From the NCBI GenBank assembly GCA_902768795.1, contig CACXMS010000003.1, positions 1 through 64,000 on the forward strand: a DNA stretch of 64,000 nt, in the 5' to 3' direction. The translations under genes and the position numbers were made by a program. Within the stretch, counting starts at the first letter, position 1, and the number at the start of each line of letters is the position of its first letter. The notes beneath the pieces were generated by a model that saw nothing but the letters and a program-made list of their open reading frames with translations, was not told the origin of the DNA and did not search any database. Below are positions 1 through 64,000 of this stretch, piece after piece. Source of the DNA: an uncultured Eubacteriales bacterium (lineage in GTDB: Bacteria; Bacillota; Clostridia; Christensenellales; CAG-138).

Positions 1-124
1 TGCCGGTTATAACGGATGCGATGTATGGGAATAGGAAACATCCGATTCCAACTACAACTGCGAGACTGGTCGAGATATACCACTTTCCAACTGTAAATGT
101 TGGATGCGTGTTGGTATAAGATGA
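1..124. other. Left edge, no assignable gene
   Basis: No gene can be supported here. One plus-strand frame is open from the window edge to a TAA at 117-119 (about 38 codons) and could be the tail of a gene that begins outside the window. The peptide has no motif I recognise and may be chance. Confidence 0.3.
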
Positions 125-160
125 AAAAGAAAAAAGCCCATAAACGTAGTGTTTATAGGC
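125..160 (-). terminator. Rho-independent terminator after tRNA-Arg
   Basis: On the minus strand a 10-bp stem (151-160 with 136-145, one G-U pair) encloses a 5-nt loop and is followed by a T-rich tract (plus-strand A run 125-135). It begins a few bases after the tRNA CCA end, so it is placed to end the tRNA transcript. Confidence 0.8.
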
Positions 161-164
161 TTTA

Positions 165-241
165 TGGCGTCCCCGGCGCGATTCGAACGCGCGGCCTTTC
201 GCTTAGGAGGCGAATGCTCTATCCTGCTGAGCTACGGAGAC
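165..241 (-). tRNA. tRNA-Arg (anticodon CCT)
   Basis: The minus strand folds as a 77-nt cloverleaf. The acceptor is GTCTCCG paired with CGGGGAC, the D-arm contains AGCAGGATAGA, the anticodon stem is TTCGC/GCGAA around loop CTCCTAA, and the T-arm is GCGCG-TTCGAAT-CGCGC. Anticodon CCT reads AGG arginine codons. CCA is encoded. A terminator follows directly, so this looks like a monocistronic tRNA. Confidence 0.95.
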
Positions 242-315
242 GTATACGGATCGGGAAAAGCGCTCTGAAGACAATGAAATGCTTTTCCCGGTATTCGGCA
301 AGGGTGATGCAAAAA

Positions 316-828
316 TCAATACTTCAAAATCGTGTCGACAGCGTAATCCTTCAACGTTTCACGGCCGGGCAGGTCGCAAAGTTCGATCACAAAGCAGCAG
401 TCCACCACCGTGCCGCCGGCTTTTTCGCAAAGCTTCGCGCAGGCAAGCGCCGTTCCGCCGGTGGCAAGCAGATCGTCCACAACCGCGACGCGCTGGCCGG
501 GTTTGATGGAATCCACATGGATCTGCAGCTCGTCGGTGCCGTATTCGAGCGCGTATTCGTGACTGATCGTCTGATACGGCAGTTTGCCGGGCTTTCTCGC
601 CAGCACCAGTCCCACGTTCAACGCGCGCGCGAGCGCCGCGCTGAAAATAAAGCCGCGGGCTTCGGGACCAACCACAACATCAACCTTTTTCTCTTTCAGA
701 ATTTCCGCCATCCGGTCGATCAATTCACGGAATCCCTCGGGATCGGCAATCAGCGGCGTGATGTCGCGAAACAAAATACCCTCCTTCGGAAAATCGGGAA
801 TGTTGCGAACGAGTGATTTCAGATCCAT
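316..828 (-). CDS. apt: Adenine phosphoribosyltransferase
   Basis: This 170-residue protein converts adenine and PRPP to AMP plus pyrophosphate in purine salvage. The type-I PRTase fold is evident: PRPP-binding motif VVDDLLATGGT at residues 116-126, the N-terminal block IPDFPKEGILFRDITPL that is diagnostic of Apt, and PEARGF at 55-60. Length is standard for the family. The start is supported by AGGAGG seven bases upstream. It is transcribed away from its own promoter at 890-918 and is followed by tRNA-Arg on the same strand. No partner genes are adjacent; Apt is usually a stand-alone housekeeping gene. Confidence 0.97.
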   Translation of the reverse strand: MDLKSLVRNIPDFPKEGILFRDITPLIADPEGFRELIDRMAEILKEKKVDVVVGPEARGFIFSAALARALNVGLVLARKPGKLPYQTISHEYALEYGTDELQIHVDSIKPGQRVAVVDDLLATGGTALACAKLCEKAGGTVVDCCFVIELCDLPGRETLKDYAVDTILKY

Positions 829-889
829 ACTGTCCTCCTTGGGAAATCATTTTTCCAAACATAATCCGTCCGTACCTGCGGACGCAGAG

Positions 890-918
890 ATTATACCACT
901 TTTCGTTTGAATTGGAAA
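890..918 (-). promoter_or_regulatory. Sigma-A-type promoter for apt
   Basis: On the minus strand TTTCCA (913-918) and TATAAT (890-895) are separated by 17 nt, about 60 bases ahead of the apt start codon. Confidence 0.65.
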
Positions 919-957
919 GAGTAATTTTTGCGAAGTTGTAACATTTTTGCGACTTGC

Positions 958-986
958 TTGCTTTTATCGCTCCCGTGCGGTAAGAT
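958..986 (+). promoter_or_regulatory. Promoter for the SH3-like lipoprotein gene
   Basis: TTGCTT (958-963) and TAAGAT (981-986) with a 17-nt spacer, about 75 nt upstream of the lipoprotein start. A 12-mer AGTTGTAACATT lies just upstream at 934-945 and recurs on the minus strand at 22284-22295, upstream of the permease operon. Confidence 0.55.
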
Positions 987-1063
987 GATTCCGTATCAAA
1001 CAGCAAAATGCGAGACGCGTCGAAAGCGTTTCGACGCTGTGACAGAAAAGGAGTTATACAGAA

Positions 1064-2266
1064 ATGAAACGAATCGGAATCATCCTGCTGTCGGCCGTGC
1101 TGCTGCTCGGAACCGCGGCCTGTACAAATCTGCAGCCGGTTGTCGATGCGGCAAACGACGCCGCTGCGCCGGAAAATGTTGAAATTGCAAACCAGCCGAT
1201 CACCCTCGAGATCGAAACGCCGACCGAGGAGCCGACCGCTGTCCCCACCGAGGAACCGACGCCGGAACCGACCGCCACGCCCGAACCGACCGCCACGCCC
1301 GAACCGCCGACCGAAGCCGCAACGGTGCGCGTCGATAACGCCGGTGTGCTTGCAAAGCTGTTTGCGCTCGGCGAGGCCGTTGAAGTCGCTGCGGAGTCGG
1401 ACGACTATTATGTGCTCAGCGACGGAATGCTTGTGGAAAAGCGGTTTGTACGGCTCGCGGGGGAAGAAGCGCCGAAGCCCTATACCGGATTTGCGCGCGG
1501 CAATACCTCTGTTTACGCAAACGCATACCTCGAAGGCGTGACGATCGACGTGCTCTCGTTCAACGAGGAAGTCACCGTTGAAGATTCGTTTTCCGGTCTT
1601 GTGCGGCTGACGCTCAAGGACGGAACGTCGTGCTATGCTCTTGCGTCCGATATCAGCAAGACCCGTATTGTCTACAGCGGCGGCAATTCCGGCGGTAACT
1701 CCGGCGGCAATTCCGGCGGTCAGGACGGCGGAGACATCTCGCTGGTTGTAAGCCCCTTCGGCGGTTTGAAAACGCTGGTTCGGCTGATCGGCCGTCTGCT
1801 GCAGGCCGATACCGCATTCACCCCCGGCGCCGGCACGATCCTTGCCGAAGGAACGGAGGCGTACGAATGCCTTTACAAGCGTGGAGATGCGGTGAAGGTG
1901 CTGGAAAAGGGTGACGAAACCTGCTCGATCCTGCTTGACGGCAAAACCGGCACCATGCCGACGGCGCTGCTGATTTTTGCGGATGAAACGCCCTATGAAC
2001 CGTGGGACGGCTTTGCGCGGAACAACGCGCCGCTGCATCGATCTTACCGTCTGACGGACGAGCCGGAAAAGCTGAAGCTGAATGATGAACTGCACATCAT
2101 CGACGAGCTCGGCGATCAATACATTGTGGAACTGACGGACGGAACGGGATTTGTTCCGATGGATCAGGTCAGCAAATCCCGCATCGTCTATACGGGCGGC
2201 TCCTCCGGCGGCAATTCCGGCGGCGGAAACTCCGGCGACGCGGCATGGACCGAACCGGTTTTATAA
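1064..2266 (+). CDS. Secreted lipoprotein with two SH3-like repeats and Gly-Asn-Ser linkers
   Basis: This 400-residue protein starts with a lipoprotein signal peptide; the lipobox cysteine is residue 20 (TAAC). Next come a Pro/Thr/Glu-rich stretch (about 48-88) typical of wall-spanning linkers and two related beta-rich modules (about 90-210 and 245-375). Each module contains GFAR(G/N)N and ends in SK(T/S)RIVY(S/T)GG followed by a glycine-rich GGNSGG repeat. The modules look SH3-like, so wall binding is likely but unproven. AGGAG precedes the ATG. It is monocistronic with its own promoter. The exact family is unknown to me; the call rests on architecture. Confidence 0.75.
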   Translation: MKRIGIILLSAVLLLGTAACTNLQPVVDAANDAAAPENVEIANQPITLEIETPTEEPTAVPTEEPTPEPTATPEPTATPEPPTEAATVRVDNAGVLAKLFALGEAVEVAAESDDYYVLSDGMLVEKRFVRLAGEEAPKPYTGFARGNTSVYANAYLEGVTIDVLSFNEEVTVEDSFSGLVRLTLKDGTSCYALASDISKTRIVYSGGNSGGNSGGNSGGQDGGDISLVVSPFGGLKTLVRLIGRLLQADTAFTPGAGTILAEGTEAYECLYKRGDAVKVLEKGDETCSILLDGKTGTMPTALLIFADETPYEPWDGFARNNAPLHRSYRLTDEPEKLKLNDELHIIDELGDQYIVELTDGTGFVPMDQVSKSRIVYTGGSSGGNSGGGNSGDAAWTEPVL

Positions 2267-2306
2267 GAAGGCATCAATAAATCAGGCTGGCAAGAATGAG
2301 TTCAGA

Positions 2307-2365
2307 AGCCGGTATTTTCGTTCGAAGACAATACTGATGTTATTTCGATGGCGAAAATACCGGCT
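2307..2365. repeat. 14-bp perfect inverted repeat
   Basis: The arms 2307-2320 and 2352-2365 are exact reverse complements (AGCCGGTATTTTCG) around a 31-nt spacer, in the 3' region after the lipoprotein gene. There is no T-run, so it is not a classical terminator; it could be an mRNA-stabilising hairpin or a mobile-repeat trace. Confidence 0.6.
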
Positions 2366-2468
2366 AATTTTGCGGCAAAAAACAAGGAAAAGCGCATTAT
2401 TGTGCTGCAAGTATTCTTAATCACAAACAGATGCCGCAAAATGGTCTGGCCCCGTTATTGACAGTCTG

Positions 2469-2510
2469 CGAGCCGTTAAAGCGCTTTTCGGGCTTTAACG
2501 GCTCGATTGT
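2469..2510 (+). terminator. Strong hairpin, probable terminator of the lipoprotein gene
   Basis: A 14-bp perfect stem (2469-2482 with 2492-2505, CGAGCCGTTAAAGC) with a 9-nt loop is followed by ATTGTTTCTT. It lies about 200 nt after the lipoprotein stop codon. The stem is symmetrical and could also stop minus-strand transcription from the rpmA side. Confidence 0.6.
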
Positions 2511-2569
2511 TTCTTCCGGGAAAAGAATTCCCCGTTTGTTCGTTTTCGATTTTCAGAAGTTGCCGTCTT

Positions 2570-2876
2570 CTACCGGATCGCCGTCCTGCTGCCGTCCGAG
2601 GCGTACTTCAACTGGAAGGTATGCACCTTGGCGTAGGAGTACGTTCCGTCCAATGTAATGATGTACGGCTGCACCGAAAGGACCTTCTGGTTATCAAAGT
2701 AAGTATTCGGCATGCCGATGACCGTCTGCAGGGCGACCTTTGCCGAGATGCCCGCATAGAACCGATCCGGCGTCAGGGAGAAGGTCTCGCCGTTTTTGGT
2801 GACTGTATAGCTTGGACCGGTAATCTCATCGTAGCAATACTGCGTGCCGAAAGCAGACTTTGCAGACCGTTTTTGT
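2570..2876 (-). pseudogene. Decayed 3' remnant of an unknown secreted-type ORF
   Basis: A minus-strand frame stays open for about 102 codons and has protein-like composition (motifs NGETFSLTPDRFYAG, GMPNTYFDN, VQPYIITLDGTYSYAK) but has no start codon: an in-frame TAA lies at 2877-2879. Shifting frame near the end gives an alternative tail ending GNF. It looks like the C-terminal part of a gene whose 5' half has been lost. I do not recognise the family. It sits between the lipoprotein terminator and rpmA. Confidence 0.5.
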
Positions 2877-3004
2877 TATACTGTCAACGGCAGAACCGAA
2901 TGTTGAAAAAAGCCCGAAATGCGGGCGATATTTCGACATACGTGCTTTTCGTGTAAACAGGGGAAACAGAGCTTGCCTCACGGTCCCGGAGTAGATGCGT
3001 TTTC

Positions 3005-3286
3005 TTATTCCGCAGCGTAAACGCTGACGGTCTTTTTGCCCGCGTGACGGGTTTCAAACTTGACGACGCCGTCGATCTTTGCGAACAGCGTGTCATCTTT
3101 GCCGATCCCGACGTTCGTGCCGGGATGGAAGTGCGTTCCGCGCTGACGAACAAGAATGTTGCCCGCCAGAACCGCCTGACCGTCCGCACGCTTCGGTCCG
3201 AGACGCTTGCTTTCGCTGTCTCTGCCGTTGCGGGAGGAGCCGACGCCCTTCTTGTGTGCAAACAGTTGCAGATTCATCTGAAACAT
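3005..3286 (-). CDS. rpmA: 50S ribosomal protein L27 with cleavable N-terminal extension
   Basis: This 93-residue large-subunit protein has an N-terminal arm that reaches the peptidyl-transferase centre. It begins MFQMNLQLF before the AHKKG that is the mature N-terminus. In Staphylococcus and relatives this extension is removed by the Prp protease between F and A, and the same F|A junction is present here. The rest ([32 protein letters not shown]) is canonical. It is the third gene of rplU-prp-rpmA, four bases after prp. Confidence 0.97.
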
Positions 3287-3290
3287 GATG

Positions 3291-3620
3291 TTAAACCTCC
3301 TTGTTCCGAAATTTCAGGGTCCGTGGGTACGCGGCCTGTACGGATTTCAGTCCCGTCAGCATCGTTTCAAACACGATCGCTGCCCGGGCTGCGTCCGCCT
3401 CGCCCGTTCCCTGTTCGAGGATGCAGGAACTGTTTCCCTCTTCGACGGAAACGCCTGCGTTCAGCTTCAATACTTCGGTTACGCCTAAGATCGCGGTCTG
3501 CACGATTGCGGATACCGCCGCGCATACCAGATCTTCGCCGTATGCCCCCTGCCCGGCATGCCCTGTGACCGTGAACCCCACCGGAGTCCCGTTTTCAAGC
3601 AGCGCCGTGACCGTAATCAT
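3291..3620 (-). CDS. prp: Ribosomal-processing cysteine protease Prp (YsxB family)
   Basis: This 109-residue cysteine protease processes the L27 N-terminus. The catalytic pair is visible: His in TGHAGQG (residue 21) and Cys in LVCAAVSAI (residue 33), with the usual spacing. It lies between rplU and rpmA, the arrangement found in Firmicutes whose L27 carries the extension, and that extension is present in the neighbouring gene. The spacing of 4-5 bp on both sides implies translational coupling. Confidence 0.93.
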
Positions 3621-3625
3621 GGAGC

Positions 3626-3931
3626 TTAGCCGATCGCGGTGATCGCGACCTTGGTGAACGGCTGGCGATGACCGCGCTTTTTGCGGATGTTCTTCTTCGG
3701 CTTATACTTGAAGACGATAACCTTCTTGCCCTTGCCGTGTTCCAGAACCTTTGCGGTTGCCTTGACGCCTTCCACAACGGGCTTGCCGACCGTAACGGTC
3801 TCGCCGTCCGCTACCAGCAGAACGTCCAGCGCAACTTCTTCGCCGATCTCGGCATCCAGCTTTTCAACCAGTACCTCGTCGCCGACTGCAACCTTATACT
3901 GCTTTCCACCGGTCTGAATGATTGCGTACAT
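3626..3931 (-). CDS. rplU: 50S ribosomal protein L21
   Basis: This 101-residue 23S-rRNA-binding protein begins [14 protein letters not shown] and ends in the basic tail [23 protein letters not shown], both characteristic of L21. A longer reading frame upstream is rejected because GGAGGAAG lies correctly spaced before the ATG at 3931. It is the first gene of the operon; an untranslated leader of about 80 nt and a near-consensus promoter precede it. Confidence 0.96.
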
Positions 3932-4014
3932 ACGTGCTTCCTCCTTCTTCCCAGACTCGCTCCAAGTCGGTGATGCAAATTTGCACACTTAAATACCGCT
4001 CCGATGCGGCTTAC
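3932..4014 (-). promoter_or_regulatory. rplU 5' leader, candidate L21 autoregulatory leader
   Basis: About 83 nt separate the predicted transcription start from the rplU RBS and contain short complementary segments. Firmicute rplU operons often carry an L21-binding leader RNA. Position and length fit, but I cannot confirm the consensus by eye. Confidence 0.35.
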
Positions 4015-4020
4015 CGAGCA

Positions 4021-4049
4021 ATTATAGCATTCGCAAAGCACGCTGTCAA
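4021..4049 (-). promoter_or_regulatory. Consensus sigma-A promoter for rplU-prp-rpmA
   Basis: On the minus strand TTGACA (4044-4049), 17-nt spacer, TATAAT (4021-4026): a perfect match to both hexamers, as expected of a highly expressed ribosomal-protein operon. Confidence 0.93.
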
Positions 4050-4052
4050 TCA

Positions 4053-4089
4053 AAAAATTCCGAAAAACTCACGATTTTTCGGAATTTTT
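4053..4089 (-). terminator. Rho-independent terminator of dapA-dapB
   Basis: A 15-bp stem (4075-4089 with 4053-4067) with a 7-nt loop, A/T-rich at its base, so it can end transcription in either direction. It sits 18 nt after dapB and directly abuts the rplU -35 box. Confidence 0.85.
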
Positions 4090-4107
4090 ATGGAGTTTCT
4101 CCTTCCT

Positions 4108-4869
4108 TCAGAGCAGGTCCCGGACAAGATCGCTCATATCGTACTGACCCGCCGGCCTGCCCGCCAGAAACAGCGCCGCCCGCAGCGCGCCGTTTGCGAA
4201 AACGTCCTTCGAATAGGCGCTGTGTTTGATCGACAATGCTTCGTCGTTGCCGAAAAACAGCACCTCATGCTCGCCGACGACCGTTCCGCCGCGCAGCGAA
4301 TGGATCCCGATCTCATTGTGCGCGCGGCGATGCGCGGTTTCATGCCGTCCGTACACGCACTCCATCGGCTGTCCGGACGCCCCGGCAATCGTTTCCGCCA
4401 GCATTTTCGCGGTCCCGCTCGGCGCGTCCAGTTTGCGGTTGTGATGCGTTTCGACGATCTCCACGTCAAACCCGTCTCCAAGCGTTGCCCGCGCTTTGGC
4501 GCAAAGCGCACGCATCAGGTGAATGCCGAGCGACATGTTTCCCGAACGGAAAACCGGAATCGTTTGCGCGGCTTTTGCCACCCGTTCCAGCTGCTCTTCG
4601 TTCAGCCCCGTCGTGCACAGCACGAGCGGCTTATGCAGCGCGACGCAGCGATCGAGAATCGCCATCGACGCCGCAGGGATCGAGAAATCCACCGCGACAT
4701 CAAACGTGTCCTCCGCCTCCGCAGCGCTTTGATACACGGGAACCGGCGCGGGCGCGTCCGAAATGTCCACGCCGCAGACAAGCTCGATCCGGTCGGCATA
4801 CGCCGGCAGCGTGCGGCAGACGGCTTTTCCCATCTGACCGTGAATTCCATTCAAAAGCAGTCGGATCAT
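4108..4869 (-). CDS. dapB: 4-hydroxy-tetrahydrodipicolinate reductase
   Basis: This 253-residue NAD(P)H-dependent enzyme reduces dehydrated HTPA to tetrahydrodipicolinate on the lysine/diaminopimelate route. An N-terminal Rossmann motif (NGIHGQMG, residues 7-14), GVD and CTTGL nucleotide-site elements, and the catalytic block ETHHNRKLDAPSGTA (140-154, His142/His143/Lys146) are all present. Length matches the family. It lies 9 bp after dapA, so the two consecutive pathway steps are co-transcribed. In a spore former the pathway also supplies dipicolinate and wall DAP. Confidence 0.96.
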   Translation of the reverse strand: MIRLLLNGIHGQMGKAVCRTLPAYADRIELVCGVDISDAPAPVPVYQSAAEAEDTFDVAVDFSIPAASMAILDRCVALHKPLVLCTTGLNEEQLERVAKAAQTIPVFRSGNMSLGIHLMRALCAKARATLGDGFDVEIVETHHNRKLDAPSGTAKMLAETIAGASGQPMECVYGRHETAHRRAHNEIGIHSLRGGTVVGEHEVLFFGNDEALSIKHSAYSKDVFANGALRAALFLAGRPAGQYDMSDLVRDLL

Positions 4870-4878
4870 ACGCGCTCC

Positions 4879-5757
4879 TTACAGCATATCCGCGTCCTTC
4901 AGCACGCGCTCCATATACTCGTAATGCTCCAAAGACGGCTTGACCAGCGGCAAACGCACTTCAGGATCGCAAAGCTTCAGAATTCCCATCATCGTTTTGA
5001 TCGGGATCGGATTGACCTCGCAGAAAGCCGCCTGCTGGATCGGAAGCAGCGCAAGCTGCAGCCGCTTTGCCTCCTCGGTGTTGCCTTCGAAAAACGCCTT
5101 GCACATCAGGTGCATGACTTCGGGAATAATGTTCGCAACCGTTGAGATCACGCCCTTTGCGCCGATCGAAAGCATCGGAACGACATGGTCGTCGTTTCCG
5201 GCATAAATGTCGCAATCCGGGCACAGCGCCGCGAGCTTTACGATCTGCTCGATGTTGCCGCTCGCCTCCTTGACGCCGACGATGTTTTCGTTGCTCTCCA
5301 TCATCTTCCGCATCGTTTCGGGCAGCAGATTCAGTCCCGTGCGCGAGGGTATATTATATGCGATGATCGGCACGCGTACCTGCTCCGCAATCGCGGAATA
5401 ATGCGCGACAAGCCCGTCCTGCGTCGTTTTATTGTAATACGGCGTGACAATCAGAAGTCCGTCCGCGCCGACCGCTTCCGCAAAACGGCTGCGTTCGATG
5501 GCCACCTCCGTATTGTTGCTCCCCGTGCCGACGATCACCGGCAAACGGTTCGACACGCGCTCTACGATGAAGCGCGTCAGTTCCTCGCGCTCCTCGCCCG
5601 ACAGCGTCGCCGCTTCCGCCGTGGTTCCGAGGGCAACGATCGCATCCGATCCCGCGGCGATCTGCAGTTCGATAATGCGTTCCAGCGCCTGATAATCGAT
5701 CGCGCCATTGCGAAACGGCGTGATCAGCGCAACGGCCGAACCTGTGAAAATGCTCAT
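4879..5757 (-). CDS. dapA: 4-hydroxy-tetrahydrodipicolinate synthase
   Basis: This 292-residue aldolase condenses pyruvate with aspartate semialdehyde. The Schiff-base lysine is Lys163 (GVKEASG), catalytic tyrosines lie in PYYNK (Tyr108) and AYNIPSRTG (Tyr134), and the pyruvate-binding loop is GTTAE (44-48), where many homologues have GTTGE. The upstream in-frame extension is rejected because GGGGAGG is seven bases before the ATG at 5757. Its promoter overlaps the 3' end of spoIIP. First gene of the dapA-dapB unit. Confidence 0.96.
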   Translation of the reverse strand: MSIFTGSAVALITPFRNGAIDYQALERIIELQIAAGSDAIVALGTTAEAATLSGEEREELTRFIVERVSNRLPVIVGTGSNNTEVAIERSRFAEAVGADGLLIVTPYYNKTTQDGLVAHYSAIAEQVRVPIIAYNIPSRTGLNLLPETMRKMMESNENIVGVKEASGNIEQIVKLAALCPDCDIYAGNDDHVVPMLSIGAKGVISTVANIIPEVMHLMCKAFFEGNTEEAKRLQLALLPIQQAAFCEVNPIPIKTMMGILKLCDPEVRLPLVKPSLEHYEYMERVLKDADML

Positions 5758-5832
5758 TTGAAACCTCCCCTGCTTCCGGTCGGAGCATACCCGCCCCGTC
5801 GAATTCTGCCCGTTTCCTTGGTTTGATATCAT

Positions 5833-5861
5833 ATTTTATCACCGCGGCGCTTCCTTGTCAA
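5833..5861 (-). promoter_or_regulatory. Promoter for dapA-dapB
   Basis: On the minus strand TTGACA (5856-5861), 17-nt spacer, TAAAAT (5833-5838). The -35 box overlaps the spoIIP stop codon. The leader of about 70 nt is too short for a lysine riboswitch. Confidence 0.8.
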
Positions 5862-6781
5862 TTCTTTATCTTCCCCGGAACCCAGGACGTTACCGCATGT
5901 TCCGTTTCCGCCGAAGCATAGGCGATTGCCTCCGCCAGATACGGAACCGCCGCCAACGCCTGCTCGAGCGTATTTGCATTATGTCCCACTTCGATCAGCA
6001 AACAATATGCGCCGACATGCTGGTTGTATCGACCTTTCTTTTCCCGGATCGGTCGGGCAAACGACGGATCGATGCTGTTCAGGTAAGCAGTCATCCGCTC
6101 CGCAAAGCGCCGGTTCGTTTCATAGAACGGTTTGTCCGCATACGCCTCGCCGCGGCCGACGACAAACATCAGACGGGCGACCTGTTCCCCGTTCACGGTG
6201 ATATAATCCGCCGGCGCTTTCGGATCGTTGCCGTAAGCGTCGCGGTGCAGATCGATGAATACTTCAAGAGAGGGATATTTTTCCAGATAGGTCAACATCG
6301 TCTGTTCGCTGCGTTCGTACGCGGTCGACAGCTTCGGCGGTTCATGATCGGTCGTGTCGTGCAGAACGCTGTATCCGTAATCGCGCTCGAGCACCGTTTT
6401 CAGCCGCTCGCCGACCGCAACGACGCTGCGTTCTTTGTCCGCCGTCCGCCAGCGGGACGATTCCCGATACGGCATCGCCTCCGTCGGGAAATATGCTTCA
6501 TTCGTATGCGTATGGTAGATCAGAATCTTCGGTTCCTTCCCGCGCAGACGAAGGCCTGTGCCGAACGCCCTGTAAGCCGCCGTTATCTTCAAGGGAGCAG
6601 TCGTCGGCGTGGCATCCGGCATCGGATCGGACGAAGGCGAAGCGACCGTTTCCTTAGGCGAAGCCGCGGCGCCGAGCGACCGCAAAGCGATCAGCATCCC
6701 CGCCGAAAGGCACACGGGAACCCAGATGAGCAGAAACAGAAACAGAATCACAGCCGTTTTCCGGCTTCTTTTACGGTACAT
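5858..6781 (-). CDS. spoIIP: Stage II sporulation protein P, peptidoglycan hydrolase
   Basis: SpoIIP is the amidase/endopeptidase of the DMP engulfment machine and works with SpoIID and SpoIIM at the septum. The 307-residue protein has an N-terminal membrane anchor (about 9-32), a Ser/Pro/Thr linker, then the amidase-type domain with zinc-site motifs ILIYHTHTNEAYF, FIDLHRDAYG and LLIEVGHNANTLEQAL. GGGAGG seven bases before the ATG at 6781 sets this start over one seven codons upstream, which would include the RBS. It follows gpr by 42 bp, as in Bacillus. Confidence 0.93.
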   Translation of the reverse strand: MYRKRSRKTAVILFLFLLIWVPVCLSAGMLIALRSLGAAASPKETVASPSSDPMPDATPTTAPLKITAAYRAFGTGLRLRGKEPKILIYHTHTNEAYFPTEAMPYRESSRWRTADKERSVVAVGERLKTVLERDYGYSVLHDTTDHEPPKLSTAYERSEQTMLTYLEKYPSLEVFIDLHRDAYGNDPKAPADYITVNGEQVARLMFVVGRGEAYADKPFYETNRRFAERMTAYLNSIDPSFARPIREKKGRYNQHVGAYCLLIEVGHNANTLEQALAAVPYLAEAIAYASAETEHAVTSWVPGKIKN

Positions 6782-6823
6782 ATCGTGTCCTCCCACTCTC
6801 ACGATATGCCGCCGGACAACCGG

Positions 6824-7663
6824 TTATTGCAGCAGATTTTGCAGGATCGGAGCGTTCTTTGCGTGCAGCGCCGTATTGATCGCTTCCGCAAGCAGTTTCG
6901 CCGCGTTTTTCACCAGCAAATCGATGTCCTTCGGCGTCACGAACAGGCCGGACATGGCTTGCCTCGCCGTCTCGTCGGCTTCTCCGATCAGCGCGTTTGC
7001 GCCGACGACCAGCGGAATCCCGATCGCCGTAACCGGCACGCCGAGCGTTTCCTTATTCAACGACGCCCGGAAATTTCCGATTCCCGCGCCGGGGGAAATG
7101 CCGGTATCGTTCATCTGCAGCACCGTGCCGAGATGCTCCGGCGCGCCGGCCGCCAGCGAATCGACGACAAGCACGGCACCCGGGCGCAGACGCCCCGCGA
7201 CCGCGGAAACGATCTCGACGGTTTCGATGCCCGTTACACCGAGCACGCCGGTGCAGAAGGAACAGACGGGACGCGTATCCTTCGGCAGCAATTCCGAAAA
7301 CGCCTGTCTTAAATGCCGCGTTACCAGAATATGCTCCGCCGTTTTGGTGCCGAGCGCATCCGCCGTGATATAACGGTTTCCGAGTCCGACGACCAGCACC
7401 GTGCCGTCCCTTGGCAGCATCTTTTCCAGTTCCGTCGCCGCAAAACGCGCCAAAAGCGACGCTGCAGCGCGGTCGTACAGCGTCTCTTTCGGCATGGTGA
7501 TCGTCACATAACGGCCGATCGGTTTTTCAATGCGCTCGGCGGCTTCCTTTGTTTCGACGTCGATCCGAACCAGTTCAAATCCGTCCGCCGTCTCACGCGT
7601 TTCCGTAACGCCCGGAAGGTCCGGGAATTCTTTCTTTGCTTCCCCTGCAAGGTCGGTCCGCAT
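6824..7663 (-). CDS. gpr: Germination protease GPR, propeptide-less short form
   Basis: GPR is the aspartic protease that degrades small acid-soluble spore proteins at germination. Family motifs are present: RTDLAGEA at residues 2-9, VVGLGNRYITADALG (Asp102), GVTGIETVEIV, VVDSLA (Asp168), SDTG-like NDTGI and KETLGVPV. Two features are odd. Translation starts directly at MRTDLA, where Bacillus GPR has about 15 propeptide residues, and an in-frame TGA six codons upstream rules out a longer form. The protein is only 279 residues because the segment before the C-terminal VTPK block is missing. GGAG precedes the ATG. Confidence 0.93.
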   Translation of the reverse strand: MRTDLAGEAKKEFPDLPGVTETRETADGFELVRIDVETKEAAERIEKPIGRYVTITMPKETLYDRAAASLLARFAATELEKMLPRDGTVLVVGLGNRYITADALGTKTAEHILVTRHLRQAFSELLPKDTRPVCSFCTGVLGVTGIETVEIVSAVAGRLRPGAVLVVDSLAAGAPEHLGTVLQMNDTGISPGAGIGNFRASLNKETLGVPVTAIGIPLVVGANALIGEADETARQAMSGLFVTPKDIDLLVKNAAKLLAEAINTALHAKNAPILQNLLQ

Positions 7664-7714
7664 AGGATTCTCCGTTTTTCATCAGTTTCTCGGAGATTCA
7701 GTATGCGCCGTTTT

Positions 7715-9193
7715 TCAGATTGTAATACAGATGAGGTTGTTGCAGTTGCTGTTGACGATCTCCTGGATCGCGCCCTGCATCTTTTGCTGCACCTCGTCGT
7801 TCATTCCGTTCATCTTGCCGCGCATCCCCTCCAGCACGAGATCGTACAGCGATTTGCCGAACAGATTGGTATCCCAGATCGCCGTCGGATCGCCTTCGAA
7901 CGTATCGTTGAGATACCGCAGAAGCGCTTCGCTCTGCTGCTCGGTTCCGACGATCGGATTTACCTCGCTGTCGATATCGACGCGAACGATGTGCAGACCG
8001 CTCGCTTTCGCATGCAGCTTGACGCCGAACTTGCTGCCCTGCCGCACGATCTCCGGATCCAGCAGCTCCATTTCGGACGGCTCGGGCGGCACAATGCCGT
8101 AACCGGTCTGTTTCGCCTTTTCCAGCGCGTCCGAGATACGGTCGTATGCTTTTTTGGCTGCGACAAAGCCGGAAATTGCGGACATCAGTTCGTAATCGTC
8201 ACGGATCTCGCATCCGCACGCCTCGGTCAGTACCGAATAGAACACGCCCTCCTCGGGTCGAAGCGCAATCACCGCAGTTCCCTCCCCGAGCGACAGCGTT
8301 TCCAAAAGCGCCGGTTTGAACCGCTCCGGCACGGATAAGCACGCCACCACGCGCTCGCAATCGTGCACGGAACGCACCGACGGCAGCGTCTCGCGCAGCG
8401 GGTCCAGCACGCTTTTCAGAAGCGGATGCGTCGGCGGCAGCGCGCGCAGGTAAGACGGCAGCGTAATATCGATCAGCTTGAGCGGAAACGCGTAAAGCAT
8501 CTCGGTCAGCAGCTCGCAAAGCGTTTTTTCCGAAAGCTGCAGAAGATTCAGCACAAGCGGCTCCACACCGAACGTATCGCGGATGTGATCCGCCGCGTCC
8601 TCGGCCGCCGCTCCGTCCGGGTCCGCCGAATTGACGATCACCAGATACGGCTTTCCGGTTTCCTGCACCGCGCGGATCGCTTCCGCCTCTGCGTCGAGAT
8701 AACTGTCCCGGCCGAGTTCCGTGATTGTTCCGTCGGTCGTTACCACAATTCCGACCGTCGCATGCTCTGCAATCACCTTGCGCGTGCCGATGGCGGCCGC
8801 CTCCGAAAACGGAATGTCGTGATCAAACCACGGCGTCGTCACCATGCGCGTTTCGCCGTTTTCCGTCGCCCCGACCGCATCGTTTACCATGTAGCCGACA
8901 CAGTCGACAAGGCGCACCGAGCAGGTCACGTTCTCATCGAGCGTGATCTCCACGGCGTCGCTCGGAACGAACCGCGGCTGTGTCGTCATCACCGTTCTGC
9001 CCGCTCCGCTTTGCGGCAGCTCGTCGACCACCCGCGCGCGGACGAATTCGTTTTCGATGTTCGGAAGCAGCAGCAGCTCCGAAAACCGTTTGATGAACGT
9101 CGATTTGCCGGTTCGCACCGGGCCGACGACGCCGATATAAATGTCTCCCTGCGTTCGCTTTGCAATATCCTGATAAAGACGCGCTTTGTCCAT
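7715..9193 (-). CDS. spoIVA: Stage IV sporulation protein A, spore-coat ATPase
   Basis: SpoIVA polymerises on the forespore outer membrane, using ATP, to form the platform for coat assembly. The 492-residue protein has the expected length and order: Walker A GPVRTGKST (24-32), the switch-like stretch LVDCVGYMV, a long middle domain, and a conserved C-terminus (ICITI here) that mediates membrane attachment. It is followed closely by gpr and spoIIP. A sigma-E-like promoter lies upstream at 9225-9253, matching mother-cell expression. Confidence 0.97.
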   Translation of the reverse strand: MDKARLYQDIAKRTQGDIYIGVVGPVRTGKSTFIKRFSELLLLPNIENEFVRARVVDELPQSGAGRTVMTTQPRFVPSDAVEITLDENVTCSVRLVDCVGYMVNDAVGATENGETRMVTTPWFDHDIPFSEAAAIGTRKVIAEHATVGIVVTTDGTITELGRDSYLDAEAEAIRAVQETGKPYLVIVNSADPDGAAAEDAADHIRDTFGVEPLVLNLLQLSEKTLCELLTEMLYAFPLKLIDITLPSYLRALPPTHPLLKSVLDPLRETLPSVRSVHDCERVVACLSVPERFKPALLETLSLGEGTAVIALRPEEGVFYSVLTEACGCEIRDDYELMSAISGFVAAKKAYDRISDALEKAKQTGYGIVPPEPSEMELLDPEIVRQGSKFGVKLHAKASGLHIVRVDIDSEVNPIVGTEQQSEALLRYLNDTFEGDPTAIWDTNLFGKSLYDLVLEGMRGKMNGMNDEVQQKMQGAIQEIVNSNCNNLICITI

Positions 9194-9224
9194 ACTATCC
9201 TCCCGCCGTTCTTTTTCTCACCCT

Positions 9225-9253
9225 ACTGTATGACGGAAAGCGCCTTTGTATGC
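9225..9253 (-). promoter_or_regulatory. Sigma-E-like promoter for spoIVA
   Basis: On the minus strand GCATACA (9247-9253), 14-nt spacer, CATACAGT (9225-9232). The -10 closely matches the sigma-E CATACAnT consensus; the -35 is weaker. Mother-cell sigma-E control of spoIVA is established in Bacillus. Confidence 0.65.
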
Positions 9254-9315
9254 CTGTGTTTTTGCGCGTTCCGATTCTGCTCCTTATTTCTTTATTGATT
9301 TTCGATAAGAATGTG

Positions 9316-9344
9316 TTGACGGGCAATAGAAAGCATGGTATAAT
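9316..9344 (+). promoter_or_regulatory. Promoter for the DUF2975/XRE pair
   Basis: TTGACG (9316-9321), 17-nt spacer, TATAAT (9339-9344), 31 nt before the first start codon. Confidence 0.85.
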
Positions 9345-9374
9345 TGCGGCAGAATGCAATCGGGGGGGCTTGCT

Positions 9375-9833
9375 ATGCTTCGTATTGACCGGCGGATTTC
9401 CATCATCCTTTCCTACATTTTCTGTGCGCTCGCGTTTTTCGGCGTTCTCGGGCTTGCCATCATGCTGCCGTTCTTTCGCAACGCAAACGTTCCGTTTCTC
9501 GCCAACCAGGATCGCTTCGGCGTCTGGGGCTATCTCCTGGAATACGCGATCCTCGCGCTTGTGCTCGTTGCGACCTTCTGCCTTGTGCTGCTTCTGAACA
9601 ACGTTCGCGGCGGCGCGATCTTCACAAGCTCGAGCGTCGGCTACCTGCGGATCATCTCCTGGGCTTCGATTCTTGCCGGCACGCTCGCGATCCCGCTCTG
9701 TTTTCTGATCGAATGGAACATGCTGCTGCCCGTCGCGTTTGTCGGGTTGTTTCTCGGCATCGTGCTGCGCGTTGTGAAAAACGTGATTGAGGAAGGCACG
9801 GCGCTCAAGGAAGAAAACGATTCGACGATCTGA
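9375..9833 (+). CDS. DUF2975-type integral membrane protein
   Basis: This 152-residue protein has four hydrophobic helices (about 9-33, 50-74, 93-113, 117-137) and a short charged tail. Size, topology and its pairing with a downstream small XRE regulator match the DUF2975 family, whose function is unknown. The start at 9375 is favoured over an ATG 21 bases upstream because a G-rich SD lies between them. The next gene begins nine bases after the stop. Confidence 0.7.
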   Translation: MLRIDRRISIILSYIFCALAFFGVLGLAIMLPFFRNANVPFLANQDRFGVWGYLLEYAILALVLVATFCLVLLLNNVRGGAIFTSSSVGYLRIISWASILAGTLAIPLCFLIEWNMLLPVAFVGLFLGIVLRVVKNVIEEGTALKEENDSTI

Positions 9834-9842
9834 GGTGGCGGT

Positions 9843-10055
9843 ATGATTATTGTGGATCTGGACGTGATGATGGCAAGGCGGAAGATGTCGCTGAACGAGC
9901 TCAGCGATCGGGTCGGCATTACGCTGGCGAATCTTTCCATTCTGAAAAACAACAAGGCGCGCGCCGTGCGGTTTACCACGCTGAACGCCATCTGCCGTGC
10001 GCTCAACTGCGACGTGCAGGATATTCTGCGGTACGAGCCGGACGAAATCGAATAA
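9843..10055 (+). CDS. Small XRE/Cro-family DNA-binding regulator
   Basis: This 70-residue protein is almost entirely one helix-turn-helix: MARRKMSLNELSDRVGITLANLSILKNNKARAVRFTTL, then ICRALNCDVQDIL, the typical Cro/C1 pattern of YozG-like regulators. It carries no sensor domain. It is co-transcribed with the DUF2975 membrane protein and probably autoregulates the pair; the membrane partner may modulate it. It does not resemble a toxin-antitoxin pair because the partner has no toxin features. Confidence 0.88.
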   Translation: MIIVDLDVMMARRKMSLNELSDRVGITLANLSILKNNKARAVRFTTLNAICRALNCDVQDILRYEPDEIE

Positions 10056-10082
10056 GCACAAAAATGCGGCATGGCTGCCCAT

Positions 10083-10212
10083 CCGTCGAAAAACCCGTTT
10101 TTCGACGGGGATCACGCTGCGGCATGGACCGGTGCATGCCTAAATTGCTTCGCATTTCCGGGCGGCAGCACCGCAATGTATAAAATTCGCCGCGCATGTC
10201 GCTGAATTTTAT
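10083..10212 (+). repeat. Three-hairpin structured repeat, copy A
   Basis: Three stem-loops follow one another: 10083-10093/10098-10108 (11 bp); about 10130-10140/10164-10173 with a bulge and loop containing CCGGGCGGCAG; and 10180-10188/10204-10212 (9 bp) with loop GCCGCGCATGTCGCT. The minus-strand segment 20256-20362 has the same order, the same two loop cores and different but complementary stems. No ORF is present. See the findings. Confidence 0.7.
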
Positions 10213-10284
10213 GATTGTATGCAGGATCTGCTTCCTTTCAAGCAGCGTTACGCGCGGACGGAGCCGCGATGAAACTTCTTTGAC

Positions 10285-10327
10285 ATGCGGCATGGCTGCC
10301 TTTTCGGGCAGCCATGCTTTTGGGTTT
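10285..10327 (+). terminator. Terminator beyond the DUF2975/XRE unit
   Basis: An 11-bp GC-rich stem (10290-10300 with 10307-10317) has a 6-nt loop and a following TTTTGGGTTTT. Its left half belongs to a 16-bp repeat also found at 10064-10079, so an alternative long-range pairing is possible. Confidence 0.75.
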
Positions 10328-10333
10328 TGGTTG

Positions 10334-12184
10334 TTATTTCATTTTCAGCATCCGCATGAATTTGGCGATCACGATCGCCGCGATCAGAATGCAGACGATC
10401 GCAATGCCGATCAGCACGCTGACCCACCATCGGGAGAGCGTTTGCTGCTCCTCGACCTTCTGCCGCTCCCGCTCCTTTTCGGCGTCGGTCTTTGCCTGCG
10501 GCTCGTCGATCCGAAGCCGCGCCGAATCGGACTCGTAGTATTTTGTGCCGTCGGCATCCTCATAGACGATATCGAAGGAGCCGTATGCCTCCCCGTACTT
10601 CTGGGAACCGGAGCGCGTTGTGACGAACACCGTGACCGTCTTTTCCGCGCTCTGCTGCGGCTCCAGATTTCCCATAAATGCAGAGGAGCAGATCAGCCCG
10701 TCGCAGTTTAACGTACAGCGCACATTGTAGATCGGCGCGAAACCCGTGTTGTAAACGCAGATCGGCAGACTGAAGCTCTCGCCGCTCGTCATGCTTTCGG
10801 GCAGCCGGACGTCATCATGTCCGAGCGACGCCATTTGCGTCACCGTCACCGGAAAATCATAGCTGTCCGCGTACTCGCCGCTGCCTGCCGCATCCGAATA
10901 GCGGCACTCGAACGAAAACGAATGCTTGCCCTCGCCGGCGGACGGCAGCGCGCGCAGTTCAAACGTCAGCTTCGCCGTTCCCCCCTGCTTCAGAGGACCA
11001 ACCGTCTGAAAATCCTCCGCGCCCTTATGGCGGATCGCGGCGTCCTGTCCCGTGTATTGCACCTGCACCGCTTCCGCATCCCGCACGCCCGTGTTTTTCA
11101 GCGTCAGCGTCACAGCAAGGTCCGCGCCGCCGTTGACGATCGACTCGTACTCTGCCGCCGCAATCACGACCTGCGGCTGCGTCAGCACAACATGCACCTG
11201 CGTCTGCTCGCTGTAAATTCCGCCGTACCGATCCTCATAAGCGATTTCCACGGTCACGGGCTCGGCGCCCGCACGCGCGCCGAGCGATACCGAAAGGTCG
11301 AACGATACGTCCAGTTTCTGGTTTACGGCCAGCTGTGCAAAAAACTGTTCGGACAGATCGCCGGGACTTTGCAGCGCTTCCGTTTCCGGATGCACCGAAA
11401 CGCGGATGTTTCTTGCGTCGTAATTGCCGACATTCTTCAGCGTCAGCGCGAGCGACGCCGTATCGCCGCCGACGATCTCGGCAGGCGACGTTTGCACCGC
11501 TTCCACGCGCAGAACCGGCTTCCGGACCGTCTCCCGATACGAGCCGCCTCCGCCGCCCGAAGATGCGTTCTTGCCGTCGGTGACCGTAAGCTGCACCGTA
11601 AACGACTGCTGCATCTGCGTGCCGTCCGTCGCGACATAGTCGACCGTAAACGGGATCGGATAGGTTCCGTTCATCCGCTCGCCCGAAAGCGGAAGCTCGA
11701 GCCGGATCAGAAACACCTCGTGCGCCGTGCCGTCCGTCGCCGTTTCCGTTGATTTTAAGACGTCAAACTGATAGTTGCCGAGCACGTACGGCCCGCCCGC
11801 CGAAAGCTCCGGCGTCACGCGGATGCGCTGTCCGAGCGTGTTTCCGAGCAGCGGAAGCACGATGATCGCTTTGCCGCCGGAAACGGTCGGAACATACCCG
11901 TGCCCGTAGGAGGTTTTCATGCCGTCGTACACCGTCGCCGTGTCGATCGACAGCGTTTCCCCGATCACCGGCGGATCCGTCGGCTGCGGCGACGCGGTCG
12001 GCTGGGCGGATGCGGTCGGGCTCGGATCGGGCTCCTGCGGAGAGGGATCCGGTTCCTGTTCTTCCGGTTGTTCGGTCGTTTCACTTCCCGCGGCAGGGTC
12101 CGTCGCCGGATCGTCCTCCGCAAGCGCAAGCAGCGGCATGACTGCCAGCAGCAGCGCCAGAATCCATGCAATCCATCTTTTCAT
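10334..12184 (-). CDS. Secreted, C-terminally anchored CARDB/COG1361-like protein of the ABC operon
   Basis: This 616-residue surface protein has a signal peptide (residues 1-22, AxA site before EDDPAT), a Pro/Ser/Thr/Glu linker to about 75, several beta-sandwich modules with the CARDB/COG1361 signature (LTLKNVGNYDARNIRV, LTLKNTGVRDAEAVQV, ICVYNTGFAPIYNV), a charged helix, one transmembrane helix (about 590-610) and a short basic tail. It is anchored facing outwards. Its start overlaps the ATPase stop by four bases (ATGA), so it ends the permease/five-lipoprotein/ATPase operon. A scaffold or ligand-presenting role is inferred. Confidence 0.8.
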   Translation of the reverse strand: MKRWIAWILALLLAVMPLLALAEDDPATDPAAGSETTEQPEEQEPDPSPQEPDPSPTASAQPTASPQPTDPPVIGETLSIDTATVYDGMKTSYGHGYVPTVSGGKAIIVLPLLGNTLGQRIRVTPELSAGGPYVLGNYQFDVLKSTETATDGTAHEVFLIRLELPLSGERMNGTYPIPFTVDYVATDGTQMQQSFTVQLTVTDGKNASSGGGGGSYRETVRKPVLRVEAVQTSPAEIVGGDTASLALTLKNVGNYDARNIRVSVHPETEALQSPGDLSEQFFAQLAVNQKLDVSFDLSVSLGARAGAEPVTVEIAYEDRYGGIYSEQTQVHVVLTQPQVVIAAAEYESIVNGGADLAVTLTLKNTGVRDAEAVQVQYTGQDAAIRHKGAEDFQTVGPLKQGGTAKLTFELRALPSAGEGKHSFSFECRYSDAAGSGEYADSYDFPVTVTQMASLGHDDVRLPESMTSGESFSLPICVYNTGFAPIYNVRCTLNCDGLICSSAFMGNLEPQQSAEKTVTVFVTTRSGSQKYGEAYGSFDIVYEDADGTKYYESDSARLRIDEPQAKTDAEKERERQKVEEQQTLSRWWVSVLIGIAIVCILIAAIVIAKFMRMLKMK

Positions 12185-12834
12185 TTTGCTTCACCTCTCA
12201 ACATCGTCATTTCGCCCGCGTCCATTTCGCAGACCGTATCGCAAAGGGTTTCAATGTCTGTAATGTTATGGCTCGCCAGCAGAATCGTGCGTCCGTCCGT
12301 CGCGAGCGACCGGAACAGTTCGCGCATCTCCGCGACGCCGTGCTTGTCCAGCCCGTTCATCGGCTCGTCGAGGATCAGCAGCTTCGGGCTTTCCATGATC
12401 GCCTGCGCGATGCCGAGCCGCTGCCGCATGCCGAGCGAATACTTGCCAACCGGCTTGTCCGAAAGCGGATCGAGCCCGACCCTTCGGATCGTTTCCGCAA
12501 CCTGCTTCAGGTCGATCCGGTTGTTCAATGCGGCAAGGATCTCGAGATTTTTCAGCCCCGTAAGATTCGGCAGAAAACCCGGCGTCTCGATGATCAGACC
12601 AAGATCCTCCGGAAAATCAACGTCCTTGCCGATCTGCTTGCCGCCTACGAACACCTTGCCGCTTGTCGGCTGCAGAAAGCCGCAGATGCATTTGAACATG
12701 ACGGTTTTGCCGCTGCCGTTGTTGCCGACGATGCCGTGGATCTTCCCCGCCTCAAAATTGCGATTGATGCCCTTTAAGACCGTATCCTGGCCGAACACCT
12801 TTACAAGGTCATGGATTTCGATTGCGTTTGTCAT
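12181..12834 (-). CDS. ABC transporter ATP-binding protein of the five-lipoprotein operon
   Basis: This 217-residue nucleotide-binding subunit has Walker A GNNGSGKT (37-44), Q-loop region LIIETPGFLPNLTG, signature YSLGMRQR, Walker B LLILDEP and switch histidine ASHN, all intact. It resembles CcmA/bacitracin-type ATPases that pair with ABC-2 permeases. Its only candidate partner is the permease at 20374-22113, five lipoprotein genes upstream in the same operon. The stop overlaps the next start (ATGA). Being short, it has no regulatory C-terminal domain. Confidence 0.93.
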   Translation of the reverse strand: MTNAIEIHDLVKVFGQDTVLKGINRNFEAGKIHGIVGNNGSGKTVMFKCICGFLQPTSGKVFVGGKQIGKDVDFPEDLGLIIETPGFLPNLTGLKNLEILAALNNRIDLKQVAETIRRVGLDPLSDKPVGKYSLGMRQRLGIAQAIMESPKLLILDEPMNGLDKHGVAEMRELFRSLATDGRTILLASHNITDIETLCDTVCEMDAGEMTMLRGEAK

Positions 12835-12846
12835 GCTGTTTCCTCC

Positions 12847-14394
12847 TCAGTATCCCTTGTACAGATCAATCATGCTGCCGTCGATCGCGTTGATCGAGAG
12901 GATCGGCGAATCATTCATGTATTGATAATGCGGCTCCTCGTATGTTTTGCGTGTTTTTATGTTTGTGCGCGTGATCACCGTCGTGCCGTAAAAGTTCCAC
13001 ACCGGAACGAGCAGCCCCGTATCAAACCGGTTCTTTTCCATCACGCGCTGTAAGCCGAGCGTGATGCGCGTAATCTCCATATGCATATCGGACGGATAAT
13101 CGTCCTCAACCACCTGCGATTCATCCAAAATGAGCCACGGCTTTTCCTCGATCCAGACCTGGCTTTTAAACCGTTCCACAATCTTATCGAACGGCAGCAG
13201 ATTCGACGCGGACAGCACGGTCTCCTTTACCCCCAGCGGCGCATACCACGCAAGCTCATACACGCCCTGCTCGTCGATACAGACGGAGATACTTTCGTAC
13301 ATCCATTGCGGCGCAAAGACCTGATCCTCGGCAGGGGTCCCGCGGGATCCCATCATCATGCCCAAAAAGGCGTCCCTGATGCCCGCTGTTTCACGGACGC
13401 AGTTGACGCGATAGCCGCATTGCCCGTCCTTTATATCCGGATAGCAGACGATCGAATCTGCCTTGACCTCCGGGAACCCCACGGACGCAAAGAACGCTTC
13501 CGTGTCCGCGATTGCCTGTGCGGGAGTGTAAGTGATAAACGGATATTCCCGAAGCTCAACGGGATTGTTCGGATCTCGGATCGCTATCCTTGGCGTATGC
13601 ACGCCCCCGTCTCCCTCTCCGCCGCTCAAGTCAGAGCGATCGTTCCAGACGGTTAGCAGCGCATCCTCGAGCCGGTGGCTGTTTCGTTCCTCCTGTCCCG
13701 GAATCGTCAGCTGAACGATCAGCCGGGGCTGATCGTCGCGCGAAGTCGCGTTAAAGCCGTAGCGCGTATAGGTTTTGCCGTCCGTCTCAAATTGCATCAC
13801 GCCGATCGTGCCGTCGCAAATGTCCTCCGAAAGCGTTTCCGGCGCGGTCCTCCAGCGCACCTTCAGTTTCTCGATCGTCTCCGGGATTGTCGCAAGCTCC
13901 TCCTCATCAAGCTCGGCGCGCAGTGCAGGGTCGTTCTGCTGATTTTCGAGCCATGCGATCGTATCGGCGATCTGCGATTTTGTCATAACATTGCTATTGT
14001 GGTACATCGTGCGCCCGCCTGTCAGCGCATTGAAGATGCGCGTGATCTGGTCCTGTGTAAACGTCCCGTGCTCCACACGGATGATCGGGATATCGGCGAC
14101 ATCCGGCACCTCGACCCGCGCGTCGATGTTCACCGTAAAATGTCCGTCCGCTTCGGTAACGGTATCGGAAAGCGTTTCCGGGATCGCATACCGTTCGCGG
14201 ATATGCGTCGCTTTTGGCAGCTCTCCTTTTGCGTCCGCTCCGCCCGCAAAGCCCACAACGTCGGAAGCGGGCGTCGCCGCCGCCTTTTCGAGCATCTCCT
14301 CGGTGTCCTTATGCGTGACAAATTCCTCCTCCGGCGTCGGAACGCAGGCGAGAAGCAGGGAAAGGGATAAGAGAATGATAAGGAATCGTTTCAT
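12847..14394 (-). CDS. Tandem paralogous lipoprotein 5 of 5 (DUF6034-like)
   Basis: This 515-residue lipoprotein has lipobox LLAC at residue 17, then VPTPEEE. The shared N-terminal block VNIDARVEVPDVADIPIIRVEHGTF lies near residues 95-120, and the shared C-terminal signature LLVPVWNFYG ... LSINAIDGSMIDLYKGY at the end. The middle has a Trp/Glu-rich helical insert unlike its siblings. AGGAGG precedes the ATG. It is the last lipoprotein before the ATPase gene, 12 bp apart. I associate the C-terminal signature with the family catalogued as DUF6034; function unknown. Confidence 0.75.
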   Translation of the reverse strand: MKRFLIILLSLSLLLACVPTPEEEFVTHKDTEEMLEKAAATPASDVVGFAGGADAKGELPKATHIRERYAIPETLSDTVTEADGHFTVNIDARVEVPDVADIPIIRVEHGTFTQDQITRIFNALTGGRTMYHNSNVMTKSQIADTIAWLENQQNDPALRAELDEEELATIPETIEKLKVRWRTAPETLSEDICDGTIGVMQFETDGKTYTRYGFNATSRDDQPRLIVQLTIPGQEERNSHRLEDALLTVWNDRSDLSGGEGDGGVHTPRIAIRDPNNPVELREYPFITYTPAQAIADTEAFFASVGFPEVKADSIVCYPDIKDGQCGYRVNCVRETAGIRDAFLGMMMGSRGTPAEDQVFAPQWMYESISVCIDEQGVYELAWYAPLGVKETVLSASNLLPFDKIVERFKSQVWIEEKPWLILDESQVVEDDYPSDMHMEITRITLGLQRVMEKNRFDTGLLVPVWNFYGTTVITRTNIKTRKTYEEPHYQYMNDSPILSINAIDGSMIDLYKGY

Positions 14395-14406
14395 TGTGTC
14401 CTCCTT

Positions 14407-15861
14407 TTAATATCCCGCGTTCCGGTCGATGATGCTGCCATCGATCGCGTTGACGGTTAAAATTGCGGTCGTTCCGTCGTAGCCGAAGCCCTCAAAGCCG
14501 GGCATGTTGTTGTAGTCGGTCAGATGCTCGACGCCGAAAAACGTCCAGCTCGGCACAAGGTACGCCTGCCGCGGCGCGTTCTGCTCCAGCACGCGGGTCA
14601 GCCCGAGCCGGATCTCCGTGATGCGGATCGACGGATTCTCGATCGTGATCCGGTCAAACGAACCGGCATACACGATCCCGAGCCGCTTTTCAAACACCGC
14701 GACAGCTTCTTCGAGCGGAAGCACCCTTACCGCGTCGGAGGAACATTCCAGGATCTCATACGGCGCTCCGTCATAGTAGAACGCCAGAACGCCCTGATCG
14801 TCGACGTAAACGCGCACACGCTCATACCGCCATTGCGGCGCGACGCCGTGTTCGGGATCGGCGTCCGAAGACGCATAGCTGTACAGATCGTTCGTATAGG
14901 TCACGTTAACGCCCGAAACCTGCCGCGTGAACAGGAATTCGTATGCCGCGTCGCACCGTCCGGCCTTTTCTGCCTCCGCGACATATTCGATCAGCGGCGC
15001 GATCCGCGCGTGCGTCAGCGTAAAGTCCGGCGAAAGCTGCAGCCCGTCCATCACGCTCTGCGCCTCGGCCCTTGCGTCCTCCATCGAGCGCTCGGGCGTC
15101 GTCACCCGGAACCGGCCCCGATCGATCATCGGCTGCGCGATCCGCAGCGGGTTTTGGAAGTTGTACGCGTTTTCAAAATGCGTTATCTCCTGAATGTTTC
15201 GGTAATACTCCACGGATTGCGTCGACATCATAACGTGAAAGATGGTTCCGATTTGGGAAATACCGCAGTAGCTCGACGTCCAGAAATCCGTTTCCTGCGG
15301 TTCGCTTCCGGACTCGACAAAGTGAAAATCCATTTCCACGGCCGGGTCGCGGTCGGAATAGACCGGCTCGGCAGGCGCTTCATCCGCCTCCTTCAGCACA
15401 TCCAGAATCGCCCGGTTGATCTCCTCCACCGAATTGTACTTGTCGAGGTCTCCGCTGTCGCGCCGCGCCATCAGACGGTTCGCGATGCCCTGATAATACG
15501 ATTTCGGGAACACGTCGATCGGCTTGCTGTCATTGCCGAGCACGTGCATCACGCGGCGCCGAAACTCCTGCGAAAACCCGCCCTGCCGGATATGAACCAG
15601 CGGGATTTCATTTGTCTGCGGCAGAACGACGTCCGCGTCGACGGTGACGGTCACCCCCGACCGTTCGATCGTAAACTCTTTTTCGACGTGCTTCGATTCC
15701 GGCACGCCGACGATCTCCTCCAGCGGCTCCTCGGGCAGATCCGAAAGCGCGATCTCAATCATCGTCCCCGTCTGCTTCGGCTTTACGACTTCCTCCTCCG
15801 GCGTCGGGACGCAGGCGGTGAGGATGAGCAGCATCAAAAATAGTGCAAGAATCCGTTTCAT
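14407..15861 (-). CDS. Tandem paralogous lipoprotein 4 of 5 (DUF6034-like)
   Basis: This 484-residue lipoprotein starts MKRILALFLMLLILTAC, then VPTPEEE. Shared blocks are VTVDADVVLPQTNEIPLVHIRQGGF near 75-100 and a C-terminus with YLVPSWTFFG ... LTVNAIDGSIIDRNAGY. GAGGAG with correct spacing selects the ATG at 15861 over an upstream in-frame ATG. It is 12 bp from the next gene and 10 bp from the previous. Paralogy to its four neighbours is visible only at the two ends; the central 250 residues are divergent. Confidence 0.75.
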   Translation of the reverse strand: MKRILALFLMLLILTACVPTPEEEVVKPKQTGTMIEIALSDLPEEPLEEIVGVPESKHVEKEFTIERSGVTVTVDADVVLPQTNEIPLVHIRQGGFSQEFRRRVMHVLGNDSKPIDVFPKSYYQGIANRLMARRDSGDLDKYNSVEEINRAILDVLKEADEAPAEPVYSDRDPAVEMDFHFVESGSEPQETDFWTSSYCGISQIGTIFHVMMSTQSVEYYRNIQEITHFENAYNFQNPLRIAQPMIDRGRFRVTTPERSMEDARAEAQSVMDGLQLSPDFTLTHARIAPLIEYVAEAEKAGRCDAAYEFLFTRQVSGVNVTYTNDLYSYASSDADPEHGVAPQWRYERVRVYVDDQGVLAFYYDGAPYEILECSSDAVRVLPLEEAVAVFEKRLGIVYAGSFDRITIENPSIRITEIRLGLTRVLEQNAPRQAYLVPSWTFFGVEHLTDYNNMPGFEGFGYDGTTAILTVNAIDGSIIDRNAGY

Positions 15862-15871
15862 GGGTTTCTCC

Positions 15872-17353
15872 TCAATACCCCGCGTAGGGGTCAATGACAG
15901 TACCGTCCACGGCGTTGATGACAACCAGTGGATTCAAAGTGTCGTAATTCCAAGTTTCAATCTCATTGGGCCAAAGTTCCTTCTGGTGCTCGTTGGGCGC
16001 ATCCGCCTGCAAAAAATACCACACGGGTACCAGCAGGCCTCCCTCCAGAACATTTTGCTCCATGATGTACAGAAGCCCGAGCCGCACGCCTGCCACCTCC
16101 AGCGTCCCGTTCTCCTCCCCGCGGAACCCGCGGTAACTATGCAGCCGGTTGATCTGCCGCTTGGCGATGGTCTCGATCTCCGAAAACGGCAGCAGGGTCG
16201 CGTTCTCGGTCACAACCTCAGTAACGGTCAGGGGGCTTCGCCATTCCAGCTTTCGGATGCCGTCCTCATTCACCGCGCCCATGATGTCCTCCTGATCCCA
16301 GTTCCGGCTCATGTCGGTAATCGGATCCCGGCTGCTCATGTGGAGATACCCCAGCCCCATTCCCGTAGCCGTGCCATGATAGGCGGGCATGAGCCGGATC
16401 ACGTATCCCCAATGAAGTTTGGTCCCGTCGGAACCGTAGGTATCGGAAGCGTTGTTGCCCCAAAGAATCTCCACAACCCGGGTCTTCACAAAGGGGTCCA
16501 GCACCGATTGAAGCATCTGAGCGGCTTCGTTGGGAGTCATGGTCGTACCCGCATGGGGCGTATCGTAATCGTCGGGGTCAATGCGTTCCATAAGGCCGTA
16601 ATCCCATGCTGCGCCCCACTCCCCTTCCCGGGCCATATCCACGGACCAATACGTGGGATACTCATCCCGGGCGAAGAAATAGACGCTGTCGCATTCGAGA
16701 GCGCTCCGATCCCAGGGACCTTTGACCAGTACCGTCTGCTTCATATCCGGTTCCGCCAGTCCATCCCAAACGGGATTGGGAATCGGTTCATCGTCCCGGA
16801 AATTGCGGTACTGCTCCTGGAGATTCTCCAGATTCTTCTGCCAACGGGGGATCAGCTCGTCCAACTCCTCCCGGTCGAAGTCCTCCAGCAGTTCCTTGTT
16901 GTTGTAGGGATCGCTGAGCGTGTTCATAAGATCGCCGATCTGTTTTTCAAGATCCTTCCGGGTCAGCTGATAGACGCTCTTATAGACCGTGTCCGTGTTC
17001 AGCAGTGCCTGTACGATGGCGAGATTCTCTGACGCCTTGAATCTCCGGGGCTCCACCCGGAGCAGAGGGAAGACATCTTCCGTCATGATGCGGATGGGTA
17101 CATCCGCGGTCACATGGATGTTCTCCACGTCAGTATAAAAGTCCCAGACGAGCCGCTCCGGCATCTGCTCCCGCACGGGTACGGGAGCCGCGGTTGGCTG
17201 CTCCTTCGTCCCCTTCGATGCTTCCGTGACATCTCCTATGGCCATTTCAATCATTTTTGCGCTGTTCTTTTGCCGCACCGCGTCCTCCTCCGGCGTCGGG
17301 ACGCAGGCGGTGAGGACCGTCAACAGCAGAAAAAAGATAAAAATTCGTTTCAA
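15872..17353 (-). CDS. Tandem paralogous lipoprotein 3 of 5, TTG start (DUF6034-like)
   Basis: This 493-residue lipoprotein has signal and lipobox FFLLLTVLTAC, then VPTPEED. The shared block VTADVPIRIMTEDVFPLLRVEPRRF lies near 80-105 and the C-terminal signature is LLVPVWYFLQ ... VVINAVDGTVIDPYAGY. It uses TTG as start with AAGGAA upstream, unlike the ATG starts and AGGAGG sites of its siblings. By eye its codon use differs from its neighbours (more GGG glycine and CCC/CCT proline, fewer GCG/CGC), suggesting a separate origin or recombination within the array. Confidence 0.72.
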   Translation of the reverse strand: MKRIFIFFLLLTVLTACVPTPEEDAVRQKNSAKMIEMAIGDVTEASKGTKEQPTAAPVPVREQMPERLVWDFYTDVENIHVTADVPIRIMTEDVFPLLRVEPRRFKASENLAIVQALLNTDTVYKSVYQLTRKDLEKQIGDLMNTLSDPYNNKELLEDFDREELDELIPRWQKNLENLQEQYRNFRDDEPIPNPVWDGLAEPDMKQTVLVKGPWDRSALECDSVYFFARDEYPTYWSVDMAREGEWGAAWDYGLMERIDPDDYDTPHAGTTMTPNEAAQMLQSVLDPFVKTRVVEILWGNNASDTYGSDGTKLHWGYVIRLMPAYHGTATGMGLGYLHMSSRDPITDMSRNWDQEDIMGAVNEDGIRKLEWRSPLTVTEVVTENATLLPFSEIETIAKRQINRLHSYRGFRGEENGTLEVAGVRLGLLYIMEQNVLEGGLLVPVWYFLQADAPNEHQKELWPNEIETWNYDTLNPLVVINAVDGTVIDPYAGY

Positions 17354-17371
17354 TGCAATTCGTTCCTTTCC

Positions 17372-18721
17372 TTAATTTGATTGCAGGAGTTTGCCGTCCG
17401 CAGCGTTGAGAATGAGCTGCGCGCCGCGGGTATGAAACAGGTTGCTCTCCGCGTCGTACCCCATAAAGAACCAGCAGGGAACCAGATCGAAGGTCGACAA
17501 CGAATCCCTGACCGGAACGAACTCATAGCCGAAGATGATCTCCGTGATCTCGACCGTAGGGTCGTCGCCGAAATACTCTCCCGCCGAGCGCAGAACGTCG
17601 ATATAGCTGTCGAACGCTTTTCGCGCCTCATCCAGCGAAATGACCGACGCGTTTTCGTTGACAATTTCCGAAACGACGACCGGATTTTGCCAGCGGAAGC
17701 TCCGAACGCCCTGCGCGTCCACCAGAAGGTCGATGTATTCCGGCGTCCATGTCGGCCGGTATTCCTGCTTGTCCGGTTCCGAATAGCCCATCTGCCACGC
17801 CTTGATCCAGTAATGCGGCTTCGGCATGCCGTTCACCGTTCGTGTGAAGAACAGCCGGTATGCGCCCGGATGTTCCTCTATCTGATGGACGACCATGTTA
17901 TGCCGAAACATGATTTCGGAATACACATGCCGCATTCCGGTAATGCCGAGCCGCGCCAGGAACGCGGTTGCTTTTTCGACCGCTTCCTGCTCCGAAAACG
18001 GCATCTGCTCCGTCCTGGGATCGGATGGATCGACGTCGCCGGTATAGGTTTGCTGTCCGGCCGGCGCGTACTCAAAGACGTAGCGCGGGAAATCGTCGCC
18101 GGTCTCCTGCATGGTCTGTATGCTGCCGACGGTTTCGCCGTCCTTCCGGAGCACGATGTTCAGATAGTTCTTTTTCCCGATTTTATTGACGTCAAACGGC
18201 TTGTCGCGGTTGATTTCGCTTTCCGGCTTTGCGTTGTTATAAGCGTCGATATAGTATTGCAGCGTTCCCTCGAGATAATCCAGCTCATTCGGATCGGTCT
18301 CGCCTTCGATCGCCTCCTGCGTGTTTTTCACACAACCGGCATAGTATTCGCGCGAAAACGGATCCTTCGGCTGCTCGCAAAGCGACGCGCCTTCGGCAAG
18401 CACATCAATCCACGCAAGAATCTGTTCCTTTGAAAACGTGCAGGTTTCCACCCGTACGATCGGGATGTTCCCGGGCATTGGCGCCGTCACATCCGCATGG
18501 ATCTTCACGGGAACGCCCCGCGGCGTTGTGTACTCCTCGTCGATACGCAGCCCGCCCGACGGTTCGTTCGCCTCGCCGGTCACGTTCTGCGGCCCGTCCG
18601 CCGTAGCTGCACCGACGTTTTCGTATGCGTCGGTTCGGTTGATGATCGGCTCCTCCTCCGGCGTAGGCACGCAGGCGAGAAAGAGGCAAAGCGACAGCAG
18701 TACAGGAATTATACGTTTCAT
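17372..18721 (-). CDS. Tandem paralogous lipoprotein 2 of 5, short C-terminus (DUF6034-like)
   Basis: At 449 residues this is the shortest of the five. Signal and lipobox are SLCLFLAC, then VPTPEEEPI. The block VKIHADVTAPMPGNIPIVRVETCTF lies near 75-100. The C-terminal signature is present but altered: DLVPCWFFMG ... LILNAADGKLLQSN, lacking the IIDxxAGY ending of its siblings. AGGAGG precedes the ATG. The missing tail suggests it no longer makes the contact that the shared ending provides, or simple 3' erosion. Confidence 0.74.
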   Translation of the reverse strand: MKRIIPVLLSLCLFLACVPTPEEEPIINRTDAYENVGAATADGPQNVTGEANEPSGGLRIDEEYTTPRGVPVKIHADVTAPMPGNIPIVRVETCTFSKEQILAWIDVLAEGASLCEQPKDPFSREYYAGCVKNTQEAIEGETDPNELDYLEGTLQYYIDAYNNAKPESEINRDKPFDVNKIGKKNYLNIVLRKDGETVGSIQTMQETGDDFPRYVFEYAPAGQQTYTGDVDPSDPRTEQMPFSEQEAVEKATAFLARLGITGMRHVYSEIMFRHNMVVHQIEEHPGAYRLFFTRTVNGMPKPHYWIKAWQMGYSEPDKQEYRPTWTPEYIDLLVDAQGVRSFRWQNPVVVSEIVNENASVISLDEARKAFDSYIDVLRSAGEYFGDDPTVEITEIIFGYEFVPVRDSLSTFDLVPCWFFMGYDAESNLFHTRGAQLILNAADGKLLQSN

Positions 18722-18731
18722 TTTGTCCTCC

Positions 18732-20204
18732 TCAATATCCGGCGTCGCGGTCTATGATGCTGCCGTCGATCGCGTTGACCGTCAGAAGCGACTGTCCGGA
18801 AAACCATGCCCTATGGCCCGGCAGATCGGAATCGCCGAACGCTTCGTTGTAGTCATAGCCCATAAAATCCCATACGGGCAAAAGATACCGCTCGTTTGGC
18901 GCGTCTTTCTTCTTTACTTTCATATAGGAAAGGCAGATGCGCTCGACGACCATCGTATACGACCATTCGCTGCCCTCGCCTTCGTCAAGATAGATCGAGC
19001 GGAAGATCTGCTTTTTGAAAATCTCCAGAATCCGGTCAAACGGCAGCAGCTCCACGTTTTCGTTCTCGGTGCGGACGTTCTCGACAATGTTGTACCAGTT
19101 CAGCGCGACGACCTTTCCGTTTCGCACGAGCACCTCCGCTTTTTCGGGCAGGACGGGATCGTCATACTCCTGCGAAACGCCCGCCGCCTGCAGCGCCGTG
19201 TCCGAACCGTGGTAAGCCGAGTACGGGTAGCACGGAATGCCCGCGACCGTGCGGATCAGCGATACCGAATACTCCTCCGGCGGAAAATCCGCCTGCGAAA
19301 GCCCCTCGTTTTTCAAAAAGAGATCGTTGTCAAACGTGATCGTTTCCGCCCTGAATTGCTCGCCGGTCATCCCGGCAAAGGTCGTTTCGGCAACGTCCAT
19401 TGCCGCCTGCTGCTCCGCCGTTTCGGGCGCGTGTCCGCCAAAGGCGTGCGCCGCGTTGTGCTCCTCATCATACAGCCACATCGATCCCTCGGAAAACGAA
19501 AGATACCGGTTGTTCGCATCCGCTAACACGGTCCGTTCGTCCGAAAAACTGCCGGTCCACGGTTCCATCGCCCCCGGTTCGGGCTGGTTGGCATATTCTT
19601 TCAGATACATCTGCAGATTCTGTTCCAGCACCCAGCGATGTCCCGCATAATCGAAGTTCTCACCGTAGGCCCGGTTGTCAAGATCCGCCAGCTCTTTCGT
19701 CATCTTTTTGATATTGCTCTCCCAACTGACCTTGTTGGCCAGCTCGCGGTTGTAGTTGTAATACGGCCCGTCCCCAAGCAGCAGCTTTGCGATGCGTTCG
19801 CGCTCCCCGGGCGTAAAGGTTTTGATCCGTACCGTAAAAACCGGTACCGCCGCTACGTTCGGGATCTCCACTCCGGCGTCGATCTGTACGTTCAGCTTCC
19901 CGCCGTAGACCTTGCCCGAAACCGCATCGGTCACGCGCTCCGGCGCGCCGAGCGCCGTTCGCAGCGTATTCGGCGCCGCGCCGTTTTCGGGAGCAGCCTG
20001 CAAGGGCGCTTCGCCCGACAGATCCCCTTCCGGCCGCGATTCGGGCTGTTCCGGCTCCACCGCGTAAATCTCGATCGGGCGCTTTTCGGCAATCATGCTC
20101 TCCAGCCGCCCTTCGGTCTTGTTCGCCACCACCTCTTCCGTCGGCGTCGGTACGCAGGCGAGAAGCAGGGAAAGGGATATGCAAAGAAGGATGATTCGTT
20201 TCAT
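18732..20204 (-). CDS. Tandem paralogous lipoprotein 1 of 5 (DUF6034-like)
   Basis: This 490-residue lipoprotein has lipobox SLLLAC, then VPTPTEEVV. The block LNVQIDAGVEIPNVAAVPVFTVRIKTF lies near 110-135 and the C-terminal signature is YLLPVWDFMGYDY ... LTVNAIDGSIIDRDAGY. A long acidic linker follows the lipid-modified cysteine. AAGGAG precedes the ATG. It is the first lipoprotein after the permease and is separated from it by a 169-bp gap containing stem-loop repeats, so its expression may be uncoupled from the permease. Confidence 0.75.
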   Translation of the reverse strand: MKRIILLCISLSLLLACVPTPTEEVVANKTEGRLESMIAEKRPIEIYAVEPEQPESRPEGDLSGEAPLQAAPENGAAPNTLRTALGAPERVTDAVSGKVYGGKLNVQIDAGVEIPNVAAVPVFTVRIKTFTPGERERIAKLLLGDGPYYNYNRELANKVSWESNIKKMTKELADLDNRAYGENFDYAGHRWVLEQNLQMYLKEYANQPEPGAMEPWTGSFSDERTVLADANNRYLSFSEGSMWLYDEEHNAAHAFGGHAPETAEQQAAMDVAETTFAGMTGEQFRAETITFDNDLFLKNEGLSQADFPPEEYSVSLIRTVAGIPCYPYSAYHGSDTALQAAGVSQEYDDPVLPEKAEVLVRNGKVVALNWYNIVENVRTENENVELLPFDRILEIFKKQIFRSIYLDEGEGSEWSYTMVVERICLSYMKVKKKDAPNERYLLPVWDFMGYDYNEAFGDSDLPGHRAWFSGQSLLTVNAIDGSIIDRDAGY

Positions 20205-20221
20205 GGGTTTCTCCTTTCTGC

Positions 20222-20238
20222 GGCGGATGCGATCCGCC
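20222..20238. repeat. Short hairpin GGCGGAT/ATCCGCC
   Basis: A 7-bp stem with loop GCG, adjacent to copy B of the three-hairpin repeat and just upstream of the first lipoprotein RBS. It adds a fourth stem-loop to this intergenic region. Confidence 0.55.
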
Positions 20239-20255
20239 CCTACAGGTGTTCATCC

Positions 20256-20362
20256 GTCAAATCCGGCGACATGCGCGGCGGATTTGACTCCTTGCACCGT
20301 CTGCCGCCCGGTCGCTTGCGATAGGCAGACGGTGTAAACTCGCCGAAATCCTGATTTCGGCG
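20256..20362 (-). repeat. Three-hairpin structured repeat, copy B
   Basis: Read on the minus strand: stem 20354-20362/20341-20349 (9 bp), stem 20324-20334/20295-20305 (11 bp) with loop containing CCGGGCGGCAG, and stem 20279-20288/20256-20265 (10 bp) with loop CCGCGCATGTCGC. It is collinear with 10083-10212 but has different stem sequences. It occupies the gap between the permease and the first lipoprotein, within the likely polycistronic mRNA. Confidence 0.7.
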
Positions 20363-20373
20363 AAAGCGAAGCG

Positions 20374-22113
20374 TTACGACTGTTCCGTTCCGAGGAACAT
20401 GAAGTTATACTTGCGGATCGCGCGAAGAATCAAAAGCATCAAAAGCGCGATCAGCGCCGCGAAGAGCAGGAACGTCTGCCACAATCGCGGAAGCAGGTCG
20501 TAGCCGAAGTTGTGCATATGATACGTCGCATGGTTCAGGGGGCTCAGCCAGCCCGTCAGCACGTTTGCCTTGTACATCAGCTCGTCCGGCAGCCGCAGCA
20601 GCTTTTTGAACAGCTCGGGATTCAGCAGAAACCCGTACAGCGAAAAGCCGAACGCCGCCGCCACGCCGGCGCCCTTGCCGAATTTCAGCTTGAAATACAG
20701 CATCAACAGCACGAGCGTCAGCGTATAGGCGAGCATCAGGAGGAAAATGAGAAAGGCGCATTGGTACGGACGCGACATCTCAAGCGTTTTGACGAGCGCC
20801 GGCAGAGCGACCGCCCGCCCTGCGCCGGAATAGCCCAGGATTGCCGCCGTTTCCGACCACATATTGCCGATAAAGCTGTTTTGCATACAAATCAGGGACG
20901 TCGCGGCGAAAATGAACGTCATATAGATCGCCGTCGCCGCCGCGATGTATAAAAGCTGTCCCCACGCCCAGACGGAGCGCTTCATCCGAACCAGATAATA
21001 CGGCACGCCCGCGCCGAGGAACGGGATGTCCGCAAACAGCAGCACGAGCAGAAGCGATATGAGCAGAACGGAATTCGCGTCGCCGAACGTCCAGACGAAC
21101 GGCTCGAACGCCTGCATCGCCGTATTCATATCGTACGCGAACGACGCGGCTTTGTCGGACAGCAGAAAGCAAAGGATGAACGCGAGCGCGAAGGTCAGCA
21201 GAACCCGCATATTGTTTCGCCACATGCGGAAGTTATATCCGCAGACGGACAGAACTTTTTGCACGGCGCCGGCGCGTCCGGGGCGGCGTTTTTTTCGTTC
21301 CAGCCGTTTTTCGACCGAACGCGGCCGGAAAAGCTGCCGGAAGCGGTGTTCGGATTCGCCGCCGCGGAGTTTTCGCTCGGCAAAGGCGTAAAATCCGAGC
21401 AGCAGAATCGCAAAAACCACGGCCGTCATAAAGAATGCGCTTCTGCCGCCGAGCGGCCACGCGCCCTGCAGCGTCAGATAGTTCTTCGGATTCAGCATGA
21501 ACGCATTGCGGAAATACCGCTCCTGCAGAATGATCAGCACATAGTACAGGATGAAAGGCGCCGCGTACGCAAGGTAGATATTATGGGACATCCCCGAAAG
21601 CAGCATGCCGACGAGCGCCCAGCAGGCGCCCTGCAGGAAGAACAGCAAAGCACGGAACGCGATCGCGCCGAACTGCGGCTCCACGTAATAATCCACCAGC
21701 GTTTCCCGCGGCAAAAGCAGCAGCGCGAAAAGACCGTATGCCGTAAAAATCCCGACGACCAGCGCCAGTCCGCCCGAGACCGCGCAGCCGATCTCCTTGC
21801 CGAGCACATACCGCGTCACCGAGGTGCGCGGCAGGAAGGATTTCAGATAACCGCTTTTTTCGTCGTCGACAAACGCCGACGTATACGGAATTGCGGCAAG
21901 GATCGGCGTGACGAGCAGGATGACGTCGCCGCCCATCGCCCCAAGCAGCAGCGTTTCGTGATACCCCATCTCCCGGTAGGGATAGTCCGAAAAGAAGACG
22001 TCGTACAGATTCGAAAAAACCGCAAACAGCAGGCAGAGCGTCATGGCGCCCGCCGCAAGCAAAAATGGTTTCCCGAAAATCGCGCGTTTCAGATCGGTAC
22101 AGATCGTTCTCAT
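20374..22113 (-). CDS. ABC-2-type permease of the five-lipoprotein operon
   Basis: This 579-residue polytopic membrane protein has about twelve hydrophobic segments in two six-helix halves, split by a basic loop near residues 245-275 (KKRRPGRAG). The first half begins as ABC-2 permeases do: a cytoplasmic N-terminus, a helix, a large loop, then PYTSAFVDDEKSGYLKSFL, a coupling-helix-like sequence. A single-chain double permease could pair with an ATPase dimer encoded seven genes downstream. Only a weak GGGA SD is seen. It is the first gene of the operon. Substrate unknown. Confidence 0.82.
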   Translation of the reverse strand: MRTICTDLKRAIFGKPFLLAAGAMTLCLLFAVFSNLYDVFFSDYPYREMGYHETLLLGAMGGDVILLVTPILAAIPYTSAFVDDEKSGYLKSFLPRTSVTRYVLGKEIGCAVSGGLALVVGIFTAYGLFALLLLPRETLVDYYVEPQFGAIAFRALLFFLQGACWALVGMLLSGMSHNIYLAYAAPFILYYVLIILQERYFRNAFMLNPKNYLTLQGAWPLGGRSAFFMTAVVFAILLLGFYAFAERKLRGGESEHRFRQLFRPRSVEKRLERKKRRPGRAGAVQKVLSVCGYNFRMWRNNMRVLLTFALAFILCFLLSDKAASFAYDMNTAMQAFEPFVWTFGDANSVLLISLLLVLLFADIPFLGAGVPYYLVRMKRSVWAWGQLLYIAAATAIYMTFIFAATSLICMQNSFIGNMWSETAAILGYSGAGRAVALPALVKTLEMSRPYQCAFLIFLLMLAYTLTLVLLMLYFKLKFGKGAGVAAAFGFSLYGFLLNPELFKKLLRLPDELMYKANVLTGWLSPLNHATYHMHNFGYDLLPRLWQTFLLFAALIALLMLLILRAIRKYNFMFLGTEQS

Positions 22114-22148
22114 TTTTCCCGTTTCCTTTTTCGAATTCTCACAATTTG

Positions 22149-22154
22149 ATTATA
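22149..22154 (-). promoter_or_regulatory. -10 element upstream of the permease operon
   Basis: A perfect TATAAT on the minus strand, 35 nt before the permease start. No good -35 lies 16-18 nt upstream, which suggests an activated promoter. Repeats of GTTGT(A/C)A occur in the preceding 100 bp. Confidence 0.45.
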
Positions 22155-22321
22155 GAACGGGGATGTTATGCATTCGTTAAGAAGTTGTCACAAAGTTGTA
22201 ATTGTTTTCCCCCGTCGTTTTCACTCTACCACGCGCTTGTAACCAAAACGTCATAAAACTATGAACAAAGCATGATTGGGGAAAATGTTACAACTCGGAC
22301 GAATTTTCTTTACCAAAGGGC

Positions 22322-22363
22322 AGAAAAAAAGAACCGTTAAGAAACTCGAAAGAATCTTAACGG
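22322..22363 (-). terminator. Terminator of the methyltransferase gene
   Basis: On the minus strand an 8-bp stem (22356-22363 with 22334-22341) with a 14-nt loop precedes a T-run (plus-strand A run 22323-22330), 26 nt after the methyltransferase stop. Confidence 0.75.
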
Positions 22364-22388
22364 CCCCTGTGTCGGGAGGGACTTGAGT

Positions 22389-23582
22389 TTAATCGTGCAA
22401 AGGAACCGCCGCGGTCCTGCCCTCGGCGTCGGTCAGAAGCAGCGCGGGGCCGCTTCCCTCCGGGAACGGAAGCCGCAGCGGAAAACGCGGCGCGCAGTTG
22501 GTATGCGCCGCTTCGAACACGCTGTTTTCAAGCGTTCCGGTCGCAGCGTAAACGATCGGAGCCGCGCTCGAACCGATCGAAGCGCCCGTGACCATTACGA
22601 CGCGCTCCCCGCCCTTGCGGCCGACCGAGTACGACGCCTCGCACGGAAGCGTTTCCCGGGAAAGATGCAGTTCCAAACCGGCGGAATCGCTTCGGAACAG
22701 ATCGGGCGAGCCGGAGATGGCCAGAAGCCGCTTCCGGAGGATATACGCCGCGACCGGCGAGCTGTCCGAAACGACAAACCGGCGCTTCATCTTGGCCGCG
22801 ACCGCCGCCGTCGTTCCGCTTCCCGAGAACAGGTCCATCACAAGATCGCCTTCGGCGCTCGACGCGCCGATGATGCGCCGAAGGAGCGCCTCGGGTTTTT
22901 GCGTCGCATAGCCGGTACGCTCCCGATCCTTCTGCTGCAGATGCTCAATGTCATTCCACACGTCCGACGGATAGATCAGCGAATCTTCATAGTATTTATA
23001 GAGCTTGCCGTTCGAACGGATCGAAAACCCGACCCTGCCGTCCTCGTCGATAAACCGCTTCATGTGATTTCTGCGCTCGGCGCCGCGCGGCATACCGACC
23101 GCTTCGATTTTGAAATAGACGTTCTTCGACTTGCGGTAAAACAGAATCGTATCGTGCTTGCGCGGAAAATAGCGCTTGCTGCGCCCGCCGCTCTTATACG
23201 TCCAGATGATCTCGTTCATGAAATGTTCCGCGCCGAAAATCTCGTCGAGCACAAGCCGCATCCGCGCCGACATCCGGTAATCGAGATGCAGGTACAGCGA
23301 ACCTCTGCTGTCCAGCAGTTCATGGCACAGCGAAAGGATCTTTCGCATCCAGGCGACGTATTCCGCATCGGAAAGCGTGTCCTCATAAAGCCGTACCGGC
23401 ACGGCGTTTTTGCCCTTGCCGATCTTCATCGAGAACGATTCGCCCGTGCGAAACGGCGGATCGAGATAAATCAGCCGCACTTTGCCGCGGTACTCCCGCA
23501 GCAGCGTCTCCGAAAGCTCCTCCGCCTTGCCAAGCAGAAAAGTGCCCGGTCCTCCGACCGCATGCCGCTCCGTTAACCACAT
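22389..23582 (-). CDS. Orphan beta-class DNA methyltransferase (N6-adenine or N4-cytosine)
   Basis: This 397-residue enzyme has catalytic motif DPPF (41-44) before the AdoMet motif DLFSGSGTT (250-258), the order of beta-class amino-methyltransferases. The TGYATQKPEALLRRII block lies just ahead of motif I. About 110 residues after the methylase core form a C-terminal extension with no recognised motif. ATG at 23582 is chosen because GGGGAGG lies eight bases upstream. No restriction endonuclease or specificity gene is adjacent, so it looks solitary, either regulatory or a relic. It has its own promoter and terminator. Confidence 0.88.
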   Translation of the reverse strand: MWLTERHAVGGPGTFLLGKAEELSETLLREYRGKVRLIYLDPPFRTGESFSMKIGKGKNAVPVRLYEDTLSDAEYVAWMRKILSLCHELLDSRGSLYLHLDYRMSARMRLVLDEIFGAEHFMNEIIWTYKSGGRSKRYFPRKHDTILFYRKSKNVYFKIEAVGMPRGAERRNHMKRFIDEDGRVGFSIRSNGKLYKYYEDSLIYPSDVWNDIEHLQQKDRERTGYATQKPEALLRRIIGASSAEGDLVMDLFSGSGTTAAVAAKMKRRFVVSDSSPVAAYILRKRLLAISGSPDLFRSDSAGLELHLSRETLPCEASYSVGRKGGERVVMVTGASIGSSAAPIVYAATGTLENSVFEAAHTNCAPRFPLRLPFPEGSGPALLLTDAEGRTAAVPLHD

Positions 23583-23610
23583 ACGCCACACCTCCCCATG
23601 TCGTATTTTT

Positions 23611-23639
23611 ATTTTACAAGATATTGTATTGAATTACAA
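23611..23639 (-). promoter_or_regulatory. Promoter for the methyltransferase
   Basis: On the minus strand TTGTAA (23634-23639), 17-nt spacer, TAAAAT (23611-23616), in a locally A+T-rich segment about 28 nt from the start codon. Confidence 0.65.
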
Positions 23640-23711
23640 GGGAAAATACCATAAATTGTCATTTTTTCTGCACCGACGGAAAGCCGATGCAAAGTTTTTT
23701 TCCGCATACGA

Positions 23712-23740
23712 TTGATTTTTCCGCCGATTTCCGATATACT
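23712..23740 (+). promoter_or_regulatory. Promoter for the flavin reductase/SDR pair
   Basis: TTGATT (23712-23717), 17-nt spacer, TATACT (23735-23740), 27 nt before the first start codon. Confidence 0.7.
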
Positions 23741-23767
23741 GACTGCAGAAAAACGCACGGAGGCAAT

Positions 23768-24256
23768 ATGGAACAGATTAACTGGCTTGAAGACGCCGTT
23801 CGGCAACTTCCGAAGGGCGCGTTTCTGATGGTAAAGGGCAATCCGATGACGATCGGGTGGGCGCAGTTCGGCGTATTATGGGGCAAGCTCTGCGCGACGG
23901 TCTATGTGCGCCACAGCCGCTACACGCATACGCTTTTGGAGGACTGCGAATCGTTTACGATCAGCGTTCCCTCCGCCGGAACCATGCAGAAGGAGCTCGG
24001 CTATTGCGGAACGCATTCCGGACGCGACGGCAGCAAATGCGAAGCGCTTCATCTTGCACTCGTTCCGGCCGCTTTCGGCGCGCAGGACGGGCTGGACGGC
24101 TGCCGGTATCACATCGAATGCCGGATCCTGCACCGCAGCGAGCTGGATGAAAAAGCGATCGCCGATCCCGCTCTGCAAAGCCGCTATTACCCCGCCGGGG
24201 ATCCGCACACGATGTATATCGGCGAGATCGTCGGCGTTACCGAGGCAAACGTATGA
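23768..24256 (+). CDS. Flavin reductase-like FMN-binding protein
   Basis: This 162-residue protein has the FMN-binding split-barrel pattern of flavin reductase-domain proteins: LPKGAFLMVKGNPMTIGWAQFGVLWGKLCATVYVRHSRYTHTLLED, then FTISVP. Anaerobes use such proteins as NAD(P)H:flavin oxidoreductases or small flavoproteins. GGAGG five bases upstream supports the ATG at 23768 over an upstream ATG. Its stop overlaps the SDR start (ATGA), so the two are translationally coupled. The physiological substrate cannot be read from sequence. Confidence 0.85.
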   Translation: MEQINWLEDAVRQLPKGAFLMVKGNPMTIGWAQFGVLWGKLCATVYVRHSRYTHTLLEDCESFTISVPSAGTMQKELGYCGTHSGRDGSKCEALHLALVPAAFGAQDGLDGCRYHIECRILHRSELDEKAIADPALQSRYYPAGDPHTMYIGEIVGVTEANV

Positions 24257-24978
24257 AGCCGATCGCGCTCGTTACCGGCGCATCCGGCGGAATCGGCGGC
24301 GCAATCGCAAAGAAGCTCGCGGAAAACGGATACGCGCTTGCATTGCAGTACCGCTCGAACCGCGCCGCCGTCGACGCGCTCATAAAAGAGCTTCCGTCCG
24401 ACACGCCGTATCTGCTGCTTCCCTGCGATCTGACCGACGCCGGCGCGGTCGGCGAAGCGATCCGAACGCTGCACGAACGGCTCGGCAAGCCGTCCGCGCT
24501 TATCCATGCGGCCGGCGTCGCGCCGAAGCAGATGCTTTTCTCCGAAACCGACGATGCGCTTTGCAGGCAGGTATTTGATGTGAACGTCCTCGCGCCGATG
24601 CGCCTGACGCGGCTGCTTTCGGACGATCTGAGGGAAACGCGCGGCTGCGTCGTCGCGCTCTCCTCGATGTGGGGCGTCGTCGGCGCATCCTGCGAAGTTG
24701 CATACTCCGCTTCCAAAGCCGCGCTGATCGGGTTTGTCAAAGCGCTTGCCAAGGAACTGGCGCCGTCCGGCGTTCGCGTCAACTGCGTTGCGCCGGGCTT
24801 CGTTCCGACCGGCATGAACGCGCACCTTTCCGCCGCGGAGGTCGAGGACTTCCGCCAGGCAACGCCGCTGGAACGGCTCGGAACGCCCGACGACATCGCC
24901 GCCGCCGTTCTTTACCTGCTCGGCGCCGGATTCGTGACCGGACAGGTGCTTTCCGTCGACGGCGGTATTGTGATCTGA
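24253..24978 (+). CDS. Short-chain dehydrogenase/reductase, FabG-like
   Basis: This 241-residue classical SDR has the nucleotide-binding motif TGASGGIGGAIAK (8-20), HAAGV at about 90, catalytic Ser in SSMWG and YxxxK as YSASK, then NCVAPGFVPT and the C-terminal VTGQVLSVDGG. The fold matches 3-oxoacyl-ACP reductases, but there is no fatty-acid cluster nearby, so the substrate may differ. It is coupled to the flavin reductase by ATGA overlap and followed by a terminator. Confidence 0.88.
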   Translation: MKPIALVTGASGGIGGAIAKKLAENGYALALQYRSNRAAVDALIKELPSDTPYLLLPCDLTDAGAVGEAIRTLHERLGKPSALIHAAGVAPKQMLFSETDDALCRQVFDVNVLAPMRLTRLLSDDLRETRGCVVALSSMWGVVGASCEVAYSASKAALIGFVKALAKELAPSGVRVNCVAPGFVPTGMNAHLSAAEVEDFRQATPLERLGTPDDIAAAVLYLLGAGFVTGQVLSVDGGIVI

Positions 24979-25053
24979 CCGATCGGCATATCCGTTTGGA
25001 AAATTGCAGAAAGAAGCGCGTCGGAGGAGGTTTGTCAAGGTGGTATTTCAAAG

Positions 25054-25079
25054 CACAGTCGGTTTTCGGCTGTGTTTTT
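25054..25079 (+). terminator. Terminator after the SDR gene, start of cassette 1
   Basis: An 8-bp stem (25054-25061 with 25067-25074, one G-U pair) with T5. The same arrangement (TTTGTCAA, terminator, promoter) recurs at about 25941-26023. Confidence 0.75.
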
Positions 25080-25082
25080 CCG

Positions 25083-25129
25083 TTGCGTAATGTTGAAATA
25101 TGTGCTAGAATAGCTCCGATAAATCGGAG
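25083..25129 (+). promoter_or_regulatory. Promoter plus dyad for the small membrane protein
   Basis: TTGCGT (25083-25088), 17-nt spacer, TAGAAT (25106-25111). A perfect dyad CTCCGAT-AA-ATCGGAG covers 25114-25129 at the expected transcription start, where a repressor could bind. The 2-nt centre is too small for an RNA hairpin loop, which favours a DNA operator. Confidence 0.65.
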
Positions 25130-25145
25130 TTTTGGAGGAAACACT

Positions 25146-25568
25146 TTGAATAAAGGAATACGAATTGTATACTACATCACAGTTGTAATCAGTGCTTTGG
25201 TAGGCCTATGGCATTTCTTTGTCCCATGGATGTTTCGGTGGTATGACTACCTTCCGATGCAATATGAGAACCTTATAGTTGGAATTGATTATACGAACTA
25301 TTGCTTTTCATTGTTACTGTTTGGTTTAAGCGTTATATTGATTTTGTTGGGTAAAAGGGCTTTGGCAATGAATCGTGAGGTGATTTATTTCTACCTTTTT
25401 CTTACGGTTGTTTGGATTTTCAGAGCATGTCTTGCAAGTTTCATTGAGCCATGGCCACTGCAGCCGATTCCAGCGGCTGCGATTGGACAGCTGATTGCTT
25501 CAGATGCATTAGCTATTATGATGATAGTTGTTAGTGTGCGTTTTATCAAAGAAATAAGAAGAGAATAG
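25146..25568 (+). CDS. Small four-helix membrane protein of unknown function, TTG start
   Basis: This 140-residue protein has four hydrophobic segments (about 8-28, 46-67, 78-98, 110-132) and a short basic tail KEIRRE. Translation most likely starts at TTG 25146, preceded at six bases by GGAGGA; no ATG is available. The gene is A+T-richer than the flanking genes and lies in a modular segment whose flanks are repeated around the following GH16 gene, so it is probably acquired. The conserved-looking segment IGLWHFFVPW-like (VGLWHFFVPWMF) is not one I can assign to a family. Confidence 0.65.
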   Translation: MNKGIRIVYYITVVISALVGLWHFFVPWMFRWYDYLPMQYENLIVGIDYTNYCFSLLLFGLSVILILLGKRALAMNREVIYFYLFLTVVWIFRACLASFIEPWPLQPIPAAAIGQLIASDALAIMMIVVSVRFIKEIRRE

Positions 25569-25690
25569 CAAATTCCTGTTTATTGGAATGAAACAGATTT
25601 GAAACCTTCCGGGAAACAATTTCTTTTCGGGAGGTTTTTGTTTGTAAACGCACGTCCCACCGCTGTATAGCGGTGAGTAAGTGCGCTCTT
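25569..25690 (+). repeat. 3' structured flank, copy 1 (terminator plus double hairpin)
   Basis: It contains an ATTCC/GGAAT dyad, a terminator (25603-25611 with 25628-25636, then T5) and a nested hairpin with outer stem 25649-25653/25681-25685 and inner stem 25658-25663/25670-25675. The same order and sequence recur after the GH16 gene at 27012-27146, with compensating changes in the terminator stem. Confidence 0.75.
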
Positions 25691-25700
25691 CAAGAAAAAG

Positions 25701-25796
25701 AATGTCATCCTGAGCTGAAAGCGAACAATCTCTGAACGCTGTATTGCTTTTCCGTTCTGAGATCCTTCGTCGCTTCGCTTCTCAGGATGACACATT
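25701..25796. repeat. MITE-like inverted repeat (GTCATCCTGAG family)
   Basis: Terminal inverted repeats AATGTCATCCTGAG (25701-25714) and CTCAGGATGACACATT (25781-25796) enclose about 65 nt that include GAGATCCTTCGTCGCTTCGC. The TGTCATCCTGAG...GATCCTTCG motif is a dispersed noncoding repeat common in gut Clostridia and other bacteria. No coding potential. Confidence 0.7.
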
Positions 25797-25957
25797 CGGT
25801 TGTAGTTCTTTTACCTGCCGAGAGAATAGCTCCTTTCCGATAGCTGTTATCATTCATTTACCGCAGAAAGATCATCACGCAGCTATTCTGTGGTAGCGGT
25901 TGAAAACCACCCTTTAGAGAATAGCTCTTCAGAGGCTGTTTGTCAAAGGGAATTTTC
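25797..25957. other. Noncoding spacer between cassette 1 and cassette 2
   Basis: No ORF or RNA gene is recognisable. It contains AGAATAGCT/AGCTATTCT inverted pieces and the segment ACCCTTTAGAGAAT (25909-25922), of which a near copy lies at 27336-27350 after the GH16 cassette. Confidence 0.5.
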
Positions 25958-25991
25958 AAAAGTACAGTCGATTTCGGTCGTCTGTACTTTT
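25958..25991 (+). terminator. Terminator at the start of cassette 2
   Basis: A 10-bp stem AAAAGTACAG/CTGTACTTTT (25958-25967, 25982-25991). It occupies the position of the 25054-25079 terminator in cassette 1. Confidence 0.65.
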
Positions 25992-25994
25992 TTG

Positions 25995-26023
25995 TTGTAT
26001 CTTATTGGAAATCATGATAGAAT
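25995..26023 (+). promoter_or_regulatory. Promoter for the GH16 gene
   Basis: TTGTAT (25995-26000), 17-nt spacer, TAGAAT (26018-26023). It has the same -10 and spacing as the cassette 1 promoter; the dyad after it is only partly kept (CGACAAATCGG). Confidence 0.7.
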
Positions 26024-26081
26024 CAATACGACAAATCGGGATTTATAAAACAGTAAATATTGGCAAAAGGAAGATTTTGTA

Positions 26082-27011
26082 ATGACATTACCTGTTTTTT
26101 TACTAAGAATTATTGCTTTCTTTCAGGCTCTGATTTCATTTATAACTTACGGCAGCTGGACCAGCGAGATTACCTACCCCGTTAAACCGGTTATAATCCC
26201 CGCGCCCGAAAACCCCGCTTCACTTGACCTTGACGGCTTTACGCTTGTATGGGAGGACGAGTTCGACGGTAACGCGGTTGATTCCTCAAAATGGACCGGT
26301 TACAAATGCTCGGCCGAAAAATCAAAAACGCGTATGGGCTGCTGGTGGAATACCGATATGGCTTCGGTCAGAGACGGCAATCTGCATATTCATACAAAAT
26401 ATTATGACAAGGGATACAAGGGCGGAAGGCGCGGATGGTACAGTTGCGGACTCTGCACAGACGGTCTTTTTGATCAGACCTACGGGTATTTTGAAATACG
26501 CTGTATTCTTCCGAAAGGTATCGGCTCCTGGTCAGCCTTCTGGATGATGCCCCACAATATCAATGACTCAATCGGAAACGGCGGCACCGACGGCGCGGAA
26601 ATCGACATCTGCGAGGCTGCTTATTACCGTTATAAACTCAGCGACAATGTGAATGTTGTTTCTTCCACAATTCACTATGACGCTTACGGCTCCGAGCACA
26701 GGCAAAAAACAGCCTGCACTCCGTTTATTGAGAACAACGACCCCTATGAAGAATACAATACATACGGCGTTGAGTGGAACGATAAAGAGTATATATTTTA
26801 TATCAACGGCGTTGAGACCGGCCGCACGGATTTCGGCGGGACTTCAAAAGTGCCGGAGTATATGATAATAGACTGCAATGTAAACGGAATGAAAGGGTTC
26901 CCGCTCAACGGCTGGGTCGGCGACGCTCTTACCTTTGATTCCGAAGCGCCAACAGACTTTATTGTTGATTATGTAAGGGTGTATCAGTATAATTCTTTGC
27001 CCGGACAGTAA
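26082..27011 (+). CDS. Secreted GH16-family beta-glucanase
   Basis: This 309-residue enzyme has an N-terminal hydrophobic segment (1-23, signal or anchor) and one glycoside hydrolase family 16 domain. The catalytic signature EIDICE (Glu173 nucleophile, Asp175, Glu178 acid/base) is intact, with upstream LVWEDEFDG and downstream YGVEWNDKEYIFYING and DYVRVYQY, all typical of endo-beta-1,3(4)-glucanases. There is no carbohydrate-binding module. Composition is lower in G+C and codon use differs from the surrounding chromosome, pointing to horizontal acquisition. Likely role: degradation of plant or fungal beta-glucans. Confidence 0.92.
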   Translation: MTLPVFLLRIIAFFQALISFITYGSWTSEITYPVKPVIIPAPENPASLDLDGFTLVWEDEFDGNAVDSSKWTGYKCSAEKSKTRMGCWWNTDMASVRDGNLHIHTKYYDKGYKGGRRGWYSCGLCTDGLFDQTYGYFEIRCILPKGIGSWSAFWMMPHNINDSIGNGGTDGAEIDICEAAYYRYKLSDNVNVVSSTIHYDAYGSEHRQKTACTPFIENNDPYEEYNTYGVEWNDKEYIFYINGVETGRTDFGGTSKVPEYMIIDCNVNGMKGFPLNGWVGDALTFDSEAPTDFIVDYVRVYQYNSLPGQ

Positions 27012-27146
27012 GATTGAACCCGGCAAATTCCGGTTTGTCGGAATGAAACGGATTTGAACCTTCCGGGAAGTACTTCTTTCTCGGAAGGTTTTTGTTTGCC
27101 TAAAGCGCACGTATCACCGCCGCATGGCGGTGTATAAGTGCGCTCT
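27012..27146 (+). repeat. 3' structured flank, copy 2
   Basis: The order and much of the sequence match 25569-25690: an ATTCCG/CGGAAT dyad, a terminator with a fully paired 9-bp stem (27057-27065 with 27082-27090), then a double hairpin with outer stem 27105-27110/27138-27143 and inner stem 27115-27121/27126-27132. Confidence 0.75.
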
Positions 27147-27158
27147 TATGAAAAAAAG

Positions 27159-27273
27159 AGGCTTCCCCTTGAGGGGAAGCTGGCAACGAGGTTGACTGAT
27201 GAGGTGTTGCTTGCGCGAATCCGACACCTCATCCGCCTCGTTCCTCGGCACCTTCCCCTCAAGGGGAAGGCTT
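27159..27273. repeat. MITE-like inverted repeat (CTTCCCCTTGAGGGGAAG family)
   Basis: Two arms of about 49 bp (27159-27207 and 27225-27273) are imperfect inverted copies, each starting with a small CTTCCCCTTGAGGGGAAG hairpin and ending GATGAGGTGT. It is noncoding and resembles a dispersed repeat common in gut Firmicutes. Confidence 0.7.
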
Positions 27274-27398
27274 TTGCGACAGCAAAAGACGGAGGGATTA
27301 TCGTATTCCCTCCGCCGGATTATACTATTTCAAACCGCCCTTTAGAGAATCGCACTTCGGACGCGCTCCTTTCTGTTCTGCAACAGGTGATGCCAAAC
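27274..27398. other. Noncoding gap at the end of the accessory patch
   Basis: No gene seen. It holds the short inverted CTTTTGC/GCAAAAG, a GGAGGGA...TCCCTCC pair (27290-27315) that could form a hairpin, and the second copy of CCCTTTAGAGAAT. The ROK kinase stop codon follows at 27399. Confidence 0.5.
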
Positions 27399-28277
27399 TT
27401 ATTCGGCGATAAACGCCGCGCCGTAGATGCCGGCGTCGTTGCCGGCTGTCGCCACGACGATCTCGGTCGGATCGGTAAAGAACGACTTGCGCTGCACGTT
27501 TTCCCGCAGCGGACGCATCAGAAACTCGCCCGCCGCGCTGACGCCGCCGCCGACCGCGATCCGCTCGGGATCGAGCAGGTTGATGACCGACGCAAGGTAG
27601 GAACCGATATCGTCAATAAACGCATTGACGATCGCTGTTGCAAACGGGTCGCCCGCCTTTGCGGCGTCGATCACCATCTTGGCGTTGCTCCAGCCGTACG
27701 TCCTGCCGTCCTGTACAAGGCGGCTCGCCGCGCAGTACGCTTCGGCGCATCCGTCGTTGCCGCAGCTGCAGTGCCGCCCGCCGTTCACCAAAATCAGGTG
27801 ACCCGGTTCGGTGCCGTTGCCCCGGCCGCCGCGATACAAGGAACCGTTGAAAATGAATCCGCCGCCGAGGCCTGTCCCGATCGTAATCATGAACGCATTG
27901 GTGCAGCCACGCAGCGAGCCGATCCGATGTTCGGCAAGGACGGCCGCGTCCGCGTCGTTGATCAGGTAGACCGGCTTTTGGAGACGTTCCTCAAGCGCCG
28001 CCTTCAGCGGGGTGTTGGAAAAACCGAGATTGAATGCGTTCAGGACGATGCTCGCCGTTGCATCGATGCTGCCCGGGACTGCGACGCCGATGCTTCTGAC
28101 CGGTTCCGTCTCCCCTTCCTCCAGGGCCGCAACAAGCTGCTCGCATGTTGCCATTACCTTCTCGAAATCCTTGTCCTGCGGAAACGGCAGCGAGCCCTTT
28201 TTCACCAGAACGCCTTCGTCTGAAACAAGACCCGCAGCGATATTGGTTCCGCCGATGTCAAATCCGATTTTCGCCAT
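27399..28277 (-). CDS. ROK-family sugar kinase, glucokinase-like
   Basis: This 292-residue ATP-dependent hexose kinase has the N-terminal phosphate-binding motif FDIGGTN (6-12), IGTGLGGGFI, the sugar-site motif EPGH and the zinc-binding ROK signature CSCGNDGCAEAY. It lacks a DNA-binding domain, so it is an enzyme and not a NagC-type repressor. Glucose is the likeliest substrate but related hexoses are possible. GGGAG precedes the ATG at 28277, and the gene overlaps the upstream acyltransferase by 20 bp. Confidence 0.9.
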   Translation of the reverse strand: MAKIGFDIGGTNIAAGLVSDEGVLVKKGSLPFPQDKDFEKVMATCEQLVAALEEGETEPVRSIGVAVPGSIDATASIVLNAFNLGFSNTPLKAALEERLQKPVYLINDADAAVLAEHRIGSLRGCTNAFMITIGTGLGGGFIFNGSLYRGGRGNGTEPGHLILVNGGRHCSCGNDGCAEAYCAASRLVQDGRTYGWSNAKMVIDAAKAGDPFATAIVNAFIDDIGSYLASVINLLDPERIAVGGGVSAAGEFLMRPLRENVQRKSFFTDPTEIVVATAGNDAGIYGAAFIAE

Positions 28278-29499
28278 GATTGTTCTCCCGTTTTTCAATT
28301 CTTAATATTCTCAAGGTCCCGCCCGAAATCAATCGGTGCAGAGGCCGTTCGAGCAAGTAGGTTACGGCGATCGCCACGGCGAACGCCAATACGAGCGCCT
28401 CCGTGTTCAGCATCCACTGCGTCTGCGCGCCGAGCGCCGCAACGTCCGCGCCGGACCTGCAGCCGAATGCGATCCGAAGCCGAACCATCAGATACTGATG
28501 CCACAGGTACAGATTGTACGAAACCGCGGCGATGCTCTTCCACACGGCATTCGACAGCAGCATCCGCACGGGCCGCATCGAAACGCACATCCCGAGCGTA
28601 AAGCCGAGATACAGCAGCGACAGCGGATACCGGTACGTCAGCTGCCACATCTGGATCGCCGACGAATGGGAACAATCCCGGAACAGAAACGCGATGCCGA
28701 CCAGCGAGCCCAAAGCGATCGCCGTTCCGAGCAGCGAAAGCGGGACCTTATGCTTTGCGCGGTTCACGAACCACACATACACATACGCGCCGAGCATTCC
28801 GTTTGCAAAGACCGGCCAGAACGTCAGAAACCGGTTGACGTAAAACGCCGTATCCTTCTGCCGAAGACAGAACAGAAACGTGAACGCAACGCCCACCGCC
28901 GTCATTCCGAGATATGTCCACAGCGGTTTTTTCCGGAACGCAAACGCGAGCAGCGGAAAGATCGCATAGAACATGACCTCGATCACAACCGTCCAGAACA
29001 CGCCGTTGATCCCGCTGAACAGATAAGTGTCGGGCCACAGCATGAACGTGAACGTCAGATGCGAGAGCAGATCCTTCCAAAGGAACGACGTCCTGCCGGC
29101 ATACACTCCCCCTGCCAGCGAAAGGAAGAACATCACCAGCACCGCGAACAGATAGCTCGGGACGATCCGCGCAACGCGTTTGCGAAAAAACGTGCCGACC
29201 GATTCAAGCGGGCGCGACTCGAACAGGTGCCGCGCATGCGGAAGAAACAGGACAAACCCGGACAGCAGGATCATCCAGTCCACGCAGAGATATCCGCAGC
29301 GGCGGATGATATTCAGGTCGAGCGTTTTAATGCCGAACGATTCGAGAAACGGCACCGGATAATACGGCATCAGCCACGTTTGCTGCCAGAAGTGGAACCA
29401 CAGCACGACCAGAATGGCGACCGACCGAATGCCGTCCAGCACGCCGATGTGATCCATATCGAAGGAAAATACCCTTTTCCCGCATTTTGCAAGTTCCAT
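28258..29499 (-). CDS. Acyltransferase-3 family membrane protein (OafA/YrhL-like)
   Basis: This 413-residue protein has about ten transmembrane helices and the acyltransferase-3 hallmarks: an early LDGIRSVAILVVLWFHFW with the conserved histidine, RVARIVPSY, and WTVVIEVMFYAIFPLL. Such enzymes O-acetylate cell-surface glycans. Predicted initiation is unusual: the promoter -10 ends only six bases before the ATG at 29499, so the mRNA would be leaderless. A second in-frame ATG (MDHIGVLDG, residue 15) has only a distant G-rich SD. It overlaps the ROK kinase start. Confidence 0.88.
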   Translation of the reverse strand: MELAKCGKRVFSFDMDHIGVLDGIRSVAILVVLWFHFWQQTWLMPYYPVPFLESFGIKTLDLNIIRRCGYLCVDWMILLSGFVLFLPHARHLFESRPLESVGTFFRKRVARIVPSYLFAVLVMFFLSLAGGVYAGRTSFLWKDLLSHLTFTFMLWPDTYLFSGINGVFWTVVIEVMFYAIFPLLAFAFRKKPLWTYLGMTAVGVAFTFLFCLRQKDTAFYVNRFLTFWPVFANGMLGAYVYVWFVNRAKHKVPLSLLGTAIALGSLVGIAFLFRDCSHSSAIQMWQLTYRYPLSLLYLGFTLGMCVSMRPVRMLLSNAVWKSIAAVSYNLYLWHQYLMVRLRIAFGCRSGADVAALGAQTQWMLNTEALVLAFAVAIAVTYLLERPLHRLISGGTLRILRIEKRENNHGENRI

Positions 29500-29505
29500 A
29501 CGATT

Positions 29506-29534
29506 ATTATAGCCGAAGCGTCCTCTTTGTTCAA
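29506..29534 (-). promoter_or_regulatory. Promoter for the acyltransferase/ROK pair
   Basis: On the minus strand TTGAAC (29529-29534), 17-nt spacer, TATAAT (29506-29511). The position puts transcription start at or within one base of the annotated ATG. Confidence 0.75.
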
Positions 29535-29597
29535 TCTTTTTTGTAAAAAATGTAAAAAACGGGATCCGTTTTTGCTGTTTTCAAACGTTTCGCCGGG

Positions 29598-29879
29598 TCA
29601 TCGGAACCGGACTGCCGGGATCCCGAGCAGGGTTTCCGCCGGCGCGTCCAGCAAAAGCTGTTCCTTCTTCTGTTTGCCGAGGGCTTTGATGCGGTATTCG
29701 AGCCGAAGCGCGTCGGATCTGGTCGACACCTCCCACGCCGCGGCAATTGCGACCGGCGGATGGCTTTTCGTGTACTTTGCGCCTTTTCCCGCACGATGCT
29801 CGGCATATCTCCGGTCGAGATCCGGCGTGCACCCCGTATACAGAGAACCGTCCGCACAGCGCAGCAGATATACGAACAT
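29598..29879 (-). CDS. GIY-YIG domain protein (UPF0213/YhbQ-like)
   Basis: This 93-residue protein is a single GIY-YIG nuclease-type domain: FVYLLRCADGSLYTGCTPDLDRRYAEHRAGKGAKYTKSHPP, with the conserved tyrosines and the catalytic Arg in DLDRRY. Members of this family are small predicted endonucleases linked to DNA repair, with poorly known function. Translation starts at 29879, overlapping the stop of the EamA gene (ATGA), so it is expressed with the transporter. An in-frame upstream extension lies inside the EamA gene and is rejected. Confidence 0.88.
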   Translation of the reverse strand: MFVYLLRCADGSLYTGCTPDLDRRYAEHRAGKGAKYTKSHPPVAIAAAWEVSTRSDALRLEYRIKALGKQKKEQLLLDAPAETLLGIPAVRFR

Positions 29880-30799
29880 CAGCTTTTCCTCCGTTTCCCG
29901 ACGGGAAGCTGCGAAAGGATCACCGCCAAAAACACGAGCGCGCAGCCGAGCAGCTCCCGTCCCGAAAGACGTTCGCCGAGCAGCCACCAGCCGAACAGCG
30001 CCGCAAACACGGACTCAAGACTCATCAGAAGCGATGCGCCGGTCGGGTCCAGTTCCTTTTGCCCGATGATCTGCATCGAATATCCGACGGCGCCGGAGAT
30101 TACGCCCGCGTACAGGATCGTATAGCGCGCGTCCCAGATATCCCCGAGCCGCGGCGTTTCAAACAAAAACATCAGCGGCAAAAGCAGCAGGCCTGCGGAC
30201 AGAAACTCCACGCAGGACATCATAACGCAATCCGCGCCGCGCTCCAGAAAGAAGTCGATAAACAGGATCTGGAACGCGAACAGAAGCGCGTCCAAAAGCA
30301 GCATCCAATCCCCCTGTTCGACGACAAAATCGGACTTCACGCACAGAAAGTAGGACCCGACGACCGCGATTGCAACGCAGACCGCCGAGATCCACGGAAC
30401 GCGTCTTCTGAAGAAAACGCCGAACACCGGAACGAGCACGATATACAGCGCGGTCAAAAAGCCCGACTTTCCGACGGACGTCATGGCGATCCCGTACTGC
30501 TGACACGTCGCCGCGCCGCTTAAAAAAACGCCGCAGACGATTCCTCCGAGCAGCGAAACGCGCCATGCGCGCTTCTTCTCCGCCGGCGTCTGAATACGCC
30601 GCTCACGGTCAAACCGCCAAAAAAGAGCAGCAACCGGAATCAGCACGATTCCGCCGAGCAGAATGCGTACGCTGTTGTACGTCAGCACGCCGAGATACTG
30701 CATCGCATCGCTCTGCGCAATATAAGCCAGCCCCCAGATCACTGTGGCAAGCAGAAGCACGATTGCGCCGCGCAGCGGTTTTTTCGAACGGTTTTCCAT
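29879..30799 (-). CDS. EamA/DMT-superfamily permease
   Basis: This 306-residue protein has ten predicted helices in two EamA repeats (about 10-145 and 160-295). The first carries LLLATVIWGLAYIAQSDAM, typical of drug/metabolite transporters (RhaT/YdcZ-like). Substrate unknown. The annotated start (MENRSKKPLRG) has no visible SD, and a -10-like TTATAT lies within ten bases, so it may also be leaderless. A longer upstream frame runs through the pyr promoter region and is rejected. The gene is divergent from pyrR and coupled to the GIY-YIG gene. Confidence 0.85.
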   Translation of the reverse strand: MENRSKKPLRGAIVLLLATVIWGLAYIAQSDAMQYLGVLTYNSVRILLGGIVLIPVAALFWRFDRERRIQTPAEKKRAWRVSLLGGIVCGVFLSGAATCQQYGIAMTSVGKSGFLTALYIVLVPVFGVFFRRRVPWISAVCVAIAVVGSYFLCVKSDFVVEQGDWMLLLDALLFAFQILFIDFFLERGADCVMMSCVEFLSAGLLLLPLMFLFETPRLGDIWDARYTILYAGVISGAVGYSMQIIGQKELDPTGASLLMSLESVFAALFGWWLLGERLSGRELLGCALVFLAVILSQLPVGKRRKS

Positions 30800-30943
30800 A
30801 CGAGAAAATATAAAACGAAATCTCAAAAAAAGCAAGAAAAATTCGTAAGCGCACAATATATTGTCGTTTCTGCGTTCATTCGACACCAAACAAGCCGTTT
30901 TTCGCTCCTTTGCGAATTGTTGCAAAATTGTGAAAGATTTTAC

Positions 30944-30972
30944 TTTACAAAGTCGAAAGGGTGTGTTATGAT
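30944..30972 (+). promoter_or_regulatory. Promoter of the pyrR-uracil permease unit
   Basis: TTTACA (30944-30949), 17-nt spacer, TATGAT (30967-30972), about 120 nt upstream of pyrR. Confidence 0.8.
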
Positions 30973-30989
30973 ACCGACGATCCAAGAAA

Positions 30990-31078
30990 CCTTTAATTCG
31001 GTACGAGATGCCGACAAGGCCACCATATTGCTGCTGTAGGCGTAATCTGTCTTGTCGTGCAAACGGCAAGATTTTTTT
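30990..31078 (+). promoter_or_regulatory. PyrR-dependent attenuator leader
   Basis: The PyrR-binding loop is visible as CCTTTAATTCGGTACGAG continuing ATGCCGACAAGG (30990-31019), matching the anti-antiterminator consensus. A terminator hairpin follows (31050-31057 with 31064-31071, then T7). With UMP bound, PyrR stabilises the loop and termination occurs before pyrR, giving feedback on uracil uptake. Confidence 0.85.
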
Positions 31079-31092
31079 GTGCGGAGGAAGCG

Positions 31093-31641
31093 ATGGAAGA
31101 ACGCAAACTCGTCGATGAACAGACGATGAACCGGATGCTGATGCGGCTTTCGCACGAGATCATCGAACGGAACGAGGACGTCAGCGAGATCTATCTTGTC
31201 GGAATCAAACGCAGAGGCGTGCCGCTCGCGCGGCGGCTGAAAGCAAACATCGAGAAGTTCTCGGACTGGAACGTGACGATCGGCGAGCTTGACATCACGC
31301 TGTACCGCGACGATCTGGTGGAACGGTTCGGAATGCCGCAGGTGAACGGATCGGTGATCCCGTTTGACGTCAACGGCAAGGTGATCGTTCTCGTGGACGA
31401 CGTCCTGTACACCGGCAGAACGGCCCGCGCCGCGATGGACGCGCTGATCGAACTCGGTCGGCCCGCCGCGATCCAGCTTTGCGTGGCTGTCGACCGCGGA
31501 CATCGGGAGCTGCCGATCTCGGCGAACTTCGTCGGCAAGAACATCCCGACCTCGCGGGAAGAATTCGTCAGCGTGCGGGTCGAGGAGATCGACGGGATCA
31601 ACGAAATCACGGTCAACCGCAAAGCGGACCGGACGACATAA
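31093..31641 (+). CDS. pyrR: Bifunctional pyr operon attenuator and uracil phosphoribosyltransferase
   Basis: This 182-residue protein binds pyr mRNA leaders in a UMP-dependent way and has weak UPRTase activity. The PRPP motif VILVDDVLYTGRTARAA lies near 96-112, with the basic RNA-binding face GIKRRGVPLARRL near 37-49. CGGAGGA seven bases before the ATG at 31093 sets the start. It lies directly after its own attenuator and 67 bp before a uracil permease gene, so this unit controls salvage uptake; no biosynthetic pyr genes are present here. Confidence 0.95.
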   Translation: MEERKLVDEQTMNRMLMRLSHEIIERNEDVSEIYLVGIKRRGVPLARRLKANIEKFSDWNVTIGELDITLYRDDLVERFGMPQVNGSVIPFDVNGKVIVLVDDVLYTGRTARAAMDALIELGRPAAIQLCVAVDRGHRELPISANFVGKNIPTSREEFVSVRVEEIDGINEITVNRKADRTT

Positions 31642-31708
31642 GGCGATACGGCCGGAAGGCCATTGCATAATAAAATAAAGGGATACAAAAGGTAAATGGA
31701 GGTACTTT

Positions 31709-33049
31709 ATGAATCTGGTTTACAACATTAAGGACAAGCCGAAATTCGGACAGGTCATTCTGTTCGCGCTCCAGCAGCTGCTTGCCATCATGGCGGCAAC
31801 GATCGCGGTTCCGGCAACCGTCAATACCGTCACCGGCACGACGGCGATGAGCTCGACCGCCGCGCTGTTCGGCGCAGGCGTCGGCACGCTCGTGTATCTG
31901 CTCTTCACGAAGTTCCGCAGCCCGGTCTTCCTCGGCAGCTCCTTCAGCTTCCTCGGCTCGATGTTCGCAGCGTTCGCCGGCGGCGTTTCCATGCAGCTCG
32001 GCTACCTCGGACTGATCATCGGCGCATGTCTGGCCGGTCTCGTCTACGTTGTGCTTGCGATCGCCGTCAAGTTTGCCGGCGTCAAGTGGATCGATAAGCT
32101 GATGCCCGCGATCATCATCGGGCCGACCGTCGCAATCATCGGTCTTTCGCTTGCAAGCAACGCGGTCAACGATCTGACCGGCGCATCCGGCGGTTCCATG
32201 ACGGCAAACATTTACGTCTGCATCGTCTGCGGTCTCGTCACCCTGTTCGCCACGATCCTCTCGTCCGTCTACGGCAAGAAGATGCTCAAGCTGATCCCGT
32301 TCGTCATCGGTATCGTCGCCGGCTACATCGCCGCTTCGATCTTCACCGTGATCGGCACGCTCACCGGCAATGCGGAACTGGTCGTCATCGACTTTGCCAA
32401 GTTCCAGAGCATTCAGTGGGTTCCGGACTTCACGTTCCTGACCGCGTTCAAGGGCTTCGGCGAGCTGAATCTGGAATATGTTGTAACGATCATCGTCGCT
32501 TACGTCCCGGTTGCCTTCGTGGTCTTTGCGGAGCACCTTGCCGACCATAAGAACCTGTCCTCGATCCTCGGCGTCGACCTGACCAAAGATCCCGGTCTGC
32601 ATCGCACCCTGCTCGGCGACGGCATCGGCTCCTTCGCCGGCGCGTTCTTCGGCGGCGCCTGCAACACGACCTACGGCGAGTCCATCGCTTGCGTCGCGAT
32701 TTCCGGCAACGCTTCCGTCGTAACGATCCTCACCACCGCGATCATGGCGATCGTCGTCAGCTTCATCGGACCGTTCGCAACGTTCCTGGCCACGATCCCC
32801 GGCTGCGTCATGGGCGGCGTCTGCTTCGCGCTGTACGGCTTCATCGCGGTCTCCGGTCTGAAGATGATCCAGAACGTCGACCTGAACAACAACCGCAATC
32901 TGTTCGTAGTTTCCATGATCCTCGTCGCGGGCGTCGGCGGTCTGACCGTCAGCTTCGGCAAAGTCACGCTGACCACCGTTGCGTGCGCGCTGATCCTCGG
33001 CATCGTCGCCAACCTCGTGCTCGGCGGCATGAAGAAGGACGCCAAATAA
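31709..33049 (+). CDS. uraA: Uracil permease, NCS2 family
   Basis: This 446-residue uracil:proton symporter has about fourteen transmembrane spans. NCS2 hallmarks are QQLLAIMAATIAVPATVN at the N-terminus, FLGSSFSFLGS, the substrate-site helix VFAEHLADHKNLSSILG with conserved Glu, and GGACNTTYGESIACVAIS. Position after pyrR under the PyrR attenuator assigns uracil as substrate. GGAGG precedes the ATG. A hairpin at 33119-33142 probably ends the transcript. Confidence 0.95.
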   Translation: MNLVYNIKDKPKFGQVILFALQQLLAIMAATIAVPATVNTVTGTTAMSSTAALFGAGVGTLVYLLFTKFRSPVFLGSSFSFLGSMFAAFAGGVSMQLGYLGLIIGACLAGLVYVVLAIAVKFAGVKWIDKLMPAIIIGPTVAIIGLSLASNAVNDLTGASGGSMTANIYVCIVCGLVTLFATILSSVYGKKMLKLIPFVIGIVAGYIAASIFTVIGTLTGNAELVVIDFAKFQSIQWVPDFTFLTAFKGFGELNLEYVVTIIVAYVPVAFVVFAEHLADHKNLSSILGVDLTKDPGLHRTLLGDGIGSFAGAFFGGACNTTYGESIACVAISGNASVVTILTTAIMAIVVSFIGPFATFLATIPGCVMGGVCFALYGFIAVSGLKMIQNVDLNNNRNLFVVSMILVAGVGGLTVSFGKVTLTTVACALILGIVANLVLGGMKKDAK

Positions 33050-33353
33050 TCCAAGGGGCCGCAGAAAAAGGCGCCGGAACATTGCGACGAATCGCAATAT
33101 TTATAATACTGATTGGTGGAAATGGCGCGTCTGCGCCATTTCTTCTGTTATTTCGTCGCAATCAGCCGGTTTTTCGCTCTCGACATGGCATTCGTATCGT
33201 CTTCGGGCGAAGAAACCGGTTTCTGTCATTCTTTTTCAGCCGCACCTTACGGTGCTTTGAGTCACCCCTTTTCGCAATCCGTTTCAAAACGAGAGTCGCA
33301 TGCGGAACTGCAGCCGGCGTTGAAAATATGCGTCGGAATTCGCGGAAAAGTGA
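33050..33353 (+). other. Intergenic region between uraA and the DUF4364 gene
   Basis: No gene seen. It contains a small hairpin ATTGCGA/TCGCAAT (33091-33107), the uraA terminator at 33119-33142 and a perfect 14-bp palindrome AGAAACCGGTTTCT at 33211-33224 that could be a protein-binding site. Confidence 0.5.
33119..33150 (+). terminator. Terminator of pyrR-uraA
   Basis: A 10-bp perfect stem (33119-33128 with 33133-33142) with a 4-nt loop, then TTCTGTTATTT. The T-tract is interrupted, so confidence is moderate. Confidence 0.6.
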
Positions 33354-33382
33354 TTGCGAAAGGAACCGTTCTGTGGTATACT
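33354..33382 (+). promoter_or_regulatory. Promoter for DUF4364-pcrA-ligA
   Basis: TTGCGA (33354-33359), 17-nt spacer, TATACT (33377-33382), 27 nt before the first start codon. Confidence 0.8.
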
Positions 33383-33409
33383 GAAAAAACAGGAACCGGA
33401 GGAAGAGCT

Positions 33410-33958
33410 ATGCCGTTTTTCACCCACGGAGATGCGAAAAACAAACTTGTTCTGCTGTATATCCTTTCGAAAGCGGGTACGCCGCTGACGCACGATCAGC
33501 TTTACCGCATTGTCGATCGGACGGACAGCATGACTTTTTTTGCGTTTGAAACGATCCTGCCCGAGCTGGAAACCGACGGTTTTTTGGCCGCTTTTGTGCG
33601 TCCGTACGGGGATTGCTTCGGGCTCACCGCGAGCGGGCAGGAATCGCTTGCCCTGTTCGCCGATTCGATTCCCTTAACGCAGCGCGAAAGGATCGATCGC
33701 GCCGTTGCCGACGCAAAGGAGCATTTTCTCCGGGAGAAGCAAACGACCTCGCGCCTTCTCGGGAACGAGCAGGACGGCTATTCGCTGGAGCTTTTGGTGC
33801 TTGAGGGCGAAGAAACGATTTTCGGGGTGACGCTCTCCGTCGCCTCAAAGGAAGCGGCGCTGAAGATGCGAAGCCGCTGGGCCGCGGAAAGCGGCGCGCT
33901 TTACGATCTGATCTGGGACAGACTCTATCGCAATCAATCGGAAGAATCGAGGACCTGA
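33410..33958 (+). CDS. DUF4364 family winged-helix-like protein
   Basis: This 182-residue protein opens NKLVLLYILSKAGTPLTHDQLYRIV, a winged-helix-like segment, followed by YGDCFGLTASGQESLALF and a mixed alpha/beta C-terminal half. This matches DUF4364, a clostridial family often annotated as a putative transcriptional regulator. Function is unknown. GGAGGA precedes the ATG at 33410, and the upstream in-frame extension crosses the promoter and is rejected. It is two bases from pcrA, implying coupled expression. Confidence 0.75.
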   Translation: MPFFTHGDAKNKLVLLYILSKAGTPLTHDQLYRIVDRTDSMTFFAFETILPELETDGFLAAFVRPYGDCFGLTASGQESLALFADSIPLTQRERIDRAVADAKEHFLREKQTTSRLLGNEQDGYSLELLVLEGEETIFGVTLSVASKEAALKMRSRWAAESGALYDLIWDRLYRNQSEESRT

Positions 33959-33960
33959 GG

Positions 33961-36168
33961 ATGGATCTCAAGAAACTGAACGAACAGCAGCGAGCGGCGG
34001 TCACGACTACGGAAGGACCGCTTTTGGTTTTGGCCGGGGCGGGCAGCGGCAAGACGCGCGTTCTGACGCACCGCATTGCCTATCTGATTGCCGAGAAGAA
34101 CGTGGCGCCGTATCATATTCTTGCGCTGACCTTCACCAACAAGGCCGCAAAGGAGATGCGCGAGCGCGTCAACGCGCTCGTGGAGCAGGATGCCGCTTCG
34201 ATCTGGGTGTTTACGTTCCACGGATTCTGCGTCCGCATTCTGCAGGCGGAAATCGAGCGGCTCGGTTACAAGAAAGCGTTCATCATCTATGACGAGCAGG
34301 ATCAGCAATCCCTGATCGGACACGTCATCAAGGATCTGAATCTGAACGATAAGGTCTTTTCGAAACGGATGCTTGCGGGCATCTTCTCGGACGCAAAGAA
34401 CCATTCCTTAAAGCCCGACCGGTATCTCGTCGATACGATGCAGCCGAAACAGGTGTTGGAGGCGTTTGCGCTCTATCAGAAGCGGCTGAAGGAAGTGAAC
34501 GCGCTCGACTTCGACGATCTGCTGCTCAAGACGATCGAGCTGTTTGAGCAATTTCCGGATGTGCTGGAAAAATACCGGGATCATTTCCGGTATATCCTGG
34601 TGGACGAATACCAGGACACGAACCTGGCACAATATCATATTGTGAACATGCTTGCCGCAAAGCATCGGAACCTTTGCGTCGTCGGCGACGACGATCAGAG
34701 CATCTATGCCTGGCGCGGTGCCGATATCCGCAATATTCTTGAGTTTGAAAAGGATTACAAGGGCTGTACGGTCATCCGGCTTGAGCAGAATTACCGCTCG
34801 ACCGAGAAAATCCTCAACGCGGCCAACGCGGTCATCCAGAACAACAACGGGCGTAAGGAAAAACGGCTGTGGACCGCGCAAAAAGGCGGCGACGACATTG
34901 ACATTCATGAGGCGGACGACGAACGGGACGAAGCGAATTACATCTGCTCCCGCATTGCAAACGCGACGCGCGCCGGGCAGCGATTCGACAACTTCGCGAT
35001 CCTATACCGCACGCACGCGCAGAGCCGCATCCTGGAAATGACGCTGAAAAGCTACGGCATTCCGTATCGCGTATACGGCGGGATCTCGTTCTTCTCCCGC
35101 GCGGAGGTCAAGGACGTTCTCGCCTATCTGCGGCTGATTCTGAACTCGGCAGACGACGAAGCGTTTCTTCGCGCGGTCAACCTGCCTCCGCGCGGAATCG
35201 GCGCAACGTCGATCCTGACGCTCGTCGCACACGCACGGGAGCGCGGTCTGCCGCTGATGAGCGCAGCGGCCGATCCGGTCGACATTCCCGCCCGCACGGC
35301 GGCAAAATTCTTCCCGTTTCTGGATCTGTTCACCGAGCTGTACGGCAGGTATCTTACGATGCCGCTTGCGGCGTTCACGCAGTCGATGCTTGAAACGATC
35401 GGCTACGACGCCTATCTCAAAGCGGACAAGTCGGAAAACTATGAAACGCGGGCCGAGACCGTCGAAGAACTGCTCGGCTATATCGGGGAATTCGAAAAGG
35501 CCTATTCCGATCCGGACGGCAACGTGCTGCAGGCCTTTTTGACGAACGTCGCGCTGTTTTCGCAGTCGGACGCCATCGACGAAGAAAACGGCTGCGTAAA
35601 CCTGATGACGCTGCACGCCGCAAAGGGGCTTGAATTCCCGACCGTTTTTCTCTGCGGTCTCGAGGACGGGCTCTTCCCCTCCTCGCAGTCGCAGTACGAT
35701 AAGGAAAAGTTGGAGGAGGAACGACGGCTCTGCTACGTCGGCATCACACGGGCAAAGGAGCGTCTGTTTCTTTCCTACGCGCGGCAGCGGATGCTCTACG
35801 GGAATCGGAGCTTCACCGCGCCGTCCGTCTTTCTGACCGAAATGCGCGAGGCGCTCCCGCAGAGCCGCATGCAGCCGAAGCAGCTGTTCCGCGGCGTCGA
35901 AAAGCCCGCTGTAGAATCGTTCCATCCCTACACGCCGCCGAAAGTCACCTCGCCGCTCTCGCTGCGTCCGACCAAGGCCGAACCGCCGAAAGTGCCGAAA
36001 AAGCCGTTTGAAGGCGCCGTCGGCGACCGGGTGCGGCATAAGATCTTCGGCGCCGGCACAATCACTGCGCTTTCGGGCAGCGGAAACGCAATGATCGTGG
36101 AAATCCGGTTTGACAGCGGACTTCAGAAGAAGCTTGCCGCGGCTTTTGCGCCGCTTGAAAAAGAATAA
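33961..36168 (+). CDS. pcrA: ATP-dependent DNA helicase PcrA (UvrD/Rep family)
   Basis: This 735-residue SF1A 3'-5' helicase acts in nucleotide excision repair and replication restart. Motifs in order: Q motif LNEQQRAAV, Walker A GAGSGKT (about 25-31), TFTNKAAKEMRERV, DEYQDTN, VVGDDDQSIYAWRGA, LEQNYRST, TLHAAKGLEFPTVFL and YVGITRAKERL. A C-terminal Tudor-like RNA-polymerase-binding tail follows (VGDRVRHKIFGAGTI). Full length. It is co-transcribed with ligA, the usual Firmicute pairing. Confidence 0.96.
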   Translation: MDLKKLNEQQRAAVTTTEGPLLVLAGAGSGKTRVLTHRIAYLIAEKNVAPYHILALTFTNKAAKEMRERVNALVEQDAASIWVFTFHGFCVRILQAEIERLGYKKAFIIYDEQDQQSLIGHVIKDLNLNDKVFSKRMLAGIFSDAKNHSLKPDRYLVDTMQPKQVLEAFALYQKRLKEVNALDFDDLLLKTIELFEQFPDVLEKYRDHFRYILVDEYQDTNLAQYHIVNMLAAKHRNLCVVGDDDQSIYAWRGADIRNILEFEKDYKGCTVIRLEQNYRSTEKILNAANAVIQNNNGRKEKRLWTAQKGGDDIDIHEADDERDEANYICSRIANATRAGQRFDNFAILYRTHAQSRILEMTLKSYGIPYRVYGGISFFSRAEVKDVLAYLRLILNSADDEAFLRAVNLPPRGIGATSILTLVAHARERGLPLMSAAADPVDIPARTAAKFFPFLDLFTELYGRYLTMPLAAFTQSMLETIGYDAYLKADKSENYETRAETVEELLGYIGEFEKAYSDPDGNVLQAFLTNVALFSQSDAIDEENGCVNLMTLHAAKGLEFPTVFLCGLEDGLFPSSQSQYDKEKLEEERRLCYVGITRAKERLFLSYARQRMLYGNRSFTAPSVFLTEMREALPQSRMQPKQLFRGVEKPAVESFHPYTPPKVTSPLSLRPTKAEPPKVPKKPFEGAVGDRVRHKIFGAGTITALSGSGNAMIVEIRFDSGLQKKLAAAFAPLEKE

Positions 36169-38148
<1,980 letters not shown>

Positions 38149-38199
38149 CGCGCCCTTCTCCCCCCCGACCGACCACTCGAAAAGAAAGGAATCTCCGCT

Positions 38200-39168
38200 A
38201 TGGAAGCAATCCCCGGAAAAGACTACACGAAGCGGGCCAGGATCATCCGCACGGCCATTCTGCTGGGCGTGATCGCGATCTTTGCTCTGGTTCTGCTGTT
38301 CAATTCGTTCTACGAACTGAACGAAGACGAATTCGCCGTGATCACGACGTTCGGAAAACCGACCGTCGTCAGCGATCCCGGTCTGAAATTCAAGATTCCG
38401 TTTATCCAAAGCAAACGGATCGTTTCGAAGGCAACGAAAGGGTTCGCCATCGGATACGATATCCGCACGACGGCCTCGATCCCGAGCGAATCGGTGATGA
38501 TCACTGTCGATTACAATTTTGTCAACGTCGATTTCTACGTGGAATACCGCGTGACCGACCCGATCAAGTTCCTGTACCGTTCCGAAGACCCGGTCGGCAT
38601 TCTGAAAATGCTGTGCCAGTCCTATATCCGCGATACGATCGGTCTTTATAAGGTGGACGACGTGATCACGACCGGCAAGAGCGAGATTCAGGCCTCGATC
38701 AAGGATAAGATCCTGACGCGGCTTGAGCAGGAGGATCTCGGCATCACGCTGGTCTCCATCACGATCCAGGACGCGGAACCGCCGACAGCCGCGGTGCAGG
38801 AAGCGTTTAAGGCCGTCGAAACGGCCAAGCAGGACGCCGAAACCGCAACGAACAACGCGAACAAGTACGCAAACGAGGTTCTGCCCGCCGCCAAAGCCGA
38901 CGCGGACGAGATTCTGCAGAAGGCCGAAGCGTACAAAGCCGCGCGCATCAACGCCGCCGAAGGTCAGGCGTCGCGCTTCCGGCAGCTGTTCGAGGAATAC
39001 GCGAAATATCCCGAAATCACCAAGCAGCGGCTGTTTTATGAGGTGATCGGCGATATTTTCCCCGAAATGAAAGTCATCATCATGGGCAAGGACGGCAATC
39101 AGCTGCAAACCGTTCTCCCGCTCGAGCCGCTGATCGGAACGTCCGACGCCGGCAATTCGAATGAGTAA
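38200..39168 (+). CDS. hflK: HflK-like SPFH membrane protein
   Basis: This 322-residue protein has one N-terminal transmembrane helix (about 18-38), an SPFH/band-7 domain (NEDEFAVITTFGKPTVVSDPGLKFKIPFIQSK) and a long Ala/Glu-rich coiled coil (about 195-260). HflK pairs with HflC in a membrane complex that encloses and modulates FtsH protease. The hflC gene follows by 13 bp. FtsH itself is encoded at 53109-55154 in this window. AAAGGA precedes the ATG. Confidence 0.85.
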   Translation: MEAIPGKDYTKRARIIRTAILLGVIAIFALVLLFNSFYELNEDEFAVITTFGKPTVVSDPGLKFKIPFIQSKRIVSKATKGFAIGYDIRTTASIPSESVMITVDYNFVNVDFYVEYRVTDPIKFLYRSEDPVGILKMLCQSYIRDTIGLYKVDDVITTGKSEIQASIKDKILTRLEQEDLGITLVSITIQDAEPPTAAVQEAFKAVETAKQDAETATNNANKYANEVLPAAKADADEILQKAEAYKAARINAAEGQASRFRQLFEEYAKYPEITKQRLFYEVIGDIFPEMKVIIMGKDGNQLQTVLPLEPLIGTSDAGNSNE

Positions 39169-39181
39169 GGAGGGATCGGAT

Positions 39182-40054
39182 ATGAACGCTCGCAAAATTC
39201 TTTCCTGGATCGGCATCGGCGTGCTCGCGCTCGTGCTTCTGATCGTCGGTTTCTCCTCCTTCTACGTCGTTCAGCAGAACGAATACGGCGTCGTACTGGA
39301 ATTCGGCGCGGTCAAGGACATCAAGACCGAACCGGGGCTGTATTTCAAGGCGCCGTTCGTGCAATCCGTTACAACGCTGCCGAAAACGGTGCTACTCTAT
39401 GACCTTCCGATCAGCGACGTCATTACCGCGGACAAACACTCGATGGTGCTCGATTCGTTCACGATGTGGCGCATCAGCGACCCGCGGCTGTTCATCGAGT
39501 CGCTGTCCGGAAGTCTCTCGAATGCCGAAAGCCGCATCAACGCGAACGTGTACAACGCGCTGAAAACCGTGATCTCCTCGCAGAACCAGGAGGCGATCAT
39601 CTCCGGACGCGACGGGTTGATCGTCAGTCTTGTCATGCAGAACATCGGTTCGAGCTTTGACCGCTACGGAATCGAAATCCTTGCCGTGGAGACCAAGACG
39701 CTCGATCTTCCGGACGACAACAAGGACGCCGTCTATACGCGCATGATCTCGGAGCGCAACAACATCGCGGCTTCCTACACCGCCGAGGGCAACGCGGACG
39801 CCAAGCAGATCCGCAACGCCGCCGACCGTGAAGTGGAAATCATCCTCTCCGAAGCGCAGGCCAAGGCCGAGACGGTCCGCGCCGAGGGCGACGCCGAATA
39901 CATGCGGATCCTTTCCGAGATCTACGATACGGACGAGGAAGCCGACTTCTATACCTTTATGATCGCAATCGACGCGCTGAAGAGCTCGATGACCGGAGAA
40001 CAGAAAACGCTGATTCTGGACGCCGACAGTCCGATCGCCAAGCTGTTCTATTGA
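39182..40054 (+). CDS. hflC: HflC-like SPFH membrane protein
   Basis: This 290-residue partner of HflK has a transmembrane helix (about 7-28), then an SPFH domain (FYVVQQNEYGVVLEFGAVKDIKTEPGLYFKAPFVQSV), the conserved IVSLVMQNI stretch, and a coiled coil with ERNNIAASYTAEGNADAKQIRNAADRE, a well-kept HflC signature. AAGGAGG sets the ATG at 39182, seven codons inside the longer frame. A terminator follows. Assignment as HflC over HflK is based on length and that signature. Confidence 0.88.
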   Translation: MNARKILSWIGIGVLALVLLIVGFSSFYVVQQNEYGVVLEFGAVKDIKTEPGLYFKAPFVQSVTTLPKTVLLYDLPISDVITADKHSMVLDSFTMWRISDPRLFIESLSGSLSNAESRINANVYNALKTVISSQNQEAIISGRDGLIVSLVMQNIGSSFDRYGIEILAVETKTLDLPDDNKDAVYTRMISERNNIAASYTAEGNADAKQIRNAADREVEIILSEAQAKAETVRAEGDAEYMRILSEIYDTDEEADFYTFMIAIDALKSSMTGEQKTLILDADSPIAKLFY

Positions 40055-40083
40055 TCCGGAAAAACGTAAATTCCATGTAAGAG

Positions 40084-40125
40084 AAGGGCTTTTCGGGCGT
40101 AAAATCGTCCAAAGCCCTTGTTTTT
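40084..40125 (+). terminator. Terminator of hflK-hflC
   Basis: A 9-bp stem (40084-40092 with 40111-40119) with an 18-nt loop, then GTTTTT. Confidence 0.75.
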
Positions 40126-40141
40126 ATCTGCGGGAATGTGC

Positions 40142-40147
40142 TAAAAT
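40142..40147 (+). promoter_or_regulatory. -10 element for the yicC-remA-gmk-rpoZ unit
   Basis: TAAAAT preceded by TGTGC (extended -10-like), 30 nt before yicC; the best -35 is a weak TTGTTT at an 18-nt spacing inside the terminator T-tract. Confidence 0.45.
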
Positions 40148-40176
40148 GAGGAAAATCGGATGGAGTTAATCTGACC

Positions 40177-41052
40177 ATGAAAAGTATGACCGGTTACGGA
40201 AAGGGCGTCGCCGCCCGGGACGGACGCGAGCTTACCGTGGAACTGAAGGGCGTGAATCACCGTTTTCTCGACATCGGGATGCGGGTGCCGCGCATCCTTT
40301 CCTGCACGGAGGATACGATCCGCCGGGTGATCGGCGAGCGGCTGTCCCGCGGTCATATCGACGTGTATCTGAATTACCGCAATACGCGCTCGGACGCAAA
40401 AACGGTTCACATCGATACGCAGCTTGCCGAAGCATACGTCCGCGCTGCGCGGAGTCTGCCGACGCGGCTCGGACTTGACGACGATCTGACGATCGCAAGC
40501 GTTCTTCGGCTGCCGGATGTGACGGAAATCGTCGCGGCGGACGAAGACAGCGACGCGCTGATCTCGCTGGCGGAAGAAGCGACCGGCGCCGCGATCGACG
40601 TGCTGGAAGTCATGCGTACCGCCGAGGGCGAACGGCTGAAAACCGCCCTGCTTTCGGGTGTGGACAGCATGGCCGCCTACCGCGAAACGATTCTGCAGCG
40701 CGCGCCGTCCGTCGTGGAGGACTACCGCCGCAAACTGACCGAACGGATCGAGCAGGCGCTTTCCGACGCCGATATCGACCGGGCGCGTCTTGCAACGGAG
40801 GTCGCGCTGTTTGCGGACCGCGCCTGCATCGACGAAGAGCTGGTGCGGCTCGAAAGCCATATCGCGCAGTTTCGCGCTTACCTCGAAGCCGCCGAACCGA
40901 TCGGACGCAAGATGGATTTTCTGATCCAGGAAATGAATCGGGAATGCAATACGATCGGCAGCAAGGCGAACGACGCGGAGCTGACAAACACGGTTCTTCT
41001 CTGCAAGGCGGAGATCGAAAAGCTGCGCGAACAGATTCAGAACGTCGAGTAA
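40177..41052 (+). CDS. yicC: YicC/YloC-family endoribonuclease
   Basis: This 291-residue protein starts with MKSMTGYGKG, diagnostic for the family, and has the C-terminal DUF1732 block GRKMDFLIQEMNREC-NTIGSKANDAEL. Family members are metal-dependent endoribonucleases involved in mRNA decay. The gene is six bases before remA and opens the standard Firmicute cluster yicC-remA-gmk-rpoZ. No marked SD is visible; ATCTGACC precedes the ATG. Confidence 0.94.
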   Translation: MKSMTGYGKGVAARDGRELTVELKGVNHRFLDIGMRVPRILSCTEDTIRRVIGERLSRGHIDVYLNYRNTRSDAKTVHIDTQLAEAYVRAARSLPTRLGLDDDLTIASVLRLPDVTEIVAADEDSDALISLAEEATGAAIDVLEVMRTAEGERLKTALLSGVDSMAAYRETILQRAPSVVEDYRRKLTERIEQALSDADIDRARLATEVALFADRACIDEELVRLESHIAQFRAYLEAAEPIGRKMDFLIQEMNRECNTIGSKANDAELTNTVLLCKAEIEKLREQIQNVE

Positions 41053-41058
41053 AGAAGT

Positions 41059-41334
41059 ATGAAGAACGCGCAATTGATCAGCATCGGATTCGGCAATATC
41101 GTTCAGGCCGCCCGCATCGTCGCGATCGTCGGCCCGGACTCCGCACCGATCAAACGCATCATCGCGGACGCGCGGGAACGGAATCTGCTGATCGACGCCA
41201 GCTGCGGACGCAAAACCCGCTCCGTGCTCGTTATGGACAGCGAACACGTCATTTTATCCGGATTGCAATCCGAAACCATCGCGCATCGGCTGAGCGCCGA
41301 ATGGAACGAAGAAGTACAATCGGAGGAACTATGA
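41059..41334 (+). CDS. remA: RemA family DNA-binding regulator (DUF370)
   Basis: This 91-residue protein has the RemA core: [42 protein letters not shown] and [18 protein letters not shown]. RemA forms ring-like oligomers that bind DNA and, in Bacillus, activate matrix and osmoprotection genes. It is overlapped by gmk (ATGA at 41331) and follows yicC by six bases, the conserved order. The 5' end begins on ATG 41059 with a weak SD, consistent with coupling. Confidence 0.94.
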
Positions 41335-41957
41335 GGCAAGCAACAACGGGGCTGCTGCTCGTCGTTTCCGGGCCTGCGGGCGTCGGGAAAGGAACGATCA
41401 ACGCGGAGCTGATGAAACGGCACCCGGAGATCAAAATGTCCGTCTCGGCAACGACGCGCGCGCCGCGTCCCGGCGAAGTCAACGGCGTTCATTACTTTTT
41501 TAAGACGCCGGACGAGTTCCGCAAAATGATCGAGGACGATGCTTTTTTGGAATATATGCACGTCTTCGGAATGAACTATTACGGTACGCCGCGCGATTAT
41601 GTGTTCGAGCAGCTCGCCGTCGGCAATCACGTGATCCTGGAGATCGACGTGAACGGCGCGCGCAAGGTGAAGCAAGCGTTTCCCGAAGCGATTCGCGTGT
41701 TTATCGCTCCTCCCTCCCTTGCGGAGCTTCGGAAGCGGCTCGAAGGGCGCGGGACCGAAACGCCGGAGCAAGTGGAGCGGCGCACGCTGGAGGCGTATAC
41801 CGAACTGAAGGATATGCCGTCGTGCGACTATGTGATCGTGAACGACGACCTGGAAACCGCCGTACGGCAATTGGAAGCAATCGTTGTTGCGGAACAGTGT
41901 TCCGCGCTGCACAACGCAGAAGTAATCAATACTTTTTTAGGAGGAATGGAATCATGA
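41331..41957 (+). CDS. gmk: Guanylate kinase
   Basis: This 208-residue enzyme phosphorylates GMP to GDP using ATP. The P-loop is GPAGVGKGT (most homologues GPSGVGKGT), followed by [35 protein letters not shown] and [15 protein letters not shown], the conserved GMP- and magnesium-site segments. The start overlaps the remA stop (ATGA) and has CGGAGG six bases upstream. Its stop overlaps the rpoZ start. Confidence 0.96.
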
Positions 41958-42148
41958 TGAATCGTCCCGCTTTGAATGAACTGGTACAGAAAGCGGGCTG
42001 CCGCTATCTGCTCGTGACCGCGGTGGCAAAGCGCGCCCGTCAATTGCAGGAGCATCCCGAGAAGCTGAACGGCAGAAAGCCCGTTTCGGCGGCCGTGGAA
42101 GAGTTGTATAACGGAGAGATTACCGTGACTGCGCCCGATGAGGGCTGA
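41954..42148 (+). CDS. rpoZ: DNA-directed RNA polymerase omega subunit
   Basis: This 64-residue protein aids beta-prime folding and RNA polymerase assembly. The hallmark region is RYLLVTAVAKRARQL followed by KPVSAAVEELYNGEI. The start overlaps the end of gmk; AGGAGG lies nine bases before ATG 41954, and a second ATG follows immediately. A terminator comes next, so rpoZ closes the yicC-remA-gmk-rpoZ unit. The coaBC gene that often sits between rpoZ and priA is absent. Confidence 0.93.
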   Translation: MMNRPALNELVQKAGCRYLLVTAVAKRARQLQEHPEKLNGRKPVSAAVEELYNGEITVTAPDEG

Positions 42149-42173
42149 TAACCGGTTTCCAATCGATTGATGG

Positions 42174-42212
42174 ATGCCTGTCGCGGTTTTGTGACAGGCA
42201 TTCTTTCTCTTT
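42174..42212 (+). terminator. Terminator of yicC-remA-gmk-rpoZ
   Basis: A 9-bp stem (42174-42182 with 42193-42201) followed by a T/C-rich tail. It ends only a few bases before the priA start, so priA may rely on read-through or an internal promoter. Confidence 0.7.
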
Positions 42213-42218
42213 TCAGGT

Positions 42219-44459
42219 ATGTACGCGCAGATTGTTGTCGATATCCATCACAGTGCGGTAGACCGATTCTATACCTACCGCGTTCCCGAAGCGCTTCCGG
42301 TGCGCGTCGGTCATCATGTGTTCGTTCCGTTCGGACAGGGTGACCGGCTGAAGGAGGGCTTTGTCGTTGCGCTGCAGGAATCGACCGATCTTTCGTCCGA
42401 CGCCGTAAAGGACGTAGCCGGAATCATCGAACCGTATCCCGTTCTGCTCGAGGAGCAGATCCGGCTTGCCAAATGGATGCATACGGCCTACCATTGCCTG
42501 TTCATCCATGCGCTCGCCTGCATGATTCCGGCGCAGCTGCGCGGGCAGCGCGTCCGGGAAAAGAAGGTCGTTACCGTTTCGATCCGAGACGGCGTCAACG
42601 TCGAGGAGGAGATTGCGATCCGAAACCGCGCGCCCGTTCAGCAGGCCGTGCTCCGGATCATTTCGGACGCCGGGCAGATCCCGAAAAATGAGGTCGGAAA
42701 ACTGCTGCCCGGCGCAGCCGGTGCGATCCGCACGCTTCTGGAAAAAGGCGTGCTGACCCAAAGCAGCGCCGGCGTATTCCGGACGCCGGATGTTCCCGTC
42801 CTGAAGGAACCCGGCCATACGCTGACCGACGCGCAGAAAAGCGCCGTCGAAACGATCCGGGAAGCGCGCATCGATCCCGTTCACAACACGGTTCTGCTGC
42901 ACGGCGTGACCGGCAGCGGAAAGACCGAGGTGTATCTGAGCGCAATTGAGGAATGCCTTGCCGACCGACGTCAGGCGATCGTGCTTGTTCCCGAAATTTC
43001 TCTGACGCCGCAGACCGTCGGCCGGTTCCGCGCTCGTTTCGGCGACCGCATCGCGGTGCTGCACAGCCGCCTGTCCGCCGGAGAACGGTTTGACGAATGG
43101 CGGCGGATCCGGCTCGGGCTCGCCGACATCGCAATCGGCGCCCGCAGCGCGGTATTTGCGCCGATGGAACGGCTCGGGCTTATTCTCATTGACGAGGAGC
43201 ATGAAAGCAGTTACCAAAGCGAGAAGACGCCGCAGTACTCCGCGATCGACATTGCGGCGCAGCGGCTGAAGAATACGGGCGGAGCGCTTGTGCTCGGAAG
43301 CGCAACGCCGCAGCTGATCTCCTACTATCGCGCCCTGTCCGGACGGTACCGGCTCTGCACATTGCCGGAGCGCGTTGCGGGGAGGCCTTTGCCCGAGGTT
43401 GAGATCGTCAATATGCGCGACGAGTTTCTGCTCGGCAACAACAGCATTTTCTCCGACCGGCTCACGGAGCTGCTCGCCGAAACGTTTGCCAAAGGACAGC
43501 AGGCGATGCTGTTCATCAATCGGCGCGGGTATTCGACTTTCGTTTCCTGCCGGAATTGCGGGTACGTGCTCAAATGCGAAAACTGCGATATTTCGATGAC
43601 CTACCATAAGGGCGAGGGACGCACGCGCTGCCATTACTGCGGCAGCACCAAGCCGCTGCCGTCGGTCTGCCCGAGCTGCAAAAAACCGTTTCTGAAGCAA
43701 TTCGGGCTCGGAACCGAGCAGGTGGAAGAAACGCTGCACAAGCTGTTTCCTTCCGTGCGAAGTCTTCGGATGGACACGGATACAATGCGGGAAAAGGATT
43801 CCTATAACCGGATTCTCTCCGCTTTTTCCTCAGGGCAGGCGCAGGCGCTGATCGGCACGCAAATGATCGCCAAGGGACACGATTTCCCGAACGTCACGCT
43901 TGTCGGCGTAGTTGCCGCCGACACGACGCTGAATCTGCCCGACTACCGCTCGCCGGAACGCACGTTCCAGCTCCTCACGCAGGTTGCCGGGCGCGCCGGA
44001 CGCGACGAAGCGCCGGGGCGCGTCGTTCTGCAGACCTACGCGCCGCAGCATCCGATCATCCGCTTCGCAAAGGAGCAGGATTATCCCGCGTTTTATCAGT
44101 ACGAAATCGCGGAACGCAAAAAGATGCTGTATCCCCCGTTCTCGCTGTTTCTGCGCGTCGTATTCGCCGACAAAAGCGAATCGACGGTTGCCAACGCCTG
44201 TCTTGCCTACGCAAAGGCGCTCGAAGCGGAGTTGAAAAAAGCGCTCGGGAGCGAGGGCGCGAACGACATTCTGCTGCTTGTGGCAGGGGAAGCGCCGATC
44301 TCCCGGATTGCCGGACTTGTCCGCTATCAGCTCCTGATCAAACTGCTTCGCACCAAACGGCTCCCCGACGCGATCCGCACCGTTTACGGGTTCCACGCCG
44401 CGAATGAAAACGCCTGTATGGAAACGCAGCTGGAGATCAATCCGCAGGAGCTTTACTGA
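42219..44459 (+). CDS. priA: Primosomal replication-restart helicase PriA
   Basis: This 746-residue helicase reloads the replisome at stalled forks. The N-terminal 3'-DNA-end-binding domain begins YAQIVVDIHHSAVDRFYTYRVP. Helicase motifs are GVTGSGKTEVY (about 230), IDEEHESSY and GSATPQL. The zinc-binding insert is CRNCGYVLKCENC ... CHYCG ... CPSC, and the C-terminal motif QVAGRAGR is present. Length is normal. SD is weak. It directly follows the rpoZ terminator. Confidence 0.96.
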   Translation: MYAQIVVDIHHSAVDRFYTYRVPEALPVRVGHHVFVPFGQGDRLKEGFVVALQESTDLSSDAVKDVAGIIEPYPVLLEEQIRLAKWMHTAYHCLFIHALACMIPAQLRGQRVREKKVVTVSIRDGVNVEEEIAIRNRAPVQQAVLRIISDAGQIPKNEVGKLLPGAAGAIRTLLEKGVLTQSSAGVFRTPDVPVLKEPGHTLTDAQKSAVETIREARIDPVHNTVLLHGVTGSGKTEVYLSAIEECLADRRQAIVLVPEISLTPQTVGRFRARFGDRIAVLHSRLSAGERFDEWRRIRLGLADIAIGARSAVFAPMERLGLILIDEEHESSYQSEKTPQYSAIDIAAQRLKNTGGALVLGSATPQLISYYRALSGRYRLCTLPERVAGRPLPEVEIVNMRDEFLLGNNSIFSDRLTELLAETFAKGQQAMLFINRRGYSTFVSCRNCGYVLKCENCDISMTYHKGEGRTRCHYCGSTKPLPSVCPSCKKPFLKQFGLGTEQVEETLHKLFPSVRSLRMDTDTMREKDSYNRILSAFSSGQAQALIGTQMIAKGHDFPNVTLVGVVAADTTLNLPDYRSPERTFQLLTQVAGRAGRDEAPGRVVLQTYAPQHPIIRFAKEQDYPAFYQYEIAERKKMLYPPFSLFLRVVFADKSESTVANACLAYAKALEAELKKALGSEGANDILLLVAGEAPISRIAGLVRYQLLIKLLRTKRLPDAIRTVYGFHAANENACMETQLEINPQELY

Positions 44460-44538
44460 TATCCGGCCGAAAGGCCCTATCCCCGTTTCTTTCGATCCGA
44501 TCGAAAGAACTGAAATTGCAATCAAAAGGAATTTTGTT

Positions 44539-46359
44539 ATGAAAAAACGATCTGATCAAAACCGGGCGCTGGTCATGGATGCGCTGCGCGGCTCGAAGTG
44601 GCGGCTGCTGCTTGCCGCGGTCGAGGTGATTTTAGCAATCCTCGCGCTGTACTGCACCTCCTATGTGACCAGCTATGCGCTCGATTATGTTCTTCTCGGA
44701 GAGGATCCCTCGCTTCCCGACTGGCTGTTTTCGTTTCTGACCGCGCACAGCGACGTCACCAAAACCTTCTGGTTCTGCGCGCTGATGCTGATCCTGTTTA
44801 CGGTTCTGAACGGCTGGTTTACCTTTGTGCGGCGCAGGAACGTTTCGCTTGCCTCCGAGCAGATGGCAAAGAAGATGCGCGACGTTCTGTACCGTCATCT
44901 CAACGCAGTCCCCTATGACTACCACAAACACATCAGCACCGGCGATCTGGTCCAGCGCTGCACCTCGGACGTGGACACGGTCCGGCGGTTCATTTCCAAT
45001 CAGCTGATGGAAATCGTCCGCATCATCGTGATGTTTGTAACGGCGCTCGTCATGATGCTGCTGATCCATCCGCAGATGGCGCTGATCTCGATGGTGACGC
45101 TGCCGATCCTTTCCGTGCTGAGCTTTCTGTATTTCCGTTTCGTCCGGAAATACTTTACCGAAGCGGATGAGGCCGAAGGCGCGCTCTCCACGGCGATCCA
45201 GGAAAATCTGACCGGCGTGCGCGTCGTCCGGGCTTTCGGACAGCAGCGCGCGGAATACGATAAGTTCACGAAACTGAACGCCGATTTTCGCAAAAAGAAC
45301 CTGTTTCTGAACCGGTTGATGGCGTATTACTGGAGCGGCTCGGACGCGATCGGCTATCTGCAGATCGCCCTGACGCTGGTGTTCGGCGTACTCTTCTATG
45401 CCCGAACGCACGGCACGCCAGACGCCTTTACGCTCGGCAATATCTACCTGTTCGTTTCTCTGACCAACCGTCTGACCTGGCCGGTGCGCCAGCTCGGCAG
45501 AATCCTTGCCGATCTCGGCAAAGCGACCGTTTCGCTGAACCGTCTGAATGAAATCTTAAACGCCGCAGCCGAGCAGGAGCCCGGAAAAGCGCTTAAGGAC
45601 GTGAACACGGAAGGCGACATCACGTTCGAGCACGTCTGCTTCGGGTACGACGCGCCGAACGACGTGCTGGACGATATCAGCTTTACGGTTCATGCGGGAC
45701 AGACCGTTGCGATCCTCGGCAGTACCGGCAGCGGCAAAAGCTCGCTCGTGCAGCTGATGCAGCGGCTCTACCCGACGACCTCCGGGACGATTTCCATCGG
45801 CGGGACGCCGATCAACGACATTGATCACGAAACGCTTCGCCGGAATATCGCGATCGTGCTGCAGGAGCCGTTTCTCTATTCGCGGACGATTCGTGAGAAC
45901 ATCAAGCTCGTCCGGCCCGAAGCCACGGATGAGGAGATGTATGCCGTCGCAAAAGAAGCCGCGGTGCACGACGTGATCATGCAGTTTGCCGACGGGTACG
46001 ATACGGTCGTCGGCGAGCGCGGCGTAACGCTTTCCGGCGGTCAGCAGCAGCGCGTTGCGATCGCCCGCGCGCTCATGCAGGACGCGCCGATCCTGATCTT
46101 CGACGACTCGATGAGCGCCGTCGATACTGAAACCGACGCGAAAATCCGGGAATCCCTGCGCGCGCGGCGCGGAAAAGGCATTCTGTTTTTGATCTCGCAC
46201 CGCATCACAACCCTCTGCGAAGCGGATGTGATTCTCGTTCTCGAGCACGGAAAGCTGGTGCAGATGGGTACGCACGCGCAGTTGATGCAGCAGGACGGCC
46301 TGTATCGCCGCATCGCGGAAATTCAGGACGTCCCGCAGAAAGGAGGTGAAGTCGCATGA
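44539..46359 (+). CDS. ABC exporter half-transporter with degenerate ATPase site
   Basis: This 606-residue half-transporter has six transmembrane helices and a C-terminal ATPase domain: Walker A GSTGSGKSS, signature LSGGQQQR, Walker B ILIFDDS and H-loop SHRITT. The catalytic glutamate after Walker B is aspartate, marking the non-hydrolysing site of heterodimeric exporters such as TM287/288 or BmrC/BmrD. Its stop overlaps the start of the next half-transporter (ATGA). AAAGGA precedes ATG 44539; an upstream frame overlapping priA is rejected. Likely multidrug or lipid export. Confidence 0.93.
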   Translation: MKKRSDQNRALVMDALRGSKWRLLLAAVEVILAILALYCTSYVTSYALDYVLLGEDPSLPDWLFSFLTAHSDVTKTFWFCALMLILFTVLNGWFTFVRRRNVSLASEQMAKKMRDVLYRHLNAVPYDYHKHISTGDLVQRCTSDVDTVRRFISNQLMEIVRIIVMFVTALVMMLLIHPQMALISMVTLPILSVLSFLYFRFVRKYFTEADEAEGALSTAIQENLTGVRVVRAFGQQRAEYDKFTKLNADFRKKNLFLNRLMAYYWSGSDAIGYLQIALTLVFGVLFYARTHGTPDAFTLGNIYLFVSLTNRLTWPVRQLGRILADLGKATVSLNRLNEILNAAAEQEPGKALKDVNTEGDITFEHVCFGYDAPNDVLDDISFTVHAGQTVAILGSTGSGKSSLVQLMQRLYPTTSGTISIGGTPINDIDHETLRRNIAIVLQEPFLYSRTIRENIKLVRPEATDEEMYAVAKEAAVHDVIMQFADGYDTVVGERGVTLSGGQQQRVAIARALMQDAPILIFDDSMSAVDTETDAKIRESLRARRGKGILFLISHRITTLCEADVILVLEHGKLVQMGTHAQLMQQDGLYRRIAEIQDVPQKGGEVA

Positions 46360-48218
46360 GTATGGACAATGAGCAGGATTTTCAGGGACAAAAAGTGGAT
46401 CTGAAGCTTTGGAAGCGGCTCTTCGGCTATGCGCTTCGCAACAAAAAGCAGTTGACTCTGATCATACTCTCGCTGGTTTTCGTCGCCGTCATCGACGCGC
46501 TCTATCCGTTTCTGACGCGCTATGCGATCGATACGTTCGTCAACCCCGGCGGTACGCCGACTACGGACGGAATCTGGCTGTTCGGCGCGATTTACGCGGT
46601 TCTTGTGATCGCGCAGTCATTCGCAACAATGACGTTTATCAAGCGATCCGGCGAAATCGAAATGGCGATGTCGTACGATATCCGACAGGAAGCATTCTGG
46701 CACCTGCAGAATCTTTCCTTCTCGTTTTATGACAAAACCTCCGTCGGGTACCTGATGGCGCGCATGGTCAGCGATATCGGGCGCATCAGCGAACTGATCT
46801 CCTGGAGCATGGTCGACATCTTCTGGTCGTCCTTCTATATTCTGTTCTCGGTCGTCATGATGTTCGTCTTCAACTGGAAGCTGACGCTGATCGTGCTTGC
46901 CGTGATTCCGCCGCTTGCCGTTGTGAGCTATGTGCTCCAAAAAGCGATCCTGAAATACCAGCGTGCCGCGCGCAAGCAGAACAGCCGCATCACCGGCGCG
47001 TTCAACGAAGGGATCATGGGCGCCATGACAACCAAGACGCTGGTGCGGGAAGAAGCGAACGCGGCCGAGTTTGAAGCGATCTCGACCGATATGAAGAAGG
47101 CATCCGTAAAAGCCCAGGTGCTTTCCGCGGTGTTCTTCCCCCTCATCATCTCGCTGAGCGCCATCGCTACCGCAGCCGCACTGCTGCTCGGCGGCGCGGG
47201 CGTAAACGCGACGCTTCTCGGAACGACCACATTCCTCGGCGCGATCACCGCGGGAACGCTCGTTTCGTTCATCACCTACGCTTCGGGGCTGTTCGATCCG
47301 ATCCAGAACCTTGCCGGCATCTTTGCGGAAATGCAGAGCGCGCAGGCAAGTGCGGAGCGCGTGATCGGGCTGCTCGATACGAAATCCGACATTTCCGATA
47401 CGCCCGAGGTCACGGAGCGTTACGGAACGACGATGGATCCGAAGCGGGAGAACTGGGAACCGCTCGCGGGCGATATCGAATTCCGGCATGTGGATTTCTA
47501 CTATAAGGAAAGCGAACCGCTGCTGAGCGATTTCAACCTGCACATTCACCCCGGCGAAACGGTTGCGCTCGTCGGCGAGACCGGCGCGGGCAAAAGCACG
47601 ATCGTCAACCTGACCTGCCGCTTCTACGAACCCGTTTCGGGCAGCATTCTCATTGACGGCAGGGATTACCGCGAACGTTCGGAGCTTTGGCTCCAGTCGA
47701 ACCTCGGCTATGTGCTTCAGCAGCCGCATCTGTTCTCCGGAACGATCCGGGACAACATCCGTTTCGGCCGGCCCGACGCCTCGGATGAGGAGGTCGCCGC
47801 AGCCGCAAGGATGGTCCATGCCGACGAGTTTATCCTCCGGCAGACAAAGGGATACGACACCGAAGTCGGCGAAGGCGGCGCACGTCTTTCGACCGGACAG
47901 AAGCAGTTGATTTCGTTCGCGCGCGTGATCCTTGCCAATCCGCAGATCTTTGTGCTCGACGAGGCGACAAGCTCGATCGATACCGAAACGGAACAGATCA
48001 TTCAAAGCGCGATCACAACCGTTCTGGAAGGGCGAACCAGCATCGTCGTCGCGCACCGTCTCTCGACGATCCGAAACGCCGACCGCATCTTGGTCATCCG
48101 CAACGGTTCGATCGCCGAAGCGGGCACGCATGACGATCTGCTTGCGCTCGGCGGGTACTATCACGACCTGTACGTCCACCAGTTCCGCGAGGATGCGCTC
48201 GCGCAGGCATTAGAATAA
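46356..48218 (+). CDS. ABC exporter half-transporter with canonical Walker B
   Basis: This 620-residue partner has six transmembrane helices (about 30-325) and an ATPase domain: Walker A GETGAGKST, signature LSTGQKQL (a variant of LSGGQ), Walker B FVLDEATSSID with catalytic Glu, and H-loop AHRLST. Together with the preceding protein it gives one canonical and one degenerate site, the pattern of type IV heterodimeric exporters. GGAGG lies in the 3' end of the first gene. Its original terminator downstream is interrupted by a mobile-element insertion. Confidence 0.94.
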   Translation: MSMDNEQDFQGQKVDLKLWKRLFGYALRNKKQLTLIILSLVFVAVIDALYPFLTRYAIDTFVNPGGTPTTDGIWLFGAIYAVLVIAQSFATMTFIKRSGEIEMAMSYDIRQEAFWHLQNLSFSFYDKTSVGYLMARMVSDIGRISELISWSMVDIFWSSFYILFSVVMMFVFNWKLTLIVLAVIPPLAVVSYVLQKAILKYQRAARKQNSRITGAFNEGIMGAMTTKTLVREEANAAEFEAISTDMKKASVKAQVLSAVFFPLIISLSAIATAAALLLGGAGVNATLLGTTTFLGAITAGTLVSFITYASGLFDPIQNLAGIFAEMQSAQASAERVIGLLDTKSDISDTPEVTERYGTTMDPKRENWEPLAGDIEFRHVDFYYKESEPLLSDFNLHIHPGETVALVGETGAGKSTIVNLTCRFYEPVSGSILIDGRDYRERSELWLQSNLGYVLQQPHLFSGTIRDNIRFGRPDASDEEVAAAARMVHADEFILRQTKGYDTEVGEGGARLSTGQKQLISFARVILANPQIFVLDEATSSIDTETEQIIQSAITTVLEGRTSIVVAHRLSTIRNADRILVIRNGSIAEAGTHDDLLALGGYYHDLYVHQFREDALAQALE

Positions 48219-48322
48219 GAAAAAACATCCGAAGCTTCAAACAGTGCATCGGTAAACTAAAAGTAGACACTGAAAAGTGCCTACTTTTCTTGTATAATGG
48301 AGAAAACAAAGGAGGAAAGGAA

Positions 48323-48404
48323 ATGGGAAAGAAAGGCGTACCGCATCGTAAGTTCAGCAAAGAAGAAAAGCTGAAGATCATAAAGGAGCATTTAGAGAAA
48401 CATC
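48323..48404 (+). pseudogene. IS3-family OrfA, N-terminal fragment
   Basis: Preceded by GGAGG, the frame reads MGKKGVPHRKFSKEEKLKII and a few more residues of an IS3/IS150-type helix-turn-helix, then runs into unrelated sequence at about 48404. Only about 27 of roughly 100 codons remain. Confidence 0.75.
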
Positions 48405-49170
48405 TCTTCCGACGCTTCAAAGCCCGCCTGTTTCAAAATGTTTCCCGCGAGTTCTCCTATCGATCCCGCCTCCCCGACTTTGAACAGCTTTTCGATACTG
48501 AGCTCTTCGAACAGCATTTCGAGCACACCTGCTGCAATCGCTGTCTTCTGCGCTTTGTCGTAGCTGAGACCGCGATCCAGTGCTTCCCTTAATTCCGAGT
48601 TGTACGCGGATCCGCCGAGGGCCGCGCCTCCAAGCCCCGGGATAGCTTTTGACATGAATGCTGCCGCTGTGCTGTCGAGAATAGACATTGCGGTTCCATA
48701 TGCAAACTGGCCTTCGCCCGTCCAGTCCTCTTGCCGGTGCTCCCGGACTAGGTTTCCAGCATCAAGCCCGTATGCCTCCAGTTTCCCAGTTTCGTGACCG
48801 TAGATTGCATTTTGTATGTTATGCTGCGAACCATATATCCCGCTGAGTATATTCAGTGGCACAGTTGCAAGATCTGATAGTACCGGATACTGATTCGCGA
48901 ATCTTCGGTGTCCCATCGTCGTTCACGATCTTACTGCCCGTGAACCATGCCCTAAACTGACGGGTTTCCGTCTGATCGTGAATGTTCTGCTTGACAGGTG
49001 AGCCTTGATCTGTTATTCTATGAATGACTCCATTGGGAATGGTCACTCCGTGATAAAGCACGGCGCCGCCAATCACTGATCGGAGTCTATTTTTTTCAGA
49101 TAAAATACTCTGATATTTTCATTGCTATCTTTCTTTATCGCTGCCGCCAAAACCTTGATTGAATCGTCTC
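48405..49170 (-). pseudogene. Fragments of a polyvalent phage/ICE protein (MuF/ART-like)
   Basis: Three minus-strand pieces in different frames are visible. About 49073-49170 gives IKVLAAAIKKDSNENIRVFY. About 48930-49060 gives IHRITDQGSPVKQNIHDQTE then TRQFRAWFTGSKIVNDDGTPK, a pattern I associate with the region preceding the ART/VYHGT domain of polyvalent proteins. 48392-48916 gives an Ala/Gly-rich helical piece ending QAGFEASEEM. The VYHGT active-site region itself is missing. It is a relic of a conjugative element or phage protein, now flanked by IS ends. Confidence 0.55.
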
Positions 49171-49174
49171 TCCC

Positions 49175-49318
49175 ATGTACCGATTTTACCTTTTGAGCAT
49201 CGATTACCACTTTCCGAAACTGTTGGACGAATATGTTCACTACTTCAACGAGCAGCGGCTCGCCGCTGCTCTGGACTACAAAAGCCCGATCCAGTACCAT
49301 GCCGAATCGGGCTTCTGA
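49175..49318 (+). pseudogene. IS3-family OrfB transposase, C-terminal fragment
   Basis: About 47 residues ending VHYFNEQRLAAALDYKSPIQ then YHAESGF before TGA. The YFNxxR...YKSPxQY tail is characteristic of IS3-family DDE transposases. The catalytic DDE residues are absent, so the copy is dead. Confidence 0.75.
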
Positions 49319-49388
49319 CAATTATTCTTTTTCACTGTCTACTTTTACTTGACAAGTGTACGAAGCTTCAAACAGCTCCGGATGTTTT

Positions 49389-51242
49389 TTACAGGAACAG
49401 CGCGGCGATGCGGTAAACCAGCCCCGCAAGCAACAGCGCGCCGAAAAAGTAAAACAGCGCGAAGCGGATCGTCCATCGGACCGAATGCGATTCCCGCAGC
49501 GTCGCGGATAACGCCATGACGCACGGTACCTGAAACGTGCAGGCGAACAGAAACGCGGCCGCTTCCGCTTTGGATACCGTCTGCGCCATTGCGTAAGCGA
49601 GCGCCGTGCCGTCGCCAATCGCCGCATCCGCGTCGAACGCTGCATCGACAAGAGAGCTTTGACCGAGGAACGCCGCGTTCAGTGTGCCGAGAACCGCTTC
49701 CTTTGCAAAAGCGGCGCTTAAAAAGCCCATGAACGTCTGCCAGCCCAGCCCGAACGCCCTTGTGACCGGCTCTGAAAACACCCCGATGCGGTACAGCAGA
49801 CTGTCCTCCGCACTGCCGCTTACGCTGAACGTGAGCGCCCAGAAGATCAGCGAGACAAGCGTAACCGTAATCAAAGACCGCAAAAAGATATCCCACGCCT
49901 TATGAAACGACTCCTCGAGCACCTGAAGCAAATGCGGTCTGTGGTACGGCGGCAGTTCCATAATCATGCCGCAGCGCAGCGTTTTCGGCGTCAGCTGCGG
50001 GCGAAAAATCCATGCGGCAAGCGCAGCCATCAGGACCGTGCAGAGGATGATTGCCGCGCACAGGAGAAAGGTTTCCATCGGCGTGAAGAACATCCGCGCA
50101 ACCACCGGAACAACGCCCCACGTTGCGCTGCACGGAACCGCCCAAACGACCGCCATCGTCAGCAGTCTCTGTCCCGGATCGTCCATGACGCGCGTTCCGA
50201 ACGCGCCGCCGACCGTACAGCCGAATCCCATCAGAATCGGGCATATCGCTTTTCCCTGCAGGCCGATCCGGGACAACAGACCGTCGAACTGGAACGCAAC
50301 GCGGGCGAGAAACCCGATTTGTTCAAGGAGCCCGAGCACGAGACTGACGCCGAACACATACCCGGTCATCGAAACGGAGAAGCAAAGAACATTCGGCAGC
50401 AGCTGACTGAAAACGGATACAATCCACGGATGAACGCCCCAACCGGAAAGCATCCGCCCGATCGGCTCACGCAGAAGTTTCGGAATCGCCGAGCCGAGCG
50501 ACGACATCGGCGTTCCGATCAGCATCGCCATGCCAAGCGCTGCCAGTATGATCGCAACCGTCAGCAGCTTCCCTGCGATCGGGGCCGTTGCGATCCGGTC
50601 GAACGCGCATAGTCCGAACGGGCGCGTTCGCTGCACGACAGCGCCGTCAAGGATCGATCGAATCCAGCGATATTTTGCGTCGCCGTCCGAAAGCACGTCG
50701 CTCCCGCGCTCCCGCTGCAAAGCAGCCGGCGCCGTTTTCAGCCGATGCGGCGCTTTCAGCTCCTTTGCCAGAAGCGCCTTTAAGCGGTCGTATCCCGCTT
50801 CCTTTGCCGCTACAAACGGGAGAACCGGAATGCCGAGGCGCTGTTCGAGAAGGCGTGCGTCGATCGTTTTCCCCTGTGCTTTTGCAACATCCATCATGTT
50901 CAGCAGCAGAATGGCCGGAACGCCGAGCGGCGCGAATTCCGCCGTCATATACATGCTGCGCTCCAGCTGCGACGCATCGATCAGAATGCACACGAGGTCG
51001 GCCTGCCCGCTCCGAATGAAGGACGCGGTGATTTGCTCCTCCTCCGATACGCCGGTCAGACCGTAGCTTCCCGGAAGATCCGTTACCGTATAGCGGACGC
51101 CGTCATACTCGAAACTGCCGTCGTTTTTCTCCACCGTCTTCCCGGGCCAGTTGCCGACGTGACGGTGGAGCCCCGTCAACATATTGAACACCGTCGATTT
51201 GCCGGAATTCGGCTGACCGAGAAGCGCAATCCTTGTTTTCAT
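49389..51242 (-). CDS. feoB: Ferrous iron transporter FeoB
   Basis: This 617-residue Fe(II) transporter has an N-terminal GTPase domain: G1 GQPNSGKST (8-16), G2 HVGNWPGKTVE, G3 DLPGSYG and G4 as NMMD. A short linker and a polytopic membrane domain with two GATE-type repeats follow (first SMTGYVFGVSLVLGLLEQIGF, IGLQGKAICPILMGFGCTVGG). It is at the short end of the family, with a reduced C-terminus. The start overlaps the feoA stop by four bases. The stop lies in the arm of the interrupted terminator. Confidence 0.95.
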   Translation of the reverse strand: MKTRIALLGQPNSGKSTVFNMLTGLHRHVGNWPGKTVEKNDGSFEYDGVRYTVTDLPGSYGLTGVSEEEQITASFIRSGQADLVCILIDASQLERSMYMTAEFAPLGVPAILLLNMMDVAKAQGKTIDARLLEQRLGIPVLPFVAAKEAGYDRLKALLAKELKAPHRLKTAPAALQRERGSDVLSDGDAKYRWIRSILDGAVVQRTRPFGLCAFDRIATAPIAGKLLTVAIILAALGMAMLIGTPMSSLGSAIPKLLREPIGRMLSGWGVHPWIVSVFSQLLPNVLCFSVSMTGYVFGVSLVLGLLEQIGFLARVAFQFDGLLSRIGLQGKAICPILMGFGCTVGGAFGTRVMDDPGQRLLTMAVVWAVPCSATWGVVPVVARMFFTPMETFLLCAAIILCTVLMAALAAWIFRPQLTPKTLRCGMIMELPPYHRPHLLQVLEESFHKAWDIFLRSLITVTLVSLIFWALTFSVSGSAEDSLLYRIGVFSEPVTRAFGLGWQTFMGFLSAAFAKEAVLGTLNAAFLGQSSLVDAAFDADAAIGDGTALAYAMAQTVSKAEAAAFLFACTFQVPCVMALSATLRESHSVRWTIRFALFYFFGALLLAGLVYRIAALFL

Positions 51243-51460
51243 TCGGCGCGAACCTTAATTCTCTGTGCGTCAGGTCGGTTCAGGGCGATCAGCGTCTCCC
51301 GGCAATACAGCAGCACGGGCATTTTTCCGTCATTTCGAACCAACTGAAACCGAACGCCTTTTGTCAATCCGATCCCCGTGACGCGATTCAGAAAGCGCGC
51401 GTCGCCGCTGACGCCTGTGACGACTCCGAATCCGCCTGCCTGCATTTGGGTCAAGTTCAT
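51239..51460 (-). CDS. feoA: FeoA SH3-like accessory protein
   Basis: This 73-residue cytosolic SH3-like protein supports FeoB. It carries the motif DARFLNRVTGIGLTKGVRFQLVRN and ends IALNRPDAQRIKVRAE, the FeoA fold with its conserved (L/M)xxxGL-type turn. GGAGGGAAAGG precedes the ATG. It is coupled to feoB by overlap. No Fur-box-like palindrome is apparent upstream by eye. Confidence 0.9.
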   Translation of the reverse strand: MNLTQMQAGGFGVVTGVSGDARFLNRVTGIGLTKGVRFQLVRNDGKMPVLLYCRETLIALNRPDAQRIKVRAE

Positions 51461-51587
51461 TCCTTTCCCTCCGTTCGTTCTACAAACAGCTTATTCCGCA
51501 CAGGCGGCGGAAAGAATCTTTCCATGCGAACCGCGCTCCGAAGTTGCCGCCGGGTAAAGTAAATTCTGTAAAAAGCGAAAAAAATGC

Positions 51588-51616
51588 TTGCATTTATCAA
51601 CCGTATTCGCTATAAT
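51588..51616 (+). promoter_or_regulatory. Promoter for tRNA-Thr
   Basis: TTGCAT (51588-51593), 17-nt spacer, TATAAT (51611-51616), 11 nt before the mature tRNA 5' end. Confidence 0.88.
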
Positions 51617-51627
51617 AATCGGTGCGT

Positions 51628-51704
51628 GCTGATGTAGCTCAGTTGGTAGAGCGCGTCATTGGTAATGACGAGGTTCATGGGTCCGACTCCCATCATCAGC
51701 TCCA
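51628..51704 (+). tRNA. tRNA-Thr (anticodon GGT)
   Basis: Acceptor GCTGATG pairs with CATCAGC, the D-arm contains AGTTGGTAGA, and the anticodon stem CGTCA/TGACG surrounds TTGGTAA, giving anticodon GGT for ACC/ACT. The T-loop region is GTCCGACTC where GTTCRA is usual: TCCGACT. CCA is encoded at 51702-51704. The 3' end is duplicated at 52077-52103. Confidence 0.92.
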
Positions 51705-51706
51705 CG

Positions 51707-51736
51707 AAAAAACCACTCCATGCGGAGTGGTTTTTT
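51707..51736 (+). terminator. Terminator of tRNA-Thr
   Basis: A 13-bp stem AAAAAACCACTCC (51707-51719) with GGAGTGGTTTTTT (51724-51736) and a 4-nt loop. Confidence 0.88.
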
Positions 51737-52076
51737 TGTGCTGTAAATCAAAGGGAGTCAGCTGAGCGGCCGCCGAAAGCCGCAGTGCGGCCTTCGGCAG
51801 CGAAGTGGGTTTGCGGTTCTTTTTCGTCTGAAATCGGCGCGGAAACTTCTCTTTTTTGCTTGACAATTATGTCTTCATCTTGTAAAACACAAATAAAGCA
51901 TCGGAACTGTGGGACTTGGGCAATTGTAGCCCCGGTGACAGCAGATTTTCGGTGTTTTTTCTATGAAAAAACTTTCTGTCCGAGGCTGTATTTGAGAAAA
52001 GTCGGCAGCGAAGTGGTTTTGCGGCGAGGCGGCTTGCGATGCGCGGGCGTGAGCAAGCTTGCCGATCCGTCGCAAA
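51737..52076. other. Noncoding segment inside the att scar
   Basis: No ORF is convincing. It holds a 12-bp stem with one mismatch and a 3-nt loop (51772-51783 with 51787-51798) and a 22-bp direct repeat with one mismatch, CGGCAGCGAAGTGG(G/T)TTTGCGG, at 51795-51816 and 52003-52024. A promoter-like pair lies at 51860-51888. Confidence 0.5.
51860..51888 (+). promoter_or_regulatory. Orphan promoter-like sequence in the att scar
   Basis: A perfect TTGACA (51860-51865), 17-nt spacer, TAAAAC (51883-51888), with no ORF downstream before the terminator at 52103-52125. It could express a small RNA or be a relic. Confidence 0.4.
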
Positions 52077-52102
52077 CGACTCCCATCATCAGCTCCACGA
52101 AA

Positions 52103-52125
52103 AGCCCGGTGTTCCGGGCTTTTTT
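52103..52125 (+). terminator. Terminator after the duplicated tRNA end
   Basis: A 7-bp GC-rich stem AGCCCGG (52103-52109) with CCGGGCT (52114-52120), loop TGTT, then T5. Confidence 0.8.
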
Positions 52126-52239
52126 CGTATCATGTCCATTTTCTTGTCCAAAATTGCATTTTTAACGTAATAAATTTGGCGGGGCGCATTGCCCCGCCGC
52201 AGTGCTTTCAATTTTTTCTTTTTTCAGCAAATGATGTGC

Positions 52240-52272
52240 AAAAAACAGGGCCGCGGGCGGAGCCGCGGTCCC
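52240..52272 (-). terminator. Terminator of the tilS-hpt-ftsH-PHP operon
   Basis: On the minus strand a strong stem (52263-52272 with 52248-52256, one bulged base) is followed by a T-run (plus-strand A run 52240-52245), just after the PHP gene stop. Confidence 0.75.
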
Positions 52273-52278
52273 GGACTG

Positions 52279-53112
52279 TTAGCTGTTCATTCGAATCGTC
52301 AGCGTATCGAACGTACGGTCGAGATCGGCATTTTCCTTCCACGCGCTGCCGAGCGCCACGCCCGGACGGTTGTCGCCGTGGAAATCGCTGCCGCAGGTGA
52401 TCAGAAGACCGAGCTGATGGCCCAGCGATGCGAACATTTGCGTCTGCCGCGGCGAGGACGACGGATAGTATGCTTCAATCCCCATCAAGCCGAGATCGGT
52501 CAGCTCCCGAACCAGCGCGTGCGGGTTATCACGGATGTGGCACGGATGCGCGAGTACCGGAAGCCCGTCCGCAATATGGATCATGTCGATCACCTGCTTC
52601 GGTGTAAACCGCTGTTCTGCATAATACCCGACCTGCCCCGGACGCAGATACTTTGCAAACGCATCGCGCACGTCGGACGCAGCCTGCATTGCGACGAGCG
52701 CTTTTGCGATGTGCAGCTTGGTCGTGCGCTCGGGCGGACGGTCGATCCATTCCCCGACCGGATATCCGGCTTCCTTCAGCTTCCCGTAGATCGTGCGGTT
52801 CCGTTTTTCACGCCGCTGCCGCGCAATCTCAAGGCATTGGTTCAGCGTCGGGTTTTCGGGATCTATGTCCAGTCCGATGATGTGCAGTTCGTGCCGCCAC
52901 TCGTTGTCCATCTCCACCGCCGGAAGCACCGGCAGACCGATCCGCTTTCCGGCTTCAACCGCTTCGGCTACGCCGCCGATGTTGTCATGGTCGGTCAAAG
53001 CAAGCAGCCGAACGCCTTCTTTTGCCGCCGACGCGACAAGCTCGGTCGGCGTATACGTTCCGTCGGAAACAATGCTGTGCGAATGGAAGTCGAACTTTTT
53101 CTCCGCGCTCAT
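52279..53112 (-). CDS. PHP-domain phosphoesterase (RNase AM/YciV-like)
   Basis: This 277-residue metal-dependent phosphoesterase shows the PHP metal ligands in order: [11 protein letters not shown] (8-18), [10 protein letters not shown], a central HPCHIRDN and the late GSDFHGDNR. Homologues are 5'-3' exoribonucleases or 3',5'-nucleoside bisphosphate phosphatases. Its start overlaps the end of ftsH (ATGA at 53109-53112), placing it last in the tilS-hpt-ftsH operon. Substrate not determined by sequence. Confidence 0.88.
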
Positions 53113-55154
53113 TGCTCCCGGCCGCCTTCGGCTTCAGTCGGCGTTTCAACAGGGCTCTGGACCGTTTCCTGCGATGTTTCTTCCTTTACCGTCTCTTCCG
53201 CGGTCGGTTTCTTTTGCATGACCTCGTCGGCATCCTGCCCGCGATACACGGCTTCAAACTGCTCGCCGGTCACGCGCTCATATTTGAGCAGCATTTCGGC
53301 AACCGCGGTCAGACGATCCCTGTGTTCGGAAATGATCGCTTCCGCGCGCTCGAACTGCTCCTCGAGAATGCGGCGCATCTCCACGTCGATCTTCGCCGCG
53401 AGCTCCTCGGAATAGTTCTTGCTGTGGCCCCAGTCCTTTGCAATAAAGACTTCGGTGTCGCCGCCGACGAACACGGGGCCGACCGCATCGGACATGCCGT
53501 ATTCCTCGACCATCTTACGGGCGATTTCGCTCGCCTGCTTCAAATCCTGGATCGCGCCGGTGGAAACGTCCGTAAACGCGACCTTTTCGGCAACACGGCC
53601 GCCCATCGTCATACAGATCCGGTCCAGCAGATGCGACTTCAGCGTATGATGCAGATCCTCGCTCGGCAGCATCATCGTATAACCGGCCGCCATACCGCGG
53701 GAAATGATCGAAACCTCATGCAGCTTGTCGCAATGCTCGAGTTCGATTGCAAGAATCGCGTGGCCGCTTTCGTGGAACGCGGTAATTCTGTTGTCCTCAG
53801 GCGTAACGACACGGCTCCTCTTTTCCGGGCCCATTTCAACGCGCGTGACCGCTTCTTCGAGATCGTGCTGTTCGATCCACTTGCGGTTCGCACGGGTCGC
53901 AAGGATCGCCGCTTCGTTCAGAACATTCTCGAGGTCCGCGCCGGTAAAGTACGGCGTGCGCCGCGCGAGCGTTTTCAGATCCACGTTCGGCGCGAATTTC
54001 TTGTTGCGCGCATGTACCTTCAGAATGTCCTCGCGGCCCTTCACGTCCGGATACCCGACCATGATTCTTCGGTCGAACCGACCGGGACGCAGCAAAGCGG
54101 GATCAAGAATGTCGGCACGGTTCGTCGCCGCGATGACAATGATGCCCTCGTTCGGCGCAAAACCGTCCATTTCGACCAGCAGCTGGTTCAGCGTCTGTTC
54201 GCGCTCGTCATGACCGCCGCCGAGACCCGCGCCGCGCTGACGGCCGACCGCATCGATCTCGTCGATAAACACGACCGCAGGCGCGCTGCGCTTGGCGGTA
54301 TTGAACAGATCGCGTACGCGCGAAGCGCCGACGCCGACGAACATCTCAACGAAGTCCGAACCGGAGATCGAGAAGAACGGCACCTTCGCCTCCCCCGCGA
54401 CCGCCTTTGCCATCAGCGTTTTGCCGGTGCCCGGTGGGCCGACGAGCAGTACGCCCTTCGGGATCCGCGCGCCCATCTCGCTGAAACGCTGCGGCGCGCG
54501 CATGAATTCGACGACTTCCTGCAGCTCTTCCTTTTCCTCCACAAGACCGGCCACGTCCTTGAACGTCACCTTATCGGTCGAGGAATCGAGCGTACGGGCG
54601 TTTGCCTTCGAGAAATTCATCATCTGCTGACCGCCGCCCTGCTGCCGCACGAAGAAGAAAACGATGAATCCGATCAGCAGAAACTCGATGATGTACGGGA
54701 GCAAAACCAGAAAGATCGGCGTTCCTTCCGGCAGCGCGCTGTTCATCACGAAACCGTAGTCGGACGGCAGGATCGAATCCTTCTCTTTTCCGGTTTTCTC
54801 GGCAGCGAGCGTACGCATGCTGTCGGTAAACGTCTCGTTGCTGAGGTACAGAACAAAGTCCGCTTTGTCGGGCAGAGCGGTCGCGTCCGCCTCGTTCGAA
54901 CGGTACATGCCGTAAAACGTGCCGCTGTCAAGCACTTCATGAACGGCCTTGATGTTGTCCTTCCGGTATGCTTCGGCAAACTCGTCAAAGTTGATTTCCT
55001 TGACCTTGCCCGAAGAGCAGCCGTTTGTGACCATGAAGATCATCATGCCGATGATCAGCGCCCAGATGAGAACGGAAATAATCCCCCGCATCCGAAGCAC
55101 CGGCCGCTTCTGGTTGTTGTTATTGTTGTTATTGTTATCTTGTTCCAATTGCAT
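53109..55154 (-). CDS. ftsH: ATP-dependent zinc metalloprotease FtsH with poly-Asn N-terminus
   Basis: This 681-residue membrane protease has two transmembrane helices (about 25-43 and 148-168), an AAA+ domain with Walker A GPPGTGKT (239-246), FIDEID and pore motif [13 protein letters not shown], and a protease domain with HESGH (461-465). The N-terminus contains eight consecutive asparagines encoded by AAC/AAT repeats. Start choice is unusual: GGAGG abuts the ATG directly, while TTG two codons later has a 6-nt spacing, so initiation may occur there. It quality-controls membrane proteins; hflK/hflC elsewhere in the window encode likely partners. Confidence 0.96.
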
Positions 55155-55186
55155 CCTCCGTCCCGCGCCCCACGGGATTCTCTATG

Positions 55187-55744
55187 TTAATTTGCGTAAA
55201 CCTCGGGCTTCAATACGCCGATATACGGCAGATTGCGGTAAATGCCCTTATAGTCGAGCCCGAATCCGACTACGAATTCGTTCGGAACCGTAAATCCGCA
55301 GTAATCCGGCGTGATGTCCACCTCCCTGCGGCTCGGTTTATCCAGCAGGCAGGCGATTTTGACTGATTCCGGCTTCCGTTCCTTCAGCATCTTGACCAGA
55401 TAGGTCAGCGTATAGCCGCTGTCCATGATATCCTCGACGATCAGAACATGCTTGCCCGTGATGCTTGTGTCGCAATCCTTTGTGATCTTGACGATGCCGC
55501 TCGTCTTCTGCGCGTCGCCGTAGCTCGAAATGCCCATGAAGTCCATCTTCATGTGTACCGTAATCGCGCGGCACAGATCCGCGAAAAAGATGCTCGCGCC
55601 CTTCAGCACGCAGATCACAACGATCTCCTGTCCGTCGTAATCTTTCGAGATTTGCTCCCCGAGTTCTCTGACGCGCTTTGCAATCTCTTCTTCAGAAACG
55701 AGAACCTTCTCGATTCCCTGCGCCATAAAGTCTTTCCCCCACAT
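55187..55744 (-). CDS. hpt: Hypoxanthine phosphoribosyltransferase
   Basis: This purine-salvage enzyme converts hypoxanthine or guanine and PRPP to IMP or GMP. The PRPP motif [14 protein letters not shown] is intact, as are the [13 protein letters not shown] substrate loop and SSYGD. ATG 55744 (185 residues) has GAGGAGG nine bases upstream. An in-frame ATG six codons later (MAQGIEK) would give the usual 179 residues. The 5' end overlaps tilS by about 50 bp, the standard tilS-hpt-ftsH arrangement. Confidence 0.94.
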
Positions 55745-57056
55745 ACGCCTGATCCTCCTCAAAATTGATTTTCAAAATATGCTCTGTCCCGGCGCATACG
55801 CGCGCCCGTTCATCGATCGTATATCCCAAAACGGCAAGAATGCCGTTTTCGTCCGCAAGAACCGGACCGCCGCGAAAAAAGCGCGGCACTTTCCGGTCGG
55901 TAAAATAATCGCTGAGCAGCTTGCTGCCGCCGAGCCCGAACGGGCGGAACCGATCGCCTTCCCGCGGGGAACGAACCGACAGCGTCCCGCGCACGGCGTC
56001 CGCGTTGAGATACACGGTCTCGGAGTCGCACGGAAACAACGCCTCCGGCACAATCTGTGAAGAAACCGTTCCGCCCGGCACGCGAACCGATCCGCCGATC
56101 GGAAGCTCCTCCGCGTACGGCTCCGATCCGATGCGTCCGACAAGCAGCCGTTTTGCCGACGTCCATGCCGTAAAGCCGAATTTCAGGTCGCGCCGCGTTC
56201 CCGTCTGCGCCGTCAGCAGCGAATCGAGCGTCTCCAGATCGCTGCGCTCATACGTCGCATAAGGCAGATATCGCTTCAGAACGCGCATCCGGATCGGGGC
56301 GTCCATCGCCGCAAGCTCTTCCCTCGTCGGATCGCTTTGAAAAGCGCGCTCCGCAACGCCGTCCAGCCAATCCGCATCGGCTGCGACAAGCGAAGCGGCT
56401 TTGGCCAGCGCTTCGGAAACATTCGGACGAATCGCTTCCAATGCCGGCAGGATCCCATGCCGGATCCGATTGCGAAGCGCATCGGTCTGCTCGTTCGTCG
56501 AATCCTCGCAGTACGGCTCGCCGCGCTCCGCAAGATACGCCAGAAGGTCGGATTTCGGAACGGAAAGGAACGGGCGGATCAGATCCCCGCTGCGCTCCCG
56601 CATTCCGGCAAGGCCGTCCGTTCCGCAGCCGCGCAGCAAATGCAGCAGCAGCGTTTCGGCCTGATCGTCCCGATGGTGCGCCGTCGCCAAAAACCGCAGT
56701 CCGCGCGCGCTTTTTTCGGCGTTCAAAAACGCGTAACGCGCGGTTCGCGCAGCCGTTTCCAGCGACACGCCTTTTTCGGACGCCAGCGCGGGAACATCCG
56801 CAAAGCCCTCCGCATACGGCACCGCGAGCCGCTCGCACAAAGCGCGGCAAAATGCGGCGTCACGGTCGGCTTCCGCTCCGCGAATTCCGTGGTTCAGATG
56901 CGCTGCGGCGATCGGGCCGATTTTTCCCGCGCTTTGCAGCCGTTTCATTTCCAAAAGCAGCGCCACGGAATCCGCGCCGCCGGAAAGTGCGATCAGAATG
57001 CCGTCCTCTGAGGAAACGCCGCAGCGAAGCAAAACGTCTTCCCGCAATACCAACAT
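55692..57056 (-). CDS. tilS: tRNA(Ile)-lysidine synthetase
   Basis: This 454-residue enzyme modifies C34 of tRNA-Ile(CAU) to lysidine so that it reads AUA. The PP-loop SGGADS is at residues 25-30, with [31 protein letters not shown] and NRIRHGILP, all diagnostic; the C-terminal domain ends after the [11 protein letters not shown] segment. ATG 57056 has GGAG nine bases upstream; a TTG three codons earlier is disfavoured. First gene of tilS-hpt-ftsH-PHP. Confidence 0.94.
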
Positions 57057-57085
57057 GAAAAACAACTCCGGATACAGATATTTTT

Positions 57086-57114
57086 ATGATACCCTTATTT
57101 TGCGCTTTTTGCAA
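57086..57114 (-). promoter_or_regulatory. Promoter of the tilS-hpt-ftsH-PHP operon
   Basis: On the minus strand TTGCAA (57109-57114), 17-nt spacer, TATCAT (57086-57091), about 30 nt from the tilS start. Confidence 0.7.
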
Positions 57115-57187
57115 GGGCAAAATGAAAAAACCGTATGGCTTTTATGAAAACAAATGTCGATTCCGCGCCAACCTTGCCGCATTCCGT

Positions 57188-58135
57188 TCAGGATACGACA
57201 TGAATCGGCGAACCATTCAGAAATGCCGCAAGGTTCGCCGCCGAAACGTCGATCAGCTTCTGGCGCGTCAAGACCGGCGACCATGCGTAATGCGACGTCA
57301 GAAAACAGTTCGGCGCGTCAAGAAGCGGATTTGATTTTGCGATCGGTTCGGTCGAAACCACATCGGCGGCAAACGCGGAAAGCTTGCCGCTTCGCAGCGC
57401 TTCCGCCACATCGGACTCGTTCACGAGACTGCCGCGCGCCGTGTTGATCAGAATCGCCCCATCCTTCATCTGTCCGATCGTTTCGCGCCGGATCATGCCG
57501 ACCGTGTCCGCGGTCGCCGGACAGTGCAGCGACAGCACGTCCGATTGCGAAAGCACCTCCGAAAAGGACAGCCGCTCGCCGCAAAACGCTGCGTTTTCGC
57601 TGCGGCTGTATCCGATCACGCGCATGCCGAGCGCCTGCGCGATCTTTGCCGTCCGACAGCCGATTCGCCCCGTTCCGATCACGCCGAACGTCATGCCGTC
57701 CAGCAGAATCGGCGCTTTGTCCCAATAGCAGAAATCCGGCGACGCCGTCCACTGTCCCTGATGTACGAGGCGGTCGATCCGGTATGCGCGCTGCGTCAGA
57801 TCGAGCAGCATTGCGATCGCAAGCTGCGCCACGGCCTCGGTGCTGTACGCCGGAACGTTGCAGACCGTGATGCCGCGCTCGCGCGCCGCCGCAAGATCGA
57901 TATTATCGTATCCGGTCGCCAGCTCGCCGATAAATTTCAGCTGCCGGGCGGTCCGAAGCACCTCGCGCGTCATGCGAACCTTGTTGACAAACACCGCGTC
58001 CGCGCCGCGCAGCCGCTGCGCGACCATGGACGGATGCGTCCGATCATACACGGATACGGTGCCGAGCTTTTTCAGCGGCGACCAGTCGAGATCGCCGGGA
58101 TTGACGCTGAAGCCGTCCAAAACTACAATCTGCAT
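57188..58135 (-). CDS. D-isomer 2-hydroxyacid dehydrogenase (hydroxypyruvate reductase-like)
   Basis: This 315-residue NAD(P)-dependent oxidoreductase has the nucleotide-binding motif GVIGTGRIGCRTAKIAQ near 145-160. The catalytic triad is in context: Arg in INTARGSLV, Glu in DVVSTEP, and His in LTSHYAW. The substrate loop is ELATGYDNIDLAAARERGI. Close relatives reduce hydroxypyruvate or glyoxylate, but the exact acid is uncertain. It is monocistronic with its own promoter and GGAGGG SD. Confidence 0.9.
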   Translation of the reverse strand: MQIVVLDGFSVNPGDLDWSPLKKLGTVSVYDRTHPSMVAQRLRGADAVFVNKVRMTREVLRTARQLKFIGELATGYDNIDLAAARERGITVCNVPAYSTEAVAQLAIAMLLDLTQRAYRIDRLVHQGQWTASPDFCYWDKAPILLDGMTFGVIGTGRIGCRTAKIAQALGMRVIGYSRSENAAFCGERLSFSEVLSQSDVLSLHCPATADTVGMIRRETIGQMKDGAILINTARGSLVNESDVAEALRSGKLSAFAADVVSTEPIAKSNPLLDAPNCFLTSHYAWSPVLTRQKLIDVSAANLAAFLNGSPIHVVS

Positions 58136-58158
58136 AACAACCCTCCCTTTCCAATTTT

Positions 58159-58187
58159 ATTATATCCCGCATTCGGTGCGGCGGCAA
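58159..58187 (-). promoter_or_regulatory. Promoter for the 2-hydroxyacid dehydrogenase
   Basis: On the minus strand TTGCCG (58182-58187), 17-nt spacer, TATAAT (58159-58164). Confidence 0.75.
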
Positions 58188-58276
58188 GGAAACAAATCGT
58201 TAACGTATCTTCTGTTCCTCTGCAAAAAGCGATCCGACTGCGGCCGCGCGCCGTGTAGAAATTCGGTAAAAACAGC

Positions 58277-58305
58277 TTGACAAACAGAGGGATTCGATTG
58301 ATAAT
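58277..58305 (+). promoter_or_regulatory. Promoter for glyS
   Basis: TTGACA (58277-58282), 17-nt spacer, GATAAT (58300-58305), 30 nt before the ATG. The short leader excludes a T-box riboswitch. Confidence 0.85.
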
Positions 58306-58335
58306 AAACCGATAGGAAAAACGGAGGACGATACG

Positions 58336-59724
58336 ATGGAATATTCGATGGATAAGATCGTCGCGCTCTGCAAAGGCCGCGGCTTTATTTTCGCCGGCAG
58401 CGAGATCTACGGCGGGCTCAGCAATACCTGGGATTACGGCCCCTTAGGCGTGGAGCTGAAAAACAACGTCAAAAAAGCGTGGTGGAGAAAATTCGTGCAG
58501 GAAAGCCCGTACAACGTCGGTCTCGACGCGGCGATCCTGATGAATTCGGAAACGTGGAAGGCATCCGGGCATCTCGGCGGTTTTGCAGACCCCCTGATGG
58601 ACTGCCGCGAATGCAAGGAACGGTTCCGTGCGGACAAGCTGATCGAGGACTGGTGCGCCGAAAACGCGTTCACACTCGAAAAGCCGATCGACGCATTCAC
58701 GCAGCCCGAGATGAAAGCGTTCATCGAGGAGCATCAGATCCCCTGCCCCACCTGCGGCAAGCATAACTTCACGGACATCCGGCAGTTCAACCTGATGTTC
58801 AAGACGTTCCAGGGCGTCACGGAGGACGCAAAGAACACCGTGTATCTGCGTCCCGAAACGGCGCAGGGCATCTTTGTCAACTTTGCAAACGTCCAGCGCA
58901 CGACGCGCAAAAAGCTCCCGTTCGGCATCGGACAGATCGGCAAATCGTTCCGCAACGAGATCACGCCGGGCAACTTCATCTTCCGCGTCCGCGAATTTGA
59001 GCAGATGGAGCTTGAGTTCTTCTGCGAGCCCGGCACCGACCTCGAATGGTTCGATTACTGGCGCTCGTACTGCAAAAACTTCCTGCTCTCGATCGGCATC
59101 AAAGAGGAGAACCTCCGCACGCGCGACCACGATCCCGAGGAACTGGTGTTCTACTCCAAGGCGACGACGGACTTTGAATTTCTGTTCCCGTTCGGCTGGG
59201 GCGAGCTCTGGGGCGTTGCGGACCGTACCGACTACGATCTGACGCAGCATCAGAACGCCTCCGGCAAGGATCTGACCTACTACAACCCGGAACGCAACGA
59301 ACGGTACATCCCCTACGTCATCGAGCCGTCGCTCGGCGTCGAGCGCACGGTGCTCGCGGTTCTCTGCAACGCATACGACGAGCAGACGCTCGAAAACAAC
59401 GACGTCCGCACGGTTCTCCACCTGCATCCGGCGCTGGCGCCGTTCAAGGCCGCCGTGCTGCCGCTCTCGAAGAAGCTCTCCGAAGGCGCCGCCGAGGTTT
59501 ACCGTATGCTGTCGAAGCATTTCATGGTCGACTTCGACGAAACCGGCTCAATCGGCAAGCGGTATCGCCGCGAGGATGAGATCGGCACGCCGCTGTGCGT
59601 CACCTATGATTTTGACTCCGTCAACGACGGCTGCGTCACCGTGCGCGACCGCGATACGATGGAACAGGTGCGGATCCCGATCACGGATCTGAAAGCATAC
59701 ATCGAAGCGCGCCTCGATTTCTGA
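58336..59724 (+). CDS. glyS: Glycyl-tRNA synthetase, single-chain alpha2 type
   Basis: This 462-residue class II synthetase charges tRNA-Gly. Motif 1 surrounds [13 protein letters not shown]; the zinc-site cysteines are CRECKERF and CPTCGKHNF; motif 2 is IGKSFRNEI, and motif 3 lies in [14 protein letters not shown]. The C-terminal anticodon-binding domain begins at about 365 ([13 protein letters not shown]). This is the archaeal/eukaryal-like homodimeric form, not the GlyQ/GlyS alpha2beta2 form. GGAGG lies seven bases before the ATG. Monocistronic. Confidence 0.96.
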
Positions 59725-59732
59725 CCCGAACC

Positions 59733-59758
59733 GCCTCCCGGATTCCGGGAGGCATTTT
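59733..59758 (+). terminator. Terminator of glyS
   Basis: A 9-bp GC-rich stem (59733-59741 with 59745-59753) with a 3-nt loop and a short ATTTT tail. It lies directly before recD2; GGAGG within it may double as the recD2 SD. Confidence 0.65.
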
Positions 59759-59766
59759 ACCTTTTT

Positions 59767-61965
59767 ATGGTACTGAACGGCATCGTACAAAGCATCATCT
59801 ATCGGAACGCATCGAACGGTTATACCGTTCTTTCCGTGCTGCCCGATACCGGAAAGCAGGCGGTCACGGCCGTCGGGAAAATGCCGCTTCTGGACGTCGG
59901 CGATACCGTAGAGATGCAGGGCGAAACGACCTACAACGCGCGTTTCGGTTCCCAGTTTTCCGTGCAAAGCTATTCGCGCGTTGCGCCTTCCACGGAAACC
60001 GCCATCAAAGCATACCTTTCGAGCGGCGTGATCCGCGGCGTCGGACCGAGTCTTGCGAATACAATCGTGTCGCACTTCGGGCTCGATACGCTGCAGATCA
60101 TCGAGCACGATCCGGACCGGCTTCTGGAAGTCCCGGGTATCGGCGCGAAAAAAGCCGCGATGATTCTATCGTCCTACCGTGAGAACGCGCTGCTTCGCAA
60201 CGTTCTGCTTGCCCTGGAGCCGTACGGCGTAACCGTGAACCAGGCAAGCCGCATGATCTCCGTTTACGGCGATCTTTGTCTTGCGAAAATTCAGGAAAAC
60301 CCGTATCAGCTGATCGATGATATCGACGGCATCGGTTTTCTGACCGCCGACCGGATCGCGCAGAACGTCTCCGGTTTTGAAGCGGATTCGCTTGCGCGGC
60401 TGCAAGCCGGCGTTCGCTACGCGCTGATGCGCGCCAGGGACGAGCGCGGCGACATGTTTCTGCCGCGGGAGGAATTACTCCTCACCTGCCGCAAGCTGCT
60501 CGGCGCTGAACCGGAGATGCTTTCGGACGCCGTGGACTGGATGCTGGACGGCTGCGATCTGGTCGGCGAGCAGGTCGACGGCGTCGACGCGATCTTTCTG
60601 CCGTACCTCTCCAAGATGGAGGATTACCTTGCAAAGCGGCTCCTGATGCTTCGGAACGCGCCCGCTGCCGAAGTCTGGGATATCGGCGCTGTGGAAACCG
60701 AGCTGCAGCTCGAGTTGTCCGGACAGCAGCGCGACGCCGTTCTTGCCGCGCTGAATGCGGGACTTCTGATCCTGACCGGCGGGCCCGGAACCGGCAAAAC
60801 GACGATCATCCGCTTTATCGCGCATCTGATGCAGGAAGCGGGGCTTGCGGTCGCTTTGACGGCGCCGACCGGACGCGCCGCAAAGCGAATGAGCGAGGCA
60901 ACCGGGTTCGACGCCTGTACCATCCACCGCCTTCTGGAGTACATTCCGGGCGAAGGGTTCACCCGCAACGCGGAAAACCCGCTGCTCTATGATACGGTGA
61001 TCGTCGATGAAATGTCGATGGTCGATGTTCCGCTGATGTACGCGCTTTTGAAAGCCATTCCGAGCGGAACGCGCATGATTCTGGTCGGGGACAGCGATCA
61101 GCTTCCGCCGGTCGGCTGCGGAAGCGTGCTGCTCGACGCGATCCGGTCGGGCTGCGTCCCGACCTGTCGCCTGACCGAAATCTTCCGTCAGGCGCAGCGC
61201 AGCCGTATCGTGCAGAACGCGCATCTTGTCAACGAGGGGCGGATGCCGATCCTGGCTTCGGAAAACTCCGACTTCCTGTTTGAAGAATTGCCGAATCCGG
61301 ATCGGATCCTGATGCGAATCACCGATCTGGTTCTGAAGGAACGGAGCCGCCTCGGAACCGCGGAACCGCTGATGGACGTACAGGTGCTTGTTCCGATGAA
61401 GACCGGACCGCTCGGCGTCGCCGCGCTGAACGCGCATCTGCAGCGCGTACTGAACCCGCCCGCCCCCGATAAAATCGAACGGCTGTACGGCGAGACGGTC
61501 TTCCGCGAGGGCGACAAGATCATGCAGATCAAAAACGATTATAAGACGGAATGGCGCAAAAGCGAACCCGGCGGCGGATACTCCGAAGGAATCGGCGTTT
61601 TCAACGGCGACCTCGGTACGCTCGTTTCGTTGAATCCGGACGCAAAAACGGGAACCGTCGTGTTTGACGACGGACGCGCAGCCGTCTACGAATACTCCAA
61701 ATTCGATGAACTGGAGCTTGCGTACTGCATTACGATCCACAAGAGCCAGGGCAGCGAATTTCGCACCGTGCTTCTGCCGCTTGCCGGCGGGCCGCCGATG
61801 CTGCTGACCCGCAACCTGCTCTATACGGCGATCACGCGGGCGAAGAAACTCGTTTACTGTGTCGGACGTTCGGAAACGATCGCGCGGATGGTGCATACCG
61901 CGCAGCACAACGACCGGCGCACGTCGCTCCGGCAGCGACTGATCGAATATGCGGCGCTTCTCTGA
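59767..61965 (+). CDS. recD2: RecD2-type 5'-3' DNA helicase
   Basis: This 732-residue SF1B helicase acts in recombination and repair independently of RecBC. The N-terminal OB-like region (LNGIVQSIIYRNASNGYTVLSV) and helix-hairpin-helix repeats (LLEVPGIGAKKAAMIL) precede the helicase core. The core has Walker A GGPGTGKTT (near 340), APTGRAAKRMSEATG, DEMSMVD, VGDSDQLPPVG, ELAYCITIHKSQGSEF and YTAITRAKKLV. Its only nearby SD lies in the glyS terminator, suggesting linked translation or weak initiation. It overlaps comFC by 17 bp. Confidence 0.95.
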   Translation: MVLNGIVQSIIYRNASNGYTVLSVLPDTGKQAVTAVGKMPLLDVGDTVEMQGETTYNARFGSQFSVQSYSRVAPSTETAIKAYLSSGVIRGVGPSLANTIVSHFGLDTLQIIEHDPDRLLEVPGIGAKKAAMILSSYRENALLRNVLLALEPYGVTVNQASRMISVYGDLCLAKIQENPYQLIDDIDGIGFLTADRIAQNVSGFEADSLARLQAGVRYALMRARDERGDMFLPREELLLTCRKLLGAEPEMLSDAVDWMLDGCDLVGEQVDGVDAIFLPYLSKMEDYLAKRLLMLRNAPAAEVWDIGAVETELQLELSGQQRDAVLAALNAGLLILTGGPGTGKTTIIRFIAHLMQEAGLAVALTAPTGRAAKRMSEATGFDACTIHRLLEYIPGEGFTRNAENPLLYDTVIVDEMSMVDVPLMYALLKAIPSGTRMILVGDSDQLPPVGCGSVLLDAIRSGCVPTCRLTEIFRQAQRSRIVQNAHLVNEGRMPILASENSDFLFEELPNPDRILMRITDLVLKERSRLGTAEPLMDVQVLVPMKTGPLGVAALNAHLQRVLNPPAPDKIERLYGETVFREGDKIMQIKNDYKTEWRKSEPGGGYSEGIGVFNGDLGTLVSLNPDAKTGTVVFDDGRAAVYEYSKFDELELAYCITIHKSQGSEFRTVLLPLAGGPPMLLTRNLLYTAITRAKKLVYCVGRSETIARMVHTAQHNDRRTSLRQRLIEYAALL

Positions 61966-62605
61966 CAACCGAATCGGCGAAACGATGCTGGATCTGCTTG
62001 CGCCCGGGCCTTACCACTGCTACCTTTGCGGACGGGAATCGGTTCTCGACGCGGAAGGGCTTTGTGAGGAGTGTCGGACGCAGGTTCTGCTTTGCCCGAC
62101 GCCATCCTATTTGCAGCCGCTGGACGGTCTTTCCGTCGGACTGCAGTACAACGATCTGCTCAAACGCGCCATCCTTTCGATGAAAATGCACCGGAACCGT
62201 CAGTTTGCGCCGTTTCTCGCGCAGTATCTGACGATCCCCGACGCGTGGCAGGCGGATGTTCTTGTTCCGGTTCCGATGCACCCGGCAAGGGAGCTTGTCC
62301 GCGGCTTTAATCACAGCGAATTGCTGACGCAGTATCTCTCTGCGCGGACAAAGATTCCGTACAGCAGCGCGCTGCTGGCAAAAACGCGGTATTCGCTTCC
62401 GCAAAAGCGGTTTCTCGATCCCGCGGCGCGCCGGAAGAATATCCGGAACAGTTTCACCGCGGATCCGGCCTGCAAAGGGCTTCGGATCGTTCTGATCGAC
62501 GACATCTTCACAACGGGCGCAACGGTTTACGAATGCGCCAAAACGCTGAAACAGGCGGGCGCGATCCGCGTCTACGCCTGCTGTGTCGCCTCCTCCAGCC
62601 GCTGA
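61949..62605 (+). CDS. comFC: ComF family phosphoribosyltransferase-like protein
   Basis: This 218-residue protein has an N-terminal zinc ribbon (CYLCGRES ... CEEC), then the PRTase domain with VPVPMHPARELVRGFNHSELL and the PRPP motif RIVLIDDIFTTGATVYEC. ComFC is needed for DNA uptake or single-strand processing in competent bacteria; its reaction is unresolved. The first ATG (61949) overlaps recD2; an alternative ATG at 61985 (MLDLLAPG) fits the usual ComFC N-terminus equally well. The 3' end overlaps the convergent spoIIID gene by 34 bp. Confidence 0.9.
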   Translation: MRRFSDNRIGETMLDLLAPGPYHCYLCGRESVLDAEGLCEECRTQVLLCPTPSYLQPLDGLSVGLQYNDLLKRAILSMKMHRNRQFAPFLAQYLTIPDAWQADVLVPVPMHPARELVRGFNHSELLTQYLSARTKIPYSSALLAKTRYSLPQKRFLDPAARRKNIRNSFTADPACKGLRIVLIDDIFTTGATVYECAKTLKQAGAIRVYACCVASSSR

Positions 62606-62865
62606 CGCCGCGCGGCGTATTTATCGTGCGTCGCTTTTCCGCCGCGGATATGCCGCTCCGCCTTGTTGATCTCCAGGATCGCGCGCACTTCTTTCGCAAG
62701 TCCCGGATGCATGGATTCCAGCCGTGCCGTCACATCTTTGTGCACGGTGCTCTTTCCGGCGTGCAGCACCTTTGCGGCATCGCGCACCGTCGCCCGATGC
62801 TCCAGAATGTAGTTCGCTTCCGCCATGATTCGTTCTTCCAATTCGTACAAACCGCTTTCCCCCAT
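62572..62865 (-). CDS. spoIIID: Sporulation transcription factor SpoIIID
   Basis: This 97-residue mother-cell regulator acts between sigma-E and sigma-K. The helix-turn-helix is TVRDAAKVLHAGKSTVHKDV and the C-terminal basic signature is AERHIRGGKATHDKYAARRQ, both very close to Bacillus SpoIIID. ATG 62865 is chosen because it retains the usual N-terminal helix and lies 27-30 nt after the predicted sigma-E start site; an ATG seven codons upstream would leave almost no leader. SD is weak. A 31-bp palindrome covers the promoter-leader junction. Confidence 0.93.
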   Translation of the reverse strand: MGESGLYELEERIMAEANYILEHRATVRDAAKVLHAGKSTVHKDVTARLESMHPGLAKEVRAILEINKAERHIRGGKATHDKYAARRQRLEEATQQA

Positions 62866-62879
62866 TCCGGTATGGAAAA

Positions 62880-62910
62880 CTCCCATACACTGTGGTACAG
62901 TATATGGGAG
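62880..62910. repeat. 31-bp palindrome at the spoIIID promoter
   Basis: Arms CTCCCATACACTGT (62880-62893) and ACAGTATATGGGAG (62897-62910) match at 13 of 14 positions around GGT. It overlaps the sigma-E-like -10 and the presumed transcription start. Confidence 0.7.
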
Positions 62911-62927
62911 CCGGTTTGCGGTTATGA
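62899..62927 (-). promoter_or_regulatory. Sigma-E-like promoter for spoIIID
   Basis: On the minus strand TCATAAC (62921-62927), 14-nt spacer, CATATACT (62899-62906). Same layout as the spoIVA promoter. SpoIIID is a known sigma-E regulon member in Bacillus. Confidence 0.6.
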
Positions 62928-62936
62928 TGGGATTCT

Positions 62937-63734
62937 TTAATAGGATTCAATATTGATTTTCTGCACGACGCCCGCCGGGATTGCGTCAAGACGCGCGTTT
63001 GCGATCGACCGGAACGATGCGTCGTCGTCGCTGACGTAGTAGGCAACGTCGGACGGCGCATCGTTTTTTTGCAGCGGGATTGCATGCGAAAGCTTTTGGG
63101 CAAGCGCCGTGCCGATATTCAGCAGCCGGACGCCCGGCAAAAACGCGCCGATGGCGTTCGTCAGGAACGGATAATGCGTGCAGCCGAGGATCAGCGTATC
63201 GATATCGGTGTTCCGGATCGGCGCAAGATACCGTTCGACCGTAAGCAGCGTGATCGGATCGTCCTCGACAAACCCGTTTTCGATCAGCGGCACGAACAAT
63301 GGGCATGCCACGCCGGTGACTCTTTTTCCCTCCGAAACGCGCCCGATCTCCTTTGCGTAAGCGCCGCTTTGAACCGTCGCTTTCGTGCCGAGCACGCCGA
63401 TATGCCCCGTTTTCGTCATGCGAACGGCTTCGGACGCCGCCGGTTCAATGACGCCGAGAATCGGAATGCGATACCGGCTTCGCAGCAGGTCGATGCACGT
63501 CGCGCTGACGGTGCCGCAGGCGATCACGATCGCCTCCACGCCCTGCGCCAGCAGAAACCGAACGTCCTGTTCCGCATACCGCGCGATCGTTTCGGGGGAG
63601 CGGGAACCGTACGGCACGCGCGCCGTGTCCCCGAAATAGATGATATCCAGCCCGTCATTGTATCTGCAAATCTCATTCAAGACCGTCAGTCCGCCGAGTC
63701 CGCTGTCAAATACGCCGATTTTTGTCCGTTCCAT
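62937..63734 (-). CDS. murI: Glutamate racemase
   Basis: This 265-residue cofactor-independent enzyme makes D-glutamate for peptidoglycan. The two catalytic cysteines are Cys73 (VIACGTVSA) and Cys185 (LILGCTHYPF); the N-terminus has the usual FDSGLGGLTVL (9-19). The first cysteine loop reads CGT where the common form is CNT, a variant I have seen in clostridial MurI. GGAGAG precedes ATG 63734, so a longer upstream frame crossing the promoter is rejected. Confidence 0.94.
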   Translation of the reverse strand: MERTKIGVFDSGLGGLTVLNEICRYNDGLDIIYFGDTARVPYGSRSPETIARYAEQDVRFLLAQGVEAIVIACGTVSATCIDLLRSRYRIPILGVIEPAASEAVRMTKTGHIGVLGTKATVQSGAYAKEIGRVSEGKRVTGVACPLFVPLIENGFVEDDPITLLTVERYLAPIRNTDIDTLILGCTHYPFLTNAIGAFLPGVRLLNIGTALAQKLSHAIPLQKNDAPSDVAYYVSDDDASFRSIANARLDAIPAGVVQKINIESY

Positions 63735-63761
63735 GTCTCTCTCCGTTTCTTCGATGCCCGT

Positions 63762-63790
63762 ATTATAGCACACACGTCCGTTGGTTTCAA
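63762..63790 (-). promoter_or_regulatory. Promoter for murI
   Basis: On the minus strand TTGAAA (63785-63790), 17-nt spacer, TATAAT (63762-63767). The -35 box overlaps the stop codon of the upstream symporter gene. Confidence 0.8.
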
Positions 63791-64000
63791 GCACCATCCT
63801 TCCTTCGCTGAAAATAGCGTTTCGTTTGCCGGATCACGCGCTTTTGCAGCAGCAGAAGCGCGATCAGGTTCGGAACGGCCATCAGCGCGTTCAGCACTTC
63901 CGCCGCCTTCCATACGAATCCGGGTTCCGACAGCGCCGCCACGGGCAGCATCGCAAGAAACAGAACGCGATAAACTGCGGCAAAGCGCTTTCCAAACAAG
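63787..64000 (-). CDS. Sodium:alanine symporter family protein, C-terminal part (runs off window)
   Basis: Only the last 70 or so residues are inside the window. They contain two hydrophobic helices, VWKAAEVLNALMAVPNLIAL and LLLQKRVIRQTKRYF, matching the conserved end of the AGCS (AlsT/DagA) amino acid:sodium symporters. The start lies beyond position 64000. The stop codon overlaps the murI -35 box, so the genes are close neighbours with separate promoters. Confidence 0.75.
   Translation of the reverse strand, partial: LFGKRFAAVYRVLFLAMLPVAALSEPGFVWKAAEVLNALMAVPNLIALLLLQKRVIRQTKRYFQRRKDGA

Follow-up and report, generated by a model that had tools for sequence, protein, structure and literature searches.

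The eight-gene operon described here, located in a 64,000 nucleotide stretch of gut bacterial DNA analysed as a whole (the window), is one copy of a system that is widespread in Clostridia. We tentatively propose, and rate as close to an even chance, that this system defends against antimicrobial peptides from outside the cell or against small secreted antagonist proteins. As a module for antimicrobial resistance or immunity, it would be regulated by stress and function much as CprABC or LanFEG plus LanI do, while lying outside those families. A unit of pump and lipoproteins recurs across Clostridia under a common stress-type switch, and it is this recurrence that suggests protection from antimicrobial molecules by a system whose 'receptor' genes are reshuffled between species.

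Organization of the operon and its proteins

All eight genes share one strand, as the initial annotation had it, and this is the minus strand (Table 1). The spacing given there is borne out by measurement: 169 bp separate the permease gene from LP1, followed by gaps of 10, 18, 10, 12 and 12 bp, and the last two genes overlap by 4 bp. LP4 had been listed as a 505 aa reading frame from a TTG at 15924, which is an overcall; the start is the ATG at 15861. The hairpin upstream of the promoter was found by direct reading of the sequence and is absent from the list of a consensus scan. The inverted repeat 3' of the CARDB gene is likely an end shared with the convergent gene at 9843-10055. The 169 nt gap folds at -72.2 kcal/mol (z = -3.39), and none of 200 shuffles was equally stable. 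A repeat origin of this gap was rejected; it is strongly structured, but the tested motif occurs once in the genome.

Table 1. Features of the operon and its flanks
Feature	Coordinates	Strand	Evidence or remark
Terminator-like hairpin and T-run	22324..22363	-	CCGTTAAGATTCTTTCGAGTTTCTTAACGGTTCTTTTTTT read directly; parts operon from upstream methylase gene
Promoter box TTACAA-N5-TGACAA-N5-TAACGA-N5-TAACAT, four repeats, 11 bp period	22163..22201	-	Motif scan
-10-like TATAAT	22149..22154	-	47 nt downstream of first box repeat
Fused double ABC-2 permease, 579 aa	20374..22113	-	Reading frames, relatives, model fold
Intergenic region with stable hairpins, 169 nt	20205..20373	-	Folding energy
LP1, DUF6034 lipoprotein, 490 aa	18732..20204	-	PF19499 8.2e-44
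LP2, DUF6034 lipoprotein, 449 aa	17372..18721	-	PF19499 3e-26
LP3, DUF6034 lipoprotein, 493 aa	15872..17353	-	PF19499 1.5e-47
LP4, DUF6034 lipoprotein, 484 aa, ATG start	14407..15861	-	PF19499 1.6e-59
LP5, DUF6034 lipoprotein, 515 aa	12847..14394	-	PF19499 2e-69
ABC ATPase, 217 aa, IIETPGFLP (E for Q-loop Q)	12181..12834	-	PF00005 2.5e-30
CARDB protein, 616 aa, secreted, C-terminal membrane anchor	10334..12184	-	PF07705 2.4e-11
Inverted repeat, 13 pairs, 3' of CARDB gene	10290..10318	.	Terminator-like on + strand

In the permease of this operon two ABC-2 permeases, encoded by separate genes in most relatives, are fused into one protein, a correction to the initial annotation. The assignment of this protein to the ABC-2 type holds at the level of fold, on which it is based, and not at that of curated families. 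The protein matches no Pfam or NCBIfam family at E<=1, and none of the curated LanE/LanG or other ABC-2 permease families. A model of moderate confidence (pLDDT 75) points to an ABC-2 fold, with NosY, PmtCD and a mycobacterial efflux pump as the nearest solved folds, and ABCG2 also among the matches. A viral origin was rejected, as a search of viral structures gave no significant match and the permease has a single weak match, which lies in an unannotated phage record of 4.5 kb. No plasmid match was obtained for permease B of the Bacillus locus.

The best NCBIfam model for the ATPase is the lantibiotic protection family TIGR03740, 44 bits ahead of the next curated family, at a score of 184.8 bits that falls far under the cut-off of 309.75 bits and so places the protein outside the family. 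This lantibiotic-protection subfamily is also the closest one for the system ATPases of Bacillus niameyensis and Clostridium zeae. A glutamate replaces the Q-loop glutamine in all 73 of the 73 system ATPases, while other ABC ATPases mostly have glutamine where the site aligns. This E-loop is the mark of LanF-type ATPases, and by that definition the system ATPases count as LanF-type. The terminal protein is, as the initial annotation described it, secreted, rich in CARDB and membrane-anchored: PF07705 matches in three stretches (44.2 bits, cut-off 22.7) and the anchor is C-terminal. In relatives the CARDB gene is kept 3' of the ATPase gene.

All five lipoproteins match DUF6034 in Pfam, at 92.8 to 235.2 bits against a cut-off of 27. 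We know of no function for DUF6034, a search of the open-access literature turned up no paper that names it, and literature searches on the system gave nothing. The description of shared ends and differing centres applies to LP1-LP5 as a set, with conserved ends and a variable middle. Each of the five begins with a signal peptide and lipobox (MKR...ACVPTP), so that the shared ACVPTPxEE spans the lipobox cysteine, and each has LVPxWxF...NAxDG near the C-terminus. A generic lipobox is present in 219 of 246 complete-size DUF6034 genes, and C-x-x-T-P in 201 of the 219, an unfiltered count used in place of alignment A3, where the invariant TP after the lipobox is partly a product of the selection filter. 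The AlphaFold2 model of LP5 has pLDDT 86 and pTM 0.86. In a fold search for the lipoprotein by Foldseek, the only match in the PDB at E<=0.001 is 5COZ (EUBREC_2869), an uncharacterised protein not described as an immunity protein; no solved lantibiotic-immunity lipoprotein matches significantly. Homology of the C-terminus to PepSY or YycH-YycI, hinted at by a motif and by weak sub-cut-off Pfam matches, was rejected after Foldseek gave no significant match.

Recurrence of the unit and turnover of its lipoproteins

In our family survey DUF6034 is found in all 41 of the 41 genomes with the permease, as against 59 of 103 genomes overall (P=7e-15), and 18 of the 59 DUF6034 genomes are without the permease. 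Across the class (393 genomes), all nine genomes with a permease match of more than 100 bits (G000, G164, G233, G234, G250, G277, G347, G473 and G480) fall within the 12 that have DUF6034. The core unit of a lipoprotein, two permeases and one ATPase with glutamate in the Q-loop, often with a CARDB protein, recurs across Clostridia and in Bacillus niameyensis. Both the latter and Christensenella intestinihominis, which also has the unit, can be cultivated. The ancestral unit is a lipoprotein, two separate permeases and an ATPase, often accompanied by a CARDB protein, an FtsX-like permease and a further ATPase that resembles LolD/MacB. The view that permease, lipoproteins, ATPase and CARDB protein form one system therefore stands, because co-occurrence is strong, gene order is conserved and the promoter box is common to them. 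It had been expected to fail if lipoproteins were scattered in genomes with no ABC genes. Such lipoproteins exist, and a transporter without lipoproteins scarcely does, so the objection carries only half its weight. The five lipoproteins are not a family exclusive to this exporter, given that this genome has seven further DUF6034 genes elsewhere, none with adjoining ABC genes, besides the 18 genomes mentioned above.

Lipoproteins shift position, arise and disappear across species, while permease and ATPase remain. The syntenic locus of the closest relative retains the permease (85% identity) and the ATPase (94%) with LP1 upstream of the permease, and no orthologue of LP2, LP3 or LP5 was found there. 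The orthologues of LP1 and LP4 in this relative are 74% and 84% identical, respectively. The closest relative of LP3 (66.5%) belongs to another genus, and LP2 has none better than 1e-20 among the family loci searched. The number of lipoproteins per transporter is a lineage trait that ranges from 0 to at least 10 in this genus, and five is not the unusual figure it had been taken for. It is scarcely credible that a lipoprotein gene, by chance the neighbour of an ABC transporter, underwent a recent and neutral tandem duplication: the array is tandem and in a single orientation, but orthologues occupy different positions in other species, the association is the one given above, and paralogue pairs are just 22-33% identical, short N-terminal matches aside, so the duplication is old.

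Promoter box and signalling context

Upstream of the permease gene lies a box of direct repeats with an 11 bp period, placed at a promoter as in OmpR/PhoB regulons, and from its sequence we predict that it is a site for an OmpR/PhoB-type response regulator. It has the top score among the 127,924 positions of the window. The genome of 1.9 Mb has only two such sites, the second preceding another DUF6034 gene that adjoins a two-component system. The genome-wide count (three hits at the two sites, against two for the reversed pattern) is not an excess, and the argument therefore rests on location, spacing and relatives. Among relatives the box is found upstream of 14 of 56 permease genes, 23 of 142 DUF6034 genes and 8 of 17 response regulator genes, as against 4 of 453 control genes. 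With neighbouring repeat periods as a control, it was found on none of the permease, DUF6034 or response regulator genes. Reversed upstream sequences also gave some hits (8/142 and 6/56), which makes the period control the cleaner of the two. Of the boxed promoters in relatives, 20 have a -10, counted at a minimum of 5/6 matches, and in 16 of these it lies 47-48 nt from the first repeat; a further 27 are without one.

In several relatives the ATPase, two permeases and a two-component system are clustered (for example in L171, L172, L173, L179, L182 and L198). Lipoprotein arrays adjoin a response regulator and kinase, and possible sigma and anti-sigma genes. In the genome of the window the two-component genes lie elsewhere, and the box is their sole link to the operon; a pair of response regulator and histidine kinase genes is at C6:95045-97082. 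Some relatives, unlike the window, encode fusions of DUF6034 to M56 receptors of the BlaR1 type, with BlaI alongside; two of these fusions were tested against Pfam (at locus L143) and seven are listed with HExxH. This arrangement is like BlaR1/BlaI in having an M56 receptor, a BlaI repressor and, at the C-terminus, an extracellular sensor domain similar to the effector protein, but the sensor is DUF6034 and not a penicillin-binding domain. Promoter box and receptor fusions are both regulatory links that the initial annotation did not have. The receptor fusions and two-component context fit the suggestion of envelope sensing or antagonist binding made in the initial annotation; for its other suggestion, lipoprotein handling, we found no positive evidence.

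Proposed function and alternatives

We suggest that an envelope signal would be read by a DUF6034-linked sensor, either an OmpR/PhoB-type two-component system or, elsewhere, a receptor of the BlaR1 type that carries DUF6034 as its sensor domain. The response regulator may bind the box and, as an activator that substitutes for a -35 element, turn on the operon together with other DUF6034 genes. Anchored on the outside, the lipoproteins would use their divergent centres to catch the attacker, with the conserved ends docking on shared partners. The double permease and E-type ATPase could then clear the captured or membrane-bound molecule, perhaps assisted by the CARDB protein, and several lipoproteins per transporter would broaden the range of attackers recognised.

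Lantibiotic resistance operons of the CprABC type have an ATPase, two 6-helix permeases, a two-component system and a neighbouring lipoprotein (PMC5786555). The present system resembles CprABC-CprRK of C. difficile and NisFEG-NisI-NisRK in its single ATPase, two ABC-2 permeases, lipoprotein alongside and predicted OmpR-type two-component regulation, and resembles CprABC/LanFEG in an ATPase closest to TIGR03740. It differs in that its permeases match no curated LanE/LanG family, in a lipoprotein fold unrelated to LanI at significance, and in the CARDB protein, fused permease, up to ten lipoprotein paralogues and BlaR1-type receptor fusions. The lipoprotein beside cprABC is CD1348. An anti-phage role was rejected, PADLOC giving just generic ATPase matches for the operon.

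Instead of protection, the system may serve cell-wall homeostasis, its transporters and lipoproteins answering lipid-II-cycle stress and adjusting wall synthesis with no foreign molecule removed, which we consider unlikely. The ytrBCDEF genes encode two ABC-2 permeases, two ATPases and an FtsX-like permease, and the distant loci, with two ABC-2 permeases, an ATPase, a LolD/MacB-like second ATPase and an FtsX-like permease, resemble YtrGABCDEF of Bacillus subtilis by parts list. To our knowledge no lipoproteins belong to Ytr. The ytr operon is induced by lipid II cycle inhibitors (PMC12772383). Of the curated models, WalK and PhoB give the histidine kinase and the regulator their highest scores, with every score under the cut-off. 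However, the unit in the window has neither the second ATPase nor the FtsX-like permease, the system's regulators are two-component or BlaI/BlaR1-like whereas the Ytr repressor is YtrA, and multiplication and turnover of lipoproteins would be unexpected in a housekeeping module.

It is rather unlikely that the lipoproteins are mainly regulators, each DUF6034 sensing a ligand or envelope state and tuning a histidine kinase, BlaR1-type receptor or anti-sigma factor, with the ABC unit as one output. The M56 fusions, the regulatory genes beside the arrays and the box on lipoprotein, permease and regulator promoters would all agree with this, but the lipoprotein has its ancestral place within the transporter operon, the transporter hardly ever occurs without it, and five copies with divergent centres in one operon exceed the need of a single regulator.

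A mechanical or surface-assembly system, in which the ABC-2 pair, as in NosDFY, moves extracytoplasmic partners (here the CARDB protein and lipoproteins) and exports no substrate, is quite improbable. Like NosDFYL, the system has an ABC-2 permease fold, an extracytoplasmic partner (the CARDB protein, large and within the operon) and a lipoprotein, and NosY is the closest solved fold of the permease (TMt 0.60-0.68, prob 1.00). Yet this likeness is at fold level, with about 15% identity and a best E of 2.2e-3, above 1e-3; no nitrous oxide reductase context was seen around the system, and the loci fetched from the wider superfamily have no CARDB and still have lipoprotein, permeases and ATPase.

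As for protection from antimicrobial molecules, DUF6034 is present in 10 or more copies in many Clostridia of rumen and gut, and the unit, receptor fusions and promoter box make it a defined regulon whose role in surviving the antimicrobial molecules of neighbours can be tested. More speculatively, and in our estimation doubtfully, the DUF6034 lipoproteins may be a modular receptor repertoire, each recognising a single class of bacteriocin-like protein or peptide that is secreted by Sec. Their conserved ends would plug into a shared E-type exporter, and species would acquire, lose and swap them in the manner of orphan immunity genes. DUF6034 on BlaR1-type receptors or beside two-component systems would report attack, and the small secreted proteins encoded upstream of many units, for example at L159, L190 and L195, would be the cognate antagonists. 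If so, Gram-positive bacteria would have a further, combinatorial strategy of surface immunity, and a set of small secreted antagonists would await description. Near the operon in the window we noticed no bacteriocin gene. The small secreted proteins near units elsewhere belong to no known family, except one PG_binding_1 protein, and the Lactococcin-972 family was rejected for lack of a match. In a comparison conceived after the first cases had been seen, 12 of 87 unit starts had a small secreted protein of the Sec type ahead of them, and 7 of 312 control genes did (P=8e-5).

Operon structure and occurrence in relatives

The eight-gene minus-strand array at 10334-22113 is present as the initial annotation described it, with a gap of 169 bp after the permease gene and short junctions thereafter (10, 18, 10, 12, 12 and -4 bp). 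Pfam assigns all five paralogous lipoproteins (LP1-LP5) to DUF6034, identifies the ATPase as a standard ABC ATPase and finds three CARDB stretches in the terminal protein. For the permease, the earlier call of ABC-2 type is supported by fold and not by sequence family, since it matches no curated family in Pfam or NCBIfam, while the nearest solved folds of its predicted structure (pLDDT 75) are NosY, PmtCD and a mycobacterial efflux pump (best E 2.2e-3). In the window family two ABC-2 halves are fused into this one protein of 579 aa. Several family members, and most of the more distant relatives that a genome scan brought up, have two genes in its place (~254 and ~298 aa), which usually overlap by 4-8 bp.

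Among the named species that carry the unit are Christensenella intestinihominis, Clostridium zeae and Bacillus niameyensis. Its genes recur in one order: regulator(s) first, then lipoprotein(s), permeases A and B, ATPase and CARDB protein; a second, LolD/MacB-like ATPase often lies between the last two, and some loci have an FtsX-like permease. In a wider ring of Clostridia, reached by permease profile search, there is a bare core of lipoprotein, two permeases and ATPase without CARDB. These lipoproteins (374-417 aa) are weakly DUF6034-like and have a similar terminal motif, LVPaW.F...NAiTG.

The co-occurrence expected of a single system was borne out in related genomes, most of which are metagenome bins with contigs that stop within arrays, and whose genes come from a codon-based caller. 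Among 103 genomes of the family, DUF6034 occurs in 59 and the permease in 41, all 41 within the 59 (hypergeometric P=7e-15). In 393 genomes of the class, DUF6034 was found in 12, and the nine with a best permease match above 100 bits are all among them. The association is one-sided, because only five of the 12 DUF6034 genes in the window genome are in the operon; the other seven stand alone or adjoin a two-component system.

A very stable multi-hairpin RNA (z = -3.4) between permease and LP1 could set the ratio of permease to lipoprotein expression. Just upstream of the operon, on the same strand, is a DNA methyltransferase gene (type II/III-like, PADLOC); no restriction gene was noticed beside it in the adjoining reading-frame list. 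Beyond two small genes downstream is a SpoIVA-like sporulation gene, a flank retained in the closest relative.

Features of the window, its genome (G000) and surveyed loci (L numbers)
Feature	Position	Remark
Terminator-like hairpin	22324-22363	Upstream operon border; read from sequence
Inverted repeat	10290-10318	Downstream operon border
Multi-hairpin RNA	20205-20373
DNA methyltransferase	22389-23582
SpoIVA-like gene	7715-9193	Flank retained in L064
Second promoter box	G000:C6:97083-97110	Before DUF6034 gene at C6:97281 (L046:9084-10523)
M56-DUF6034 fusions	L143:4253-6637; 7171-9801
Small Sec-type secreted proteins	L186:7786-8834; L190:3326-3712, 9885-10271; L195:5241-5639	Just upstream of units
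Further such proteins	L192:9167-9526; L159:8051-8521; L181:7731-8282
Likewise upstream of units	L167; L178; L155; L145; L146

Turnover of the lipoproteins

Between permease and ATPase, fused-permease relatives have from 0 to at least 10 lipoproteins. The closest relative has the operon at the same chromosomal place with the same flanking genes, and its permease, ATPase and CARDB protein are 85%, 94% and 67% identical. There LP1 precedes the permease, LP4 is retained and one other lipoprotein is present; no orthologues of LP2, LP3 or LP5 were found at this syntenic locus. The nearest relative of LP3 (66.5%) is from a different genus. With mutual identity of only 22-33%, LP1-LP5 are no product of recent duplication; the set is an old repertoire that has been re-sorted. 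Recombinase-like genes, judged by N-terminal sequence only, lie near some units (L066, L073) and may explain movement of units and lipoproteins.

Conservation in DUF6034 is focused on the first 30 residues and the C-terminus, the middle being variable. The N-terminal features are a lipobox, then C-x-x-T-P and a lysine ~12 residues on; 219 of 246 complete-size genes have a generic lipobox, 201 of these with C-x-x-T-P. AlphaFold2 gives a good model of LP5 (pLDDT 86, pTM 0.86), for which the one significant match among solved structures is 5COZ, an uncharacterised protein from Eubacterium rectale.

Regulation

Three independent threads of evidence bear on regulation: two-component arrays, receptor fusions and a promoter box. 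In many relatives DUF6034 arrays lie downstream of genes for an OmpR-type response regulator and a histidine kinase. Relatives also have BlaR1-type M56 receptors that adjoin BlaI repressors and bear DUF6034 at their C-terminal end. Pfam matches for the two L143 fusions are PF05569 (1e-52, 9.6e-49) and PF19499 (3.6e-38, 2.1e-90), and the repressor beside them matches PF03965. Seven M56-like fusions have HExxH, six with a lipobox-like C-Q-P-T-P junction (TTACQPTP) after the last membrane helix. Such receptors, with DUF6034 as the sensor domain and a BlaI-like repressor alongside, were seen in L143, L095, L144, L175 and L177.

The promoter analysis was prompted by the data, and the box was afterwards recovered in independent genomes. 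In the window it reads TTACAA-N5-TGACAA-N5-TAACGA-N5-TAACAT, four repeats with an 11 bp period. After removal of duplicates, such a box precedes 14/56 permease, 23/142 DUF6034 and 8/17 response regulator genes, versus 4/453 control genes; periods of 8, 9, 10, 12 and 13 gave none before the first three classes. A -10-like element (at least 5/6 matches) is present in 20 of 47 boxed promoters, in 16 of these 47-48 nt from the first repeat; in the window the offset from the first of the four repeats is 47. In the closest relative the box is kept on the first gene, though that gene is LP1.

A search of the whole 1.9 Mb genome with the three-repeat pattern gives two places, the operon promoter and a DUF6034 gene directly behind a response regulator/kinase pair. 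Since the reversed pattern also gives two hits, this is no excess, and the weight of the search is in both places being DUF6034-linked promoters, not in their count. The called frame of the second gene has neither N-terminal part nor signal peptide; it may be broken or mis-started.

Proposed function

In three distant genomes the ATPase is nearest to the lantibiotic-protection subfamily, which leads the next family by 32-44 bits; for an unrelated ABC-2 ATPase in the Bacillus locus this subfamily ranks only twelfth. The Q-loop glutamine is replaced by glutamate in 73/73 unit ATPases. CprABC-type lantibiotic resistance operons comprise one ATPase, two six-helix permeases and a two-component system, and a lipoprotein of unknown role adjoins cprABC (PMC5786555). 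Small secreted proteins (115-183 aa) precede 12/87 unit starts versus 7/312 control genes (P=8e-5), an enrichment analysis prompted by the data. From this ATPase affinity, the CprABC parts list and the small proteins upstream we infer substrate and efflux, and think that the targets of the unit are antimicrobial peptides outside the cell or small secreted antagonists, which it would remove or neutralise and for which the lipoproteins would probably be the capture proteins. Because the ATPase falls below the LanF cut-off, the permeases match neither LanE nor LanG and the lipoprotein model has no significant match to a solved immunity-lipoprotein fold, the likeness to lantibiotic protection is probably one of mode of working, not of family membership.

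Of the small secreted proteins tested, the one from L159 has a peptidoglycan-binding domain (PG_binding_1) and the others match no family. Some end in GxWxP, and in L190 the whole set is duplicated.

Follow-up and report, generated by a model that had tools for sequence, protein, structure and literature searches.

Tandem single-gene cassettes with a MOBQ-type oriT in a CAG-138 genome as candidate miniature mobilizable elements

Two single-gene cassettes stand in tandem at positions 25023-27359 of the window, a 64,000-nucleotide stretch of contig CACXMS010000003.1 from an uncultured Eubacteriales bacterium. The array is best interpreted as two miniature, non-autonomous integrative mobilizable elements (IMEs), each combining an oriT with a single insulated gene between att half-site ends, and moved by helper enzymes; the probability of this interpretation is put at roughly three in four. 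Cassettes of this kind appear to spread between gut bacteria using the enzymes of larger mobile elements.

Architecture of the two-cassette array

As detailed in Table 1, each cassette runs from a left end through an insulating terminator, a promoter, a single gene, a CCTTCCG terminator, a double hairpin and a filler repeat to a right end. A sequence-only reading of this DNA had described two genes with such flanks, each preceded by a short terminator and TAGAAT at 17-nt spacing. On rereading, the genes and flanks were found where it had placed them, and the promoter motif was recognized by eye ahead of both. A simple promoter scan of the window did not have the two cassette promoters, with their weak -35 boxes, among its matches. 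The coding sequences are indeed unrelated, one encoding a GH16 glycosidase and the other a 140-aa product without a Pfam, NCBIfam or PADLOC match, and the GC content of the two genes is 38% and 47% vs 57% for the window. The 3' modules, which had been called near-identical, are both present at 78-83% ungapped identity, so that the wording was slightly strong, and the MITE-like repeat thought to be common to them proved to be two different repeats.

The sequence TTTGTCAA occurs at about 25031 and about 25939, and CCCTTTAGAGAAT has two copies in the window. The 5' TTTGTCAA and the 3' CCCTTTAGAGAAT are partners in a single set of terminal inverted repeats; the whole array lies inside a host terminator. 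End matrices built from units of other genomes gave 38-41 bits for the left and 35-50 bits for the right ends of both window units; among 50 shuffled windows used as a control, the top scores were 15.0 and 10.7. These matrices were used in place of a degenerate-pattern search for both ends across the genus, which had returned few matches.

Table 1. Features of the tandem array and its host site (window positions)
Feature	Position	Strand	Evidence or remark
Host terminator, 5' half (AGAAAGAAGCGCGTC)	25008..25022	+	pairs with 27360-27374; joined flanks fold at -26.4 kcal/mol
Cassette 1 left end (att half-site / TIR)	25023..25056	+	other-genome matrix 38.2 bits; best of 50 shuffles 15.0
Cassette 1 insulating terminator	25052..25079	+	hairpin and T-run; position constant in frames with differing cargo
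Cassette 1 predicted promoter TTGCGT-17-TAGAAT	25083..25111	+	-10 region conserved, 16 frames; by eye, TTGCGT at 25083, TAGAAT at 25106
Cassette 1 inner site 5' of gene (GATAAATCGGAGTTTT)	25118..25133	+	end of 5' frame conservation
Cargo gene 1, 140-aa putative membrane protein	25146..25568	+	ORF, listed within longer frame
Cassette 1 inner site 3' of gene (AAATTCC..GGAAT)	25570..25589	+	start of 3' frame conservation
Cassette 1 CCTTCCG terminator	25601..25638	+	terminator scan
Cassette 1 oriT (double hairpin)	25648..25686	+	predicted nic TAAGTGCG/C between 25685 and 25686
Cassette 1 filler repeats (MITE-like), oriT to right end	25690..25901	+	
Cassette 1 right end (att half-site / TIR), abuts cassette 2	25902..25930	+	matrix 50.1 bits; best of 50 shuffles 10.7
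Cassette 2 left end	25931..25964	+	matrix 40.8 bits
Cassette 2 insulating terminator	25958..25993	+	hairpin and T-run
Cassette 2 predicted promoter TTGTAT-17-TAGAAT	25995..26023	+	frame alignment; by eye, TTGTAT at 25995, TAGAAT at 26018
Cassette 2 inner site 5' of gene (GACAAATCGGGATTT)	26030..26044	+	frame alignment
Cargo gene 2, GH16 family glycosidase, 309 aa	26082..27011	+	PF00722, E 2.7e-13
Cassette 2 inner site 3' of gene (AAATTCCGGTTTGTCGGAAT)	27025..27044	+	frame alignment
Cassette 2 CCTTCCG terminator	27056..27091	+	terminator scan
Cassette 2 oriT (double hairpin)	27105..27143	+	predicted nic TAAGTGCG/C between 27142 and 27143
Cassette 2 filler, palindromic MITE-like repeat	27156..27275	+	52-nt inverted arms, 77% complementary
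Cassette 2 right end	27330..27359	+	matrix 34.8 bits
Host terminator, 3' half (GACGCGCTCCTTTCT)	27360..27374	+	pairs with 25008-25022

Cargo and distribution of the family

The same frame has been found around unrelated genes at seven places in the source genome and in 21 of the 23 genomes of the genus. Units bounded by a left end hold at least 23 main ORFs without mutual BLASTP links at a cut-off of 1e-8 (the author's tally from the unit listing), about seven of them distant GNATs. The earlier suggestion of modular single-gene acquisition between conserved flanks is thus partly supported, the idea of a cassette holding good. Frame alignments drew on a single frame from each cargo cluster in which the anchor motif could be located (16 and 19). 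They show conservation reaching through the short inverted sequences that flank the gene on its 5' and 3' sides, the gene itself not being conserved. Most cassettes measure about 0.9-1.6 kb and as a rule carry one gene; gene-less versions (L062-L064) span about 88 bp from left end to oriT. A sister family with other cargo genes is present in Oscillospiraceae genomes.

A 22-base pattern suffices to find the cassette family in genomes. The units described here were gathered via the 3' module or the oriT, hence cassettes with neither were missed. Some loci overlap, so that the 68 oriT-like matches count certain sites more than once, and they contain at least one false match (L064 +). In the L027/L082 cassette the oriT is directly followed by other, apparently chromosomal, sequence, and a search for its right end found none. 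Viral contigs, when scanned, yielded one match.

Mobility and insertion target

Evidence for movement comes from a 1.24-kb GNAT cassette located at unrelated sites in seven genomes, one of them of another genus. Compared with a reference copy, identity was 98.6-99.6% in five of six comparisons; the sixth, involving a copy cut by a contig end, gave 93.5%. Such flanks as were present are 23-50% identical. Insertion is into the loop of Rho-independent terminators of the host. At 25 end-paired sites (de-duplicated, with both ends present, the window tandem counting as two, each with its outer flank and the inner junction), a site's own flanks fold better than mismatched ones, with means of -15.6 vs -10.9 kcal/mol (permutation p 5e-5). 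On the left the insertion core at these sites is usually TTCR, and on the right CTTC. Roughly one third of them lack a clear terminator fold, several of these being flanked by a different repeat.

An empty site has also been detected. A gene junction that bears a cassette in genome G016 is uninterrupted in seven genomes, with a terminator-like hairpin at that place, and a query for a second candidate, the L054 site, gave matches across the joined query in G006 and G011. For the joined flanks of the window, the uninterrupted gene pair was found only in G005 (L233), where divergence between the two genes obscures the exact target, and the clean empty site was therefore taken from G016.

The double hairpin as a putative origin of transfer

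On sequence grounds, the double hairpin is a MOBQ-type oriT, consisting of an inverted repeat followed by the nic TAAGTGCG/C. The nic of RSF1010 is the same (PMC4814116). Genus relaxases adjoining such sites belong to the MobA_MobL/MobQ group (PF03389, NF041496). The hairpin-plus-TAAGTGCGC site adjoins the MobQ relaxase gene in all four full or long copies in the genus, occurs at two other relaxase loci (L091 and L148), and is likewise present on all five MobQ plasmids that were read; a plasmid search with the oriT alone as query gave no match. In the six relaxase-linked sites the outer CACC/GGTG is constant, while the inner arms differ yet remain complementary. Nic and hairpin are likewise retained in the cassettes though their remaining right-hand parts vary freely. 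A test for a recombinase acting on the double hairpin had been suggested; the hairpin's occurrence beside MobQ genes makes an oriT cut by a relaxase the better reading, and for the recombinase the two cassette ends are the likelier sites. As regards the oriT and/or relaxase by which an IME is mobilized in trans, the cassettes have the putative MobQ-type oriT and no relaxase.

A candidate helper element

A 13.5-kb element in G016 (G016:C7, 28.1-41.6 kb) carries the cassette ends together with a large serine recombinase (PF00239, PF07508, PF13408, PF14287), TnpV (PF14198), an oriT and a relaxase scoring above the NF041496 MobQ cut-off. It is inserted between the halves of a terminator stem, the same type of target as that of the cassettes. 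TnpV is a gene of Tn4451, and the Pfam name of its family is 'transposon-encoded'. This Tn4451-like mobilizable transposon is likely to be the helper of the cassettes. Related recombinases in G019 and G007:C18 have one matching end each, the other end falling beyond the contig, so that ends common to a full recombinase and relaxase element, as expected of CIMEs, are seen twice in G016:C7 and once in each of the other two. Seven loci whose serine recombinases are more distant (61% or less) did not show the cassette ends; the link between ends and recombinase therefore depends on three elements, of which two were seen at one end only.

No recombinase was found among the cassette ORFs, leaving them devoid of the integrase that an IME has of its own. 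The source genome (90% complete) gave no match to the MobQ relaxase and none to the T4SS coupling protein, and its serine recombinases are only distant ones (37% and 29%); it would therefore be unable to move the cassettes by itself at present. Genes for a helper relaxase or a T4SS are uncommon in the genus, a coupling-protein match occurring in only 3 of 23 genomes.

Proposed mechanism

The helper's large serine recombinase would excise a cassette as a circle via its ends. The helper MobQ relaxase, with a co-resident conjugation apparatus, would nick the oriT copy at TAAGTGCG/C, and a single strand of the cassette could then pass to a neighbouring cell. There, the recombinase would put the circle into a Rho-independent terminator loop with little damage, the site being observed and the enzyme presumed. 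Judging by the sequence, the two terminators and the promoter would render gene expression independent of the insertion site, and repeated insertion at one core may give rise to tandem arrays. The pattern of the alignments suggests an exchange of cargo genes at the inner inverted sites within the frame, with right-hand modules being replaced at the nic or close to it. A more far-reaching proposal, tentatively put forward, is an integron-independent cassette system built of conjugation parts, in which insulated genes would travel singly in oriT-att cassettes, newcomers may be loaded at a dedicated pair of inner inverted sites (ACAAATCGGGATTT / AAATTCCGGTTTGT), and right-hand modules may be shuffled at the nic by the relaxase itself.

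Alternative explanations

The adjacency of the two units and their common flanks might suggest a purely local duplication, or else a dispersed repeat of the ordinary kind beside random genes. Both had been named as outcomes that would undo the modular reading, and both are scarcely tenable, given that the frame is at seven genomic places and that the gene sits inside the moving unit. It is also very improbable that the double hairpin serves as an attC site like those of integrons or only as an RNA terminator: a structured hairpin 3' of single genes would suit either, but the site adjoins MobQ relaxase genes and has a known nic type, and a separate terminator stands ahead of it. The attC identity was dropped once the hairpin had been found beside MobQ genes.

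A DDE transposase might instead move the units as MITEs or mobile insertion cassettes, the oriT being a passenger repeat, which would agree with the terminal inverted repeats, the short duplicated core and the gene-less versions. Such movement is nonetheless improbable, since the sole full-length element in which these ends were found encodes a serine recombinase, no transposase being recognized there. Among the loci read, no DDE transposase element with cassette ends was seen. The oriT of all collected units is not independent evidence on this point, because the units were found via the oriT or its surrounding module. An ISL3-like transposase, at first suspected from the left end, was rejected as the mover, no such element having been seen. 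It is unlikely, too, that the cassettes transpose within a genome only, crossing species by chance with larger elements and keeping the oriT as an unused parental inheritance. The rarity of helper genes speaks for such confinement, whereas the retention of nic and hairpin amid freely varying right-hand parts, and the nearly identical cassette in another genus, speak against it.

Comparison with known systems

Mobile insertion cassettes are non-autonomous and have terminal inverted repeats, features which the cassettes share with them and with MITEs, together with the gene-less versions; the parent here, in contrast, is a serine-recombinase element with an oriT and not an insertion sequence. 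The helper resembles Tn4451/Tn4453 in its large serine recombinase, TnpV, relaxase and oriT. For Tn4451, published work describes low target specificity, a 2-bp recombination core and a MobV relaxase (PMC5704250), whereas the helper relaxase is MobQ rather than MobV, and the cassettes, as a rule limited to a single gene, lack both a recombinase and a relaxase. CIMEs and iOriT elements similarly keep att ends, have lost transfer genes and accrete in tandem (PMC5704250, PMC11389934), but the cassettes form a large uniform family with one insulated, exchanged gene each and are not individual decayed islands. Integron cassettes and CALIN likewise comprise single genes, GNAT-rich varied cargo and tandem units, and CALIN are mobilised in trans (PMC11389934). 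Unlike integron cassettes, those described here have their own promoter and terminators, two ends and an oriT in place of attC, and the model has no need of an integron integrase. Copied oriTs used in trans are known from staphylococcal plasmids (PMC4652767) and genomic islands, where the carriers are plasmids or large islands instead of single-gene cassettes. In the titles and abstract openings of literature with an open licence, no description of single-gene oriT cassettes was found.

Biological significance

Integrons are the textbook means of single-gene trade among bacteria, and the cassettes look like a second single-gene route beside them in gut Clostridia. Such a route would carry one expressed gene per conjugation, with minimal DNA of its own and slight harm at the landing site, and the family could account for single-gene differences among related gut bacteria. 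The cassettes add a layer of hitch-hiking, being hitchers of a hitcher, and constitute small test objects for the part played by oriT copies in chromosomal gene flow.

Two tandem units and their family

Two tandem units are found in the window where the sequence-only reading had noticed a pair of look-alike gene cassettes; their parts are listed in the table below. Read inwards, the right end repeats the left end in inverted orientation, and end matrices derived from other genomes matched both units, with no comparable score elsewhere in the 64 kb.

Features of the window and order of parts within the units
Feature	Positions	Description
Two tandem units	25023-27359	
Unit 1 cargo		140-aa putative membrane protein
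Unit 2 cargo		GH16 glycosidase
Unit order, 5' part		Left end (..TTTGTCAA..TTTCAAA), T-run hairpin, TAGAAT promoter, inner site, gene
Unit order, 3' part		Inverted inner site, CCTTCCG terminator, double hairpin, filler repeats, right end (CC.CCCTTTAGAGAAT..)
Paired flanks	25008-25022 and 27360-27374	Fold of -26.4 kcal/mol around a TTCG loop
Lipoprotein-like genes	12841-20217	About five related genes in tandem, one beginning MKRIILLCISLSLLLACVPTPTEE

These units belong to a family. The flank shared downstream of the gene (3' module) occurs at seven places in the bacterium's own 1.9-Mb genome, the adjoining genes differing as far as the contigs extend, and in 22 of 101 genomes (21 of the 23 of the genus, own genome included, and one of 78 others), the assemblies being drafts and often metagenomic in origin. 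In units bounded by a left end, 23 clusters of main ORFs were counted without mutual BLASTP link at 1e-8. Among 23 cargo proteins of the genus scanned with Pfam, seven are GNAT acetyltransferases, others being phosphorylases, a family 28 glycosyltransferase, a beta-lactamase-fold hydrolase, HTH, histidine phosphatase, ASCH, ion channel and Imm26 proteins, while some had no Pfam match.

The double hairpin as a predicted origin of transfer

The double hairpin is a predicted origin of transfer (oriT). Exact matches to its 3' arm were sought in 84,980 species genomes; of the 98 stretches returned, one lies approximately 275 bp from a MobA/MobL-like relaxase, whose relatives led to a genus relaxase adjoining a long form of the hairpin. 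This relaxase was detected in four of the 23 genus genomes (five matches, one a short fragment), with no match in the own genome. In all four full or long copies, CACC..GGTG-(TA/AG)-TAAGTGCGCCCTT directly adjoins the relaxase gene. Across relaxase-linked sites, the outer four base pairs are invariant and the inner arms covary. TAAGTGCGCCCTT also lies upstream of mobQ, on the opposite strand, in all five MobQ-relaxase plasmids read, preceded on each by an inverted repeat (weak in one). The relaxase cleavage site (nic) of RSF1010 is given as TAAGTGCG/CCCT (PMC4814116). Searches of an open-licence library yielded no description of single-gene oriT cassettes.

Sorted by sequence patterns, the 99 oriT matches in the 98 stretches comprise 27 of the window-family type, 39 of a second type and 33 of neither. 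The second type has AGAACATTTGTCAAGGGGGATTTCACC as left end, GTGAAACCACCCTTTACACAATACATC as right end and a single gene oriented toward the left end, and its record titles, from which the taxon names are taken, include Oscillospiraceae, Anaerotruncus, Pseudoflavonifractor and Lawsonibacter, among others. Its 24 units carry 21 unrelated cargo clusters, and some lie, as judged by eye, inside other serine recombinase genes; very similar cassettes at loci L106, L143 and L173 apparently lie within such genes. A third repeated type with the same arm (L094, L104, L115, L127, L131, L138, L144, L156) has a GCCGATATGGATTTGATTCCGTATCGGC-like hairpin before the arm and a CCTGATAGTTTTTAGTGATATGCTGTC-like sequence after it. 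The arm was also seen in a single IMG/VR contig (L243).

Frame architecture and putative exchange points

When one unit per cargo cluster was aligned, conservation of the 5' frame extended through GACAAATCGGGATTT, and that of the 3' frame started abruptly at its inverted counterpart, AAATTCCGGTTTGTC, the columns ahead of which are near random. In several units (L032, L051, L060, L065) the stop codon lies within the AAATTCCGGTTTGTC inner site. Four units sharing one cargo (L022, L040, L042, L059) match each other through TAAGTGCGCTCTT, beyond which their right-hand modules differ, the breakpoint falling at nic or just after it. The inner sites and the nic region are read from these alignments as two putative exchange points. 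Alternatively, both patterns may stem from homologous recombination between frames.

A few units hold a reversed gene or two genes, and in three gene-less units about 88 bp separate the left end from oriT. In the L022 cassette (G000:C4), a second right end 58 bp beyond the first is perhaps a remnant of another unit. In the L027 and L082 cassette, the oriT core TCTTC runs directly into other, apparently chromosomal, sequence and a right end could not be located, which looks as if the edge of the oriT had taken that role.

A probable parent element

In genome G016, a 13.5-kb element is bounded by cassette-type ends and sits between the halves of a terminator stem. It encodes a large serine recombinase, TnpV and a MobQ relaxase, the relaxase scoring above the NCBIfam cut-off, and carries oriT, with DUF6034 proteins and regulators as cargo; it is the probable parent of the cassettes. 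The start of two of its DUF6034 proteins resembles that of the lipoprotein-like genes in the window. Relatives of the recombinase in G019 (96%) and G007:C18 (68%) each have one matching end before the contig ends, and no matching ends were found at seven loci with more distant recombinases, several of these stretches being short. On this pattern, which draws on three elements, the ends are putative half-sites of the G016 recombinase. In the own genome, neither a close helper nor a match to a type IV secretion coupling protein was found; three of the 23 genus genomes gave matches to the coupling protein.

Probable movement and target sites

At 25 sites, the insertion core usually reads TTCR at the left and CTTC at the right, and each site's own flanks tend to form a terminator stem with each other (permutation p 5e-5). 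In seven genomes, an unbroken intergenic stretch connects the two genes that neighbour a G016 cassette, as in G010 (AAAAGGAAGTC-loop-GACTTCCTTTTTT), the occupied site in G016 reading AAAAAAAGGAGTC-TTCG-cassette-TTCG-GACTCCTTTTT. Other insertions of 0.2-3.4 kb, with no recognised cassette parts, occur at this gene junction in further genomes (L265-L271); the junction is perhaps an insertion hot spot.

One 1.24-kb GNAT cassette recurs in seven genomes, one of them from another genus. Identity to the reference copy is 98.6-99.6% in five comparisons and 93.5% in a sixth, where the copy is truncated at a contig end, and the flanks are unrelated to one another. This distribution indicates that the cassette probably moves as a whole unit.
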